Part shown: piece by piece, positions 1 through 64,000 of the stretch
How positions within the stretch are numbered: position 1 is the stretch's first letter
Layout: each line of letters begins with the position of its first letter
From: Terebella lapidaria
Lineage: Eukaryota > Annelida > Polychaeta > Terebellida > Terebellidae
Length of the DNA stretch: 64,000 nucleotides
Assembly: GCA_949152475.1 (NCBI GenBank)
Contig: OX424566.1
Coordinates: forward strand, 30,914,423 to 30,978,422
Reading direction: 5' to 3'
The notes under the pieces: model-generated
Told to the model about the DNA's origin: nothing
The model's database searches: none
What the model saw: the letters and a program-made list of their open reading frames with translations, nothing else
Made by a program: the position numbers and the translations under genes

Positions 1-123
1 AGGTAACAGCGGGACGTTGTGTAGTAATGCTACAACATGTCACATAATCTGAGATGCTTTAAACTGATTGCATTTATTTCGAGTTGCACTATGTTGTTTG
101 TAAATTACCTGTATGTTTTAAAG

Positions 124-380
124 GTTCATTCTGCTCCTGAATTCGACGAGGAAAAAGGTCCTTCTCTTGGATGGGTGAACCGATTTTTGAATCGGCATCC
201 ACAAATAAGCTTGCGGAAGGCGGCTTACTTGGACAAGGGTCGGTTCGCCAGTCATCAAACGGGAGTCTTTCAAAACTACTTTCGTATTATGGGTGATCTC
301 TATCGCAAGAGCAAGATTTCCCCAAACGATGGCCATAAGGTCTACAACCTAGATGAAACTGGATTCAATAGAGAGCCAAA
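124..380 (+). CDS. pogo/CENP-B-type transposase, DNA-binding exon and first catalytic Asp (partial gene)
   Basis: An open frame spans 37-393. The part from about 124 reads as the CENP-B/Tc5 helix-turn-helix region (GWVNRFLNRHPQISLRKA), followed by the start of the DDE domain (VYNLDETGF, first catalytic Asp). The upstream residues look like intron read-through, and a possible acceptor AG lies at 122-123. A donor GTACGA at 381 joins in phase to the next exon at 716. The family is the pogo/Tigger/jerky-like DDE transposases, which cut and paste DNA transposons and are often domesticated. The gene begins left of the window, so its N-terminus and start codon are not visible. The splice sites are inferred from phase and homology. 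Confidence 0.7.
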
Positions 381-715
381 GTACGAAAAATAAGTAATTT
401 TTACATAGCTGTAAAATAGCATTATTAAAATAGTAGATATTATATTTTTTGCAAAGGTTAGCTAATACATTGGACTCAATCGGTAATCGATTAGGTATTT
501 TTGCAAGTATCAAAATTGGAAATCTGATCAATGTTAAAATCAATCACATTATTAACTTTCCACTACAATGCTCCATATTTTCAGATCCCTGATTTATGCT
601 CCATGACGCCAAATTATGAACATAATACATTTGCTTATTAATTTGTGCACATGTATATCAACACACACATGATCGACACTCTTGAATATCACAATTCACT
701 CCAGAAAACCCCCAG

Positions 716-1023
716 TGTAAACACTGATTTTTGCGATAAATACTTGAAACTTCCGCTCAGGTCCACCTACAAAGTCCTGGCAAAGAAAGGGGCCCGCCCA
801 TATCAAAAATCGGAATGTACCTCAGAGCATATAACAGTGCTTTTGACGATCCGCGCAGACAGTAAAATCATGCCACCTCTGGTGATCTTCAAGAAGACTT
901 TTCCAAAGACTGCCTATGGTGAGATTGGGCCATCAGGTGCCATGTACAGATGCACTGAGTCTGCATTCATAACCGGGAAAATATACCTGGAGTATGTGAA
1001 GTACCTGGATACTATTATCCCAC
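716..1023 (+). CDS. pogo/CENP-B-type transposase, middle exon of DDE domain
   Basis: This exon continues the transposase. The block KVLAKKGARPYQKSE, then HITVLLTIRADSKIMPPLVIF and an ITGKIYLEYVKYLDTIIP segment are typical of the centre of CENP-B-family DDE domains. The acceptor AG at 714-715 gives a phase match to the preceding exon. The donor GTGCGT at 1024 leaves one base of a codon, which pairs with the two bases that open the exon at 5780. The open frame continues to 1175 only as intron sequence. Confidence 0.7.
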
Positions 1024-1166
1024 GTGCGTATTTTCAATGTACGATAACTCTCTATGAAATAATATACACAATGAAATATTGCTTGAACCGGACCGAAACG
1101 GGTGATCATTTTGGAGCTGGATCTTATGTCACAAAAATAAGCTCATTCCATTTTAATAATACTTTT

Positions 1167-1277
1167 AAAATATAAACAAGTAGATAATGGCGAATATTAT
1201 TTATTAAAAACTACAACTAAAATTAGACACTACGATTATACAATAACAGAATGAGACGGTATACAAAAATACACCCA
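1167..1277 (-). repeat. Ngaro split direct repeat B2 (3' end of element)
   Basis: Second copy of the 111 bp B repeat; it defines the left boundary of the element. A 68 bp sequence (1278-1345) separates it from A2. Confidence 0.9.
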
Positions 1278-1345
1278 TACATGCAACATTGAAAACAGAA
1301 TACTACAAAAAAAAAATAACAATATAAACTGGGTGGGCGGGTGGG

Positions 1346-1570
1346 TAAAAATTGTGTGTGTAACCCGGCCGGGGCAGAGCAGAAAATGAACACACTGCAG
1401 GCCTGTGTGTGTGAGCCACGGATAGAGCAATACATGGTTACTAAGGGGTACGACTCAAGAGACTGTACATATACATGACAGAGCAAAAGGGTAGAGTTAT
1501 AGGATAAACAATGAGAGATATGCATATATAGTAAATATTTTAAATACTGTTTACATACAAACAATCACTT
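1346..1570 (-). repeat. Ngaro split direct repeat A2
   Basis: Second copy of the 225 bp A repeat, directly abutting B1 at 1570/1571. Only a few substitutions separate it from A1. ORFs found inside it are also found in A1 and are not genes. Confidence 0.9.
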
Positions 1571-1681
1571 AAAATATAAACAAGTAGATAATGGCGAATA
1601 TTATTTATTAAAAACTACAACTAAAATTAGACACTACGATTATACAATAACAGAATGAGACGGTATACAAAAATACACCCA
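1571..1681 (-). repeat. Ngaro split direct repeat B1
   Basis: This 111 bp segment follows the recombinase ORF on the minus strand and is repeated without visible difference at 1167-1277. It is AT-rich. Confidence 0.9.
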
Positions 1682-1741
1682 ATCCAACAGTGGAAGTAGT
1701 TTAGAAATATAACTGTTTTAAATGATAAGAACAATTTACAA

Positions 1742-2710
1742 TTATGTGACAGACCGTGCTGCACCAGTTACAGCTTTAAATTTCATATCGTTAGTGGGCT
1801 TGAAATACTCATAGACAGCATCTGAGGACCAGTCGCCGATGACCTTGACCATGGCAATGGGGACGCCCTGTGCCACCAGCCATGTAGCTCCTCCCCGACG
1901 CAGGCTGTGGGTGTTGTACTTGGTCGTGTCAAATCCTAGTCGACGGAATACACCCGTTAGCTGTCGCCGGAACATGGGGGCGGTGAGGTTACTGGGTGGG
2001 TTTCCAGGCAGTGTGAACAGTGGAGCCGAAACCGGTACGTCTGTCGTCCGTCCCAGGAACCTGGTAAGTGCCGTCACGGGGCAGATTGGGCTACCCTCCA
2101 GGAAGGGGAGAGTCACCTCGTGTATCCGATCGCCGTACTGGTTGTTCTTGGAGCGGTCCAGACGGAGCACACACCCTTGTCTCACGAATGTCACCGAGGA
2201 TCGCTGAAGAGCCAGGCCTGGAGATCGTGATCCCGTAGTTATGTTGCTGACTCTCAATAGGCCGAAAAATGCAGTCAGACAGGCCGCCCACAGCCGCAAG
2301 TCCTCCAGCCTGTCTAGCGTCAGAACGTCCGTCATGCGACGCAGATGCATCAACAGCACAGGCGACTTCTGGTTGACCTCGTCTCCTTTAGCACGCTTGA
2401 GGCCCCCGAGAACTGTGCGCAATTCCCAGTCTACCAGCGGGTTGGGTAGACCAAACTCCATGTGTATGATGCGTGCTATGTTCAGGTACTGTCGAACTGT
2501 GGACACTCTTCTAGACCGTGCAAGGAAAGCTGCATACCTGCTAATCGTTGACGCTGTAGCCGGGACAGGGCATGCTTTGATACGTTCACAAAATGAGATA
2601 TAGGTCCGGAGATGGGTCTGGTAAGCCGACTTCGTGGACTCAGAAAACAGCTGGGACCTCCAATGGGCTATCTCGTTGTCCAGTTCCTGGCGGAGCTGTG
2701 CACTTTGCAA
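1742..2710 (-). CDS. Tyrosine recombinase (Ngaro-like YR integrase)
   Basis: A 322-residue ORF at the 3' end of the element. The catalytic set of tyrosine recombinases is present: Arg153 in FGLLRVSNI, His268 and Arg271 in THSLRRGGA, and the nucleophile, most likely Tyr302, in DAVYEYFKP. It integrates the circular cDNA without making a target-site duplication, replacing the DDE integrase used by LTR elements. No disabling mutation is visible, so this ORF looks functional. The start at 2708-2710 overlaps RNase H. Confidence 0.9.
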   Translation of the reverse strand: MQSAQLRQELDNEIAHWRSQLFSESTKSAYQTHLRTYISFCERIKACPVPATASTISRYAAFLARSRRVSTVRQYLNIARIIHMEFGLPNPLVDWELRTVLGGLKRAKGDEVNQKSPVLLMHLRRMTDVLTLDRLEDLRLWAACLTAFFGLLRVSNITTGSRSPGLALQRSSVTFVRQGCVLRLDRSKNNQYGDRIHEVTLPFLEGSPICPVTALTRFLGRTTDVPVSAPLFTLPGNPPSNLTAPMFRRQLTGVFRRLGFDTTKYNTHSLRRGGATWLVAQGVPIAMVKVIGDWSSDAVYEYFKPTNDMKFKAVTGAARSVT

Positions 2711-3264
2711 ATCTGAGGAAACAATGACATAACAGCGGCATGGGACATATGGTACTGTAATACAAATATAGGGGGTAACAAACCATCATTTATACACATA
2801 TTGAACAAGTGAGTGTAAAACCTTTCAAACTGACCACGTTCATGAGCACGTGACAAGGAATCTGTAAGAACATTGGAAACACCAGGAATATGAGCAGCCG
2901 TTATTGCAAAGTTATAGATCAAGGCAAATGTACATAGCTCTTTGAGCAAGGAAACACACATGGCATTGGACGATGTACCGTTATTGATAACAGATTCAAT
3001 TACTTTACTATCAGTGTACACAACAACACGTTGGTTTGACCACACGGGTCCCCATCTGGCAGCGGCTGCGCACACTGCAGCCAGTTCTTTCACATTGATA
3101 TGTTGGCGGTAGATGTGTGGGGCATCGACAGCCCAGTCGCTGATCAGCCAGTCGCCTTGGCAGAAAGCTCCGCCTGCACGCGTGCTGGAGTCAGTAGATA
3201 CCTGGATCACCGGCCGGGTGTCCCAGATTAGCCGAGTGTTGTTGCCGATACGAAGCCAGAGAAG
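2668..3264 (-). CDS. Ngaro-like RNase H (Pol, second part)
   Basis: This is in the same frame as the RT, separated by one TAG codon. The RNase H-fold residues are visible: VSTDSSTRAGGAF (first Asp), INVKELAAVCAAA (Glu) and VVVYTDSKVIESVI (second Asp). It degrades the RNA strand during reverse transcription. The last 43 bases overlap the tyrosine recombinase ORF in another frame, a common arrangement in Ngaro/DIRS elements. Confidence 0.8.
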   Translation of the reverse strand, partial: LLWLRIGNNTRLIWDTRPVIQVSTDSSTRAGGAFCQGDWLISDWAVDAPHIYRQHINVKELAAVCAAAARWGPVWSNQRVVVYTDSKVIESVINNGTSSNAMCVSLLKELCTFALIYNFAITAAHIPGVSNVLTDSLSRAHERGQFERFYTHLFNMCINDGLLPPIFVLQYHMSHAAVMSLFPQICKVHSSARNWTTR

Positions 3265-4341
3265 CTACCATTCGATGTCACTGAGAAGTGACTGTACACG
3301 AATCTTGTGGGATGGTTGATGGCGTTGAAGAATGGCGTTGAAGAATGATCGTAGATGGACCCGTCCCCACGGGATGACGTGCGACGCCCAGTTAAGGCGT
3401 CCAGCCAGCGACTCTAGTTGTCGACGAGTGACCCTGGTTCTGTTTCTGTGGGCTGTCAAGGTCTCGCACAGGTCGTTTATTTTGTTGTTGGCTAGGGAGA
3501 GTGTACCATGGGCGGTGTCGATCGTTATCCCAAGGAATGTGATTACTTGACTGGGATCACACAGTTTGTGCCAGCTAATCGTGAATCCTAATGTGCGCAA
3601 GAGCCCAATCAGGGTGTTGTATGCCGCCAAACACTCTTGGAAGCTTTCCCCTGCCACCAGGAAATCGTCCAAGAACACCACTGTGTGGGGGAAGCCACGG
3701 CGCGCCATCATCCTGCGAACTGACTGTGTGATTCTGTGAAAAATTGCAGGGCTTTTTCGCGCACCGAACGGCAGATGTGTATCATACAGGTAAGTAGGTG
3801 TTTCATCTGTATTGAATGTCCACTTCAGCCCCGTGATTGTGAACTGGGAGGGCCGGAGACCTACTGACCGGTAAGCCGCCTGCAAATCTACCTTTGCCAT
3901 CCACCAATTTGGCTTGATGAAGTCAAGGACGTCGTTGACACCTTGGCACGTGAATGGCTCCTTGGTTGCATGGTCATTGACGCTGCTTCCTTCGGGACGG
4001 CTGAGGTCGTGTATCAGTCTGATGCCGCCGTCTGGTTTTTCCACCGCTGACAGACCGCTGACGATGGTAGGTTTTTCCTCAGCACGGACGTACCGACCTG
4101 TCAGCATCTCCACGTGGATCTGCTCCTCCACACGCGATCTCATCGGATCATGCAGGAGAGCACTGGAGTTGTCCACTTCTACAGAAGTTGCTACCATTAT
4201 ATCTGCATTGTCCGTTATAGAAAACCCGTTTGTTAGTCCTGTTAATATAAAATCCTTGTCTTCATCATCCGCCAGCTCTGTTGCCCATACTTTGTACTGT
4301 TCAGTAAGCGGCGACCGTGCTATTGCGGCTACGCTTGAGAG
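3265..4341 (-). CDS. Ngaro-like reverse transcriptase (Pol, first part)
   Basis: The RT domain lies in the -1 frame after gag. The frame is open from the slippery site, while the first ATG is at 4195-4197. Recognisable blocks are SAVEKPDGGIRLIHDLS, MAKVDLQAAYRSVGL, LPFGARKSPAIFHRI and the catalytic FLDDFLVAG (a YxDD-box variant), then the thumb region. The frame ends with TAG at 3265-3267. The same frame reopens directly and 18 codons later enters RNase H, so this stop splits what should be one RT-RNase H polypeptide. It is either a nonsense mutation or a read-through codon. Confidence 0.85.
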   Translation of the reverse strand, partial: LSSVAAIARSPLTEQYKVWATELADDEDKDFILTGLTNGFSITDNADIMVATSVEVDNSSALLHDPMRSRVEEQIHVEMLTGRYVRAEEKPTIVSGLSAVEKPDGGIRLIHDLSRPEGSSVNDHATKEPFTCQGVNDVLDFIKPNWWMAKVDLQAAYRSVGLRPSQFTITGLKWTFNTDETPTYLYDTHLPFGARKSPAIFHRITQSVRRMMARRGFPHTVVFLDDFLVAGESFQECLAAYNTLIGLLRTLGFTISWHKLCDPSQVITFLGITIDTAHGTLSLANNKINDLCETLTAHRNRTRVTRRQLESLAGRLNWASHVIPWGRVHLRSFFNAILQRHQPSHKIRVQSLLSDIEW

Positions 4342-5468
4342 TTTTTTGGAACCGTTGGTGTTGATGACACTGTCTTATCACTGTGATGTGTGCTTGCACT
4401 ATGGTCTTTGGAATAACAGCGGGTGCACACATGGCTGAATTTGCAAAACCGCAGACTGCACCCGCCTTTGCCGTTGAATCGGCCACATATCACTTTGCCA
4501 GAAGCCGGGTCATACTTGGAGCGTTGTTGTGACGTGTTTGGGGTGTCTGAGTTTAACTGTCTGCTCGATCCGGGTTTTAGCAGCAACTGCATCAGGAAGG
4601 GGCTGTCGGCGCCCCAGGCAAACCCCATGGCTGCTTGGTTACGACGGTATTCTGCGTCGAAGGTCAGAACAGATGACCACGTGAATGACTGTGCCATGCA
4701 TGCGACTTTGATGAGGTAACTCACATAGTTCATGACGTCATCCATGCCGCTGTTATCTTCTTGCACCATCTCCCGTAGGATGCGAAGACTACCTTCCAGA
4801 AATTGCGTTTGGGTAATTTTCTCCAGCGGGATCTTTTTGTCGGCGAGCGAGAGTTCTACGTCCCCTACACGCACGGATGACACTTCCTTGGTGGCGCTGG
4901 GGGCAAACATGATAAAGTCCCGCACTTCACGACACTTCCGACTCGCCCGTGATATGCGCCTATTGCCAGTGTTAGTTGGATTGAAAAGTTCATTTTCAAA
5001 CGGATCAAAGATCTTACCGCTTTCACTCTGCTGCTTCATGTTTGCTGTATTGCTGTCATTGTGGAGCAGTGTGCATATTTTAGCAAAGTCGAGGCCATCG
5101 GTTGGAATGGCGGCGTCTTGGTCGTCTGTTGTGGTCGCTGCACGCTCCTGTAGCACTGGAGTCGGTCTGTCGCGTAGTGTTGGCGGATCCAACAGCGGTG
5201 TCGTTTTTGGCTGAACGACAGTCTTTAGCTCAGCGACCGCTCCTTGTAGTAAAAGCAGTTGAGCGGCTAGAAGTTTCTTGCCAAATAGCTTGATAATTGT
5301 ATCGTCATTCAACATTTTGCATGACTTCAAGGTCACGAAGCCGTTATCGTTCAGTAGTTTGACCGTGCTGTCCGACAGCTCGTTGTCACGCACCCACACG
5401 TCGTACTCACTGCCTGATGTTTCAACGATGATTTCACTGTCACCCGTACTTGTTGATTCGCTTGCCAT
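4329..5468 (-). CDS. Ngaro-like Gag (ORF1) with Cys/His zinc-binding C-terminus
   Basis: A 379-residue first ORF of the element. The N-terminus is acidic and Ser/Thr-rich. The C-terminal third has a Cys/His cluster (CGRFNGKGGCSLRFCKFSH, then CTRCYSKDH), like the nucleic-acid-binding Gag of Ngaro/DIRS elements. It should coat the element RNA. The first ATG (5466-5468) lies about 80 bp inside repeat A1. The stop TAG (4329-4331) overlaps the pol frame, which is in -1 relative phase. A slippery heptamer A AAA AAC sits 10 bases before the stop, so Pol is probably made as a Gag-Pol fusion. Confidence 0.8.
   Translation of the reverse strand: MASESTSTGDSEIIVETSGSEYDVWVRDNELSDSTVKLLNDNGFVTLKSCKMLNDDTIIKLFGKKLLAAQLLLLQGAVAELKTVVQPKTTPLLDPPTLRDRPTPVLQERAATTTDDQDAAIPTDGLDFAKICTLLHNDSNTANMKQQSESGKIFDPFENELFNPTNTGNRRISRASRKCREVRDFIMFAPSATKEVSSVRVGDVELSLADKKIPLEKITQTQFLEGSLRILREMVQEDNSGMDDVMNYVSYLIKVACMAQSFTWSSVLTFDAEYRRNQAAMGFAWGADSPFLMQLLLKPGSSRQLNSDTPNTSQQRSKYDPASGKVICGRFNGKGGCSLRFCKFSHVCTRCYSKDHSASTHHSDKTVSSTPTVPKNSQA
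4341..4347 (-). promoter_or_regulatory. candidate -1 ribosomal frameshift heptamer A AAA AAC at gag/pol overlap
   Basis: Read on the minus strand in the gag frame the codons are CCA AAA AAC TCT CAA GCG TAG. A AAA AAC is a canonical X XXY YYZ slippery site. A -1 slip enters exactly the frame that stays open through the RT domain. No downstream pseudoknot was worked out. Confidence 0.6.
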
Positions 5469-5550
5469 TGTGTAATAGTGTCGTTATAACATATAAAATG
5501 GTTCAATCCTGCGTCTAGAACACTTTCAATTTTCTTTGAAAGCCGCAACG

Positions 5551-5775
5551 TAAAAATTGTGTGTGTAACCCGGCCGGGGCAGAGCAGAAAATGAACACAC
5601 TGCAGGCCTGTGTGTGTGAGCCACGGGTGGAGCAATACATGGTTACTAAGGGGTACGACTCAAGAGACTGTACATATACATGACAGAGCAAAAGGGTAGA
5701 GTTATAGGATAAACAATGAGAGTTATGCATATATAGTAAATATTTTAAATACTGTTTACATACAAACAATCACTT
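5551..5775 (-). repeat. Ngaro split direct repeat A1
   Basis: This 225 bp segment is nearly identical to 1346-1570 in the same orientation. It forms the 5' end of the minus-strand element, upstream of gag, and likely carries its promoter. Its outer edge (…ATCACTT on the plus strand) is fused to host TCAG and completes the splice acceptor tract of the pogo-like gene. Confidence 0.9.
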
Positions 5776-5779
5776 TCAG

Positions 5780-5955
5780 AAGAGGACAGACCTGTTATCA
5801 TCACGCAAGACAATCTGAATGCCCACCTATCATTAGAGTTAATCCAGTTCTGCTCTCAGAAAGCAATCGAGTTAGTGTCACTGCCTGCCAACACTACTCA
5901 CCTACTCCAGTCCTGTGATGCAATGTTTCGCTCAAAACTAACTACAACAGGATAG
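5780..5955 (+). CDS. pogo/CENP-B-type transposase, exon with second and third catalytic Asp
   Basis: After the acceptor TTTCAG (ending 5779) the frame reads RPVIITQDNLNAHLSLELI and then LVSLPANTTHLLQSCDAMF. These are the second and third Asp blocks of the pogo-type DDD/DDE domain, and the phase matches the exon ending at 1023. The intron between them (1024-5779) contains the Ngaro-like element, so the native intron was only about 147 bp. The frame stops at TAG 5953-5955, only about 12 residues after the third Asp block, where relatives continue. The C-terminus is therefore truncated, or an unrecognised splice occurs. All three catalytic Asp are present. Confidence 0.65.
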
Positions 5956-6177
5956 CCCGGCGGGCACAGCTAGCGAAGCCAAATGGCATAGTAGGAAAGT
6001 CAAATTTTTCAGGTGAGTGTCTTGTACACGCCAATTAACATTAGCAATTTAATTTGTGTAGTTATATACTAGTACCACTTTTTACAGTACATTGTTTCAA
6101 ATTGTATAGATTGGAACGTCATATATGTATCCACAGCTGTAACTCATTGTTTCTTTTGTGCTGAAAACTCGTGCTCA
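5956..6177. other. Intergenic, no recognised feature
   Basis: AT-rich sequence after the last pogo-like exon; nothing identifiable. Confidence 0.4.
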
Positions 6178-6415
6178 ATGAAAGGACCCGTGCGAAATAA
6201 ATCCCAGTACAATGCAATATTTGGTTACCGCATTGGTCCTAATAGTGGCACGTGCCCTGATAGTAGAGGGCCCCCCTCTTCTCACCAAAAATGTTCAATT
6301 TTCGCAACTAAGTAGGTAATTCACTTCAAATCTTTCTAATAAGATCTTGGAGTGTTCCAATCCACATATTTACGCTATTTGAATAATACTAAAGGGGATT
6401 GACGGGTCCTTTCAT
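6178..6415. mobile_element. MITE with ATGAAAGGACCCGT terminal inverted repeats
   Basis: The left end ATGAAAGGACCCGT (6178) and right end ACGGGTCCTTTCAT (ending 6415) are exact inverted copies around a noncoding 238 bp body. This indicates a non-autonomous DNA transposon. Its family was not identified. Confidence 0.6.
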
Positions 6416-7226
6416 TTAACGCAGGTGTTCATCAATAATTTATTTCTTTCACATTTTTTGTACTTCAATAAAAGAAACATTTCATTCTATATGTAGAATT
6501 TTAACAAAGAACAACAACAACATCAAAATATTCAAAGCATGTGTGTAAACATAACACCAATGTTGCTGTGGCTTGTCGGCAATTTATTTTTCACAATAAA
6601 AATCCTTTGAATGATTCTGAGCACGGTCTTCAAGACTAGGTATCCAGTGACAAATATGAACACTTAGATTTAAGAAAACGTGCATTTAGATAAGGTGCAG
6701 AATACAGGACTATCTATATATGCTCTTATTACAAACTTAACCTCCATCGCCATAGTTCTCGTCTCTGAACGACATAATCTCCAAAATGTGTATAACATAC
6801 CTATCTACACATATCAGATAGCACGTTGGTACCTCGAGGTTCACTACTCAAAGTCGCCCGAAGTCGAGATTAAGGCCAAAAGATTCACCATAATGATTTC
6901 CTATATACTCATAATATAAACCCAATCCTATTCAAATGCGTTTCGTCACCAGAGTTTGAGTTAATATTTTGGGCCTTTCAAGCGATTCAAAGTGCAACAT
7001 CTTCATACAGACGGTAGGCTAGACGTACAACGGACGGACGACGGACTGGAAACCACTACACTAGCTTGTCGGCCCAGATGGGCCTGTGAGCCAAAACACA
7101 CAGAATACATTTCAGTTTGATTAGCAGAATTCAAATACTTGCAGAAAATTATCTTTAATCACCGGGTGACTTATACCAAGTTACGACACAATATCAATTA
7201 ACAACATCACCCAAAAATATTAATCA
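6416..7226. other. Noncoding AT-rich stretch
   Basis: An open frame at 6680-6919 (79 codons) has no recognisable domain and no coding-like composition. Near 7030 there is a short run of CGGACGGACGACGGAC, a motif that also occurs in other dispersed repeats here. Otherwise nothing was identified. Confidence 0.35.
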
Positions 7227-7460
7227 ATGAAGACGTATATTATATATATGCTACTTATTTAGTTTATTCATACTTGATTCTTAAAATAGTGACTTTCCTT
7301 TTCCTGATCAGCAATATTCCCACGACAACAGCATATTTTGCATTTGTATCGCTGTTCTAGAACTACTTGTAGATCTATCTATACAAGGATTATAGTGCAA
7401 TAAGCTGCATTTGATAAATTGCGTTTGATAAAGCTGCGTTCGATAATATACGTCTTCATT
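7227..7460. mobile_element. MITE with AATGAAGACGTATATTAT inverted ends
   Basis: An 18 bp inverted terminal repeat (7227-7244 and 7443-7460) flanks a 234 bp AT-rich, noncoding body. Confidence 0.6.
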
Positions 7461-7740
7461 TTCCATATAACTAATCTAGTTGATTTTTCAAATACATTAC
7501 TCATATACAACAAGACAATATTCACTCTTTTCATCCATGACATGTGCCATATGTTGTGCCATATGAACTAGAAATGCTCACTCTTTCTGTTACACCTGCT
7601 TTCTTCAGAAGAGGGAATAGGTCCGGGCCTTACCAGATCATTGGCCAGCTGACAACAGCAGGATAAACTAGACGTCAAGGCCTAAAGATGCCTTGGAGGC
7701 ATTTCGGTGTGATGATTAATTTATAATATATACTAGATAT

Positions 7741-9600
7741 CGACGAAAATGAAAAATGTCGACTCCGCAAAAAAATTTACCGTTAAAATAATACCCCTTA
7801 GACATGTTTGTCTAGGGCGACGAGTCCGAAAAAAAAGTCTGTTTCGCTCTACGACTCAGTGTTTCCGAGATATCGACGAAAACGAAAAATGCCAACTCGG
7901 CAAAAAATTTTTTAGTCAAGGTCAAAGTTCATCCATAATACATATAAGATAAATGTTGTCTAGAGCGACAAGTCCGAAAATAACGTCCGTTTCGCTCTAC
8001 GACACACCGTTCCCGAGATATCGACGAAAACGAGAAATGCCGACTCGGCAAAAAAATTTCGGGTCAAGGTCAAAGTTCATCCATAATACCTCTTAGACAT
8101 GTTTGTCTAGGGCGACGAGTCCGAAAATAACGTCCGTTTCGCTCTACGACACACCGTTCCCGAGATATCGACGAAAACGAAAAATGCCGACTCGGCAAAA
8201 AAAATTCGGGTCAAGGTCAAAGTTCATCCATAATACCCCTTAGACATGTTTGTCTAGGGCGACGAGTCCGTAAATAATGTCCGTTTCGCTCTACGACACA
8301 CCATTTCCGAGATATCGACGAAAACGAAAAATGCCGACTCGGCAAAAAAATTTCGTGTCAAGGTGAAAGTTCATCCATGATACCCTTAAGACATGTTTGT
8401 CTTGGGCGACGAGTCCGAAAATAACGTCCGTTTCGCTCCACGACACACCGTTCCCGAGATATCGACGAAAACGAAAAATGCCGACTCTGCAAAAAAATTT
8501 GGGGTCAAGGTCAAAGATCATCCATAATACCCCTTAGACATGTTTGTCTAGGGCGACGAGTCCGAAAATAACGTCCGTTTCGCTCTACGAAGCACCGTTT
8601 CCGAGATATCGACGAAAACGAAAAATGCCGACTCGGCAAAAAAATTTCGTGTCAAGGTGAAAGTTCATCCATAATACCCTTAAGACATGTTTGTCTAGGG
8701 CGACGAGTCCGAAAATAACGTCCGTTTCGCTCTACGACGCACCGTTTCCGAGATATCGACGAAAACGAAAAATGCCGACTCGGCAAAAAAATTTCGGGTC
8801 AAGGTCAAAGTTCATCCATAATACCCCTCAGACATGTTTGTCTAGGGCGACGAGTCCGAAAATAACGTCCGTTTCGCTCTACGACGCACCGTTTCCGAGA
8901 TATGCAGGATGCCTCAAGGATGACTCAGCAAAAAATTATTTCGACCTCTAGGTCAAAGGTCGTTTGACGTATCGATCCCAAAATCGATAGGGTTCTTCCC
9001 TGTTGATATATAAACCTCCGTGCAAAATTCTGCAACTATTGCCTGAATATTTTTCGAGTTATCGTCCGGAAACCAAGTTTCAAGATCAGCCTCGATTTCA
9101 TCCTCAAGGACCTCACGGACCTCGGAGCCGGATCAAAAAAAATAATACACCCTAGAGATGTTTGTCTAGGGCGACGAGTCCGAAAATAACGTCCGTTTCG
9201 CTCTACGACGCACGGTTTCTGAGATATGCAGGAAGCCTCAAGGATGAATCAGCAAAAAATTATTTCGACCTCTAGGTCAAAGGTCGTTTGACGGATCGAT
9301 CCCAAAATCAATAGGGTTCTTCCCTGGTGGCATATGAACCTCCATGCAGAGTTCTGCAACTATTGCTTAAATATTTTTCCAGTTATCGTCCGGAAACCAA
9401 GTCTCAAAATTAGCCTTGATTTCATCCTCACGGACCTCACGGACCTCGGATCCGGATCTTCCACATATCATTTCTGACTTGTGGTGAAAATTTGACGAGG
9501 ATCCGTCAAGGCAATCTAAAGTTATCGTCCGGAAACCAAAAGTGGCGGAAGAAGAAAAAAAAAGAAAAAAAAAAAAGAAAAAAAGAAAAAAAAAAATTCT
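7741..9600 (+). repeat. Tandem array family A (about 148 bp unit) with conserved flanking arm
   Basis: About eight units of roughly 148 bp run from 7741 to 8900. Each has GACGAAAACGAAAAATGCC, a GGTCAAGGTCAAAGTTCATC block and TAGACATGTTTGTCTAGGG, the last a near-palindrome. A downstream arm follows in two copies (about 8890-9150 and 9220-9540), containing TTATCGTCCGGAAACCAAG and GGACCTCGGATCCGG, and ends in an A-rich tract. The reverse-oriented relative at 51.5-52.9 kb shares unit and arm. Open frames inside are artefacts of the repetition. An array between constant arms resembles Helentron- or pearl-type elements with internal satellites, but that assignment is inference. Confidence 0.8.
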
Positions 9601-10123
9601 GCTAAAACCATAAAGGCATTTCTGCCGAAATGCCTGAACTAAACACTATAAGGATATGATTAACACTAAACACTGGGATAATGTAGACCAAACTTCCCAA
9701 GCCGTCCCAGATGACGTCCCGAGAGCTCAATCACATGTTTTCAGCTAAATGGTTAAAAAAAACCACTACACCAACGTCAGTGCAATAATACTGCAGCTTT
9801 TGAACATACAGTGACACGGTGATTTCGCTTTAGCTTCTATTTTTGTATTGTGATATACTACATACAATGTTACTATCAAATGGTCAAATCTTATACTCAA
9901 TACATATTTTGATATGAGTGACTAATTTCTATTATTTTCCCGCTGCTGTTGATTCACCGAGACAACAAGTTGATGCACTGAGATTATAAGTTCCCTTATA
10001 GAGATATATGTACATGCAAGCATAGATCCACAGACACACACATATAACTGTACATGTATATCGGTACCTGTATATATAATATAAAACAATACGTACATTT
10101 TAAACGGATATCTAAAGACACAC
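9601..10123. other. 3' flank of the esterase-like gene, noncoding
   Basis: AT-rich sequence with no recognised feature. The last about 40 bases upstream of the stop codon of the esterase-like gene resemble the matching flank of its paralog near 46.95 kb. Confidence 0.35.
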
Positions 10124-11365
10124 TTAAAATGCGTTTAGGTTGACACTATTACAAAAAGTTTCCCAGAACATGGACATGGCAGCGTAATACCACTTCCCAC
10201 TCATGTGAACACCGTCAATACTCCAATCCACCAAAGTTCGACTGACTGACACCAAATCCAGGAAAGGATAAGCGTTCTGACTGGTGTTGAGGAAGTCATC
10301 GCGCAAAACATCGGCCATCAAATGATTCATTTTGTCGATTTTCTCAGCGGCAAGCATGTTCTCAAAAGTCGCGTTTATCCACTGTTTTCCTTGGCGTTTT
10401 GACTCGAATTCACCGAACGTTGCAAAATAAAATATCTTAGTGGTTTTGGGGATGTATAGATGCACGAGCGATTTGAAGTATTCCATATCTATCCGCAGCC
10501 GTTCCATGCCCAGATGTTTGGCATGGTTTGAAGGAAAGTAAACTATCAACACATCCGGGAATCTACCTTTCATGTAGTATCTGAACAATGTCTCTTGAGT
10601 TGTCACGGCCCATAGGTTGTCCAACGAATGAACAGTTTTCCTTCGGAGTGGAAAACGTACTTGTAGTGAGTCGTCAACTATCATTGTCATGGCAAGATGT
10701 TCGGCTGTTATGGACTTCCGTGGTTGACCCTCTCCAGCAGACACTGTACATTCGTTGACTTCACTGGCACAACCACCACAGTGTCTCTCATGTGTCTCTA
10801 ATTCCTGCTCCCATTCTATGTCACTGCGATTAACTGATTTGTAGTAAGCTGCATCGGGAATAAATCCCCCGCCTTTGATCGCTTCCGTCCGTTTCTTTGC
10901 ACAATTACCAATGTAAGCTTTCACGGTTGAGAAGTATCGCATCGCGTTGGAGTCCCCGATGGTGGTAACTGAAGAAATATCACTGTCTGCGAGACATTTC
11001 GCGACAACACTTTGTGGTATTTTGGGATATTTAAACTTACAGAATCCTGGTTGATAGTTATTAGGTGCTCTCGCCATGTTCCACTGGCCACCAGCTGGAA
11101 AATATCCATAGTCTGCCAGATACTCTCGGAAGAGTTTGAAGGTGCATGGCCGGTCACTATTTTTCTCGATTTTTGCTTTCACAGGAGCTAGATTGTCAGA
11201 GATCGGCGTGAACGAATTTCTCGATGGATATCCCGGTGGCGTATTTGGATCATTGACAGTCGACTGCTGAACGGAGTAGATGAAGAACAAGAATGCAGTG
11301 ACCAGCAGACACGCGACCAATAGAATATAACGCTTGCTGATCGAACACTTTGGTACAGGCTCCAT
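10124..11365 (-). CDS. Type II membrane protein with PC-esterase/SGNH-like (NXPE/TBL-type) motifs
   Basis: A 413-residue single-exon coding region. A short cytoplasmic N-terminus is followed by one membrane segment (about 13-31), a Pro/Ser-rich stem (about 35-70) and a luminal domain. The domain has IGDSN (136-140), the nucleophile block of SGNH/PC-esterases, and DGVH (384-387), the matching Asp/His block near the C-terminus. A Cys-rich patch (HCGGCASEVNEC) and N-glycosylation sequons at 179, 331 and 360 fit a Golgi or secretory location. It may modify glycans by O-acyl transfer or removal; the substrate is unknown. I chose the ATG at 11363-11365 because it has an ACCATGG context and lies just after a good splice acceptor (exon starts 11390), so the upstream in-frame ATG is intronic. 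A closely related paralog lies at 46974-48203. Confidence 0.75.
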   Translation of the reverse strand: MEPVPKCSISKRYILLVACLLVTAFLFFIYSVQQSTVNDPNTPPGYPSRNSFTPISDNLAPVKAKIEKNSDRPCTFKLFREYLADYGYFPAGGQWNMARAPNNYQPGFCKFKYPKIPQSVVAKCLADSDISSVTTIGDSNAMRYFSTVKAYIGNCAKKRTEAIKGGGFIPDAAYYKSVNRSDIEWEQELETHERHCGGCASEVNECTVSAGEGQPRKSITAEHLAMTMIVDDSLQVRFPLRRKTVHSLDNLWAVTTQETLFRYYMKGRFPDVLIVYFPSNHAKHLGMERLRIDMEYFKSLVHLYIPKTTKIFYFATFGEFESKRQGKQWINATFENMLAAEKIDKMNHLMADVLRDDFLNTSQNAYPFLDLVSVSRTLVDWSIDGVHMSGKWYYAAMSMFWETFCNSVNLNAF

Positions 11366-11390
11366 GGTAACGAACTTGGCCAGACGAGAT

Positions 11391-11408
11391 CTGAATACAG
11401 AAAGAATA
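11391..11408 (-). promoter_or_regulatory. 3' splice site before the coding exon of the esterase-like gene
   Basis: On the minus strand a TTCTTTCTGTATTCAG tract ends at 11391, and the exon begins at 11390, 25 bases before the ATG. The paralog has an equivalent acceptor at 48230, with a similar distance to its ATG. A noncoding leader exon upstream is implied but was not located. Confidence 0.55.
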
Positions 11409-12795
11409 ATCAAGGAATGAACTTGAATTCATTTCATTTTCCACATTGAACATCGAAACGTTATCACTGTATCTGCCTTATTGTAGAAAGGATGAGATTT
11501 GATAGCTGCAATGTATTCAATTTCCACACATTAAAAATAAACGCTATACTAGCAATTCATTCAATCTCCACAAACTATTATACTCTAAGTTATCTAGGGC
11601 TTCAGACTCCAAAAACGGCGTGATATATCTGCCTGAAGTCACCATATCCCACGAGGCAGGCTGATCGGGATATGCTGACTTCGGGCAGACCGGCCATTTG
11701 AAAGCAACTAGGGCCATGAAGGGAAGCTTTGAAAACAAAAATGTCAAAACTGTCTGAACCAGTTTTGAGGAAATGGCTGCTAAAGACAGAAATTGGCCGT
11801 TTTTGACAAAAAGCCGTTTTGACCTTTCAAAATCATTGAAGGTTAAATTCAAGGTCACCACTGAAACCGCAATATATGATATCCCATTTGAATGTGCAGT
11901 ATTACAGCTCTATTTTGAAGTGTTCTAGGAGTTTACTCCATATAGCTCTCATTGTGAATGAAAAATTGGGTGAAATTTTCAAAGCAACTGCCTTCGAATG
12001 TATGCAATCTTTTTTGTCAAAACTAAATTTTATTGAAACTCATATAATACACAACAAGGCAGCAAACCATGTGCACATTGATTTTGACTATTACAGGCCG
12101 TCCGAGTTGTCTTTTATCCGTTTTAACAAACATTTTATACCCGTTTTGTATATAAACAAACGAAATGTATCCATCAAACCCGAATGTAACCAAATGCCCA
12201 AATTGCCCTCAAGGGTCCAGATCAAGTACATTTTCCAGTTTGTAGCTGTATGTATGGTGTAGTCATGAGAAAATAGTCAGTGATATACGGTGGTGTGGGT
12301 GTTGTCAGTCCTGGCATCTTGCAATTAAATGCTTTGTTTACATTTGCGTGTGATGGATACAATTACCATATTTACGTGTGAACCGCCTGTTTAAATGAGC
12401 AACATTTCGCAAAGGACTGGATTGCAGTGTGAGTACGTCTCATTGAGTTAATTCCACATGTTTAATATAAAATATAATTACTGCCTGTTTTCGAAGACAA
12501 TTGCCTTGAAGGGGATAAGAGGGGGGGATTCTCATATGGTGATTTTTTTATGCTGAAAGTCAAAACGAATAGTGACTTGATTTGGGACGATTTTTTTTTT
12601 CGCCAACCACCGAAAATTCGTTTTTCATCGAAAATGGCCGTCATTTTGAAAAACGCGCAAATAAATATCTCCCTTTTGAAATATTTTTTAGGCATTTTGG
12701 AGCCAAAATTTCAGAAAGATTCTATCGTTATCTTCAAAGATAAAAATGTATATAGACGACGACGGACGACAGACGGGACGATATGGCAATAGGTT
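11409..12795. repeat. Dispersed repeat debris related to array family B
   Basis: The segment at about 11790-11960 (AAGGTCACC…TAGGAGTTTACTCC) is inverted relative to copies near 22.93-23.06 kb and 31.70-31.83 kb. The 12540-12790 segment (AAAATGGCCGTCATTTTG, GACGACGGACGAC) matches the body of the same family at 22.2-22.9, 30.5-30.9 and 48.4-48.7 kb. ORFs at 11544-11861, 11876-12262 and 12462-12792 fall within these repeats and are not considered genes. Confidence 0.55.
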
Positions 12796-14001
12796 ATCAG
12801 TCCAAAGTAATTATTCGGTTTAATGCTAGAACTTTCCTCTAAGCTACTATACATGCTTCTTTTCAATCCTAAGGATAATTCTGCATAGAAAATTGACGTG
12901 ATTTAATCTATGCACGCACCACGTGTTTAGACATGAAATCACGAACTGGATATAGCGATATCAGATCAGATATCAGATTGTCCAAATCAGTCCACATCGG
13001 TCATACATTTTGCAATGATTCCAACGGAGCATTTTTTAGGAAAATAACACAAAAAGGTCATGTCTCATTCCGGGAAAGATGGCGCTCTCCAACGACATCA
13101 AGACACCAGCAGGTCTGAGAGGGTTCGATTAAAATATGCTTCTTCAATTGACGAAGGGTGTTAATCTCGCACTGGGAACACTCCCCCCGAAGCATGAGCA
13201 CCGGTGGCCAGGGTAGATGAGACGACATGGTTAAAGGGTGGTTATGGAGGGCTGTAGTATGCCAGGGAGAGGGGATTGTGAAAGTCGTTTATTTATGAAA
13301 GAATAAGAAAACGCTACAACTAAAGCTCACGGATTAATCAGTTTGTGGACGCAGGCTACAAACGGGTTTGTGTGTGTTAGCGTGCCGGTAGTCTATCCCC
13401 AAGGTTATCATTCCCGCCTTTTTATCCGTTCTTCTAATTTCTACAGTCCGCATTTTATGTAGAATTGGTATCCCTTGACAACGTTACCTGATTATTCAAC
13501 CAATGACAATCTCTCTTTTCGACTAGATGCTCTTCGAGGTTGTTTTCCTTTCAATCTTTTTTTTTTGTCGTTCATATTTGTGTTATTTACCCACATATCA
13601 TGGTAATTGTTAGTCATAACCCATTTCCAATAATTATGTCTTATTTCTCATTGTAACTAATTTTATTGTAACTACCTCAACTTCATTATGTTTGTATATT
13701 ATAATTTAAATAATTATATTTTTAAATAAACCAAGGTCAAATCCCAGTCGGTTAGTTACTTTATAACAGCAACACACACAAATCTTGTCGATGACCTCAA
13801 GCAGAAAACTCCAGAACACCTAAGATTGCGTTCTAACGCCCTCGAGAACATTACAAATAGGACCGATCATAAAGAAGTTTGTCATTAAGGTACAGATACC
13901 CAGGACAAAACACATCATAACTCTACAGATATTCGCAAAGATAAACAAGAAATCCAAAGCAGAAATACACAAAGAAGCAATAAATGTCCAGTGAAAATAA
14001 A
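12796..14001. other. Noncoding stretch, no recognised feature
   Basis: AT-rich. An AATAAA-containing AT block near 13700-13730 could be an old 3' end. No conserved ORF was found. Confidence 0.3.
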
Positions 14002-14151
14002 ATGGGTGATCTGTATTGTTTTACATGTGATACAGGATTCGACTATATAGCTGACCACGATCGACACATACGCATGGAGTGTCCCACTACTCTACCGCCA
14101 TTAAAAAGAAAATGGCACAACTTGTTAGATTATGACACGGATACGGATTAG
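14002..14151 (+). CDS. Small ORF with one C2HC zinc-finger-like motif
   Basis: A 49-codon ORF, missing from simple ORF lists because of its size. It reads YCFTCDTGFDYIADHDRHIR then MEC, i.e. C-x2-C-x12-H-x4-C, followed by Lys/Arg and acidic residues. The same spacing with a terminal Cys occurs in the first finger of the 62661-63362 protein. After the stop the frame continues in acidic, charged residues to about 14236, and another frame is open at 14317-14562 (acidic, with a basic C-terminus). This could be a decayed or intron-containing zinc-finger gene. No function is assigned. Confidence 0.35.
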   Translation: MGDLYCFTCDTGFDYIADHDRHIRMECPTTLPPLKRKWHNLLDYDTDTD

Positions 14152-14316
14152 GACACGGGTCCAGATGAGGAAAACATTGAGAATAATGAAACCTATTTCT
14201 TTCTGCTCGATAAAGCTGAGGAAAAGAATACAAAATAGTGGCAAGAAAAAAAAGGACAAATATATGTCAAAAAGATCAAGTGAAAAAGATGCTGAACGAA
14301 AAGCAGACCAAAAAAA

Positions 14317-14562
14317 ATGATATTTGATGACAGGGAACAGTTCAGAGGCGAGGCTGCAGATGAGGATCAGGAATATATTATTGATGACGAGGGGGAAACC
14401 ACAGAAACAGCCGATAACACAGGCGATGAAATAGGCATGCATGATAAAGAAGAGGTGTCTGGTCCAAAAGAGAACACTGGTGGTGGTAGATTTTCGAAGC
14501 CATATGAATCCAATGTTCAGAGATACCTAGATATGTTGATTGCAAAGAAACGTCGTGAATAA
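14317..14562 (+). CDS. Acidic hypothetical ORF downstream of the zinc-finger-like ORF
   Basis: 81 codons, very rich in Asp/Glu (EDQEYIIDDEGETTETAD), ending in the basic AKKRRE. The composition is coding-like and fits an acidic region plus nuclear-localisation-like tail. I do not recognise the family. It may be the 3' exon of the gene that starts at 14002. Low certainty. Confidence 0.3.
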   Translation: MIFDDREQFRGEAADEDQEYIIDDEGETTETADNTGDEIGMHDKEEVSGPKENTGGGRFSKPYESNVQRYLDMLIAKKRRE

Positions 14563-15470
14563 TTCTTCACATGAATGTGTTGACATAAGGCCTAAAAAAA
14601 TAATTTTCTGTTTCTCGTCCTCTTATTTTGCAAAAAATATTGTCCTCAGTTCAGGAGAAAATTGGGTAGGGAGGCACTTTTATTTTCTATTTTTGGCTGG
14701 ACGACATTTCATACGTATGAAATAAAAACACTTGCACAAATAAATCAAGCCTTTGTCATTATTGATCTTGTTTCTGAAGGCTTGCTTCATGCAAGTAAAT
14801 ATAAGCCCAAATAAATCAAGGCTTTAAAATTGAAATCATGTGTAAGACATGATATTAATGATTTCATTTCTAAAGGCTTGATTTATTTGGGCTTGGAGGC
14901 CCTTGAGCACCTTGGCACCATTGCTGTGCCGTCATCCTAGCAGTCAGCACAGACAGGATGATTCTGTGTACTAGTAGTATTGTTACCAAAAAGTGTCAGT
15001 AGATAATATGTTGCTTCAATGAGGAGAAAATTGGAAAACGGTTCTCCCAGTTAAATACATCTATTGAAGTATGCATGAAAAAATATAGGAATTTAAATCA
15101 ATTCATGATCACTATTTTATACATATTTTTACATACATGTAACCACATGGAATAACTGTTTTAGAAAACTGGTAACGTCTTTGTCTCATTTGGCGGCGAG
15201 TGAAAACAAGGAGGGAAGTTAAGTATATGCCTAAGTTGCATGCTGTGATTTGGTCCTCAATATAGGGGCGGAAACATTTTATATTTTTTATTTGAGAATC
15301 GCGAATAAAAAATCCGGGAGGCTGCTTTTGAACACAGGCGGGCGAGGATGAGAGACAGAAAATTATTTTTTTCAGGCCTAATGTAAATATACGAGCGTAT
15401 CGTTGGACAAAATATTACTTTATTTAATATTTATTTGCTCAATTTGTGAACCATATGTTTTGAACCTTAC
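14563..15470. other. Noncoding stretch with local inverted repeats
   Basis: Contains repeated AAATCAAGCCTT / AAGGCTTGATTTATTTGGGC segments in both orientations between about 14740 and 14895, i.e. a small foldback. Otherwise nothing recognised. Confidence 0.35.
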
Positions 15471-15598
15471 GGCCTATGTAGCAAAGGTTACAATTTCTTC
15501 TAAATTCAATGAAGATTAAAAATATACCGGACGGATTAAATATGGTATACATTCAGTGGGTGAGTAGTATTAGTATAGTAAGATGCGCTACTTGGGCC
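15471..15598. mobile_element. GGCCCAAGTA-type MITE, copy 1
   Basis: About 128 bp with degenerate GGCC(C)A(A/T)GTAGC… / …GCTACTTGGGCC ends. The internal ATTAAAAAT and ATTCAGTGGGTGAGTAGTATTA blocks are shared with copies at 44993-45121 and 54282-54409. Confidence 0.6.
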
Positions 15599-15618
15599 AG
15601 TGGTGGTGAAGAAAAATC

Positions 15619-15743
15619 GGCCCAAGTACCGTACACTGCTCCATAATACTACTCGTCCAATGAAAACATACCATTTAATCCGTCTAGCACCTTTTTAATC
15701 CTTATTGAATATAGAGGAAGGCGCAGGATATGATACTTGGGCC
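15619..15743. mobile_element. GGCCCAAGTA-type MITE, second subtype, copy 1
   Basis: 125 bp bounded by GGCCCAAGTA and TACTTGGGCC, with internal TTTTTAATCC and GAATATAGAGGAAGGCGCAG. Related copies are at 35.2-35.4, 36.37-36.48, 42255-42382 and 54422-54545. It sits next to the copy at 15471-15598, and the same pair occurs at 54.3-54.5 kb. Confidence 0.6.
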
Positions 15744-15960
15744 GAAAAATCAATACCGAGGCACACGGTGAGGCTAGCCAAGGCGTCAGCGAAGCGTGAC
15801 GGTGGAGGGGAGGGTAGTGCGGTGTGTTGATATCACCTGACAGTATTCTTGACGGTACACAAGAATCATACCTGGTGCAAAGCACCAGATCTCCCCGGAT
15901 GAAAGAAGTCAATTGCACGGTCATTTCTAGCACTGTTTTCAATTTAATTCCGTGCGCATA

Positions 15961-16520
15961 CTCTGATTTTCTAACTTGTTTACACTGGTTTTTGACGATA
16001 TCTTTGCGATGCTAAATGGTATCGTTCTATAACTTGGCATACTTCACCTCGGAGACAAACGGCAATTTTCTACCAAATTTCAGACTCCTATCTCAATATT
16101 TTAAGAAGTTGGCAATCTATCCCAATGTTGAATTTCAGCCAAAAACGGGATCTCGAGAATCTGAGCGTATTCGAGGATTTGATCCTGTTTACATCCACCA
16201 GGATTCGAAGTATTGTTGTAATTTTAGACCCGATGACATATTGGGGTGTATTCTACACAAACATGTTGATTTTGAAAGATTGCACTACTACAAAACCGAG
16301 CAAGTGCACGAAATTGTGTGGACCCAGAAATTAAATGACAGGGCTAAATTTAACATAGGGGTAGATTTCCAACTTCTTCAATTTTCGTGATAAAAGTCTG
16401 AAATTCGGTAAATAATTGCCGTTTGACTCTCAGGTGAAGTACCCCTAGTTATAGAACGATAGCATTTAGCATCGCAAAAATATCAGCGAAAACTGTGTAA
16501 ACCAGTTAGAAAAATCAGAG
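15961..16520. mobile_element. Foldback element (CTCTGATTTTTCTAAC family), copy 1
   Basis: The ends CTCTGATTTTCTAAC (15961) and GTTAGAAAAATCAGAG (ending 16520) are inverted, and the inversion extends about 130 bp inward (GCGATGCTAAATGGTATCGT / ACGATAGCATTTAGCATCGC). ORFs inside (16016-16390) are shadows. The same family is at 39830-40380 and 41584-42143. Confidence 0.7.
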
Positions 16521-17690
16521 TGCGATGTCCATGCAGGACGAATACCGACGTGAAAGCAATTGCCAATTGGTGCCGTATAGTTCGTATGAACACTGATGAA
16601 TAGTAGTCCCTGATTGAGTACGCCCATCAAAAAATTGCAAGGTGTTCATAAAATTTATCACCGTTTTCTATTTGGCCCAAAATTCAATATATTCGTAAAA
16701 TTGTTCTTGGTCAATAGTGTACAAATAGGCGACAATATATGTCATATGAGAAGTGTCTACTAAAGTACCGTCGAAATAGTTATAAGCACCGAAATATCAA
16801 TGTTGAAGGCGGTGGTGTTGAACTCGGAACCCATTCCGACTTTTACACATTGCCAACGATCACTAAGCTACCACGGTTCTCAATCTTTCGCACTCAAGAA
16901 AATTAACTCGTTGTGTGACAGCGAAAACTACATGCGTATGATTATAAAAGTAAAGATGCAGTCAGAAAATAGAACGTAACAAACGTGCTAGTTTTACTGC
17001 TCGAAAACAAGGAAAATTAGGCACTGACATAAAGCATAAGCGTGAGAAGTGAGCCATGGCTCGACAGTAGGGACAAAAGTGATACCCGGTTGACTGAATG
17101 CAAGTTATTTATTTATCCGACACGCTAATGTTCACGTAAATCGGCGATAGTGACGAAAAAATTGCTCCCTTCGACGAAAGTATTCATCAGATTATATTAA
17201 TTAACTGAATTATTTACGTCGAGCTCTGTAGAACACACGATCAAAGTATTTTCTCTTCGAAACCAGGTCCCCCCCCAGTCGAAGAGTATTTCCCCCATGG
17301 GAATCTCAGAGAGCGTTTAAGAAGTCTCCCCTGCGGGGAGACAATGACACACCCAACACTACAAGTTACGCCCTGTCACTCAGATATGTTTACCCAGTGA
17401 CAAAATTGGAGCAACTAAACCTCTTCAGTTTCAAGCACGGAGAATTGTTCGAAATGGCACTATTTAAGGACGACATAGGCCTACCTTGTATTCTGCACCT
17501 ATACGTGATATGGAGAAAGGTGAATATATGTAACTTCAGAACCATTAGTTCTCCAATCTAGGAGATATAGATAAAGACACTTCCAAGGACTTGTGTTTCG
17601 ATTATAAAGACTATGCAAATGGTTGAACCATTTTCGCTTTCGACTTATCTGGAGGCTTCAGTAACAATACATTATCTTTGATAGAGCCAG
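16521..17690. other. Noncoding stretch, no recognised feature
   Basis: No ORF or repeat relationship was recognised apart from short inverted segments. Confidence 0.3.
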
Positions 17691-18245
17691 CCACGCTACG
17701 TTCGGAGTGTAGATTCAAAGACACACTCCCAGAAAATATAACAAAATATTATTTTCACGGCGACAAAGCTCTGGAACGATCTCCCTGTTTCAATTAGGAA
17801 CATTGCTTGTAAATCAGGATTTAAATCTGCAGTGAAAAAACTGCTGTGTGCCAACATGGTATCATCAGAATCTCAAGATTTTGTATATTACTAGTCAGAT
17901 AATCTGCTCTGTGTTATTTTGTATGGTTTTAAATACCCACTGCACACATTTTTGGGCCTGTCACCATATTGAAATGTATATCATTATCACTGAATAATTT
18001 ATACAATATCTATTCAACAAAAATCAACTACATGTAATTACAAATTCAACATCGAGGACCGCAATGGAAATAAGTACAGTTAGTGTTTTTTGCGTCATCC
18101 TCGGCAGCTATACCTAATAGCATGTTAAATTTCATTCATCTACCTGTCCGTATTGTCACATGTTTTTCGTTAAAATTTCATACCTGTCTGTATTGTCATA
18201 TGTTTTCGGTTGCCAATTAAATCAAATCAAATCAAATCAAACAGC
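17691..18245 (+). mobile_element. LINE (CR1/L2/Jockey-like) 3' end, truncated
   Basis: A frame near 17761-17895 reads ATKLWNDLPVSIRNIACKSG then FKSAVKKLL and stops. This is the typical C-terminus of CR1/L2-clade reverse transcriptases. It is followed by a 3' UTR and a (AATCA)n tail at about 18218-18243, as found at the 3' ends of such LINEs. The upstream RT domain is missing (5' truncation). Confidence 0.6.
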
Positions 18246-18433
18246 TATTGTATACGGAAACTTTAACGACGTCTTTCAAGTCGATTCTGTCAGAAACGTA
18301 AAAATCCCCAGGACAATATAGAAATGAATGGTACACATCTAGGCAGGCTCATTTATACCAAAGGTACACAGGAAGTTCCCCAAAAACATATTACCCCACT
18401 ATAAAATTTCGAAAGATAATGTCCCATTACTAT

Positions 18434-18998
18434 ACTCAAGTTCAACACAAAACCTCATATGATTTTCGGCGATAATTTCTTTTAGGATGGTTGGATCCAT
18501 TTGAAATTTTATATGCTTCCATTTAGCACAAAACCATATTTTTTCACCAAATTTCAGACTTATATCTTGAAAACTGAAAAAGTTGGCAATCTACCCCAAT
18601 GTTTAATGTTGGGCACTAATCGGATCACAGGAATTCAAGGAAATTTTGGGGATTTCATGATCTTTATTCCGCAAAGAAATGTAATATGAGGAAAGTTTTT
18701 GAGTTTGAAGAATCATATAGGTGTATTCTAATAAAATATAATTCTTACAGAGTACTGTGCAGTGTGAACATCGAACAACATGCCAAATTCTGTTCAAACT
18801 TGCAAATTTCACGTTTGATGTGAAATTTGACATTGGAGTAGATTGCCAACTTTTTCAATTTTCAAGATAGAAGTCTGAAATTTAGTGAAAAAATACGGTT
18901 TCATGCCAACTAGAAACAAATAAAATTTTGAATTGATCCGACCATCCTAAACGAAGTTATCGCCAAAAATCATATGAGGTTTTGTGTTGAACTCGAGT
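18434..18998. mobile_element. Foldback element related to the CTCTGATTTTTCTAAC family
   Basis: Inverted ends: AAGTTCAACACAAAACCTCA (from about 18437) against TGAGGTTTTGTGTTGAACTC (ending about 18994). The inner part (AATTTCAGACTT…AAAAGTTGGCAATCTACC) is shared with the foldbacks at 15961, 39830 and 41584, but the outer ends differ. Confidence 0.6.
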
Positions 18999-20094
18999 TT
19001 AATATCAGGAATGAGAACTGGGTAGCTATATATTTTTTTTTTGCCAATATTTGATTTGCCAAAATCAAGATTCAAACTCGGGCCGATCAATTTCGCATCC
19101 ATTTTTCCTCGGAGCGGCCCGCGTTGCGGGCGAGTTCTACACGCAGTCTTATGACGTCATTGGTATTAGTCTAGATACTGTGGCAACCGGCAATGAATGC
19201 AGGCCGATCATTCTCTATCCGATGTTTTCATGCATAGTTAATGGCGATTTTCTGAATATCTGTCGTCAAGTTGTGCATATTTCCTATTTATTCCTGACAA
19301 TCTGGTTCCAACTTTAATGGTCTGTCAATGTGCAACACTTATTTGGATAATGAAAAAGTTGAGACTCTGGCGGTATAGCAGGATTCCCATTGTGCAGTGG
19401 GAGTATATTATTGACACGAATACTGTGTTATTTTTTATGCAAGACTTTCCGGAAAATTTTGTTATTAATATCCATATTATGGGAATTGAATATTTATCTC
19501 TGTCAAATTATATGAAAATATTCATCTACATGGCATATAGAAAAAGTTTTGGAAGTTTCATGCATCTACAACACAGTATATGCTGAGTTTTCTTATGACC
19601 TTGAGCTTGACCCTTGGCCTTATTTTTACAATAGGGCGCAGGGTGGCTAGTGTCTCACTTGTTATCGACTTGTCAGCTTGGAGTCGATTGTGGTCATATG
19701 GGGATGGTGTATGCTGAATATCTTTGTGACATTGGGTTTGACCAGTGATAATATTCTCAACGCCACGGGACAAAAGGGCTAATATTAAAAATATAAAACC
19801 TATATTGTCTGGTGACCTAGCCTTAGCCTTTTTTTAATCGTTTACCCACACAGATATACGTATATATACCACATATATAATACGCATTATCTTACACCTT
19901 CTGCTTATGCAAGCTTCATATTCTGGAGGTGTGAGGTGGTTAGTGGTGGTCCTTATAGGTTCCTGGTAGCGCTTGAAACATATTATTCAAGCGTTACAGG
20001 TACATACAACAATTGCCATACACACTTACCGTACATACACGTCTAACAGAGCCTAAATATCTGGTGCCATCTCGAGCGATTATCATATTGCCAA
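18999..20094. other. Noncoding stretch with a decayed family B unit
   Basis: 19590-19760 contains a single degenerate unit of array family B (TTATCGACTTGTCAGCTTGG, GTATGCTGAATATC). Open frames at 19051-19317 and 19317-19586 have no recognisable content. Confidence 0.4.
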
Positions 20095-20333
20095 ATGAGC
20101 GATCTAATCATCTCACAACCCACGTTAGTAAATGATGATAGGTTTCTGAACTTGGTCACACAATATTTTGAAGTTGAAGACATATTCTCACACACCTCGC
20201 CCAACAAATCCAAATATAGCACTCTTCATCTGGATATTCACAGTTTACCAAAGAAGATAAATGAACTTAAAATCATGCTTTCGAACTTAACAAAACACTG
20301 GGATAGTTAAGCACTCTATTCTGTTATGCGAAA
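20095..20333 (+). pseudogene. LINE endonuclease ORF, N-terminal segment
   Basis: The frame reads YSTLHLDIHSLPKKINELKI then MLSNLTKHWDS, the start of the APE-type endonuclease domain in CR1/Jockey-like LINEs. It is interrupted by the palindromic-unit element at 20334 and resumes at 21014. This is the first of four pieces of one LINE (20095-20333, 21014-21127, 24491-26675 and 27388-28455). Confidence 0.6.
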
Positions 20334-21013
20334 CTATGGAAGCCCATAGGTGACATGTGCGGGGAAAAAATGTGTTTGTTTTTTTCTAGTAAAAACCTTG
20401 CACGTTCGAACGTAGAGAGTTCAAAGCTACCACGTTCGCACGTGGAAGCATTTAGCACTATCACGGTCGCACATGGTAACTTTAAAACTTATCACGTTCG
20501 CACGTAGAAAGGTTTTAGGCTTCCACGTTCACACGTAGAAAGTTCAAAGCTACCATGTTAACACGTGGAAACAATATGCTTTCACGTTCGCATGTAGAAA
20601 TTTTAAAACCTACCACGTTCGAACGTAGAAAGATGTAGGTTTCCACGTTCACACGTAGAAAGTTTCAAAGCTACCACGTTCACACGTGGAAGCATTTATA
20701 CCTTTCCACGTTCGCACGTAGAAAGATTTAGGTTTCTACGTTCATACGTAGAAAGATTCAAAGCTACCACGTTCACGCGTGAAAGCATTTGATGCTACCA
20801 CACCCAAATCTTTGCACGTGCGAACGTGGTAGCTCCTGAAGTTTCCACGTGCGAACGTGAAAGCGTTAAATGCTTCCACGTATGAACGTGGTAACCTAGG
20901 ACTTTCCATGTGCGAACGTGATATTGATAAATGCTTCCACGTTCGAACGTGCTAGCTTTTTGCTGGAAAAGACATAGAATTTTTTTACGCGCAAGTCACA
21001 TGGACTTCCGTAC
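20334..21013. mobile_element. Palindromic-unit array element, copy 1
   Basis: About 18 units of roughly 33 bp, each centred on a palindrome such as CACGTTCGAACGTG or CCACGTTCGCACGTGG, separated by spacers like GAAAGTTCAAAGCTAC. The last five units are in the opposite orientation, so the array is itself an inverted repeat. The ends (CTATGGAAGCCCATAGGTGA… and …TCACATGGACTTCCGTA) are inverted copies. It is inserted in the endonuclease domain of a LINE. A second copy is at 26676-27387. It is non-autonomous with no coding capacity. Confidence 0.75.
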
Positions 21014-21127
21014 GAAACCTACCTGAACGACAATACATTGAATTATTTATGCAGCATACCTGGATATAACTTTGAATGCCGTAACAGACAGGGTGGGACA
21101 CGGGGAAGGGGTGTCGCGCTGTACATA
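21014..21127 (+). pseudogene. LINE endonuclease ORF, second segment
   Basis: It reads ETYLNDNTLNYLCSIPGYNF and then RGRGVALYIQ, the conserved SETWL…IPGY…RGGGVALYI part of LINE endonucleases, directly continuing the 20095 segment. It is interrupted by the compound element at 21128. Confidence 0.6.
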
Positions 21128-24100
21128 CAGGCCCGTACGCAATGGGGATTCGACGGGTTCGATCGAACCCCCCTTTGTCTCCCACCCTTCCCCCCCCCCC
21201 CCCCAAATAAAAATCTCGCGCACATGTTAAACTCTAACAAAATTCCAAACAATGTGTCATTGATGATCGAATCACTAAATTGTTGTCACTTAATAAATAC
21301 GTTCACAACGCACAAATGATACACAGTTAGATCTACCTTTTCTAATTAAATTCGAGATAGGGTATTTTTTCTCTTCATTCTGAAAAAGTCCGACAGCTAA
21401 AAAGATATTCAAATAATTATGTATTACAGGGTGCATGTACATACTCCCACGAGTACTACACCAGCCATATGAAATTCATGTGTTTTATTCCCCATATGCA
21501 TAGCAAATATGTTCACGTTTTATCATGTGAAGATATGAGAAATTAGAAAGCTTTGAACGGTCTGATGGAAATTTGACTGTATGCTTAATACACAGTAATA
21601 TCGTCAAAAAAAATATTCTCGAAAAGTTGGGAAATGATCTCACTAGAGCTTCAGAATTCACCAGGAATCACGTAGTATGATTTGGCTTCTGGGACCCTCG
21701 AGCGGGCCCCAGACCCCACGCCGAAGAGGGCTCGCTTCTATGGAACGTTTTTAGGGTCAATATTCATTGACATGCATTGTACATTTTCTTGTTGTGATTG
21801 ATTGGTTCAATCGCAAAATTCTTTATTCCACATTATTATTTCTAAACTTTCTGTGTCGAATTTACATATTCTTACTGGATAGTTCTAATTTCCATCTCCT
21901 TACTGCTTATTTCCAAGTTCTCACTGGTACTTTCTCAAGTCTTGATTCATCATGCCAAATTCTAACACCTTTGTTCATGCAAGCTATTAAAAAAACAAAT
22001 CGCATCTGGCACAATGCATATGGAACTCAGCACATTTCACTTAGAATAAAGCACATCGCATGAAGAACAAAGCACAACGAATGAAGCATTTCATGTGCCA
22101 AAATTACTACTGCACTATTATGACGACAGACGGCGCTGCGGGTCAAGTGGCCACATTGCGAATGAGAAACTGAAGACTCCCGGATGAAGGAAAGACCTTG
22201 CTTTGATGGACCGCTGGTCCGGTGCTGTATTTTTAGCTTACCGAAACATGGCCCGATAAGCTATATTGGCGTGGTTTTTTCGTCCGTCGTCCATCCGGGA
22301 AAACTTCCGGGGTTTAGGGGCTTGAAAAAGCTAAAGATAGCCCCAAAACTCACTTTTTATGAGCAGACGTGTATTTAGGGGATTAATTTGGGGATGAGGT
22401 GCTCACACGGGAGAGGAAATTTAACATGGTGAAAGCTCTTTAATCTAAAAATTTGGTACGTTTGTCCGTCGTCCGTCCGGCAAATAACTTTTTTTGCCTT
22501 GATGAATTTTTCTGAAAATTTACTAGAACATTCCTTGGGCTAATACCCTGAAACTGTTTTTTTTTTTTCGTTTTCTCTTATTCGATCCTGTTTGCAGATT
22601 TGGCAGCCATTTTTTTTTATGAAAAGTGGCTAATTTTGGACTTTGATGGCCTTTTTCTCGAAAACTGTCTGATCAGTTTGAGATTTTTGTTTCAAGACAT
22701 CTCCCTCATGTACATCAATGGCAAGTTTCATTGCCCTTGAATTGCCAGTCTGCGTGTGGCAGCGATTTTGATTTTTTTCACGTGTCGGCGAAAAAAATAT
22801 TTTTTGTCCCAAATCGAGCCACTATTCGTTCTGAGCCATTTCCAGCAATTTTTTTTTTGGCCATTGAAAAAAAAATTGGGAGTTTTTGGGGAAATTTTTT
22901 GGGGAAATTTCACCCAATCATCTTTCATAATAGGAGCTTTGCGTGAGTAAACTCCTAGAACTTTTCAAGATAGAGCCTAAGTATTGGCACATTCAAATGG
23001 GAAATCATATATTGCGGTTTGAATTATGGATGACCTTGAATTTGACCTTGAATGACTTTGGAAGGTCAAAACGATCTTATTTTGTCAAAAGAAACGATGA
23101 TTTTTGTCTTTGGCTGTCATTTTCTCAAAAACTATTGACAATTTTCCTCAAAATGCATGAGATTCTCCCTATGTACCTTTGTGATGTGTATAAGTTTTGT
23201 TGCCTTTGAATTGACGGCCTGTGAATATAGCCATATGTCATTAACGGAAGAAACCTTTCAAGATGAAACTTGATTTCGTATTATATTCCATACAGGAAAT
23301 GTGTCTTTGGCAACATTTACGAACATGTTTTGACAATAGGTTTGAAGATCAGTGTAACAATTTATATTTGGGAAAATCAATACACTGTGTAATTCTCATG
23401 ATCTGCCGGTAAGCTGCAGCACCCTTGGTGCTACATTGTCTCTTTATGTGGCAAACAGGTAAATAATATATATGTTAAATCCAATACAACTACCGTAGCC
23501 TAGTACTAGTGTATCTACTGTATACTGTGACGAGTTGGACTCGTGCCAAATTAACGGCATGGAGAAATTATGATAGGAGAGATCATCATATTTAGCATTG
23601 AAAGAGATAGCCATCAGTTTCCTGAGAACTTTTCACATCTCAATTATCACTGTCCGATCTCAAGTTATGACCATTTTTGTGTGTTAATTTCAGGCCTATG
23701 TCACGATAATATCTGCACCTTATTAGCAACAGTGTATTATATTACAATGGGTATTTATGACATCACATCTAAAATTGATTTCAATGAGCAAAGAAATCTT
23801 AATAATAGGATCATACTAATCATCTCTCACTATTCTTTTATTTACAGGGAAGATTGCGGGAATTCATTGGGGCCTGTGCTCAGCTGCATGAGTGTGGCAC
23901 CTGTTGGTCGCGCCAAAAATTCACGTATCCAATGGAGGGAGGTCTTAGTTTCTCATACACCATGTGGCTACGCGCGGCCAGCGCCTCCTGTCGTCATAAT
24001 GTTGCAGTAGTAATTTTGTCCCCAACAATTACTACTGTATCATTATGACGACAGGCGGCGCTAACCGCCGAGTGCTTTATTCGTTGTGCTTTGTTCATCA

Positions 24101-24490
24101 TGCGATATGCTATATTCTAAATGCAATGTGCTGAGTTCCATATGCATTGTGCCAAATACGAATTATTTTTGATAGTTTGCATGGACAAAGGTCTTAGAAT
24201 TTGACATGATGAATTAAGCATTGAGAAAGTACCAGTAAGGACTTGGAAGTAAGCAGCAAGGAGATGGACGTTAGAACTATGCAATAAGAATATGTAAATT
24301 CGACACAGAAAGATTAGAAACAGTAATGTGGAATAAAGAATTTTGCGGTTGAAACAATCATTCACAACAAGAAAATCTACAATGCATGTCAATGAATATT
24401 GACCCTAAAAACGCTCCATACGCTTCGCTCGCATTTGTTCTCAACCCTCAAATTCGAACCCCCCTTCCACAATTTGTAGTTACGGGCCTG
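21128..24490. mobile_element. Compound DNA element with CAGGCCCGTA inverted ends
   Basis: The left end CAGGCCCGTA (21128-21137) and right end TACGGGCCTG (24481-24490) are perfect inverted repeats, flanked by ACATA on both sides (likely target duplication). Long inverted arms lie inside (about 21745-22150 against 24027-24425, roughly 400 bp). The centre (22.2-23.2 kb) is family-B-like sequence with CGTCCGTCGTCC. A second small inverted pair (CGTCATAATG / CATTATGACG) is near 23.99 and 24.05 kb. No transposase was found, so it is non-autonomous. The CAGG ends recall hAT elements, but the duplication looks shorter than 8 bp. Confidence 0.55.
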
Positions 24491-26675
24491 ACATACATGA
24501 TTCGCTACATTACGATATTAGGAACGACCTGGCCATAAATGTTGATTGCGAACTCCAGTCGATTTTCATCGAGGTAAAACATAGTCAGTGAAATAAAATT
24601 GTGGGTGAAATATACCGAATCCCAGGCACAAACTAAACACTGTCAATATCTAGATACGAAACAGTACTTGAAAAGATAAACGGAACTAATTCTGAGGTTA
24701 TACTTGGTACAGATTAATATTTTGATTATATCAAAATACACTCTAACAAACACTCCGATGAATTAACACCTTCATTGCATCTGGTTTTCTACCGGCCGTT
24801 AATAAACCAACCAGAATAACATATAATAGTGCGACATTAATCGATAATATATACATAAAGTGTTCTAACTACAATAATGTTAAGCGATATATCTAATCAT
24901 TTGCCCTTGTTTACTGTTATGGGGGATACTTCGTCTAGCAAGGTACTGTCCCTAACTATGACTTGTCGTCCTCTCACTTCTGAAAATATGAAGTCTATAT
25001 GTAATAATCTTAATTCAACAGACTGAACATAGCTCGACCGAATTCCCATTTATTACGCTTACGCGTCCTTCACAAACAAAGTAAAACAGGCTATGGACGA
25101 ATTTGCTCCTAAAATAGAGAAAACAATCCCACAAAAGCGTGTAATAAAAGAACCTTGGATGACACAAGGGTTGTTACAGACATCATCCAAATGAATCAAA
25201 CTTTATAAAATGTGCCTACGTAAACTAAAAACAGATAGTTCCTACCAAAAATAGTAAGCATAGGAACTTATTCAGAGTTTTGAAAAGACAATGCAAACGC
25301 GAATGCTATGGGGCTCTTCTTGATAAATACAAATGTGATGTGGAGAAAACGTGGAAAATTTTGAACAATGTTATAGGCCGAACAAATGACAAATCCTCAA
25401 TCACCGACACCTTTCTTATCAATAATAAATCTGAGACTGATCCAACCAAAATCGCTGACGGGTTCTGCAAATATTTCTCAAAGATAGGCGTTCCGCTAGC
25501 AGAACAAATTCCATCAGCCCCTAAACATTTCACTGAATACCTAAGTGAACAACCGAACCCAAACTCCATATTCCTCAACTCCACGGATCCCAACGAGGTC
25601 ATGAAAATGATAAACCCATTGAAAGGCAAAAAAAGTTCAGGAGTTGATCATTTTAGTAATCACTCGATAAAACATGCAGTTTGCACCCCGATATCATTAC
25701 GAATAAACAAATCAATTTCAACGGGAATTTTCCCTCAGCAATTGAAAACGGCGAAAGTAATCCCCATCTACAAAAATAAAAACAAGCAAATGCTGAATAA
25801 CTATAGGCCAATATCACTATTACCCTGTTGCTCTACACTCTGTTGCAAAAGTCATCCACACACGACTGTATACGTTTCTCGCACAACATAATATACTCTA
25901 TCCTAAGCAATACAGATTCAGGCCCAAACATTCAACTATTAATGCAGTTACAGAATTTGTATTCGACACCCTAACTGGCGTTAACAATAACATGTACACA
26001 CTTGGAGTTTTCCTGGACCTCTCCAAGGCAATCGATACTATTTACCATTCTATTCTGTTGTCCAAATTAGAATATTATGGTATTCGAGGGATTGCCTTGG
26101 AGTGGTTCAGGAGCTACCTAAATAAGCGTGAGCAGTATGTCAAGTTCAAAAACTCATGTTCGAACCTCTAACCCATAAAATACGGTGTGCCACAGGATTC
26201 AGTATCGGGTCCGTTGCTTTTTATCATATATTCAAATGATATACCCAACTCAGTAACAAAATCGAAATGTATTTTGTATTGCAGACGATACAACGTTGTA
26301 TTATATTCACCATAACCTTCAACACCTATATCACATTGTTGAATCAGATATCCTCCTCATGATTAATTGATTCCGGAGCAACAAATTATCACTGAATGTT
26401 ATTAAAACTAATATAATATTATTCTCTAAGAAGCTGGTACACAACTACAACAACCATTCGGTAAAAGTCGATACATTACATCATCACTTTCTGTTAAATT
26501 TCTTGGTATCCATATAGACAGTAAGCTGAGTTGGAATGTCATGTCACATTGAACACGTCCTGAAAAAATTGTCCAGCGCCCTGTATATGTTAAACACTGT
26601 CAAAAACCTGTTAAGTTAAGCCCACCTCAAATCGTTATATTTCAGTCTGTTTCATTCCCACCTAAACTATGGTAT
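24491..26675 (+). pseudogene. LINE endonuclease end and reverse transcriptase, degenerate
   Basis: The endonuclease resumes at 24491 (LHYDIRNDLAINVDCELQSI then FIEV, later EIYRIPGTN and LSDISNHLP) with several stops. The RT follows: 25280-25891 (SSGVDHFSNHSIKH, LKTAKVIPIYKN, NNYRPISLLP). A frameshift near 25850 is followed by VFLDLSKAIDTIYHSILLSK and YGVPQDSVSGPLLFIIYSND. The catalytic ADD (IADDTT-like, about 26280) is out of frame with the preceding residues, so the copy is dead. The clade is CR1/Jockey-like. Confidence 0.75.
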
Positions 26676-27387
26676 CTATGGAAGCCCATAGGAGACAGGT
26701 GCGGGGAAAAAATGGTGTTTTTTTTCTATTAAAAACCTTGCACGTTCGAACGTAGAAAGTTCAAAACTACCACGTTCGCACGTGGAAGCATTTAGCGCTA
26801 TCACGTTCGCACGTGATAACTTTGAAACTTATCACGTTCGCACGTAGGAAGGTTTCAGGCTTCCACGTTCACACGTAGAAAGTCCAAAGCTACCACGTTC
26901 ACACGTGGAAACATTATATGCTTTCACGTTCGCACGTAGAAACTTTAAAACCTATCACGTTCGAACGTAGAAAGGTGTAGGTTTCCACGTTCACACGTAG
27001 AAAGTTTCAAAGCTACCACGTTCACACGTGGAAACATTATATGCTTTCACGTTCGCACGTAGAAACTTTAAAACTTATCACGTTCGAACGTAGAAAGATG
27101 TAGGTTTCCACGTTCACACGTAGAAAGTTGCAAAGCTACCACGTTCACACGTGGAAGCATTTGATGCTACAACACCCAAATCTTTGCACGTGCGAACGTG
27201 GTAGCTCTTGAAGTTCCCACGTTCGAACGTGGAGGCGTTAAATGCTTCCACGTGTGAACGTTGTAACCTCGGACTTTCCACGTGTGGACGCAATAGCCTT
27301 AACTGTTTCCACGTGCGAACGTGCTAGCTTTTTGCTGAAAAAGACATAGAAAATTTTTACGCGCATGTCACCTATGGGCTTCCGTAG
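26676..27387. mobile_element. Palindromic-unit array element, copy 2
   Basis: Same family as 20334-21013. The ends TATGGAAGCCCATAGG… and …CCTATGGGCTTCCGTA are inverted copies. The body has about 18 palindromic units of roughly 33 bp (CACGTTCGAACGTAG, CACGTTCACACGTGG and variants) whose orientation flips near 27185. It is inserted in the 3' part of the same LINE's RT ORF. The ORF at 27238-27483 on the minus strand crosses its edge and is not a gene. Confidence 0.75.
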
Positions 27388-28455
27388 TATATTGTTATGG
27401 GGTTCTGCCCAAAAAACGATACTGCGCCCGCTAGAAATCAAGCGAAATAAAGCAATCCGATGCGTCACTGGATCACGTTTCAATGCCAGCTCTACGCCAC
27501 TCTATCATAAAACAGGCATAGCTAAGCTACATGATTTGTTAAATATTGAACTTGTATCTTCATTCCCACAATGAACTACCAAGTTCGCTGAACAATCTTT
27601 TTGTGGCAATCAATTCTATCCACTCTTTTAACACTAGACATTGTAAAGACCCCCATATAACTAGGTGGAATGTCCTAATTTTTGGAAACAGCTTCATTCG
27701 TAAAGGTCCGGAATTATGGCTAAATACACCAACCCATAAAAAGAACAGCGTTTCATTCAGCGCCTACAAATCTAAGATAAAACAACACTTCATTTCGAAA
27801 TATTTGAGAAATAATTAACTATCTAATCTAGTAATACTACCTTGATACTGTAAAATTGTATGGCTGTATTGTATCATAAGCCCACGTTACTACGGTCGCT
27901 TTATTATTTTGTGTCTTTTTGTGTCTTGTGTCTTTCTTTTTTTGGGGGGGGGGGGGGGGGAGGCAGAATACTGCTTTTCGGCTCTGCCAATCCTGTAACG
28001 TTTGCCAATAGTGTGTGGATGTGTGTGGATGTGTTTTCTCTACTCATTTCTCGTTGTATGTAATACCACAAGATTGGTCTTTCCCAGTAGTAAATGTGTA
28101 AATTTTAGGTTCAATATGTTAATACTGGCACACGTTCAGCAACTGACTAATCATTTCCTGTATATATGGGTGTATGTGAATAATGTGTAATTTTACGTGA
28201 AATTAATGTATATCTACATGTTTGCTATGTTGTTATGTGTAGTGTAGTAAATATTTTGTTCCTATCCGTTCCATACTTTGTGTTACTATTATTTTTTGTA
28301 ATGGGCTTCACCGCTTGAGCAATCAAGTTACAGGCATCGGCCTCTGGTCCACAAATTGTACCTTTCTCATACCATCTATTGAATATGTTCATTATCTATG
28401 TGCAATAGAAAATAAATTACTAATTTACTACGTACTTACTCACTTACTCACTTAC
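27388..28455 (+). pseudogene. LINE RT C-terminus and 3' UTR
   Basis: After the palindromic element the RT continues with ILLWGSAQKTILRPLEIKR and NKAIRCVTGSRF. It then shifts frame near 27560 into the typical C-terminal block (SFNTRHCKDPHITRWN, FIRKGPELWLN), ending KYLRNN at 27818. The 3' UTR contains a G-run (about 27946-27961). The end is marked by a short tandem tail (CTTACTCA)n just before 28456. Confidence 0.65.
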
Positions 28456-28456
28456 A

Positions 28457-28612
28457 ATGAGCGGATTCCCAGATATTTCAGATTTAAATTTTGAAGAACA
28501 CCAAAACTCGCAGGGCAATTCCTCAGTTGGTTTGCCCGTTGAATATTTACAGCTTCCACCTATGTTTCATTCCGATAAGACGGTGATAACGTACATATTA
28601 ATACATGGTTAA
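28457..28612 (+). CDS. Small hypothetical ORF
   Basis: 51 codons starting MSGFPDISDLNFEEH, with VEYLQLPPMFHSD near the end. Its composition is coding-like, but the ORF runs into the inverted repeat at 28597. It may be the N-terminal exon of an unknown or transposon gene. No family recognised. Confidence 0.2.
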   Translation: MSGFPDISDLNFEEHQNSQGNSSVGLPVEYLQLPPMFHSDKTVITYILIHG

Positions 28613-28728
28613 TTTCATAACGGACCGGTTATCGGGACCAAGTGGCAAATAACGGACCGAGCGGCAGCGAGGTCTGTTATGACACGGTCCCGATAACCGG
28701 TCTGTTATGAAATTAACCATGTATTAAT
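28597..28728. repeat. Long hairpin (inverted repeat, about 45 bp arms)
   Basis: Left arm ATTAATACATGGTTAATTTC… and right arm …GAAATTAACCATGTATTAAT pair almost perfectly, including CGGACCGGTTATCGGGACC / GGTCCCGATAACCGGTCTG, around a loop of about 40 bases. Further GACCGG motifs follow at 28915-29000. Confidence 0.7.
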
Positions 28729-30257
28729 TTGCTTATTACACTAAACATCATATCTAAATTTATCTACCAGTCAATAGACTAGAAACCATTAGATTTAATT
28801 CTTGGGAAATTTGTTCAATATGACATTACATCTTTCAGTCAATTGTTCGGAAGAAAAATATTCTAATTTGGTGCTACCAAGTCACTGTGCATGCTAGGAG
28901 CGTATGACGCGGCATCGGTCTGTTATTCGGTTTACTATAAAAACGTCATTGCGAACTCATATCGGACCAGCGGGGCACATATCGGACCGGTTGGGCTGAT
29001 ATTGTTTGGTGACATACGACAATATCGGATTCGTTGAACCGTGCACGTTACGGTTCAGTATCAGTTAGATGTGTAATAAAGAATATTAAATGTAAAACTT
29101 ACCGTTTTCTAGCTCATTCGACCAGTCCATAAATCCACCAGAAAGGTTGAAAACAACTGGGATTTGTGTTCCAATTTATGTGTCCTCAGCATAGTAGAAA
29201 TTATTGAGTGTGTACCTGTATACTTAAACCTCCGCACTCACACGAGTGAACAGTGGCGACGAATCACTGGGGGCGCATTCATTCCATGCTATATCGCACG
29301 GGTGATCGATTATGAAGACGAGTCCTTAGCAACGGCATTGGCCCGGCGGAGACGGGGGTGTGCAAGAGTTTGTAGTGGTACAATATCTAGAGACAATGTG
29401 AAAAGGCTAGCCCTAAATATGACCTTTTACCTCTTTTTGACTGTTTTTATGGACTATATTTATAGATGTCAACAGAGTAAAGGTCCTACAGGCACGCGTC
29501 CCTAGCGGCGATACATACATTTCAGAATGTCCGTTTGACATGAAATGTTCTTAATTAAGCAAACCTGACTTGTTATCCCGTACACGAGACACGAAACACA
29601 CGTTGTGACCGGTAGCATTTATTTTTGTAGCCATGTAAAAAAAACAATTGAACGTTATATGGCCGAAGCAGTAATGAGCGACAAACTAATAGACCGATTC
29701 TGTGTACTCAACAGAATGTCTACCTGTTGCATTTCAACTATTTTTGTTGTAATTTGTATATCACATTTCGATCGAAACTAGTTTTATGTATCAGGGTTCT
29801 TGTCCATGTATTAGGCCATCGTTTAATATGTATCGATCATTTTCATACACCATGGGTTACTAGAGAAGGCATGAGATAAAGATTAATCACATTGTATATG
29901 TAATAACCAGTTGTGATGATTTCACTAATCAATCGGATAATTGGAGGGTAAATGCGACATACTAAACTAATAAGCAGTAGCCTATCTGAATATCACACGT
30001 TATTGTCAATGCCCGTTTGGTGTTGTTATACACAGTGGTTCAGCGTCATGCAACGGACAAACTCTAAACTTGTAGCATAAACTTCATTTCCCTTTACACC
30101 TTTCATATGTTTGTTATTCTGCGCCACTGTTTGTCTGTCTGTATAGACTAGGTACATGTACATCGTTTGGAGAAATAAATAACATCCAATTAAATATCAT
30201 CACGTGTTGATCAGAAAAAATAGGTACACGTATTCAAATATAAATCAATGTTTATTG
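28729..30257. other. Noncoding stretch
   Basis: Only weak ORFs: 29164-29505 (113 codons, no recognised domain). It may include the left end of the Harbinger element, but no terminal inverted repeat was identified. Confidence 0.3.
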
Positions 30258-30433
30258 TTAATCAGACTCTGAATCAGACTCAAAGAGTTTGTGGGCTTTC
30301 GGCACCAGATACGACAACAGGCTGTTGAGTAGCTTTTCGTTTGATTTTCGTAAATTAATACGCTTCGGCTTCCTCCCCAACATATCCTCTCTGGGATCCG
30401 CCTCCTCTGCTCTCCTTTTTCTAGCATGTGGCA
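30258..30433 (-). CDS. Harbinger Myb-like protein, exon 3 (C-terminus)
   Basis: Minus strand. The acceptor TTTTCAG ends at 30434. The exon completes a Val codon split with exon 2 and then reads PHARKRRAEEADPREDMLGR and KPKRINLRKSNEKLLNSLLS, ending FESDSESD before the stop TAA (30258-30260). A polyadenylation signal AATAAA (30251-30256) lies two bases past the stop. Basic clusters suggest nuclear localisation. Phase and splice sites agree with exons 1 and 2. Confidence 0.65.
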
Positions 30434-30504
30434 CTGAAAAGAATACACATTGAATATGACTAATCGATCATCTTGTTTTACGATTGGTGTACAGTAGATA
30501 TATT

Positions 30505-31911
30505 AGGTTACCGGTCCTTTGGTCCGATAACCTATTGTCGTGGCGTTGCGTCCGTCGTCATCCGTCATCGTCGTCGTCGTGCGTCTACATTATTATCTTC
30601 AAAGTTTACGGTCGAATCTTTCTGGAAATTTGCACAAACATACCTAAAAATATTTCGATAGGGAGGTATTTTTTAGTTTTTTGATTTTTTTTCAAAATGG
30701 CAGCCATTTTGACGAAAAATGGTCGATTTCGGAATTTGGCGGTCATTTTCTCAAAAACTCTCTGACCACCTCTGAGATTATCGTTTCAAAAGATTCCCCT
30801 CCTATACCTCTGTGACATGTATAAGTTTCATTGCCCTTGAATCGCCGGTATGCGTGTGGCAGCCATTTTTATGTTTTCGACAGGTCCCAAATGGACTTTG
30901 CCATGTTAAAATTTCCTATGCTTTATACTGGGAAACTTTCTCCTGATATCTCACTTAATATTTAGATTAGAGATTAGGAATCAATTGTGGACATATAGAA
31001 AATGCTATATGGCAAATATTCTCGTGACCTTGAATTTGACCTTTGAACAGTTGAACTAATTTTCAAGGTCACAGCACAAAATGGGTAATATATCGCTTGT
31101 TATCAATTTTACAGGTTAGGAATGAATGTATATTATCATGACCTCGAACTTGAACTTTGACCCTATTTTCAAGGTCAGAGCACAAATGACTAATATCTTG
31201 CCTAATATCAATTTAGTAGGTTAGTAATCAACTGTTGACACATAGAAAATGATGTATGCCGAATATTCTCATGATTATGAATTTGACCTTCGACTTCATT
31301 TTAAGGTCACAGAACAAAATGGTTATTATCTCGCTTATTATTGACTTTACAGCTTGGGAATCATTTGTGAACACATAGGAAATGATATGTGGAAATGATA
31401 TGTGGAATATTGTCATGACATTGAACTTGACCTTAGTTTCAAAGTCAGAGCACAAAATGACTAATATCTTGCAGATTATCGACTCTACAGTTTTATCGAT
31501 TGTGTACATATAGGAACTGATATAAGCTGAATATTCTCATAATCTTGAATTTGACATTATTTTCAAGGTCAAAGCACAAAATGGGTAATATCTTGTTTGT
31601 TACCAACATTATGGCTTAGGAATCAATTGTGTACATATAAAATGATATATGGTGACTATTGTCATGACCTTGAATTTGACCTTTGATATTCTTCCTACAT
31701 AATGGGAGCTGTATGGAGTAAACTCCTAGAGCACTTCAAGGTAGAGCTTGAATATTGGTAGTATCAAACGGAAAATCATATATTGCAGTTTCAACGGTGA
31801 CTGTGAATTGGACCTTGATTGACCTTGAAAGGTCAGTACGGCAATTTCGATGAACAATGTTGTTTTAAAACTAAACATTCTTCCGGTAACCTTTCTTAGC
31901 CCTTGGGCTCA
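30505..31911. repeat. Array family B element, copy 1 (in the Myb gene intron)
   Basis: It begins AGGTTACCGG…GGTCCGATAACC and ends TTAGCCCTTGGGCT, the same ends as the 48404-51483 copy. The body has about six degenerate tandem units with AATTTGACCTT and TTCAAGGTCA. It is wholly contained in the second intron of the Myb-like gene; the native intron would have been about 150 bp. ORFs inside are not genes. Confidence 0.75.
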
Positions 31912-31992
31912 TTTTTATTGTTTTTGTTGTGATGACTTTATGTCAACTATAACAAGTATTTTCCCAAACAGAAAATTTGATACTGCACTTAC

Positions 31993-32276
31993 CTCTTGGT
32001 CGTACCTCTGCCACCTCTTCCTCTCCTTCCTCTTCTACGTCTTCACTTTCTTCTTCCTCCTCTTCTTCCTCCTGTCCTTCTTCCTCTCCTCCATCTTCCT
32101 GTCCTTCACCTGTAGACTCTTCTTCCCCGTCTTCCCCGTCATCTTCCTCGTCCTCGACCTCTTCCTCCTCTTGTTTTTCACGGATGAAGCCTCCAGGTAA
32201 CTGGTGTTGGGGAGTTTGGGGAGTCTTTTTCGTGACGTAGCGAAGCTCCCTCTCTTTGATGATCCGTATTAGATCC
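31993..32276 (-). CDS. Harbinger Myb-like protein, exon 2 (acidic region)
   Basis: The acceptor AG ends at 32277 and the donor GTAAGT begins at 31992. The 284 bp exon carries 94 whole codons plus split codons on both sides, in phase with its neighbours. It reads DLIRIIKERELRYVTKKTPQ and then a long Glu/Asp-rich tract. The Ser-rich or hydrophobic plus-strand ORFs at 31850-32240 are antisense shadows of this tract. The intron after it holds a family B array copy (30505-31911). Confidence 0.7.
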
Positions 32277-32388
32277 CTATAATGAAAATAAATTAGGCCC
32301 GTTGAAAATGATTCATGGGTGCATTACTCCAGTCTGTATTTAGTTATGTTGACTGCAAAATAAATGAGACATCAATAACGAGACTCAC

Positions 32389-32680
32389 GCGATATGTGGA
32401 TCCTGGTGCACTGACTGGTCAGCCTTCATCAACAGGCCGAACTTATCGCGTACTCTCTGCTTCAATTTTGAAGGAGGCTGGGATTCGTATAGGTCCTGTG
32501 CTGACCGAGGAAGGTCTCCAATATTGGCCCTCATGTTGATGACTATCTGCGACCAGTCGCCAGGGTCGGTCAGGTACGTCCTCATGAGAATGCGGATTTC
32601 CGCATCGGAGAACTTGACGGACGCTTGGCGCCGTGTGTTCTGCCGTTTGGTGCGTCCAGGGCCCGAAGATGTGGATGCTT
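32389..32680 (-). CDS. Harbinger Myb-like protein, Myb/SANT exon
   Basis: This reads KRQNTRRQASVKFSDAEIRI, LMRTYLTDPGDWSQIV and later SKLKQRVRDKFGLL, the spacing of a Myb/SANT (trihelix-like) DNA-binding domain. PIF/Harbinger elements encode such a protein to bring the transposase to its ends and into the nucleus. The donor is GTGAGT at 32388. In-frame stop codons lie just upstream of 32680, so the exon starts near there, but its acceptor is weak and the first exon was not found. A divergent transposase gene begins at 32893. Confidence 0.6.
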
Positions 32681-32892
32681 TTCAAAATTATGGTGACAAC
32701 TCCCGCCCCCCCCCCCCCCCCACACACACACACACACACACACAGCCTTGATCATGAATATGCCCACAAACTGATCTATCTCGCATGGTATGCTAGGATT
32801 TGCATGTAGGTAGGTAGGTAGGTAGGTAGGTAGGTAGGTGTGTAACACTTGGTCACGTGGTAGGCACAATCAGAGAGAGCTCGTTACGAAGC
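32681..32892. repeat. Microsatellites between the two Harbinger genes
   Basis: Poly-C then (CA)n at about 32706-32743, and (GTAG)n at about 32809-32838. The divergent promoters of the Myb-like and transposase genes probably lie here; no TATA box was recognised. Confidence 0.5.
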
Positions 32893-32952
32893 ATGGTGAG
32901 AATGGCGGCTGTGGAGAATATCCGAAAGAAGTGGAAGAGACTCCTGAAGCGT
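32893..32952 (+). CDS. Harbinger transposase, candidate first exon
   Basis: The ATG at 32893 (a second in-frame ATG at 32902) opens a basic N-terminus (MAAVENIRKKWKRLLKR). The donor GTAAGC at 32953 leaves phase 0, which agrees with the acceptor TTTTTTTCAG before 33841. The gene model is inferred from splice phase only. Confidence 0.4.
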
Positions 32953-33239
32953 GTAAGCAATTACCATCTTTTACAATTATCATATCAACTGCTACGTACC
33001 TCTCTCAGGTTTTGGCGTCCTGCACGACATGTCGATATTTCGGCAACTGTACAATGTCACATGTGGCCGCAGATAGATTCTCATGCACAGACACGTGATT
33101 TCTCGCCCAAAGACTCATCTGTACCGTCCCGAGTGTACATTCACGGTGCTCATCTGAGTTCATGTACACGGTACCCGTTGGAAAACAAAAACTCGCGCAC
33201 CATGCACCACATGCAGACACTCGAATGAATCGAAGATTA

Positions 33240-33241
<2 letters not shown>

Positions 33242-33272
<31 letters not shown>
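33242..33272. repeat. (ATT)n microsatellite
   Basis: About ten ATT triplets inside the first intron of the transposase model. Confidence 0.8.
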
Positions 33273-33276
<4 letters not shown>

Positions 33277-33840
33277 GCAATAGTATATAAACTGCTGGAG
33301 CTGTTTGTATTTTGTCTTCAGGCACTGAGTTTAGGCACTGATTTACCGTCTCAGACATAGCGGTGCCATGGACTAGCCTACTTGTTAAATTTTGTCAAAA
33401 CCCTCGTCTCGATAGGCGGTTATGCATTTGTTTCTGTAGGTCTGTCTGCTAGCCTGTGTGTCAGCGACTCAGCGTCCATTCCTTACCTGTCTAACTCGAA
33501 GAAGCATGTCCGATCCAAAATATATAGGGATGAGCTAATTTAGTAGACTAAAAAGTCCCTGACATGCAAAACGAGATAATTCGCCTTATGTAATAATGTT
33601 GTTGTAGGATAATATAATCATAGCTATTTTTTTCACTCCAACGGCAACAAAAATACCCCATCACGAAGGTTATAAAACTTATATAAAAATATAAATTCTG
33701 CACATCACGACCACCTCCACCCCCACCCCGCCCTCTATCAAGATGATTATGATTATTATTCTTTTATTTTCATCATTACATATTTTTATCATTTTTATCA
33801 TTATCTGTCTGGCCTATAGATCTATATGGGATTTTTTTCA

Positions 33841-34977
33841 GAGAAGAATTGGCCTGCTTATGGGAGTCATCGCTTTCTGGTTTACGGATTATTATCGTCG
33901 AACAAACCGCTTTGCCAAGATCCAAAGGAGACGTCTGACAATCATGGCGACCATTTGTGCCGTTGGAACACTGACCCATAAGGCCACCTACCGCCGCAAG
34001 AAAAGCAAGATGATCACAGTACTGACAATGATAATGTCCATCGCTCACATGTCAGCAAATCTGCCACCGATACAACAAAGATTGTTTGGAAATCTTGGAA
34101 TATTGACCCCTATTGATGCATATGTTAGTTTCGTACAGCGCCCCTATGAATTTTATCGCATCACTGGAGAAACTCCAGATACCTTTGACGAAATGTTTAA
34201 CACGATCTTTGCCGATATTGCGGTACTTCCATTTCGGACATTATCACTGAAAAATGTACTTCTGGCGACACTGATTTGGTTGAAATCTTATCCAAGTTAT
34301 GCACTCTTGTCGGTTATTTTCGGAGTGAGCATGTCAACATTGACTAGGATTTTCAGTGATGTGTGGCCTATTCTGTGGCACCACTACGCTCCCCGAATCA
34401 CATGGCCTTCGATCAGGAATGGAGAGGTATGATGGGCGGATGGCCAGATCTCCCGTATGTTGTCGGTGCCATCGACGCAACATCCCACGAGATTTATATA
34501 CCAAGCAATGAGCCACAACGAAAATACTATAGTGGGCACAGGAAATAGCACTGCATGCATACACAAATTATCATTGACAATAACAAGAAAATTCGTTTTG
34601 TGCAGTCTGGCTTTTTAGGGCATATGAATGATGCACAAACTTTTCAGTACTTGCCAAGTATTGGTCCGAACCAAGCTCTACCATTCCCAAGGGACGCATG
34701 GTTGATTGGTGACAATATATATCCATACCGCCATCCTGTTCTCACTGGGTTTAGTAGAGCCCAAATGCGGAGAGATCCGCATAGACTGCAGCAGCTGGAT
34801 GACTTTAATTTATTGGTAAGGGAACACAGGGTGTATGTCGAACACGTCATATTCCATCTGAAGTGCTTCAGAGTCCTTGGTACGCTGTACAGACACCCAC
34901 GACGTAACCTAAGCCGTATTGTGGAGCTGTGTGCTCGTCTGGCTCAAAGGAGAAATGACTTGTTCAATGATGTGTAA
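33841..34977 (+). pseudogene. PIF/Harbinger DDE transposase, decayed
   Basis: The exon starts after the acceptor ending 33840; the upstream hydrophobic open frame from 33743 is intron. The domain runs from MSTLTRIFSDVWPILWHHYA, then DLPYVVGAIDATSHEI (first Asp), GHMNDAQTF, and LIGDNIYPYRHPVL (Asp) to VEHVIFHLKCFRVL (Glu), the order seen in HARBI1-type transposases. Two lesions are visible: a one-base frameshift near 34410, between the helical region and the first Asp block, and TAG at 34546-34548 after YSGHRK. With these the copy cannot make a full protein. It pairs with the divergent Myb-like gene. Confidence 0.75.
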
Positions 34978-35184
34978 CATAACATGTATTATAGGGCTAG
35001 ATACTTTCGGTTGCGAATAATTTTTTTGACTAGATATATATATCACACTTCATTTCCAACTTCAAATATACAAGTCTTATTGCGAAAAAGAATGCTCCCG
35101 TTCACAACGTGTTTTTCGTGCCTCGTGACCAACGCACGTTCGCGTACGTGTTCGTGAAATATCCCTAATATGTTCATTTGGTGA
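34978..35184. other. 3' flank of Harbinger transposase, noncoding
   Basis: AT-rich; the right terminal inverted repeat of the element was not recognised. Confidence 0.3.
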
Positions 35185-35391
35185 CTGGCCTTTGCTCCAT
35201 AAATACTACTCGAGCACTGTATACATAACATTTAATCTGTCTCACACCTTTTTAATCCGTATTTTATATGGAGGAACGGCCCAAGTAGCATACGCTACGC
35301 CTTAATACTAACTGAAAACATTTAATCGCTCTGGCACATTTTTAATCCTTATTGAATATAGAGAAGAGCGCAGGATATGAAATTTGGGCCG
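35185..35391. mobile_element. GGCCCAAGTA-type MITEs, degenerate pair
   Basis: Two overlapping partial copies: TTTTTAATCC blocks at about 35249 and 35340, GGCCCAAGTAGC at 35279, and TTTGGGCC at the right end. Confidence 0.5.
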
Positions 35392-35766
35392 GAGGGACGA
35401 GCAGCACAAGTTACTTGGGGCACTGGTCTAACAATTCCATATACTAGTAATATCCATTATTAGTTACATGTGAACCAATATCCAATTTCGCAATATCCAT
35501 CGCATTGTGTGTGCTTATCCAAAAGAAAAGAAATGTCCCTGCAAGTTATAATTATATCCGTGGCATGTAAGCTATCCAATTTTTGAAATAGCCACGAAAT
35601 CGAGTGTGCTTATCCCATATTATGCCTACAAGTTAGAATCATATCCACGGCTGGTTGCATTCAGCTTTGTATCGTGAACATATGAATATAGTGGGAATTT
35701 CGCTTGAGCAATACGATGTCGTCCCTTCAACTTTTGTTTGTGGTGGTGGTGGACTTTACATTAGTC

Positions 35767-36001
35767 AAAGCCCTCGTCACGCTCCATTACCTATTGGTAT
35801 TGGAAACCTCGGGCTTCGCTCTCGGTCTCCAATACCAATAGATGGTTTGCAGATGACGTCATAATCCTGTTTTGAGAATAGGATTAGTATTGTATTGCCG
35901 TCCACCCAAGGTTTTGCCGTCCAGTTAATTCTTTTGTTAAATAGTGTTGAGTTGAGTAATAGCAAAGCATCTATAGGTAATGGAGCGCTCCTCGGGCTTT
36001 A
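35767..36001. mobile_element. MITE with AAAGCCC…CGCTCCATTACCTAT inverted ends
   Basis: About 30 bp inverted ends (35767 and 36001) around a 235 bp body. The body starts with a small palindrome, CTATTGGTATTGGAAACC against GGTCTCCAATACCAATAG. Confidence 0.6.
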
Positions 36002-36109
36002 ACTACTACATACCATATGTCAATATGTTTGTGGTGTTCATACTGAATCCATATTGATTTGCCGATAGGTTGCAGTGCAACAAGTAAACAAGAGGACATG
36101 GGATGTCAT

Positions 36110-36209
36110 GGATAAAGCACAAGAAACAGTGAATTCGTGCTTACGAATTCACGAGCGCAACGCGCGAGTGAATTCGTGAACGAATTCATTGTTTCGAGTG
36201 TTTTATCCG
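36110..36209. repeat. Imperfect 100 bp palindrome
   Basis: GGATAAAGCACAAGAAACAG pairs with the right end TTGTTTCGAGTGTTTTATCC. Internally GAATTCGTG / CACGAATTC motifs repeat four times in alternating orientation. Confidence 0.6.
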
Positions 36210-36370
36210 ACTTAAAATATTGCTCTTACAATCACAATGCGACCAGCAGATTACTCGTACATATGTATATTGTTTCTGCTAGATCTATTGCGAGTCAAGC
36301 ATGACAAAGATGTATTCATAAATAGCCGGCAACCGAGTGAATTTAGGTTGCTCAACTCAACACGGTTTTC

Positions 36371-36480
36371 GGCCCAAGTACTATATCTCGCGTGTTCCTC
36401 TATATATTCAATGAGGGGTAAAAAGGTGGCACACGGGTTAAATGCATTCATTTAGTGAGCGAGTAGTATTAGGGAGCAGG
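36371..36480. mobile_element. GGCCCAAGTA-type MITE, truncated
   Basis: Starts with GGCCCAAGTACTATATC and contains TTCATTTAGTGAGCGAGTAG; the right end is degraded. Confidence 0.45.
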
Positions 36481-36635
36481 GTTTGATGCGTGGAACGTGT
36501 TTCAATGGACATCTCAATTGGATGATGGTGAGTTTTAATATATTGTACTCAAAACACACCGAAACAGTGACCTATACCACACACATTCTCGCATTTCTGT
36601 TACTGGACATCGACTGGTTGACATTAAATTTCAAC

Positions 36636-36878
36636 ATGGCATATAATTGGGACACATTTTTAAATGAAATCGTGGATAGTATGGTCGCATTTAATGCTGC
36701 AAACATTCTGAACGATGTTGGAAATTCAACATTAGATGATCTTGAGATTACTGATTATGAACTTGTGCAACATGCAACATACATCAGTGATCCAATGAAT
36801 TCGTATGGGGCAAACGGTGGATTCGTGCGGACGAATCCACTGTTCAGACAATGGTGTGACGTCACAACAATATTTTAA
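36636..36878 (+). CDS. Hypothetical ORF
   Basis: From the internal ATG near 36636 the frame reads MAYNWDTFLNEIVDSMVAFN, DDLEITDYELVQHATYISDP and ends in VTTIF. Composition is coding-like (acidic, balanced), unlike the surrounding repeats. It could be an exon or the remnant of a transposon accessory gene. No family recognised. Confidence 0.25.
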   Translation: MAYNWDTFLNEIVDSMVAFNAANILNDVGNSTLDDLEITDYELVQHATYISDPMNSYGANGGFVRTNPLFRQWCDVTTIF

Positions 36879-37000
36879 ATAAGTATAATTTTCAATGATC
36901 ATTTTGGAACGGAATATAACTGTGGAAAGACACTCAAGCCAAGAGAGAGCGTTTAAGGAGAGAGCACGTAACATACCGGTGACTACACTGAGGCACTTTT

Positions 37001-37827
37001 CCATTGACTTATAATGTGAAAGTAAAGGTAACAAAATCACTAAGACAATACAATCCCCTGACCTAAAACTTGGCTAGCACACCCACATATACTTACGGAT
37101 GATGAACCGAGACATTATTTAATAAATGATATCACGGAAGTTGTGCAATTTGATGATTAGATAAATCATTTTATACGTTTCACCAGAAATACATAAGAGA
37201 TCTCTTATGTATTTCTGGTTTCACTAAAACGAACATTCGTGTGTTCTGCTTGACAAACACTGGCTGCTGCACGATGTCTTCTAAACGCTGGTACGCTGGT
37301 ATACTGGTACAAGCATTGTGAGGCTTATTGAGGCATACACGAAATGAGCAGTATTGTTGAGTTCATGCACCTCGCAATGCTTGTACCAGCATACCAGTGT
37401 ACCAGCGTTTAGAAGACATCGGCTGCCGCATATGTGTATTCTTTGTTGTGGTCAAAATAATTAGAATATCTGGTGCTATACTTTCTGTGAGATGAATACC
37501 ATGAGCTGAACATTCGTGATCCCCGACACCTTGGTGCACCCGAGTGAATGTCACCTGTGAGTTTTACTGGCCTCACTAGCTATTTGCTGTACAACATAAT
37601 CCTTTCGCTCGCCCTGTTGTGAGTGTATTTTGTATACTGAGAAATATGTCGGAAAAAGATATATGAAAACGATGATTTTAACAAAAGTTAACATTGTTTA
37701 GTAAGAAACGGAGTCTCGGTTGGTAATCCTTGATGGCTAACAATCAGAAAAGCAAAGTTTCACGTTGATTGGAAGTGTGAGATTTAATGAATTTGTTACC
37801 TTTTTATTTACATTATAAGTCAATGGA
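37001..37827. mobile_element. Foldback region with nested palindromes
   Basis: Ends CCATTGACTTATAATGTGAA (37001) and ACATTATAAGTCAATGG (ending about 37827) are inverted. Inside are a perfect 38 bp palindrome (37182-37219, half-site ACCAGAAATACATAAGAGA) and an inverted pair of about 45 bp arms (37270-37323 and 37368-37420, containing AAACGCTGGTAC / GTACCAGCGTTT). There is no coding capacity. Confidence 0.55.
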
Positions 37828-38580
37828 CAGCTGGTCGTTTCCAGGTTCATGATAGTTACATGCAATCACTCCTTAAGGTGCGGTATGCTCACACTAGTGA
37901 GCTATGGTATATTTGAGTTGGTGCTAGGGGCCTGTCTAGCCAATGAGGGGGGTTGGATCACCATGGTGAAAGTCAAACACCGCACCTTGGTCGACAGAGC
38001 ACAGTTCTACCTGTTAAATATAAACATCGCTACCTAATGGGGTACCCTATATCGAGAGTCACAAAATAGTTGTGTCTTATACGGATATTCCAATGTCCAA
38101 GAGTTAATCAGGCATGGCTAAATCAATCAATATTCATAGGGGCTGATCACCGTTGACCAGTAGGATGACCAAATCACTGACTGTGCTATGCATGAATGGT
38201 TTCCCCACATGAGGGCGTGAAATGCAAGTCGGGTCTTTACTGAACGACTCCAACCAATTTGCCATAGTCGCCGGTACCCCCATTACGTCCGTTGCAGGCC
38301 ATGACTCGTGTATGTGTCTAGTAGTTTCATCCATGGCATTGATCAATGGGACCAGACCATGTAGGTTCGTGCAATCATATCTATATTTGTTGAGATTTCC
38401 GGAACTGCGATTACTCCTTCCATGTAGACCTACATACTATCTCTCACTATCATCTACTTTGGTATATTTTAAGCATGTACATCACGTTAATTATGAATAT
38501 TTCGATCTGGCACTCAAGCGAGTAAAATATATAATTTGTTTGCCGCGACAGCTGTTTATTGGCACGCTGTGTGAGAAAAT

Positions 38581-39501
38581 GCATATGACATTGTATTCTC
38601 GTGCTAGATCGGTTTATCTAGCACTCTGATCACTGGGGTGGATTAAACGACAGAGGAGCCTGGGGCTGGAAAATATAAATGGGCCTGAAGCTATCCGGCC
38701 TGGGGGTTTGGAAGGCGCCGTAAGCCCCCCGAGAAAAAAATGGCTTTTTTGTTTTGTGAGTTGAGCGGTTTGGCGTGTATCTGAGGAAGAATTTATGCGA
38801 TATTTGGACATTCAAATTGGATTCGAATTTTGAACTTTTCCACTAAAGAGTGAAAGGACTGGAAAAGTAATTTGGCCCAGATCTATTATTGTAAATCCGG
38901 TAGATTTCAAATCTTGTAAATTTATCGAGGATTCCGAATAAATATTGAAGTTGACCCCCTAAAAATCAGTGATTTTTTTTTCAGAATAAAAAATATAACA
39001 TATTGTAGTATATGCAGTTGTTTATTATAAACAGTGAAACACACATTTCAGATGTAATCAATTCTTATTTTGTGATCATACATATGTATTTTCGACCTTT
39101 TTGTGTGCAAATCTGTTGATAGCAGGTGTAGGCCTATCATGGAGACCTTGTGTAGGCCTAAACCCATCTGTGTGAAAAGGAGACACACTAGCACCCGCAG
39201 AAAAATATAGGTCCCCAAATTTTAAAAAAAACCTCACGGTTTCAATCTGAGGCCTACAATAGGCCTATGAGTGAGAAAAAGGGACGAATAAGCACTCGCA
39301 AAATTAGGACCCAGTTTTTTGTGAGAATTTGGGCCTATTTTGTTCTTGCTGGGCCTGTGGGCCTGGGGCTGCAGCCCCAATAGTCCCTACGTTAATCTGG
39401 CCCTGTCTGATCACCATCTGAGCCTCGCCTAAAGACTCGGCGTAGATTCGGTGACAGAGTGCTAGATAAATCGATCTAGCACTCGAAACAATGCCATATG
39501 C
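38581..39501. mobile_element. Foldback/MITE with GTGCTAGATC…GATTTATCTAGCAC ends
   Basis: About 47 bp inverted ends (38581-38630 and 39455-39501), each itself containing a partial palindrome (GTGCTAGAT…ATCTAGCAC). The interior is noncoding, with GGGGCT-rich ends. ORFs at 38614-38815 are shadows. Confidence 0.55.
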
Positions 39502-39829
39502 ATATGATCTTGTCAGGGTTTCTCAGAAGGCTTGAAGGCTAGGATGTACAATAACGTGGGCAATTTTCCAAATTTCAACTAATTTTCCATACTCAGGATC
39601 CGGAATGACAATTGGTTATGACAGAAAAGTGTTCTTTATTACACACCGGATGTTCTTTTTATCTATATTCATCATTTTGTGCCACTGATTACCTCATCAT
39701 TGTCATTGATTATCATAGAGAAACAGGATTGCCCACTAAATTGTACATGTGCTGCGTTTTTAAAGTTATAGGTCCAGATTATCACCACGTTTTATCACCT
39801 AAAATTCATGACTCAATCATGGCTCTATA

Positions 39830-40380
39830 CTCGGATTTTTCTAACTCGTTTGCACTGTTTTTCGAAAATATTTTTGTGATGGTGAATGCTATCGTTCTAT
39901 AACTTGGCATACTTCACCTAAATCTAGGAGTCAAACGGCAATTTTCTACCAAATTTCAGACAGCTGTCACGAAAATTGAAAAAGTTGGCAATCTACCTTA
40001 ATGTTAAATTTCAGCCCAAAACGGGATCTCGGGAATCTGAGCATTTTCGAGGAATTGGTCCTGTTTACATCCATCAGTATTCGAAATATTCTTGTAACTT
40101 TGAACCAGAAGACACACTGGGGTGTACTCTAAACAAACATGTTGATCTTGAAACATTACTCCGCTACAAAAGCGAGCAAATGCACAAAATTGTGTGCGGG
40201 CCCAGAGCTGAATTTGACATTGGGATAGATTGCCAACTTTTTCAATTTTTGCGAGAGTTGTCTGAAAGTTGGTAGAAAATTGCCGTTTGACTCCCAGGTG
40301 AAGTATGTTATAGAACGATAGCTTTAAGCATCACAAAAATATTGGCGAAAAACAGTGTAAACGAGTTAGAAAAATCCGAG
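39830..40380. mobile_element. Foldback element (CTCTGATTTTTCTAAC family), copy 2
   Basis: CTCGGATTTTTCTAACTCG (39830) and its inverse ending CGAGTTAGAAAAATCCGAG (40380), flanked by TA on both sides. The inverted arms are over 100 bp. The ORF 39976-40275 is a shadow. Confidence 0.7.
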
Positions 40381-40933
40381 TATAAGTCATGATCAGAACC
40401 CACCACAGAGCACCTATACATACATACAGAGCACCCCCCCCCCCACCCCCACCCGATTAACTACAGTACTTTAGTGCTAGCATTCCCCCCCCCCCCCCCC
40501 ACCAGCCCTTCCTCCCCTCCGCCTTCCCATAATAAAAGGTGCTATTATACAAATATTGGATGTTGAGGAGTCCAATATATAGTTTACGGAATGAAGATAT
40601 GCCATATTGGCCGAAGCGAGCCGAGGTCAATATGACATTTTTTAATAATATTGAGGAATGATAAAATCAGCAGCTAATCAATGTTGCATGTTGGTTAAGC
40701 CAAAGCCGGTCACGGCTGAGTAGTTTCCGTTATGATAGAGAAATACCTCGATAACATGGGAGCCACAAATCGGTTCACCCATCGACCATGTTAACCCCCT
40801 GTTCCTCACAGCTTCTTCATTCATGTATTGGCCTTGACGCCAATCGATTCCGCCATAAATACATAACCTCCGCGGGACTGACCGGAGGGTGCTGTTCGGT
40901 CACAGCGAACCAGTATCTCTCTAAAATCAATTA
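40381..40933. other. Noncoding stretch with C-runs
   Basis: Two poly-C tracts (about 40434-40445 and 40487-40501); nothing else recognised. Confidence 0.4.
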
Positions 40934-41448
40934 CTGTGAACCCCTTAATTTTTCGCGGCCTTTAATATTCGCGATTTTCTGGAGGCGAATTTTTTTGGCC
41001 AACCGCATATGATTCGATATTGAATATTGAGCATCACGGAATGTCAGTAGCCCAATTAGCATGATTGAATCGGCCGTTGATTCGGAAATTGACTTTGAAA
41101 TGTGTGTGGTGTAAAATAGAAGAACAAATAATGTTGCATATTTAACATAACAAAACCAGTAGCCAATTCAACGTTTACATGTACGTAGTTATTTTGTACT
41201 GTGACTGTTTGTATGTTTCTAAGACAAAAAAATAAAGATATAATATTTATAATATAAATATATAATAAAGATACACTTGTGTTTTGCCAATTGTTGGGTT
41301 GCTTAGTGAATATGTTATTTGAAAATACCTCTGTGATACGTTACCAGTATTGTGCATGTTGCAGAAAACGCGGAATTAAACGGCCGCGAATTTGTCCAAA
41401 TTCTGAAAACGCGAAATTAAACGGCCGTGAAATTGTAGGGGTTTACAG
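40934..41448. mobile_element. MITE with CTGTAAACCCC-type ends and TA flanks
   Basis: The left end CTGTGAACCCCTTAATTTTT and right end TGTAGGGGTTTACAG are inverted, with TA on each side, as for Tc1/mariner-derived MITEs. Subterminal CGCGG / CGGCCGCGAA segments are also inverted. 515 bp, no coding capacity. Confidence 0.65.
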
Positions 41449-41583
41449 TATTGTGCGTGCTCCTTGACCAGGGATCAGACGTGTAGAGTTCCACTGGCAA
41501 CATACATATTCCATGTGAGCAGTAATGTTTCTAACATCGATAACGGCTGAATACACAAACAGAAGATAATATGATGATCTATA

Positions 41584-42143
41584 CTCTGATTTTTCTAACT
41601 CGTTTACACTGTTTTTTGCTGATATGTTTGCGATGCTAATTGGTATAATTCTATAACTTGGCATACTTCACATGGGAGTAAAACGGCAATTTAGTACCGA
41701 ATTTCGGACTTCTATCGCGAAAATTGAAAAAGTTAGCAATCTACCCCAATATTAAATTTAGCCCTATCTGATTTCTGGGTCCGCACACAATTTTGTGCTT
41801 TTGTTCGGTTTTGTAGCGATGAAATCTTTCGAAATCAACATGTTTGTGTAGAATACATTCCAGTGTGTCTTCCAGTCCAAAATTAGAATAATACACTGAA
41901 TCCTAATGGATGTAAACAGGACCAAATTCTCGATAATGCTCAGACTCGAGATCCCGTGTTGGGTTGAAATTTAACATTGAGTTAGATAGCCAACTTCTTC
42001 AATTTTTGTGATAGGAGTCTGAAATTTGGTACAAAATTGCCGTTTGACTCCCAGTTAAAGTATGCCAAATTATAGAACGATACGATTTAGCATCACAAAA
42101 TTATCGTCAAAAACCGGTGTAAACGAGTTAAAAAAAATCAGAG
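41584..42143. mobile_element. Foldback element (CTCTGATTTTTCTAAC family), copy 3
   Basis: CTCTGATTTTTCTAACTCG (41584) and the inverted end CGAGTTAAAAAAAATCAGAG (42143), TA-flanked. The interior is inverted relative to copy 2, sharing TGTTTGTGTAGAATACATTC and similar blocks. Confidence 0.7.
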
Positions 42144-42254
42144 TATAGGTCAATTTATTAAATTGACGAAACACATATATCAATAACGAACCGTAGATAA
42201 TTGGAATTATTATACATGTAAACATCGGGAAAATTACTCTCCCATAAAATGACT

Positions 42255-42382
42255 GGCCCAAGTATCATACATACACTGCGCCTTCCTCAATATTCAATAA
42301 GGATTAAAAAGGTGACAGACGGATAAAATGGCATTCATTTAGTGGACGAGTAGTATTAAGGCGCAGTGTATGATACTTGGGT
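42255..42382. mobile_element. GGCCCAAGTA-type MITE, intact-looking
   Basis: Bounded by GGCCCAAGTATCATACA and TGTATGATACTTGGGTC. Inside are AATAAGGATTAAAAAGGTGA and ATTTAGTGGACGAGTAGTAT. Confidence 0.65.
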
Positions 42383-42810
42383 CAAATGACTTATAGTTGG
42401 GCAATAAGTTTCCCATATATATCCGGTGTGCCTTAGGTTGCTTTGTGCCTTGCTATCTTTCTGTAGCAGAAAATGCTACGTTCACCCAGTTCCGTTTGAA
42501 CTAGTACTCGCCATGGTACAGGTAGAGTTTTCGAAGGTCACTATCAACACTTGGAATATTTTCAGCATATTTGTTCAGAATATTTCATTGGAGGTATTTT
42601 CTATTTTACACAGTGATTGTTATCTGTATTTCGCTAATTCAGCTCAAACTGGTGACTTACAACATCATAAAAGAAACGACGTTTTGCGGGGTTCTTGCAT
42701 ATATTAGGGTGAAGTGACCAAATGTTGGTCCCCTTCACATTTTAAAGCCAACTGCACGCTTCCAATCGGCCATACGATCATGTAGGTCAATTTCATGCTC
42801 AAAACAGTTA

Positions 42811-43255
42811 AGGCCCATCTTCTCATCTCCGGTTTACTCATGGCTAACCCTGGGATAACCTGTCGGTCACCTTCGTATTGCATTTCTCGGTCCGAGTGTC
42901 ACGATCAGATCAGAATTATTGAGATGTTTCTGACCCTAAACTTGATGTACGCGCAGCAATACCGAGATGAGTTGTTTGTGTGTGTAATACTTGAGTTGAT
43001 TTGTTTAATTTTGATCTCAGTGCACCGTGTTCCCGGGTTTAGTCGGAGCTCATCTTAGACTGCACTAGATTGCCGAGCCACAGGTTACCCGCAGGTTAGC
43101 CTTAAATTAGGTAACCTATATCTAGCCTTGACATGGGAAACAAACCTGACCCACGCCCACGGGTCAGGGTTATCCCTGTGTTAGCTCACCCAAGGTTAAC
43201 CCTGGGTTTTGGACATAACCTACCTGGGTTAACCTAGAGATGAGGAATCGGGCCT
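42811..43255. mobile_element. MITE with AGGCCC…CATCTC inverted ends
   Basis: The left end AGGCCCATCTTCTCATCTCC and right end AGAGATGAGGAATCGGGCCT are inverted. The interior has several AACCCTGGG / CCCAGGTTAA motifs in both orientations. Confidence 0.55.
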
Positions 43256-43699
43256 CAAAGTTTGGAACCAATTCTAAAATCAGTCAATTTTTGCATTCTC
43301 GTTCGTCACCAAACTTTGTAAGTACATCTCGATACTGTCAAAAATCTACGGAAAATGTGCACAATTCAATGACAGTCACTCAGAAAATCGCACTTAACCG
43401 TTCATGAAAACACATGGGCGTAGATAGGGGGGGGGGGATAGTTCGGGGGGTTCGGTCGAGCCCCTTTTTTCACCTGAAACTCCAGGCTGAAACCCAACTG
43501 ATCCAACAACAAGAGTCAGTGCATAAAAATATCCCATTATATCTCCGTCAATGATCGACCACAAGAGCGGATCTAGGGGGAGGGGGTGTCCAGTGGGTTC
43601 TGGACCCCCCTTTTCTTCCACTGGACCGCTCTCATTTATCATGGTTGACCGTTCCCATGCTAGTTCCAATTTTGGCCCAGAGATTTGACTTGCTACTTC
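43256..43699. repeat. Fragments of G-rich DNA-transposon repeats
   Basis: GGGCGTAGATAGGGGGGG (about 43415) and GAGCGGATCTAGGGGGAGGG (about 43564) resemble the ends of common hAT-like MITEs. The minus-strand ORF 43394-43669 is not a gene. Confidence 0.4.
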
Positions 43700-44463
43700 T
43701 CACTGTGGTGATACTGGATGCACTAACGATCGTTAGTGCATCCCGCAATGGCCGACAGTAAACACGATCAGTTTGGTTTTTAACCGTATTCTATCAAATG
43801 ACAGGTCCATTTGTGATAAATGGACACTCTGAAGCTAGCTTAGTGTTTTGGTCAAAGACATGCGTAGTTATTTCAAGCAGATCATGCTTCTTTGTCTAGA
43901 TTTGTTGAGGAAAAGAATTAGCGATAAGATTCACCAACGACAACAGTGAGATTCCCTAACGATATAGGCCTAATACGTGTATATTGTAATACGTCCATAA
44001 CATACACCATTGTGAATTCGTTGATTTATGCGACATAAATTAGCGAATGTCACATAAAAAATAGGAAATATGTATTAGAAGATCATCTATACACATCAAT
44101 ACATGTCAATTGGTACTTTATTTCACGTTTAGCATTTAAATAACGTAGATTTGAATTAATAAAGAAGAGATCGTTAGGGAATCTTCACATGTTCGTTAGG
44201 GAATCTTCGATTTTACAAAAACAATCGTTAGGGAATCTTTCGGCTTTTTTTCAGACGAGTTTTTCATGCTCAAACCAACATAAATCGCCATGTATTTGCA
44301 ACGAACGGTTGTTTCGTGCGCATAAGAATCAGCAGATGCATGTGTGTATCGATCACAATCGTAATTATCGGGAAAACGAAGAAAATTCAAACGAACCGCG
44401 AGTGGGTTCGCCATTGCGGGATGCACTAACGATCGTTAGTGCATCCAGTCTCACCACAGTGAC
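43700..44463. mobile_element. DNA element whose ends contain the palindrome GCACTAACGATCGTTAGTGC
   Basis: The inverted ends (about 55 bp) each include a perfect 20 bp palindrome, GCACTAACGATCGTTAGTGC, followed inward by CCCGCAATGGC. Inside, CGTTAGGGAATCTT recurs at 44171, 44194 and 44226. No transposase ORF was found; frames at 44189-44488 are short. Confidence 0.6.
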
Positions 44464-44841
44464 TTCTCGTGTATCTACTGAAGATTAAAAAAGGTAACTA
44501 CTATCAGAAATACATGTATTTCTGTCACTATAAATGCCAGAGGCAGATCCAGCGGGTGGGGGACGGAAGGGGGCCTTGTCCACCCCACCGCTTCCCCCCT
44601 CCCCGCCAAAAAAAAATAATATCGAAATGTAAGGGTGTTGTGTCGGTACAGAAATATCACAGTACTTGATTGGGATATGGCGCACATGTATGGGGAACCT
44701 GTATTAGTTCTGATGTATTTTTGTCACTAGATACTTTAGAAATATAATAAAATTGATATCGGTATTATTTGGTATTAATGGTAAAAATAAATAATCAATT
44801 TGAATTTAATGACATTTGGTTGATTAAAAAAGGTGATTTTA

Positions 44842-44930
44842 TGAATGAATGAATGAATGAATGAATGAATGAATCAATCAATCAATCAATCAATCAATTA
44901 ATCAATCAATCAATCAATCAATCAACGAAT
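44842..44930. repeat. (GAAT)n/(AATC)n microsatellite
   Basis: A tandem GAAT tract grades into AATC repeats. Confidence 0.9.
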
Positions 44931-44992
44931 AACGTTTATTTTACATCGCATAAATTCAAATCACATATACAGTGCAATATTATACCAACATG

Positions 44993-45121
44993 GGCCCATG
45001 TAGCGCAGCTTACTACTTCTTCTAAATTCACTGAAGATTAAAAATGTGCCAGACGGATTAAATATGGTATACATTCAGTGGGTGAGTAGCATTAACAAAG
45101 TAAGGTGCGCTACTTGGGCCC
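44993..45121. mobile_element. GGCCCAAGTA-type MITE, intact-looking
   Basis: GGGCCCATGTAGCGCAGCTTAC and GTAAGGTGCGCTACTTGGGCC are inverted ends of a 129 bp copy of the first subtype. Confidence 0.65.
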
Positions 45122-46973
45122 AAACGTGTATAGTGACACAAGCTCTATGAGCTTCTGTGCGATGATATTAAAATGTCAACAAATATAAGTAATAACATAA
45201 CATTCTGAGTGAGTTCTTTAGTGAGTTTGTGTGAAATGTATAATCAGGAGAGGCCAGGAAGCTACCACAGAACATGAAAAGGGTCCCGTCTTCTGGGGAC
45301 CTTCAGCGGGCCCCAGACCCCCGGGCGCGAGGTGCTTGCCGGGCTCGCATTGGTCCACTACCTTAAATCCTGGATCTTCCCCTGGATGCACTACTCTCTT
45401 CATTTAGCATGATATACATTCATACCACTTCAATTACCAAAGTTACTTGCAGTCATATTTTCGGCCACATTCATAAATTAGCATTTGATAGAAGTGTCGC
45501 ATGTTCAAAGACCTAATGGTTCGAATTTGAGTCATACTTTGTAATCCAGTAGTATTCAAAACAAAATTGAGGAAAAGGAGCATGAAATACATATTCTCGG
45601 ATAGTATATATTCTCAGAGAAAACAAAACATCTTAGAAAATTCGACACACAAAAATTACTTTCAGACTTCACTGGATATCTCCAGAATTCATAGTTCCGA
45701 CAACCTAGCAACAGGCCACGCCCCCTTAGCAATCGCGGAAATGGTCCCACAAAATACTACAGTCCTGTCCCATGGGCCGGTTTGTTTGTGGGACTTGATA
45801 CGCATCACTGCGTTTTGGAGCAATATTTGACATTCTTTGATTGGCTATTCAGTATGGAAATGTGAATATTCATGTATCATCGGAACTATGAATTCATCTC
45901 AGGTGCTCCTAGAATTCACAAAATTACAAAAAATTTCCCAGGGGGGTTACCGTGGTCCCAGACCGAATTGGGGCTTCGCCTTGCTATTTCTCAACCCCTC
46001 CCCCCTTTTCGAACCTCTATCTAAGCCCATGAAGCACTGAATAGAGAATAAATGGCTTTCCGACACTGCCGGTTGCCATAGTATCTAGACAAATATTTAT
46101 GACGTCATGAGACTATGTGTAGAACTCGCTTCAACGCGGGCCGTTTTTAGGACAATATGGATGAGAGATTGATTGGCCTGAGTTTAAATATTGTTTTGGG
46201 GAACTTACTTAAGCACATGATACAAGGTTTCAAACTGATTTCTGTCCGAATTATCATTCCATAAAGAATTATTGTTATACATGTACAATTGTTATGGAGG
46301 CAACGTGACTTTCGGAGATACCCGGTAGGTATCTCCACACGCCTACGTGGAATTCTTCAGCTCCGCCTGTACTCTCGTACAAGAAGAGTCGGCAGCCTTG
46401 CTATGTGCTGTATCACAAGTTGGTCAGGGTTCATGAAATTGTGGGCAGATGACCGGATTCATGCCTTGAAATAAGGACCCGCACCCTTTCTGTTTACATT
46501 TCCCGATATCCCGTGTTATGTGGTGTCTAATGTGAAGGTCAGTTCAGGCGGAGGCAGTCAAAGTCTTAGTCAAGCCATCGCCTGCTCCAGAGAAACAGAA
46601 CCATCTCAGAGCGAACATCCGCCGTTTGTGGTGTCTTTTCCCGACTGGGGAATAGTTTTGGGGTGCACGGGGTCCACCGGAAGTACACCGCCACATGGAG
46701 TGCTCTGGCCGGGTCTCCGCTAGCTCGTAGAGAGCCTCCGCGGTGGTTATGCGGAAACCACATAGTTTCACGTGGGCAGATTGTCATAGTATTTCAACTT
46801 TCTTTATCCAACACGGGTGCCACTTGTTGGGTTGGAAATGCCCACTCTTTCCGGGACACCTGCTTTCACTTTGATCAGAAACCCATAAGAGAAATCTACT
46901 TTCATGGGTTTCTGCATCGACACGTGAGATCATGAATTCCCCGCAATATTATAATGGACATCAAAGGACACAA
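45122..46973. other. Noncoding stretch with repeat fragments
   Basis: Contains GCGGGCCCCAGACCCC (about 45308), also seen at 21.70 kb, an MITE-like G/C-rich end, and short inverted fragments. ORFs at 46520-46935 show no recognisable domain. Confidence 0.35.
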
Positions 46974-48203
46974 TTAAAATGCGCTTAACCTGACACTATT
47001 ACAGAAAGTTTCCCAGAACATGGACATCACCGATTGGTACCACTGGGGTATCATGTGTACACCACCAAGACTCCAACTTTCCAGTGTTCTACTGACAGAG
47101 ACCATATCCAAGAAAGGATAAGCGTTCTGACTGGTGTTCAGGAAGTCATCGCGGAATACGTCGGCCATTAAATGATTCATTTCGTCGATTTTCTTAGCGG
47201 CAAGTATGTTCCCAAGAGTGCAGTTTGTACACTGTTTCACATTGCGTTTTGATTCGAATTCACTGAACACGGCAAAATAAAATATTTTAGTCGTTCTTGG
47301 GATGTAAAGATGCACGAGCGATTTCAAGTATTCCATATCTATACGTAGCCGTTTCATGCCCAAACGTTTGGCAAAGTTTGATGGAAAGTAAACTATCAAA
47401 ACATCCGGAAATCTTCCCTTCATGTAGTATCTGAACAATGTCTCTTAAGTTGTTATGGCCCAAAGGTTGTCCAGCGAATGAACACTTTTCCTTTTGAGTG
47501 GAAAACGCACTTGTATTGAGTCGCCAACTACCATCGTCATGACAAGATGTTCGGCTGATATGGACTTCCGCGGTTGACCATCTCCAGAAGACACTGTACA
47601 CTTACACATTTCATTGGCACAGCCACCACAGAGTCTCTCGTGTATTTCCAGTTCTTGCTCCCATTCTATATCACTGCGATTCGCTGATCTGTAGTATTCT
47701 GCATTGGGAAGGAATCCTCCGCCTTTGATCGCTTCTCTTCTTGTTGTTTTGCAATGACCAATGTAAGCTTTCACAGTTGAGAAGTATCGCATCGCGTTCG
47801 AGTCCCCGATGGTGGTAACTGAAGAGATGTTACTGTCCGCAAGACATTTCGCGACGACACTTGTTGGTATTCTAGGATATTTAAACTTACAGAAACCTGG
47901 CTGATAAGTGTTTGGTTTTCTTGTCATGTTCCACTGGCCACCAGCTGGAAAATATCCATAGTCTGACAGATAATCTCGAAAGAGTTTGAAGGTGCATGGC
48001 CTGTTACTATTCTTCTCGGTCTTCGGTTTCACAAGAGCTGGTTTGTCAGTAACCAGCGTGGACGAATCTCTCAGCGAATGTCCCGGTAGTATGTCTGGGA
48101 TAATGCCAGTTGATTTATGAACGGAGTAGACATACAAGAATGCGGCGACCAGCAAACACACGAACAGTAGAATATATCGCTTGCTGACCGATAGAGGCTC
48201 CAT
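46974..48203 (-). pseudogene. Paralog of the PC-esterase/SGNH-like membrane protein, with nonsense mutation
   Basis: Very similar to the 10124-11365 gene along its whole length: N-terminal membrane segment, stem, CTFKLFRDYLSDYGYFPAGG and IGDSNAMRYF. The frame has one TAA at 47445-47447 (codon 253), where the paralog has a Gln; the same frame then continues to the normal end at 46974. The C-terminal catalytic block reads GGVH where the paralog has DGVH, so the Asp of the Asp/His pair is also lost. A splice acceptor (CTTGCTGTCTGCAG, ending 48230) precedes the ATG, as in the paralog. Either a young pseudogene or a truncated, catalytically dead product; I favour pseudogene. Confidence 0.75.
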
Positions 48204-48301
48204 GTCACCGAACTTGGTCACAACCAAATCTGCAGACAGCAAGAGAAAAATCAAAAATTGAACTTGGTTTCAATTTCTTGATAATAATATCAATAATTAA
48301 T

Positions 48302-48403
48302 AAAAAAAAAAAAAAAAAAAGGTGAATGACAGATATTCATATTGTCGAGACTCTTGTCGTTCACATAGTTCACACATGACCTGGTTTCAGCAGAATTGTT
48401 TTT
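48302..48403. repeat. Interrupted arm of an array family A element
   Basis: After an A-run (48302-48320), GACAGATATTCATATTGTCG through GACCTGGTTTCAG is repeated at about 51685-51745. It is the left part of the site into which the family B element inserted. Confidence 0.6.
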
Positions 48404-51400
48404 AGGTTACCGGACCTATGGTCCGATAACCTATTGGCATGGCGTTGCGTCCGTCGTCCGTTCACATTTTTATCTTTAAAGTATATGATCGAGTCTTTCT
48501 GAAATTTGCACAAAAATACCTAAAAATATTTCAAGGAAAGGTTTTTTTTAGTTTTTCAATTTTCGCATTTTTTTCAAAATGGCGGCCGTTTTCGACGAAA
48601 AATGCCTGATTTTGGACTTTGGCAGCCATTTTCTCAAAAACTGTTCAGTAACTTTTTTTTCTTTCTGATACACAACACTCCTCATATGTACTCCTGTGAT
48701 GTGTATAAGTTTCGTTGCGCTTGAATCGCTCGAAGTGGGCCATTTTGGGCCAAACTTGGCCCAAATGGGACTTTCTCATGTTAAATTTTATAATGCTTTA
48801 TAATGGGACACATTATGCCTTATATCTCACTTAATATTGAGATTAGAGACTAGGAATCAATTGTGGACAGATAGGAAATGATATATGCTGAATATTCTCG
48901 TGACCTTGAATTTGACCTCTGACCTCAGTTTCAAGGTCAAAGAACAAAATGGCTAATATCTCGCTTATTATCGACTTTACAGCTTAGAAATCAATTGTGG
49001 ACATATAGGAAATGATATATACCGAATATTCTGATGACCTTGAATTTGACCTTTGACCTCATTGTCAAGGTCACAGGACAAAATGGCTAATATCTCACTT
49101 CTTATCGACTTTACAGCTTAGGAATCAATTATGAACATATGGGAAATGATATATGCAGATTATTGTCATGACCTTGAATTTGACCTTTGACCTCATTTTC
49201 AATGTCACGGGACAAAAATGGCTAATATCTCACTTATTATCGATTTCACAGCTTAGGGATCAATTGTGGACATGTAGGAAATGATATATGCTGAATATTC
49301 ACGTGACCTTGATTTTGACCTTTGACCTCATTTTCAAGGTCACGGGACAAAATGGCTAATATATCGCTTATTATCGACCTTACAGCTTAGGAATCAAATG
49401 TGGACATATATAGGAAAGGATATACGCTGAATATTCTGATGACCTTAAATTTGACCTTTAACCTTATTTTCAAGGTCATAGCACAAAATGGCTAATATCT
49501 CGCTTATTATCGATTTTACAGCTGAGGAATCAATCGTGGACATATAGGAAATGATATATCCATAATATTTTTGTGACTTTGAATTTGACCTTTGGCCCCA
49601 TTTTCAAGTTTCTTTTTAATACATAACACTCCTCATATGTACTCCTGTGAAGTGTATAAGTTTCGTTGCGCTTGAATTGCTGGAAGTGGGCCATTTTGGC
49701 CCAAACTCGGCCCAAATAGGACTTTTCCATGTTAAACTCTCCTATGCTTTATAATGGGACACATTATGCCTAATATCTCACTCAATATTGAGATTAGACA
49801 CTAGAAATCAATTGTGGACATATAGGAAATGATATATGCCGAATATTCTCATGACCTTGAATTTGACCTTTGACCTCATTTTCAAGGTCACAGGACAAAA
49901 TGGCTAATATCTTGCTTAATATCGACTTTATCGTTTAGGAATCAATTGTGGACATACAGGAAATGATATATGCTGAATATTCTTGTGACGTTGAATTTGA
50001 CCTCTGACCTCAGTTTCAAGGTCAGACCACAAAATAGCTAATATCTCGCTTATTATCGACTTTACAGATTAGAAATCAATTGTGGACATATGGGAAATGA
50101 TATATGCCGAATATTCTCATGACCTTGAATTTGACCTTTGACCTCATTTTCAAGGTAAGTAAAGTTAGTAAGTAAAGTTAACATTTATTAAGCGCTCCTT
50201 TATAGAACGTAGTTCTAAGCAAGGGCGCTGTACACTTTACCCCAGTCTAGAATGACTACACAGCTGCCACAATCCGGCGCTACACTATAGCATCCTATTG
50301 AATGACCGGTACCCATTTAATCCTGGGTAGAGATAGACAATTAATGGTGCAAGGTCACAGGACAAAATGGCTAAATATCTCGCTTCTTATCGACTTTACA
50401 GCTTAGGAATCAATTATGAACATATAGGAAATGATATATGCAGATTATTGTCATGACCTTGAATTTGACCTTTGACCTCATTTTCAAGGTCACAGGACAA
50501 AATGGCTAATATCTCACTTATTATCGATTTTACAGCTTAGGGATCAATTGTGGACACATAGGAAATGATATATGCCGAATATTCCCGTGACCTTGAATTT
50601 GACCTCTGACCTAATTTTCAAAGTCAAGAGCACAAAATGGCTAATATCTCGCTCATTATCGACTTCACAGGTTAGAAAATCGGTTGTGGATTTATAGGAA
50701 ATGATATACGCCGAATATTCTGATGACTTTGAATTTGACCTTGTTCTCCATCCTCAAGGTCATAGGAAAAAATGGCTAAAATCTTACTTATCATCGACTT
50801 TACAGCTTACAAATCAATTGGGGCCATGTAGGAAGTGATATATGCTGGAGATTGTCATGACCTTGATCTTGACCTTTGATCTCATTTTCAAGGTCAGAGC
50901 ATTAAATACTAATATCTCGCTTATTGTCGACATTGCAGCTTAGAATCAATTGTGCACATGTAGGAAATGATATATATATACTGAATCTTGTCATGACCTT
51001 GAACTTGACCTTCGAACTCATTTTCAAGGTCAGAGCATAAAATGGCTACTATCTCGCTTATTATCATTTTTACAGTTAAGGAAGCAATTGTGAACAAATA
51101 GTAAACGATAAATGCTGAATATTGTCATGACCTTGAATTTGACATTTGACCTCATTTTCAAGGTCAAAGCACAAAATGATTAATATCTCGTTTATTATCG
51201 AACTTACAGCTTTTCAATCAATCGAACACATATAGGAAATGATATATGCTGAATATTCTCATGACCTTGAATTTGATCTCATCTCCAAGGTCAGAACACA
51301 AAATGGTTAATATCTGGCTCATTGTCGATTTTGCAGCTTAGGAATCAATTGTGCACATGAAATGATATATGCTGAATATTCTTGTGACCTTGAATTTGAC

Positions 51401-51483
51401 CTTGTTGTCAAGGTCTCGGGACAAAATAGCTAATATATAAAATGTAAAACATTGTCGGTAACCTTTCTTAGCCCTTGGGCTAA
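48404..51483. repeat. Array family B element, copy 2 (about 137 bp unit, roughly 17 units)
   Basis: The left end AGGTTACCGGACC…GGTCCGATAACC forms a hairpin; the right end TTAGCCCTTGGGCTAA is a perfect short hairpin. Between them about 17 units of 135-140 bp each carry GACCTTGAATTTGACC, usually TTGACCTTTGACCTC, then TTTTCAAGGTCA and ATGGCTAATATCTCGC. At least six units have an exact TGACCTTTGACCT. The first part (48440-48780) is non-tandem, with CGTTGCGTCCGTCGTCC and AAAATGGCGGCCG. Part of that lead sequence recurs at 49610-49760. A small insertion sits at 50158-50348. Confidence 0.8.
50158..50348. mobile_element. Short insertion in the family B array (SINE- or MITE-like)
   Basis: About 190 bp splitting one unit between two copies of CAAGGT, a likely target duplication. 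It starts with AAGTAAAGTTAGTAAG and contains TTATTAAGCGCTCC and GGGCGCTGTACACTTTACC. No tRNA-like A/B boxes were confirmed. Confidence 0.5.
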
Positions 51484-52920
51484 TTTTCTTTCTTTTTCTT
51501 TTTTTCTTCTTCCGCCGTTTACGTTTCGGTGCGATAACTCGAGAACGCCTGAACGAATCGTCTTGAAATTGTCACCACTGCTCGAGAATATTGTGTAGAT
51601 GTGCTGTATACTTTATGAGCCAAAACAGAGGGGATCGACAGGTATTTTGAGGTACTTTTTGAGGTACAAAACAGAGGGGAATGACAGGTATTCATATTGT
51701 CGAGACTCTCGTCGTTCACATAGTTCACACATGACCTGGTTTCAGTAAAATATGTTTTGCTTTCTTTTTCTTTTTTTCTTCTTCCGCTGTTTAGGTTTCC
51801 GCGCGATAACTCGAGAACGCCTAAACGAATCGTCTTGAAATTGTCACCACTGCTCAAGAATATTGTGTAGATGTGCTGTATACTTTTTGAGCCGGATCCG
51901 AGGTCCGTGAGGATGGAATCAAGGCTGATGTTAAGACTTAAATTCCAGACGATAACTAAAAAAAATATTCGTGCAATGGATGAAGATCTTCGCATAAAGG
52001 TTCATATACCACCAGAGAGAAGAACCCTATTGATTTCGGTATCAATCCGTTGAACGACCTTCGAGCTAGAGCTCGAAAGAATTTTTACTGATTTATCCTT
52101 GAGGCTTCCTGTATATCTCAGAAACCATGAGCCGTAGAGTGAAACGGACGCTATTTTCAGACTCGTCGCCCTAGACAAACATGTCTTAGGGGTATTGAGA
52201 ATGGACTTTGACATTCGGCATTTTTCATTTTCGTTGATATCTCGGAAACGGTGCGTCGTAGAGCAAAACGGACATTATTTCCGTACTCATCACCCGAAAC
52301 AAACATGTCTGAGGGTTATCAGAGATGACCTTTGATCTGCACCTAAATTATTTTGCCGGCATTTTCCATTTTCGTCGATATCTTAGAAACGGTCTGTCGT
52401 AGAGCGAGACGAACGATATTTTTGGATTCGTCATCCTAAACAAACATGTCTGATAGGTATTAGGGATGAACTTTGACATTGACCTTGATTTTTTTTGTTT
52501 TTGCTGAGTCGGCATTTCATCGTCGATGTCTCGGAAACAGTGCGTCATAGAGTGAAATGGACGTTCTTTTCGTGGCCCTAAACATACACATCTAATGGGT
52601 CTAAGAGAAAAACTGACCTTGACCTTAAACTTTTTTTGCTGACTCGACATTTTTTTCATTTCCGTCGATAACATGGAAATGGTGCGTCATAGAGCGAAAC
52701 GGACGTTATTTTCGGACTCTTCAAACATGTCTTATGGGTTTTGAAGATGAATTTTGATCTGACCTGAATTTGTTTCGCTGAGTCGACATTTTTGTATTTT
52801 CGTTGATATCTCAGAAACGATCAATCGTAGAGCGAAACGGACGTTATTTTCGGACTAGTGGCCCTAGACAAATGTGCCTTAGGGTTATTGAGGATAAACC
52901 CTCCACCGGATTTTTTTTAT
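51484..52920 (-). repeat. Array family A element, reverse orientation
   Basis: Two copies of the arm (about 51490-51660 and 51764-51900: TTCTTCTTCCGC, GCGATAACTCGAGAACGCC, TCTTGAAATTGTCACCACTG) are followed by GGATCCGAGGTCCGTGAGGA. Then come about five decayed units with TTTTCGTCGATATCT, CGTAGAGCGAAACGGAC and AACAAACATGTCT, the reverse complement of the 7.7-9.6 kb array. The first arm copy is split by the family B element. ORFs at 51519-51995 and 52348-52674 are artefacts. Confidence 0.7.
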
Positions 52921-53169
52921 GATTCTGCATTTTATTTGAGCTCCATGTATGGCGCACTGGACGAATGAAGACACTTGTGTAAGTCGTGAAGTCGTGTCAA
53001 TGACACGTCTGGAAACCCAACAACTACCATTGTGGAAATCCAATCTGGAAGTTAGTACAGTTGAGAAAACCGAACTTTTCACAGCTTGTTTTTTGTCCTG
53101 CCCAAGTGACATCACATGATACTGATATGTGTCTCCATTGGTGATGACGTGATCTGACATTCCGGCCAT
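52885..53169 (-). CDS. Hypothetical ORF
   Basis: 94 codons on the minus strand, MAGMSDHVITNGDTYQYHVM and on, balanced in composition and outside the clear array units except at its C-terminal edge. No domain recognised; a possible exon fragment. Confidence 0.2.
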   Translation of the reverse strand: MAGMSDHVITNGDTYQYHVMSLGQDKKQAVKSSVFSTVLTSRLDFHNGSCWVSRRVIDTTSRLTQVSSFVQCAIHGAQIKCRIIKKIRWRVYPQ

Positions 53170-54281
53170 TTAGTGTCAACGATAGATCTATGATGGCAAC
53201 AAGACTTGTGACTTTATGTCAAAGATTTGACAGATATATCGACAATGCCCACAGGTAACCTCGACCTCATTGGGCAGATGACCATGCAGATACAAACTGT
53301 TTTGGAGTTCTGCACGAGCCATATTTCGAGAGAATGGAATTTAACTTCGATTGAACAAAATATGTTTTGAGTGAGCATAATCTATTTGGAATGAACGATA
53401 TAGGCCCTATGTTTCAAGAGAATGAAATGTTATTTTTAATGAACGAAATAATATCTCAGAATAATGATAAGCGGGCTCCGTATTTAGCCGTATACTCGAT
53501 ATACATACATATTATGTCATACCATATTCTGTGTAATGCTTCAAGGTCGTAATGTTTGGTATCAGACTGACCAGATTCAACGTTCACATACTCTTGAGTT
53601 GACTCATCTTGCTTTTTGGAGCCAATTTTCAATAAATAGCCGAAAACTCAAGTTTTCTTAAAACCAAAATTTGCCTGCAGATTCTTTGTTCGCTTCTCAA
53701 TTGAAATCGTTTTTCTCAAAATTGTAGCAATGCATCTGTTACTTTCTGATACTTTCGTCAATTGTCCAGTTCATATCTGGGTATTGCATTACAATACATG
53801 TACCCATATCTCTTGCCTAAGACTTTCTGCAGATATTCACCAAAATACAACCATGCCCCCTAATTTCTCAAATTAATCAGAATTGAAATATAATGCTGAT
53901 AATTCAGTCATATCTCAGGCAAGATTCACGCAAACGTCACATGATTTCTGTAAAATATTCCTGCTACTCATTAAATATATTCTTATTACAATCCCTGTGG
54001 AATGGATGTTATAGGGTGTGTTAAAATGTTTTCCCACATAATTTGGGTAGCAGATACCCAAACTGGTATGCTATGGTCAATCACATGAGGTGCTCACGTG
54101 AAGCGAGACCAAGAGACTTATGGCATACATATATTTGTACGAAGAGTCCGAGTTAAGATCACAATTCTGATTAAATTATTTTGTATTTTTGTGTTGGCAT
54201 TTGGTGGGAGTATACCACGTGATCCGCAAAATGTGTGCAATGGAAGTGGTCCGTTTCCTCAAACAAGCACTGAGGTAATAT
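53170..54281. other. Noncoding stretch, no recognised feature
   Basis: AT-rich; no ORF above background and no recognisable repeat. Confidence 0.35.
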
Positions 54282-54409
54282 GGCCCATGTAGCGCAGCTT
54301 ACTATTTCTTCTAAATTCAATGAAGATTAAAAATGTGCTAGACGGATTAAATATGGTATACATTCAGTGGGCGAGTAGTATTAACAGAGTAAGGTGCGCT
54401 ACTTGGGCC
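54282..54409. mobile_element. GGCCCAAGTA-type MITE, first subtype
   Basis: GGCCCATGTAGCGCAGCTTAC to GTAAGGTGCGCTACTTGGGCC in inverted orientation, 128 bp, nearly the same as 44993-45121. Confidence 0.65.
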
Positions 54410-54421
54410 GGTAAGGCTACT

Positions 54422-54545
54422 GGCCCAAGTGTCTACCCTGCGCCTTAATACTACTCGTACACTAAATGAATGCCATTTAATCCGTCTGTCACCTTTTTAA
54501 TCCTTATTGAATATAGAGGAAGGCGCAGTGTATGATACTTGGGCC
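54422..54545. mobile_element. GGCCCAAGTA-type MITE, second subtype
   Basis: GGCCCAAGTGTC to GATACTTGGGCC, 12 bp after the preceding copy; the same side-by-side arrangement occurs at 15471-15743. Confidence 0.65.
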
Positions 54546-54656
54546 TACAATATGAACAAGCGGTATATCATATGCACTGACCCTTTGGTCCCTATTTATG
54601 ATTGTATCAAATGCGTCGGGCCTTGCAATAAAATATTCTCATGATAGACGGATTTT

Positions 54657-54820
54657 GTGCTCGAGACAACTGGTGGCCGTAGCAGCAATAACAGGTATCT
54701 ATCTGTAAGGCGTGGAGATGATTTGAGTCCCTCTTTGGATGATTTGAAGGACTCAACGGTTTTGAAGCCGTCGCTAGCGCTCAATTCATACAGGTCGGGC
54801 CTCAGATCATCTCAACGTAT
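54657..54820 (+). CDS. Hypothetical ORF fragment cut by the LTR
   Basis: A frame reading LETTGGRSSNNRYLSVRRGD and SLDDLKDSTVLKPSLALNSY runs into the LTR at 54821. It looks coding-like, perhaps a remnant of an older gene or element. No family recognised. Confidence 0.2.
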
Positions 54821-55184
54821 TGTAACGGTTTTGGGGCGTAACCAAAGGTTTCCCCTAGGTAATTCTGTTAGTGTTTTGTGATATTATGGTTAAATAACCG
54901 TTTATTAAAATGTATATGTGTTTAAAGGTTCATACGGTTCCGCATTGTTAATGTTTTAAAGGTTTTCCGTCTCGGAAATTTATGATGTCGGTAAAGCCGG
55001 AGACGGAGCCGGAACCGGAGACGGAACCGGACACGGAGCCGGAACAATGGAGTACAAAAACGTAATGACGTTATTTCCGGAAGGTCATGTGATCAGCCTC
55101 GTTTTCGGTTTAAAAGGTGACGTGTCAGCCACTGATTGGTTCTAGAGTGTTTTTAGAAATCCGGAAAATATCAGTGTTTTGGCG

Positions 55185-55238
55185 GACTATGACGTCACAA
55201 TAGGTTGGTCACGTGACGTGGGTCTCAGGTCTATAAAA
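55185..55238 (+). promoter_or_regulatory. LTR promoter: TGACGTCA, GTCACGTGA, TATAAAA
   Basis: A CRE-like ATGACGTCA near 55190, GTCACGTGAC near 55208-55218 and TATAAAA at 55232-55238; an inverted CCAAT (GATTGG) lies upstream near 55135. Transcription should begin near 55262. The same set recurs at 62347-62415 and 63596-63645. Confidence 0.65.
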
Positions 55239-55378
55239 GCCCCCGCTTCACAGCGGACGGCGGAGTTGGTGTCCTGACGTCGACCTGTGCAGACCCCTTC
55301 TCCCATAGCAGAGTACTCCCTTGTTCCGGATAGAGTCATCCAGATGATAGCAGTTAAGTCTTCCGACTGTGCACTTGG

Positions 55379-55386
55379 AAAATAAA
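55379..55386 (+). terminator. LTR polyadenylation signal AATAAA
   Basis: AATAAA about 145 bp past the TATA box places the R region between about 55262 and 55405. Confidence 0.5.
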
Positions 55387-56207
55387 CATGAAAACTTCAA
55401 CCGAGTTGTTTTTCCGTGTTCGTTAGGGAACTGGAATTTATAATAAAGTTAGTTCACCGGAAAAGAAAGTAATACGGAGTGAAGGGAGATAAGACCACAG
55501 TCGGTTAAGACCAAGTTGTAACGACGTCTTAGGGTGATCTAAGAACCCAGATCACCGAGGAAGGAGACGGAGACGGAGACGGAGGTGGAATTCAAAGGAG
55601 CAACTACAGAGGCGGTATCGGACGGAGCAGTTGCAGAGACGGGAACGAGGAAGCAGTTGCAGAGGCGGTACCGGACGACGGAGTTGCAGAGGCAGTACCT
55701 GACGGAGCGGTTGCGGTAACCGGAAGTGGGAACACTTCCGAGATACTCCATTTCAGGTGCAGTGGCAGGTTGCGGTGAGGCGGAGCCAACCGGAGCAGAT
55801 TGCAGTGCGGCGGAACCTGGCAGAGCGGTTGCAGTATTCGGAAACGGCAACATTCCCGGATTCTTTATTCCAGGCGCAGTCGCAGTTTGCAGTAAGACGG
55901 AAAACGACGGAGCTGTTGCAGTAAAGCGGTATCCCGACGGAGCAGTTGCAGTACCCGGAGACGGAAACGCCTCCGGATCCTTACTTTACAGGTGCAGTTG
56001 CAGATTAGCAGTCGGACAACGGTTAAGAGGTCCATTCCAGACCACGCTACCAACCTTAGAGACTTCTAGCCGGAGTTCAACCGTACAGCAGTAGCAGTTT
56101 CCCGGAGTTTTACCGTTTCAGCTCCGGTTAAATATCAAATCACCCACCTCCCTAGAAAACCGGTTCATCAAGACGTCACAGAAGGGTGCAAACCCGTTAC
56201 AACTTTT

Positions 56208-56225
56208 TGGTGGCAGCGGTGGGAT
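56208..56225 (+). promoter_or_regulatory. Primer-binding site, tRNA-Leu
   Basis: TGGTGGCAGCGGTGGGAT is complementary to the 3' end of animal tRNA-Leu(AAG/TAG), including its CCA tail. It starts six bases after the LTR end. Confidence 0.7.
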
Positions 56226-56235
56226 CATCTGCAGT

Positions 56236-57492
56236 ATGACTACTAGACGGGGCAAATTGGCGGAACAGCAGCTGAAGGCAGCCGTGTCGGACACGGAGCA
56301 GCCTGTAGGAGCAGTAGGAGCTGAGCCGTTGCAGATGCCGGTTGCGGAAAAGGAAGCAGTTCGTCCTGCCGAGCGAAAGCTGTTGCAGCCGGAAATGCAG
56401 AAAGCAGTTGCAGAAGAGCCCCTTCGGGTTCCTCAAGGAGTACAGCCTGCAGAGCAGTTAGCAGAGGCGGAAATTAACTTTCCGGACCAGGCTGGCGATC
56501 GGGAACCGGATGCGGAACCGGAAGGCGGAGAGAATTTAGTCGACAACCTGACCAGATTATTGGCGACCCAAATGGAGGTGTTTCAGCAGCACCTGGCAGT
56601 AACTGGAAAGCAGCAGCAGGCAGAAGCAGTACAACAACCAGCACCAAGGGCTGGAGTAGCCAGATTAATGACGTACGACGGAACTGATCCGTGGCCGGAG
56701 TATGAGGCTCACCTCCTTGAATACGCTCGGTACTACCGTTGGACAGCAGAGGAAAAGGCGCTGAACTTATGTGTCAGTCTGAGGGGTAACGCTCGCAGCA
56801 TACTACTGGATCTGTCCGCGGAGCAGAGACGCAGCTTTGATACGGTTGTGGCGGCATTAAAACAGCAGTTTTGTCCGGGAGAGAAAACATTTGTTTTCCA
56901 GGCGGAATTGCAGACACGGAAATTGCAGCCGGAGGAGGAGCTGTCCGAGCTGGCCAGAGACATACGGAGCAAGACGCGGCTAGCTTACCCAAAAGCAGAT
57001 CCGGCAACAACAGAAGTGCTCATGAAGATGCATTTCTGCAACAGTCTGACTAACCGAGATATGCGGTTGTCGGTATTGAAAAGCCACCCGGAAACGCTGT
57101 CGCAGGCCCTGGCTTTCGCTACCGAGTATGAGAGTATTATGAAGACGGATAACAGCAGACCAGCGGAGCGACACCGGACGAGGCAGCTGAACACGGAGTC
57201 GGAGTGGAGCCAGCAGGTGAACGAATTGCGGAAGCAAGCCGAGCAGACTCAGCAGCAGTTGGCGGATCTGATGACTCAGGTCAAGGAAGCGGTTAGCCGG
57301 CAGCAGCAGCAGCGCAGTTCCCGAGCGGATTTAGAATGCTTCAACTGTGGCCGGAAAGGGCATTTTGCCCGAGACTGTAGGCAGCCGAAGCAGCAGCAGC
57401 AGCGGCGTCAACCACAACAGCAGCAGCCGCAGCAGCAGCAGCAGCAACAACTGCAGCAGCCACGACAGCAGCAGCAGCAGCCGGAAAACTAG
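56236..57492 (+). CDS. Ty3/gypsy Gag
   Basis: 418 residues. The N-terminal third is Ala/Glu/Gln-rich. The capsid-like core (about 140-300: MTYDGTDPWPEYEAHLLEYA, ALNLCVSLRGNARSILLDLS, ELARDIRSKTRLAYP) matches the retrotransposon Gag family. A CCHC knuckle, CFNCGRKGHFARDC, lies at about 370-383, followed by a poly-Gln tail encoded by CAG repeats. The ATG is the first after the LTR and sits just past the primer site. The stop TAG at 57490-57492 is followed by pol in the -1 frame. Immediately before it are the codons GAA AAC; GGAAAAC could allow slippage but is not a canonical heptamer. Confidence 0.9.
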   Translation: MTTRRGKLAEQQLKAAVSDTEQPVGAVGAEPLQMPVAEKEAVRPAERKLLQPEMQKAVAEEPLRVPQGVQPAEQLAEAEINFPDQAGDREPDAEPEGGENLVDNLTRLLATQMEVFQQHLAVTGKQQQAEAVQQPAPRAGVARLMTYDGTDPWPEYEAHLLEYARYYRWTAEEKALNLCVSLRGNARSILLDLSAEQRRSFDTVVAALKQQFCPGEKTFVFQAELQTRKLQPEEELSELARDIRSKTRLAYPKADPATTEVLMKMHFCNSLTNRDMRLSVLKSHPETLSQALAFATEYESIMKTDNSRPAERHRTRQLNTESEWSQQVNELRKQAEQTQQQLADLMTQVKEAVSRQQQQRSSRADLECFNCGRKGHFARDCRQPKQQQQRRQPQQQQPQQQQQQQLQQPRQQQQQPEN

Positions 57493-57554
57493 AGCGGGTC
57501 GCGGAAAAGGGGAAATCCGGGACCCGGAAGAGAGGACACCCCCATAACCGGCAG

Positions 57555-60500
57555 GTGGTTCACGGACCCGGTCCCAGGGGCGAGGTGGGCATGTGTGTGA
57601 CAGCCAGAGTATGCGGAGAGCCAGTAACGCTGATAATCGACACCGGCAGCACTGTCACAATGCTCAACCTACAAACCTGGGAACGGATCCGGAAACCCGG
57701 AATGAAGCTGAAGCGGTCGCCGATTCGTCTTTCGATGGTCGACGGAAGTAACATACGGACGCATGGCCGGAAAGAACTCCCACTCAACATCGCAGGAGTA
57801 GCTGAGACCGTGACGTTCGAGATTGCAGACTGTGAAGACGAAGGAATACTGGGAATGGATTTCATCCGTTCCCGGATATCCGGCATAAATTTCGACCGAA
57901 TGACCATGCAGATGGGCAGCCAGGAGGTGTTCCTCACCATGTTCGAGCAGACCAGGGAGCCGTTTCCGATCAACGCTGTAGCAGATTACCAAATTCCGCC
58001 GGAAACGGAACAGCTGATAATAGGACAAGCAGAGAGTGTCCGTGAAGCAGAAGGAGTACTAGAAATGCCGCAGGAGCCTACTGAGAAAAGACCTTGGCTG
58101 ATCGGGAGAACTTTATCCCGGATAAAGCAAGGAACAGTCCCGGTTCGAGTGATCAACGTGATGGCAGAGCCGGTAATCATCAAGAAAGGAGCGCAGTTGG
58201 CGACGATGACCACCTTAGCAGCCGGTTGCAGCGTTGTGCCGTTGGCGGAGCGGAGCAGGAAGGTGCAGATTTCCACGGAGTCGGAGGCCGGGCGGAATTG
58301 GAGCGGGTACGAGAAGCTGCGGCAGTTAGCAGAGCAGACCCAGGATGCAGTGCCGAGTCATTTCCGCGAGAGAGTAACCGACCTCCTATTTCGGAATAAG
58401 CCGACCTTCAGTAATGATACCAGAGAACTGGGGCAGACCAACGAGGTACAACATCAAATAAACACGGGCAGTCACCGGCCGATTAAGCAGCCAACCAGAC
58501 GAATTCCGCCAGACAAGAGAGAGCTGGTGAGCAGTCTGATTCAGGAGATGAAAGACAAGAACGTCATTGAAGAAAGTAGCAGTCCGTGGGCTTCCCCGAT
58601 TGTCCTCGTGAAGAAAAAGGATGGGACCACCCGGTTCTGTGTCGATTACCGGCGGTTAAATGCAGTCACGGAGAAAGATGCTTATCCGTTGCCGAGAATA
58701 GACGACACCATAGCAGCCTGTGCAGACGCCAAATGGTTCTCCACTCTCGACCTGACCAGTGGCTACTGGCAGGTCGGGATGGATGAAGACGCCCGGAAAA
58801 AGTCGGCCTTCTGTGTTCCTGGCGGCCTTTACCAGTTCAAAGTAATGAGTTTCGGCTTGTGCAATGCTCCGGGTACGTTCGAGCGGTTGATGGAGAAGGT
58901 GCTAGGCGGATTGTCCTGGAAGACCTGCCTCATATATCTGGACGACATCATAGTCTACAGCAAGACCCTGGAGGATCACATCCGTGATCTTCAGGAGGTG
59001 TTCAGCAAGCTGAGAGAGGCAGACCTAAAAGTCAAACCGTCAAAATGCAAGTTCTTCCAGCCGGAGGTGTCTTTCCTGGGTCACATAGTCGGCAGAGACG
59101 GTATCCGCACCAACCCGGCAAAAACGGAGGCAGTACGGAAGTGGCGGACACCCACCAACCTGACGGAGCTGCGCAGTTTTCTGGGACTTTGCTCCTATTA
59201 CCGGAAGTTCGTGCCGAAGTTCTCCGAGATTGCAGCGCCGCTGAATCACTTGACGGAAAAAGGGGTGCCGTTCCGGTGGCAGACGGAGCAAGAGCAGGCA
59301 TTTGCAGAGCTGAAGAACCGCCTAATATCGGCACCGATACTCGGGTACCCAAGGGAGCAAGGCCGATATATCCTGGACACGGACGCCAGTGACACCGGGC
59401 TGGGAGCAGTACTGTCACAGAAGCAGGGCAACCAGGAGCGGGTGATAACCTACTTGAGCCGCAGCCTAACCAAAGAAGAACGGAGATACTGTGTCACCCG
59501 GAAGGAGCTCCTGGCGGTTGTGTTTGCGGTACAGAAGAATAAGCAGTACTTGCTGGGACGACACTTCCTTCTTCGCACGGATCATGGCAGTCTTACCTGG
59601 CTTATGAATTTCAAGGAGCCCCAGGGGCAGGTAGCCCGGTGGATTGAGCTCCTGAGTGAGTTTCATTTCGACATCGAACATCGTCCGGGGCGAATCCATA
59701 ATAATGCGGATGCCTTGTCCAGATCCCCATGCAGCCAATGCGGAAAAATCGACTGGAAACAAGCCAAGATAGACGCCTGGAACTACGGAGAAAGGATCCG
59801 GCAGACACGAAGTGAAGAAACTCCTCAGCCCAAGCCAAGGAAGGGGGGACGCCGGAAGCGATCACGGAGATCGGGCGGAGAAGCAGAACTGACGGAGGAA
59901 GCAGTCCCAAGGAAGGCGGTTGCAGTAGCGGAGGCAGCAGCGTCCCGGAAGCCGGTTGCGGTTGCAGTGACGGAGGAAGCAGCGTCCCGGAAGCCGGTTG
60001 CGGTTGCGGTGACGGAGAAAGCAGCGTCCCGGAAGCCGGTTGCGGTTGCGGTGACGGAGAAAGCAGCGTCCCGGAAGCCGGTTGCGGTTGCGGTGACGGA
60101 GAAGGCAGTTCCAGGAAAAGCGGATGCGGTTGCAGAGCAGATTAGGCTGGCGGAAAATGCGGACCAGGATACTGTGCTGGGGCAGAAATATCGACCGGAT
60201 GAGTTGCGGAGAATGCAGCAAGCCGAACCTTGGTACCCACTGGTGACGTCGCTGATCGACGGGAGCGGTACAGCTGGCAGTGCAGACTTTTCCAGCATGA
60301 GCAGTGAGGAGAAAGTGCTGTACGGGATGCGGAAGACCTTGCTGAAAGTCGACGGAGTAGTCTACCGGAAATGGAAAACGGCAGAAGGAACCAGCCGAAT
60401 GCAGTTAATAACCCCGAAGGAGCTGAGACAGGAGATTTTCCATCTGGCCCATCAGAGCCGGACGGGAGGACACCTCGGAAGCAGAAGGATGGCGGCTAGC

Positions 60501-61598
60501 ATTCGGAGGCGGTATTTCTGGCCGGCTATGATGCGGGACATAAAGCAGTGGGTGCTGAGCTGTGACGAATGTGCGTCAAGAAGTATGCAGAACTTGAAAC
60601 GATCTCCGATGCAGAAATACCGGGTTGGAGCGCCCATGGAGAGGGTGGCAATGGACGTGATGGGTCCGTTACCTAAATCCACCCGGGGGAACCGGTACAT
60701 CTTAGTAATCGGCGATTACTTCACCAAGTGGGTAGAGGCTTACCCGATGCCGAATCAGGAAGCGGTGACGGTTGCGGACATATTCGTCAACCAGTTTGCA
60801 GCGCGGTACGGCATCCCGATGGAGATCCACACCGACCAAGGCAGAAATTTCGAGTCCGACTTGCTGAGAAATGTTTGCAGAATCCTGGGGATTCACAAGA
60901 CACGGACAACCGCTTTCCGACCTCAGTCGGACGGTTTCATTGAGCGATTCAACCGGACGCTGCAGCAGATCTTGAGCCTGTACGTAAGCGAGCGGCAGAC
61001 CAACTGGGATCAGCTAGTACTGTTGGCGATGGCAGCTTACCGGAGTACCCCGCAGGAGACAACCGGGCAGAGTCCCAACTTGCTGATGCTGGGCAGAGAA
61101 GTCAACACTCCGGTAGAGTTACTGATTGGCAGACCGCCGGGAGAATCAACAGCAGAAGTAACAGAGTATGGCAGTCAGCTCCGGGAGCGACTAGAAGTGG
61201 TATACAAGGTGGTTCGAGCGAAATCTGGCAGAGAAATGGAACGGCAGAAGAAGCTGTACGACCGGAGGAAGGTCGACAATCAGTTCCAGCCAGGAGACCG
61301 AGTGTGGATGGCGGTCAAAACACGGAAGAAGGGCAAGGCACCCAAGTTGCAGAGGAAGTGGAGCGGTCCAAAGCTAGTGCTGAGCAGATTTACCGACGTG
61401 ACCTACGAGATTGCAGAGAGTGAAACTCGGCAGAAGGTGGTTCACTTCGATTTGCTGAAACCGTATAATGGTGTCAAGCATCCGAGATGGATGAAGCGGA
61501 GAATGGCAGATTCCTGGAGGCAGACGGAGCCGCCGAAGCAGAGTAGTGTTCCGGAGACGGAACAGACGGTCTCTGAGTCGGATACAGACTCGGAGTAA
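57555..61598 (+). CDS. Ty3/gypsy Pol (protease, RT, RNase H, integrase)
   Basis: 1,347 residues counted from the GTG at 57555. The frame is open further upstream past the end of gag, so Pol is likely a -1 Gag-Pol fusion. Protease: LIIDTGSTV (DTG at 29-31) and ILGMDF (98-103). RT: FCVDYRRLNAVT, FSTLDLTSGYWQV and catalytic YLDD (461-464). RNase H: LDTDASDTGLGAVLS from about 607. Integrase: HHCC zinc domain (His963, then CDEC), Asp1034, Asp1094 (HTDQG) and Glu1130 (DGFIERFN), giving the D-35-E spacing. A C-terminal GPF/Y-like region and acidic tail follow; no chromodomain. Between RNase H and integrase lies an unusual Arg/Ala/Val-rich repeat segment. No disabling mutation is visible. Confidence 0.95.
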   Translation: MVHGPGPRGEVGMCVTARVCGEPVTLIIDTGSTVTMLNLQTWERIRKPGMKLKRSPIRLSMVDGSNIRTHGRKELPLNIAGVAETVTFEIADCEDEGILGMDFIRSRISGINFDRMTMQMGSQEVFLTMFEQTREPFPINAVADYQIPPETEQLIIGQAESVREAEGVLEMPQEPTEKRPWLIGRTLSRIKQGTVPVRVINVMAEPVIIKKGAQLATMTTLAAGCSVVPLAERSRKVQISTESEAGRNWSGYEKLRQLAEQTQDAVPSHFRERVTDLLFRNKPTFSNDTRELGQTNEVQHQINTGSHRPIKQPTRRIPPDKRELVSSLIQEMKDKNVIEESSSPWASPIVLVKKKDGTTRFCVDYRRLNAVTEKDAYPLPRIDDTIAACADAKWFSTLDLTSGYWQVGMDEDARKKSAFCVPGGLYQFKVMSFGLCNAPGTFERLMEKVLGGLSWKTCLIYLDDIIVYSKTLEDHIRDLQEVFSKLREADLKVKPSKCKFFQPEVSFLGHIVGRDGIRTNPAKTEAVRKWRTPTNLTELRSFLGLCSYYRKFVPKFSEIAAPLNHLTEKGVPFRWQTEQEQAFAELKNRLISAPILGYPREQGRYILDTDASDTGLGAVLSQKQGNQERVITYLSRSLTKEERRYCVTRKELLAVVFAVQKNKQYLLGRHFLLRTDHGSLTWLMNFKEPQGQVARWIELLSEFHFDIEHRPGRIHNNADALSRSPCSQCGKIDWKQAKIDAWNYGERIRQTRSEETPQPKPRKGGRRKRSRRSGGEAELTEEAVPRKAVAVAEAAASRKPVAVAVTEEAASRKPVAVAVTEKAASRKPVAVAVTEKAASRKPVAVAVTEKAVPGKADAVAEQIRLAENADQDTVLGQKYRPDELRRMQQAEPWYPLVTSLIDGSGTAGSADFSSMSSEEKVLYGMRKTLLKVDGVVYRKWKTAEGTSRMQLITPKELRQEIFHLAHQSRTGGHLGSRRMAASIRRRYFWPAMMRDIKQWVLSCDECASRSMQNLKRSPMQKYRVGAPMERVAMDVMGPLPKSTRGNRYILVIGDYFTKWVEAYPMPNQEAVTVADIFVNQFAARYGIPMEIHTDQGRNFESDLLRNVCRILGIHKTRTTAFRPQSDGFIERFNRTLQQILSLYVSERQTNWDQLVLLAMAAYRSTPQETTGQSPNLLMLGREVNTPVELLIGRPPGESTAEVTEYGSQLRERLEVVYKVVRAKSGREMERQKKLYDRRKVDNQFQPGDRVWMAVKTRKKGKAPKLQRKWSGPKLVLSRFTDVTYEIAESETRQKVVHFDLLKPYNGVKHPRWMKRRMADSWRQTEPPKQSSVPETEQTVSESDTDSE
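59925..60125 (+). repeat. 42 bp tandem repeat inside pol (14-residue unit)
   Basis: About four and a half in-frame copies encoding AASRKPVAVAVTEK-type units, between RNase H and the integrase zinc domain. The copies are nearly identical and length changes would stay in frame. Confidence 0.85.
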
Positions 61599-62346
61599 AG
61601 CCGCAGAGGACGAAGAAATATGAGAAGACGGAGTGAGCTGTAGAGCAGGAGAAGGAGATAGCTGAGACCCTGGTAAAACGTTGAGTTCCGGCAAAGAGCG
61701 ACCGCAAGAAGTTGGAACAGTGAGCAAGTGCTGGTTCCGGAAACAGGGCGGAGAAAGGAAGCAGAGCGGAAAGCGGTGCAGAGACCGGATAGAGACATCC
61801 TAGAGGTTCTGACTGGTTTGAGCGCATAGTCAACCAGTCCAGGGTAGCGGCCAGGGGTCCAGAAGAACCTAGGTTAGCGGTCTAGTATCTCCAGAGAAGC
61901 AGCTACACGTCTTCCGTATTCAGAGAATTAAGACGGAAAAGTTTTCCGGCTGTGGACATCCAACCGGAGTTTCCACTTAGCAGAGACAGTAAACCGACTG
62001 CAGATTGACAGAAACGGAGAAACATCACCCCAGATAGGAAGGCGCCTCCTTCTGGACAGAATGTATGCAGTTTCCAGTGTCGACAAGCAGTAATACCAGT
62101 GAGCAGATATGCAGTTGACGAAGCAGTACAGATGGCAGAAACGCCCAACTTGCAGTCTAGATGTTCGTCTGAGAGGCAGATTCAACTGGCTGAGACTCTA
62201 TTCAACCCTCCTGATGGCAGAGATACTTCAAAATTGCAGATACTTCGCTCGAAGAAGCAGTTGAAAGGGAGCCGGAAAAACCCGGAGAAGCCGGTTGAGC
62301 CGGAGACGGACACCTCTCGGTTAACGGTTGAGTTTTTGCATAATTG
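61599..62346 (+). other. Noncoding region after pol
   Basis: About 750 bp of the same CGGA/GCAG-rich composition with no long plus-strand ORF (the 62099-62398 frame overlaps the next promoter). No polyadenylation signal was seen. It may hold regulatory or packaging sequences. Confidence 0.5.
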
Positions 62347-62415
62347 TGACGTCACTCCTGAGGCAGCCAATCAGCGTGGAGCTTTTCAAGTCACGTGAGC
62401 AGAAAGGGTATAAAA
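62347..62415 (+). promoter_or_regulatory. Internal promoter 2: TGACGTCA, CCAAT, GTCACGTGA, TATAAAA
   Basis: TGACGTCA (62347-62354), CCAAT (62367-62371), GTCACGTGA (62390-62398) and TATAAAA (62409-62415) in order. A start near 62440 would give a leader of about 220 bases with no ATG before 62661, the start of the zinc-finger ORF. Confidence 0.65.
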
Positions 62416-62660
62416 GGGCCTTGAAATCGGGCTCTGAGAGCAGTTGAAGAGCAGACCTCGAGCTGTGCACATCGCTGTTAAAGTTTGGCGGAATCGAATC
62501 AAGTCCAGCATTTTCCGGCAGCGGCAGATTTTGCAGTGAAAAACGACTAAGTGTTTCCCGGAAGACCACCAGTCCGGAGAAGCGGTGCAGAAGCGGTGCA
62601 GAAGCGGTGCAGTAAAAGCGGTGCAGTAGATCGACAATTTCAGTTTCCCGGCCTTCCGGA

Positions 62661-63362
62661 ATGGCCTACTCGGCGTTCCTTGAAAGACAAGATCGCGGCC
62701 GGAGCAGAGATTGGGCAAGCCCTGAGCCACTGGATTATAGCCGGCTGTGTAAGCGGTGTGACCGGATGTTCGAGAGTGCGACGGACAGGAGACGGCATGT
62801 GTGCCCAGCCCAGAGATATCATTGCTGTTTGTGTGCCTTCTACGGCAACCGGGCGAACGACCTTAGGCGGCATCTCCGGGAGATGCACGGCTGGAAGTAC
62901 CCTTCCGGGAACCGTCCTCCTCAGGACGAGGCAACCCTCAACCATGTGGGAACCTTTGATTCGGCCTGGCGGGGAACAGCTACGCAGTCCCGGCGAAGGC
63001 GGTTCCGGAGATTCTGCACACAGTCACCTAGGGAGAATCCAGTTCCGGAAACTTATGCGGACCAGCTTCCGTTTGGACCTGACTGGGATGCCGGAGTAGC
63101 CGCTCCCATCGAACAACCAGAACCGATCGATCCTCCGGTTTGGGTTCCGGATCCGCAGGGCTGTCTTAGGGCAGCGGAAGACTCATCTCCGGAAGATTGG
63201 GAGCCGGAACTGGTGATATCGAAGGAACCAGAAGAGGAAGTTCAGCCGGTGGAAGACTGGGAGGCAGAGATCCGGGTGTGGGAATATCAATCACCTTCTC
63301 CCACCTCGGACACGGAATCGGAGACTTCCGAGTACCACACCGCGGAAGAGGAGGAACCCTGA
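62661..63362 (+). CDS. Retroelement accessory protein with two C2H2/C2HC zinc fingers and acidic tail
   Basis: 233 residues. Finger 1 (about 31-50) is CKRCDRMFESATDRRRHVC, C-x2-C-x12-H ending with Cys (C2HC-like). Finger 2 (about 56-76), CLCAFYGNRANDLRRHLREM then H, is C-x2-C-x12-H-x4-H. An Arg-rich stretch (SRRRRFRRF, about 110) could be a nuclear signal. The C-terminal half is Pro/Glu/Asp-rich, ending TAEEEEP, like an acidic activation or interaction region. The ATG is the first after the internal promoter. Codon and base composition match gag and pol of the same element. It occupies the place where env would lie in a retrovirus-like element but has no signal peptide or membrane segment. 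Function unknown; sequence-specific DNA or RNA binding is a plausible inference. Confidence 0.7.
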   Translation: MAYSAFLERQDRGRSRDWASPEPLDYSRLCKRCDRMFESATDRRRHVCPAQRYHCCLCAFYGNRANDLRRHLREMHGWKYPSGNRPPQDEATLNHVGTFDSAWRGTATQSRRRRFRRFCTQSPRENPVPETYADQLPFGPDWDAGVAAPIEQPEPIDPPVWVPDPQGCLRAAEDSSPEDWEPELVISKEPEEEVQPVEDWEAEIRVWEYQSPSPTSDTESETSEYHTAEEEEP

Positions 63363-63513
63363 GGCGGATGGCAGAGTAGCGGATGGCGGAGTAGCGGTTG
63401 ACGGAGGCGGTTGGCAGAGTAGCAGTGGACGGAGGCGGATGGCGGAGTAGCAGTAGACGGAGGCGGTTGGCAGAGACGGAGAAGAAGAAGCGGTGGCAGT
63501 TAGCAACAACAAC

Positions 63514-63516
63514 ACG

Positions 63517-63545
<29 letters not shown>
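63514..63545 (+). repeat. A-run (about 32 bases)
   Basis: A long poly-A tract between the first zinc-finger ORF and promoter 3. It could be a fossil poly-A tail from an inserted cDNA or slippage of an A-rich stretch. Confidence 0.7.
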
Positions 63546-63548
<3 letters not shown>

Positions 63549-63595
63549 TATTTATCCAAGAAGACCACCAGGAGGAGTTGCAGTTTGCTGAGCAG

Positions 63596-63645
63596 CCAAT
63601 CACCAAGCAGATAAGCCAGTCACGTGACTTCCAGAGACTATAAAA
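63596..63645 (+). promoter_or_regulatory. Internal promoter 3: CCAAT, GTCACGTGAC, TATAAAA
   Basis: CCAAT (63596-63600), GTCACGTGAC (63619-63628) and TATAAAA (63639-63645), the same order and similar spacing as promoter 2 and the LTR. The expected start is near 63670, and the next ATG is 63725. Confidence 0.65.
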
Positions 63646-63724
63646 GGGGGCAGATAGCTGTTACCGGATGCAGAAGGCAGTTTGCTGTAGCTGAGTCAAC
63701 ATCGACACAAAGCAGAGAATCAGA

Positions 63725-64000
63725 ATGCCGAAAGTAAAGACAACACCCCGCAAGCCTCGCCCTCACCGGTGTGGAGACTGCAACCTAGAGTTCAAGAGCA
63801 AGCACACGTTGCTCCGGCATGTCACGGAGCAGCACACGAGCGAAGTCACCGTCTTCGCCTGTCCGCAGTGTGACCATTGGAGCAGACGGAAAGAGGGGAC
63901 ACAGAAGCATCTGCAGTCCCGACACGCAATGGACGCGAACCCGATTCGACTAAGGGTGGGCAGAGAGCAGTTTGAGGAGAAAAGCCTCCGGTCCAAGATG
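63725..64000 (+). CDS. C2H2 zinc-finger protein, N-terminal part (runs off window)
   Basis: 92 codons, open at the window end, so missing from simple ORF lists. After a basic N-terminus (MPKVKTTPRKPRPHR) come two canonical fingers: CGDCNLEFKSKHTLLRHVTE then QH, and CPQCDHWSRRKEGTQKHLQS then RH, both C-x2-C-x12-H-x4-H. The ATG lies about 55 bases after the predicted start of promoter 3. Composition matches the gypsy element. It resembles the 62661 protein in layout (fingers near the N-terminus) but the sequences differ, so they may be old duplicates. The rest of the protein and the 3' LTR are outside the window. Confidence 0.75.
   Translation, partial: MPKVKTTPRKPRPHRCGDCNLEFKSKHTLLRHVTEQHTSEVTVFACPQCDHWSRRKEGTQKHLQSRHAMDANPIRLRVGREQFEEKSLRSKM

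Follow-up and report, generated by a model that had tools for sequence, protein, structure and literature searches.

Additional genes after pol in described elements

The closest described parallel to the element analysed here is the foamy virus circuit, in which Tas is expressed from an internal promoter, acts on both promoters, and carries an acidic activation domain (PMC7390438, PMC3798896). In the available text of these papers, the expression of a regulator from an internal promoter is described as unique to foamy viruses, and the foamy LTR and internal promoters are reported to have little sequence relatedness (PMC7390438). Extra ORFs are also described in LTR retrotransposons. Those of bdelloid rotifers carry an additional ORF, ORF3, after pol (PMC5408684), Cer1 of C. 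elegans encodes an extra nuclear protein, CERV (PMC10309623), and extra ORFs are present in planarian Burro, plant Ogre, and insect sORF2 elements (PMC6431247, PMC11952523), with sORF2 found after pol in some Lepidoptera (PMC11952523, PMC6431247).

The element described here lies in a 64-kb stretch of Terebella lapidaria DNA (the window). As far as the foamy virus accounts available to us go, it shares with those viruses a second, here putative, promoter after pol for a small protein with a (here predicted) DNA-binding domain and an acidic, putatively activating region. It differs from them in that no env was found, and in having two internal modules, C2H2 fingers, and a Ty3-type pol; furthermore, its modules resemble its LTR promoter, whereas the two foamy promoters are described as little related (PMC7390438). 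The bdelloid ORF3 types named in the available text of PMC5408684 are env, GDSL, DEDDy, coiled-coil, and TM, and the terms "zinc finger" and "promoter" are absent from that text. CERV acts in RNA export and has a possible C4 finger, and "internal promoter" does not occur in the available part of PMC10309623. The Burro, Ogre, and sORF2 ORFs have other domains, the zinc-finger term being absent from the accessible portion of PMC6431247, and insect sORF2 is a fusogen-like membrane protein. LTR retrotransposons with an ORF behind pol are already known; our literature search found no description of the zinc-finger pair reported here.

A Ty3/gypsy-type element with two additional genes

The element spans position 54821 to window-equivalent position 67238 (12,418 bp), extending beyond the window, and is organized as 5' LTR, gag, intact pol, ZF1 (233 aa), ZF2 (616 aa), polypurine tract, and 3' LTR. 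The 5' LTR (54821..56201, + strand, 1381 bp) has the ends TGTAACGG...CCGTTACA. The original prediction had seen no 3' LTR between pol and the zinc-finger genes and had proposed that a match to 54821-56201 be sought to the right; it was right about the first point, and the 3' LTR was found 276 bp past the end of ZF2, at window-equivalent 65852-67238 (L016 2508-3894), with 98.77% identity to the 5' LTR. A 4-bp target duplication, GTAT, flanks the element. The primer binding site (56207..56224, + strand) is TTGGTGGCAGCGGTGGGA, which we take to be the complement of the tRNA-Leu 3' end. From this site, TTGGTGGCAGCGG occurs once on the + strand of the window, and no tRNA genes were found in the 64 kb. 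The gag gene (56236..57492, + strand) encodes 418 aa with one CCHC knuckle. The frame of pol (57555..61598, + strand, 1347 aa) is intact and encodes protease, RT, RNase H, and integrase domains, with a 42-bp tandem repeat (59874-60125, + strand) between RNase H and integrase.

This pol domain order is that of Ty3/gypsy (Metaviridae) elements, as are the two TG..CA LTRs, the primer binding site, the polypurine tract, and the short target duplication. Against solved structures, the RT scored 401.9 bits with 7q5b (Ty3-G Gag-Pol) and 311.4 bits with 4ol8, presumably also a Ty3 structure, the next being 8r0s with 220.5 bits. By these sequence characters, it is a 12.4-kb Ty3/gypsy-type LTR retrotransposon. 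The Troyka superfamily, for which the available text of PMC12440569 gives CG..CG ends and a 3-bp duplication, was ruled out by the TG..CA ends and the 4-bp GTAT. Pfam detected no env domain in ZF1, ZF2, or ORFs 62099-62398 and 62551-63099, a search that a divergent env could escape. The zinc-finger region had been said to share the composition of the element, and it does: eight of eight overlapping 500-bp windows between 61599 and 63848 score as element-like, compared with 0/109 host windows, in a scoring for which the leave-out control failed to recognize 1 of 13 element windows.

ZF1 and ZF2 encode putative nuclear regulators

Both zinc-finger ORFs originally placed 3' of an intact pol (62661-63362, and 63725 onward) are present. 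ZF1 (62661..63362, + strand) encodes 233 aa with a degenerate first finger, one canonical C2H2 finger, and a basic stretch, RRRRFRR. Its residues 1-125 have a net charge of +12, and residues 126-233 a net charge of -28 with five tryptophans. The sole relative found by protein search, P0001 (177 aa, 73% identity over 67% of the query), has a similarly acidic tail (net -29); a protein search with alignment A1 added P0122 alone, at an E value of 2.7, and it was not accepted as a relative. From the fingers, the basic stretch, and the acidic, tryptophan-containing tail, we infer that ZF1 is a DNA-binding transcriptional activator. Behind ZF1 lie 28-bp repeats and an A tract (63364..63545, + strand); the A tract raised the possibility that ZF1 arose as a retrocopy with a poly(A) tail, which was set aside because a promoter-like module lies upstream and AATAAA is absent nearby.

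ZF2 (+ strand) runs from 63725 to the window end at 64000 and on to window-equivalent 65575; the first 92 of its 616 residues are inside the window. It has two canonical C2H2 fingers, a middle rich in RS and ADSR (RSRSRS and six ADSR repeats), and a C-terminal part without a Pfam match. A six-frame search of the 64 kb for the motif C-x2-C-x12-H-x3..5-H gave three occurrences, one in ZF1 and two in ZF2, and at least one occurrence arose in 2/2000 first-order simulations of 61599-64000 read in three forward frames. The profile searches that had been proposed gave a divided answer: the C2H2 motif is present in both proteins, but neither reaches a Pfam gathering score. The best ZF1 score was 18.0 against a cut-off of 27 bits, and the ZF2 fragment scored 24.9 against 27.5 bits (zf-Di19) and 22.2 against 27 bits (zf-C2H2_4), full-length ZF2 scoring lower than the fragment. 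Single-sequence structure prediction of the fragment produced no usable model (mean pLDDT 60). The limit of two fingers per protein, the degenerate finger of ZF1, and the missed Pfam cut-offs are points against a regulator reading, and two fingers confer little DNA specificity.

The two fingers and RS-rich region would make ZF2 a second nuclear nucleic-acid-binding factor. An RS-rich middle with RSRSRS and ADSR repeats fits a nuclear RNA-processing partner and, with CERV acting for Cer1 as a precedent, one or both proteins might act on the element RNA, in nuclear export, stabilization, or packaging of unspliced genomic RNA. This is unlikely: ZF1, with one basic and one acidic half, resembles a transcription factor, and no GTAAGT splice donor occurs in 54821-64000, so that retaining intron-bearing RNA would be no obvious problem, although weaker donors do occur. 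The proteins might instead bind host DNA, to steer integration, tether the element to chromatin, or counter silencing, since the fingers of ZF2 match CTCF chains best in the PDB. Among two-finger chains, 2ct1 (CTCF) scored 36.9 bits compared with 31.0 for Helios using the 92-residue query, and 31.5 compared with 25.5 using full ZF2; the top single stretch of the best CTCF chain scored 31.1 bits. That margin is some 6 bits in a comparison restricted to PDB chains; we claim no CTCF ancestry for ZF2, and we regard a role on host DNA as less likely again than one on RNA.

Promoter-like modules precede both zinc-finger genes

The LTR contains a promoter-like module (55190..55238, + strand) with TGACGTCA at 55190, CACGTG at 55210, and TATAAAA at 55232. 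Internal module 1 (62347..62415, + strand) repeats this arrangement ahead of ZF1, with TGACGTCA at 62347, CCAAT at 62367, CACGTG at 62392, and TATAAAA at 62409, and module 2 (63596..63645, + strand), ahead of ZF2, has CCAAT at 63596, CACGTG at 63621, and TATAAAA at 63639. These are the only three occurrences of CACGTG-N(8-18)-TATAAA on both strands of the 64 kb; one occurrence arose in 4/3000 first-order simulations of the element, and two in none of 3000. The CCAAT-containing version occurs twice in the 64 kb and in 0/3000 simulations. Alignments of the LTR with module 1, and of module 1 with module 2, beat 1000/1000 shuffles and 109/109 other element windows; that of the LTR with module 2 was equalled by 2/109. 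There is no ATG in the 252 nt between the TATA and the ZF1 start.

Across the 38 stretches from other copies described below, the CACGTG/TATAAA pair ahead of ZF1 is kept in 37 and the module 1 TATAAAA heptamer has zero mismatches. A pair 700-1150 bp from the ZF1 start, corresponding to module 2, is found in 33/38, its distance from the 28-bp repeats and A tract differing among copies; the spacer here changes fast. Variation in the 11 bases around the module 1 CACGTG exceeds that in the spacer (0.031 compared with 0.021), owing to a single flanking base that differs in 12 copies. For the core of module 2, variation is 0.021, compared with 0.053 in the spacer just upstream and 0.021, no higher, in the first spacer. 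Against promoter function specific to the element, CACGTG, CCAAT, and TATA are sites widely found in hosts, and the modules could therefore follow host promoter syntax; their recurrence suggests that they may be real promoters.

Bdelloid ORF3s are said, in the available text of PMC5408684, to come from spliced messages, and ZF1 and ZF2 could likewise be true element genes whose messages are spliced from LTR transcripts, in which case the CACGTG/TATA modules would have arisen by chance or be relics. The recurrence and persistence of the modules among copies, and the lack of GTAAGT from 54821 to 64000 (weaker donors aside), make this improbable, more so than a role on host DNA. Internal promoters remain our preferred reading, and of the three roles proposed originally (control of the element's promoters, targeting of integration, and countering of host silencing), the layout of the promoter-like modules, together with the acidic C-terminal half of ZF1, would favor promoter control.

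Copies in the genome and selection on ZF1 and ZF2

A first look at the same genome gave 513 ZF1 candidates, and the 38 stretches that we fetched surround copies among the 40 with the best scores. In all 38, the end of pol, the full-length spacer (61599..62340, + strand), module 1, and ZF1 follow in this order; since the pol end and full spacer directly precede ZF1, no LTR or element end falls within 61598-62340, and ZF1 was in no case (0/38) found at this place without the retroelement. As these stretches represent the best 40 of 513 candidates, ZF1 without pol may exist elsewhere in the genome. As to whether both genes always lie between pol and the 3' LTR, ZF1 followed pol in 38/38, and full-length ZF2 was present in 33/38; a match covering 0.3 or more of the 3' LTR was found in 32/38, and together with full ZF2 in 30/38. 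Five ZF2 copies from outside the ZF1 list all (5/5) have ZF1 and module 2 upstream, with the best ZF1 piece 90.6-97.4% identical (two pieces in L058).

Nonsynonymous/synonymous counts for variants shared by at least two copies, compared with singletons, were 16/20 and 52/17 for ZF1 (p 0.0025), 25/74 and 123/107 for ZF2 (p 2.1e-6), and 4/11 and 31/23 for the pol end used as positive control (p 0.044). Stop variants, including three shared ones in ZF2, were excluded from nonsynonymous counts, and 32 copies were used for ZF2, L054 lying outside the segment although 33 have full ZF2. Singleton ratios of 1.15 for ZF2 and 1.35 for the pol end are under the neutral expectations of 2.34 and 2.46, so singletons are not a clean neutral control. 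The dN/dS of ZF1 between the window copy and five diverged open copies was 0.26-0.42, with L055 omitted (0.74 against the window copy) for a frame shift near its end. The ZF1 frame is open in 36/38 stretches, an upper bound because the stretches were picked around the best ZF1 matches, and the ZF2 frame in 15 of 32 copies checked. Such patterns suggest that ZF1 and ZF2 have both been under purifying selection.

ORF 62099-62398 scores as codon-like and is open in 37/38 copies, by a count in which ZF1, as control, was open in 14/38, believed to be caused by stop trimming and end-clipped local alignments. We do not call it a gene, because its shared variants are four nonsynonymous to one synonymous.

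LTR elements do capture host sequence, according to the parts of PMC6431247 and PMC7264820 available, and the zinc-finger genes could be host passengers without function for the element. The substitution patterns, the element-like composition, and the position of ZF1, behind pol in all 38 stretches and ahead of ZF2 in five more copies, make this highly improbable.

Beyond this genome, viral contigs were scanned with ZF1, with pol, and with an alignment of pol sequences, and gave pattern matches, none of which was confirmed. A genome-contig scan gave seven pol relatives, all in MAG bins, which are presumably eukaryotic contamination. In L001, a related element, pol is followed by an ORF of 1051 aa, but such fingers and such a module are lacking, a point against the proposed reading. 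L001 was not counted as the same kind, because BLASTP gave E values of 0.94 with ZF1 and 0.011 with the ZF2 fragment (a single comparison) and Pfam showed no match for the ORF.

A possible self-regulating retrotransposon

We propose that ZF1 and ZF2 would be made from two internal RNA polymerase II promoters of the same design as the LTR promoter, and that both would feed back on the LTR as well as on these internal promoters; with the proteins acting back in this way, early ZF expression would therefore set genomic RNA output, as Tas does in foamy viruses. We give a probability of roughly one half to the reading that this Ty3/gypsy element makes two extra nuclear proteins from internal LTR-like promoters and that these act back on them. 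By analogy, the best reading of the putative regulatory loop is that it resembles the foamy virus loop of Tas and internal promoter, the element itself being no foamy virus. More tentatively, a self-regulating circuit may have evolved independently of foamy viruses, with two zinc-finger regulators, LTR-like internal promoters, and an LTR controlled in trans; the internal promoters may have been copied from the LTR promoter or have converged on it.

The pattern suggests a multi-copy mobile element that produces its own gene regulators. If this is true, transcriptional self-control arose outside retroviruses, and ZF1 and ZF2 would be finger proteins that may target the very element encoding them.

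A complete element encloses both zinc-finger genes

In the fetched continuation past the window (L016), whose first 656 bases are identical to the last 656 of the window, the 3′ LTR begins 276 bp after ZF2, immediately behind the purine run AAGGAAGGGGGAG. It is 98.77% identical to the 5′ LTR (54821-56201); their 1387-base alignment has 11 mismatches and one gap. A 4-bp duplication flanks the element (GTAT followed by TGTAACGG on the left; TGTTACA followed by GTAT on the right). Because the 3′ LTR, the purine run, and the duplication lie beyond ZF2, the element is complete at both ends, spans 12,418 bp, and has both zinc-finger genes inside. ZF1 (62661-63362) encodes 233 aa, and ZF2, which starts at 63725 and runs past the right edge of the window, encodes 616 aa when completed with L016. 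The original prediction of two zinc-finger ORFs behind an intact gypsy-type pol was confirmed. In Pfam searches, pol (57555-61598) contains protease, reverse transcriptase, RNase H, H2C2, and integrase core domains, and gag (56236-57492) contains one CCHC knuckle. A 42-bp tandem repeat of VAVAVTEKAASRKP-like units is present in pol between RNase H and integrase (59874-60125), and the pol of two copies, in contigs C17 and C16, aligns in one piece to the sequence P0005 at this region.

The zinc-finger region had been noted to share the base composition of the element, and order-3 Markov models of the element (54821-61598) and the host (1-54820) agree: the score is element-like (positive) in all eight overlapping windows of 61599-63848, whereas none of the 109 host windows scores positive. 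When element windows were left out in turn as a control, 12 of the 13 were positive, the exception being the first window (LTR).

The zinc-finger proteins

The motif C-x2-C-x12-H-x3..5-H occurs three times in a six-frame scan of the whole 64 kb, once in ZF1 and twice in ZF2. First-order simulations of 61599-64000 produced at least one such motif (three forward frames) in 2 of 2000 cases and an ATG ORF of at least 233 codons in 3 of 2000. The spacing of the fingers is therefore clear, although the Pfam scores for the C2H2 fingers of ZF1 and ZF2 stay below the curated cut-offs.

In ZF1, the fingers and RRRRFRR lie in a basic half (residues 1-125, net +12), which is followed by an acidic half (residues 126-233, net −28) that includes five tryptophans. 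The ZF1 relative P0001, found by protein search, retains the acidic tail (net −29); the longest contig encoding it measures 868 bp. Its residues match this ZF1 at 123 of 157 positions and the ZF1 of another copy (L058) at 133 of 145, so its source may be this species or a closely related one. ZF2 consists of two fingers, an S/R/D-rich part with RSRSRS and six ADSR units, and a C-terminal part without a Pfam match. The best PDB score for ZF2 is to CTCF (8ssq, 65.7 bits summed over several fingers, 31.1 for the best single stretch). Among two-finger chains, CTCF (2ct1) scores 36.9 bits vs 31.0 for Helios with a 92-residue query, and 31.5 vs 25.5 with full ZF2; the margin is small, and no ancestry of ZF2 is drawn.

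Copies of the element in the genome

Copies were sought in the same genome (761.6 Mb, 438 contigs; the window is C13:30914423-30978422). Among the best 40 scored of 513 first-look candidates, the ZF1 DNA query gave at least 40 full-length matches at 98-100%, own copy counted, plus one partial match; a 276-bp ZF2 query from within the window was full length in 40/40 of the best scored of 510 candidates. To cover the 39 full-length ZF1 matches besides this copy, 38 stretches were fetched (−1500 to +4650 bp of the ZF1 start; one is longer and covers a double copy). The order pol end, spacer (61599-62340), module 1, ZF1 is found in 38/38. Full-length ZF2 is found in 33 of them, L023 has part of it, and four (L038, L040, L048, and L051) give no ZF2 match. 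The 3′ LTR is matched over at least 0.3 of its length in 32, and 30 have full ZF2 together with the 3′ LTR. Neither of the two findings that would have refuted the original prediction was made in the copies examined: in 38/38 the full spacer joins pol to ZF1, with no LTR or element end between them and no ZF1 lacking pol. Segments (ZF1, ZF2, or pol end to ZF1) are repeated in L019, L020, L038, and L054.

Five copies found by the ZF2 query and absent from the ZF1 list were examined, and all five have ZF1 and module 2, the best ZF1 piece being 90.6-97.4% identical (two pieces in L058). L060 and L061, the two copies with a one-piece pol alignment to P0005 (the other 35 scored differ), share the element's tail after pol: L060 has ZF1 at 89.6% amino acid identity and ZF2 with an internal gap, and L061 retains module 1 and the end of ZF2, with a deletion between them.

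Selection on ZF1 and ZF2

Variants were taken from this copy and the 38 stretches; single variants, mostly post-insertion, served as the control for shared variants, which have passed through active elements. Nonsynonymous/synonymous counts for shared vs single variants were 16/20 vs 52/17 in ZF1 (Fisher p 0.0025), 25/74 vs 123/107 in ZF2 (p 2.1e-6), and 4/11 vs 31/23 in the last 444 bp of pol (p 0.044), leaving out stop variants, of which ZF2 has three shared. The single-variant ratio of ZF1 (3.06) is close to the 2.48 expected under random change; the control is not clean, because the ratios of ZF2 (1.15 vs 2.34) and pol (1.35 vs 2.46) are below expectation. The copies were picked by ZF1 similarity, which biases the ZF1 figures. 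When this copy is compared with five diverged copies whose frame is open (L056-L060), ZF1 dN/dS is 0.26-0.42; it is 0.74 for L055, whose frame shifts near its end. Frames are free of stops and shifts in 36/38 copies for ZF1, 15/32 for ZF2, and 31/36 for the pol end.

Just upstream of module 1 and extending into it, 62129-62395 has five base differences from L060 in 88 codons, calmer than the coding gene ZF1 (47 differences in 228 codons). One frame is open in 37/38 copies, with no synonymous excess, and the stretch could be either regulatory or a small gene.

Promoter-like modules precede each zinc-finger gene

Within 54821-64000, TATAAAA is found at three places: the LTR, ahead of ZF1 (module 1, 62347-62415), and ahead of ZF2 (module 2, 63596-63645). 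A CACGTG begins 22, 17, and 18 bp, respectively, before the start of each TATAAAA, and in both internal modules CCAAT is found 25 bp upstream of CACGTG. CACGTG-N(8-18)-TATAAA is confined to these three sites in the whole window, both strands; among 3000 first-order simulations of the element, four had one occurrence and none had two. The CCAAT-containing version occurs twice in the window vs 0/3000 simulations. Local alignments of 150-bp promoter segments were compared with 1000 shuffles and 109 other element windows. The LTR vs module 1 (score 40) and module 1 vs module 2 (50) exceed all of both; the LTR vs module 2 (30) exceeds all shuffles and is equalled in 2/109 windows.

The CACGTG/TATAAA pair is present ahead of ZF1 in 37/38 stretches, and a second pair 700-1150 bp past the ZF1 start in 33/38 (farther downstream in L054). 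Relative to this copy, the mismatch rate is 0.0096 in the module 1 core vs 0.0213 in the spacer, and zero in the module 1 TATAAAA; the 0.031 across 11 bases around its CACGTG is owing to one flanking base in 12 copies. The module 2 core (0.0208) is below its preceding spacer (0.0534) and not below the first spacer. There is no ATG in the 252 nt between the first internal TATA and the ZF1 start. One ATG precedes ZF2, at 63668, which, given the usual TATA-to-start distance, is near the expected transcription start.

Other elements and ORFs

On the minus strand, 1742-5483 has an RT ORF together with ORFs resembling a tyrosine recombinase and an RNase H, these two scoring under the Pfam cut-off, and is presumably DIRS-like. 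Two minus-strand ORF sets (10124-11428 and 46974-48269, the second split into two ORFs) have translations alike by eye and no Pfam match at 0.001; they may be NXPE-like. The plus-strand ORF at 33695-34432 contains an HTH_Tnp_4 domain and is likely a piece of a DDE transposase. Elsewhere, a Ty3/gypsy-like contig that was placed in a Calditrichota MAG, with ends repeating 91 nt, has a 1051-aa ORF after pol (L001:6915-10070) without a Pfam match.

Comparison with foamy viruses and known elements

In foamy viruses, an internal promoter gives basal Tas, which then activates the internal and LTR promoters, and Tas has an acidic-class activation domain (PMC7390438, PMC3798896). In a matching arrangement, the element combines one LTR promoter with two LTR-like internal modules, putative promoters that each precede a nuclear-looking protein. 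It is not a foamy virus, because no env domain was found by Pfam and pol is Ty3-type. By analogy, we infer that foamy-type regulatory logic is at work with C2H2 fingers: the zinc-finger proteins would first be made at basal level from the predicted internal modules, and would then activate these modules and the LTR promoter, the targets and feedback likewise being predicted.

Extra ORFs of LTR retrotransposons are described in rotifers, planarians, plants, insects, and C. elegans (PMC5408684, PMC6431247, PMC2774666, PMC7264820, PMC11952523, PMC10309623). Among the papers listed in a search of mostly open-access literature, no description was found of an LTR retrotransposon with post-pol C2H2 genes and their own internal promoters. 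Extra post-pol genes are known in kind, and we rate C2H2 genes with internal promoter-like modules as a new form.
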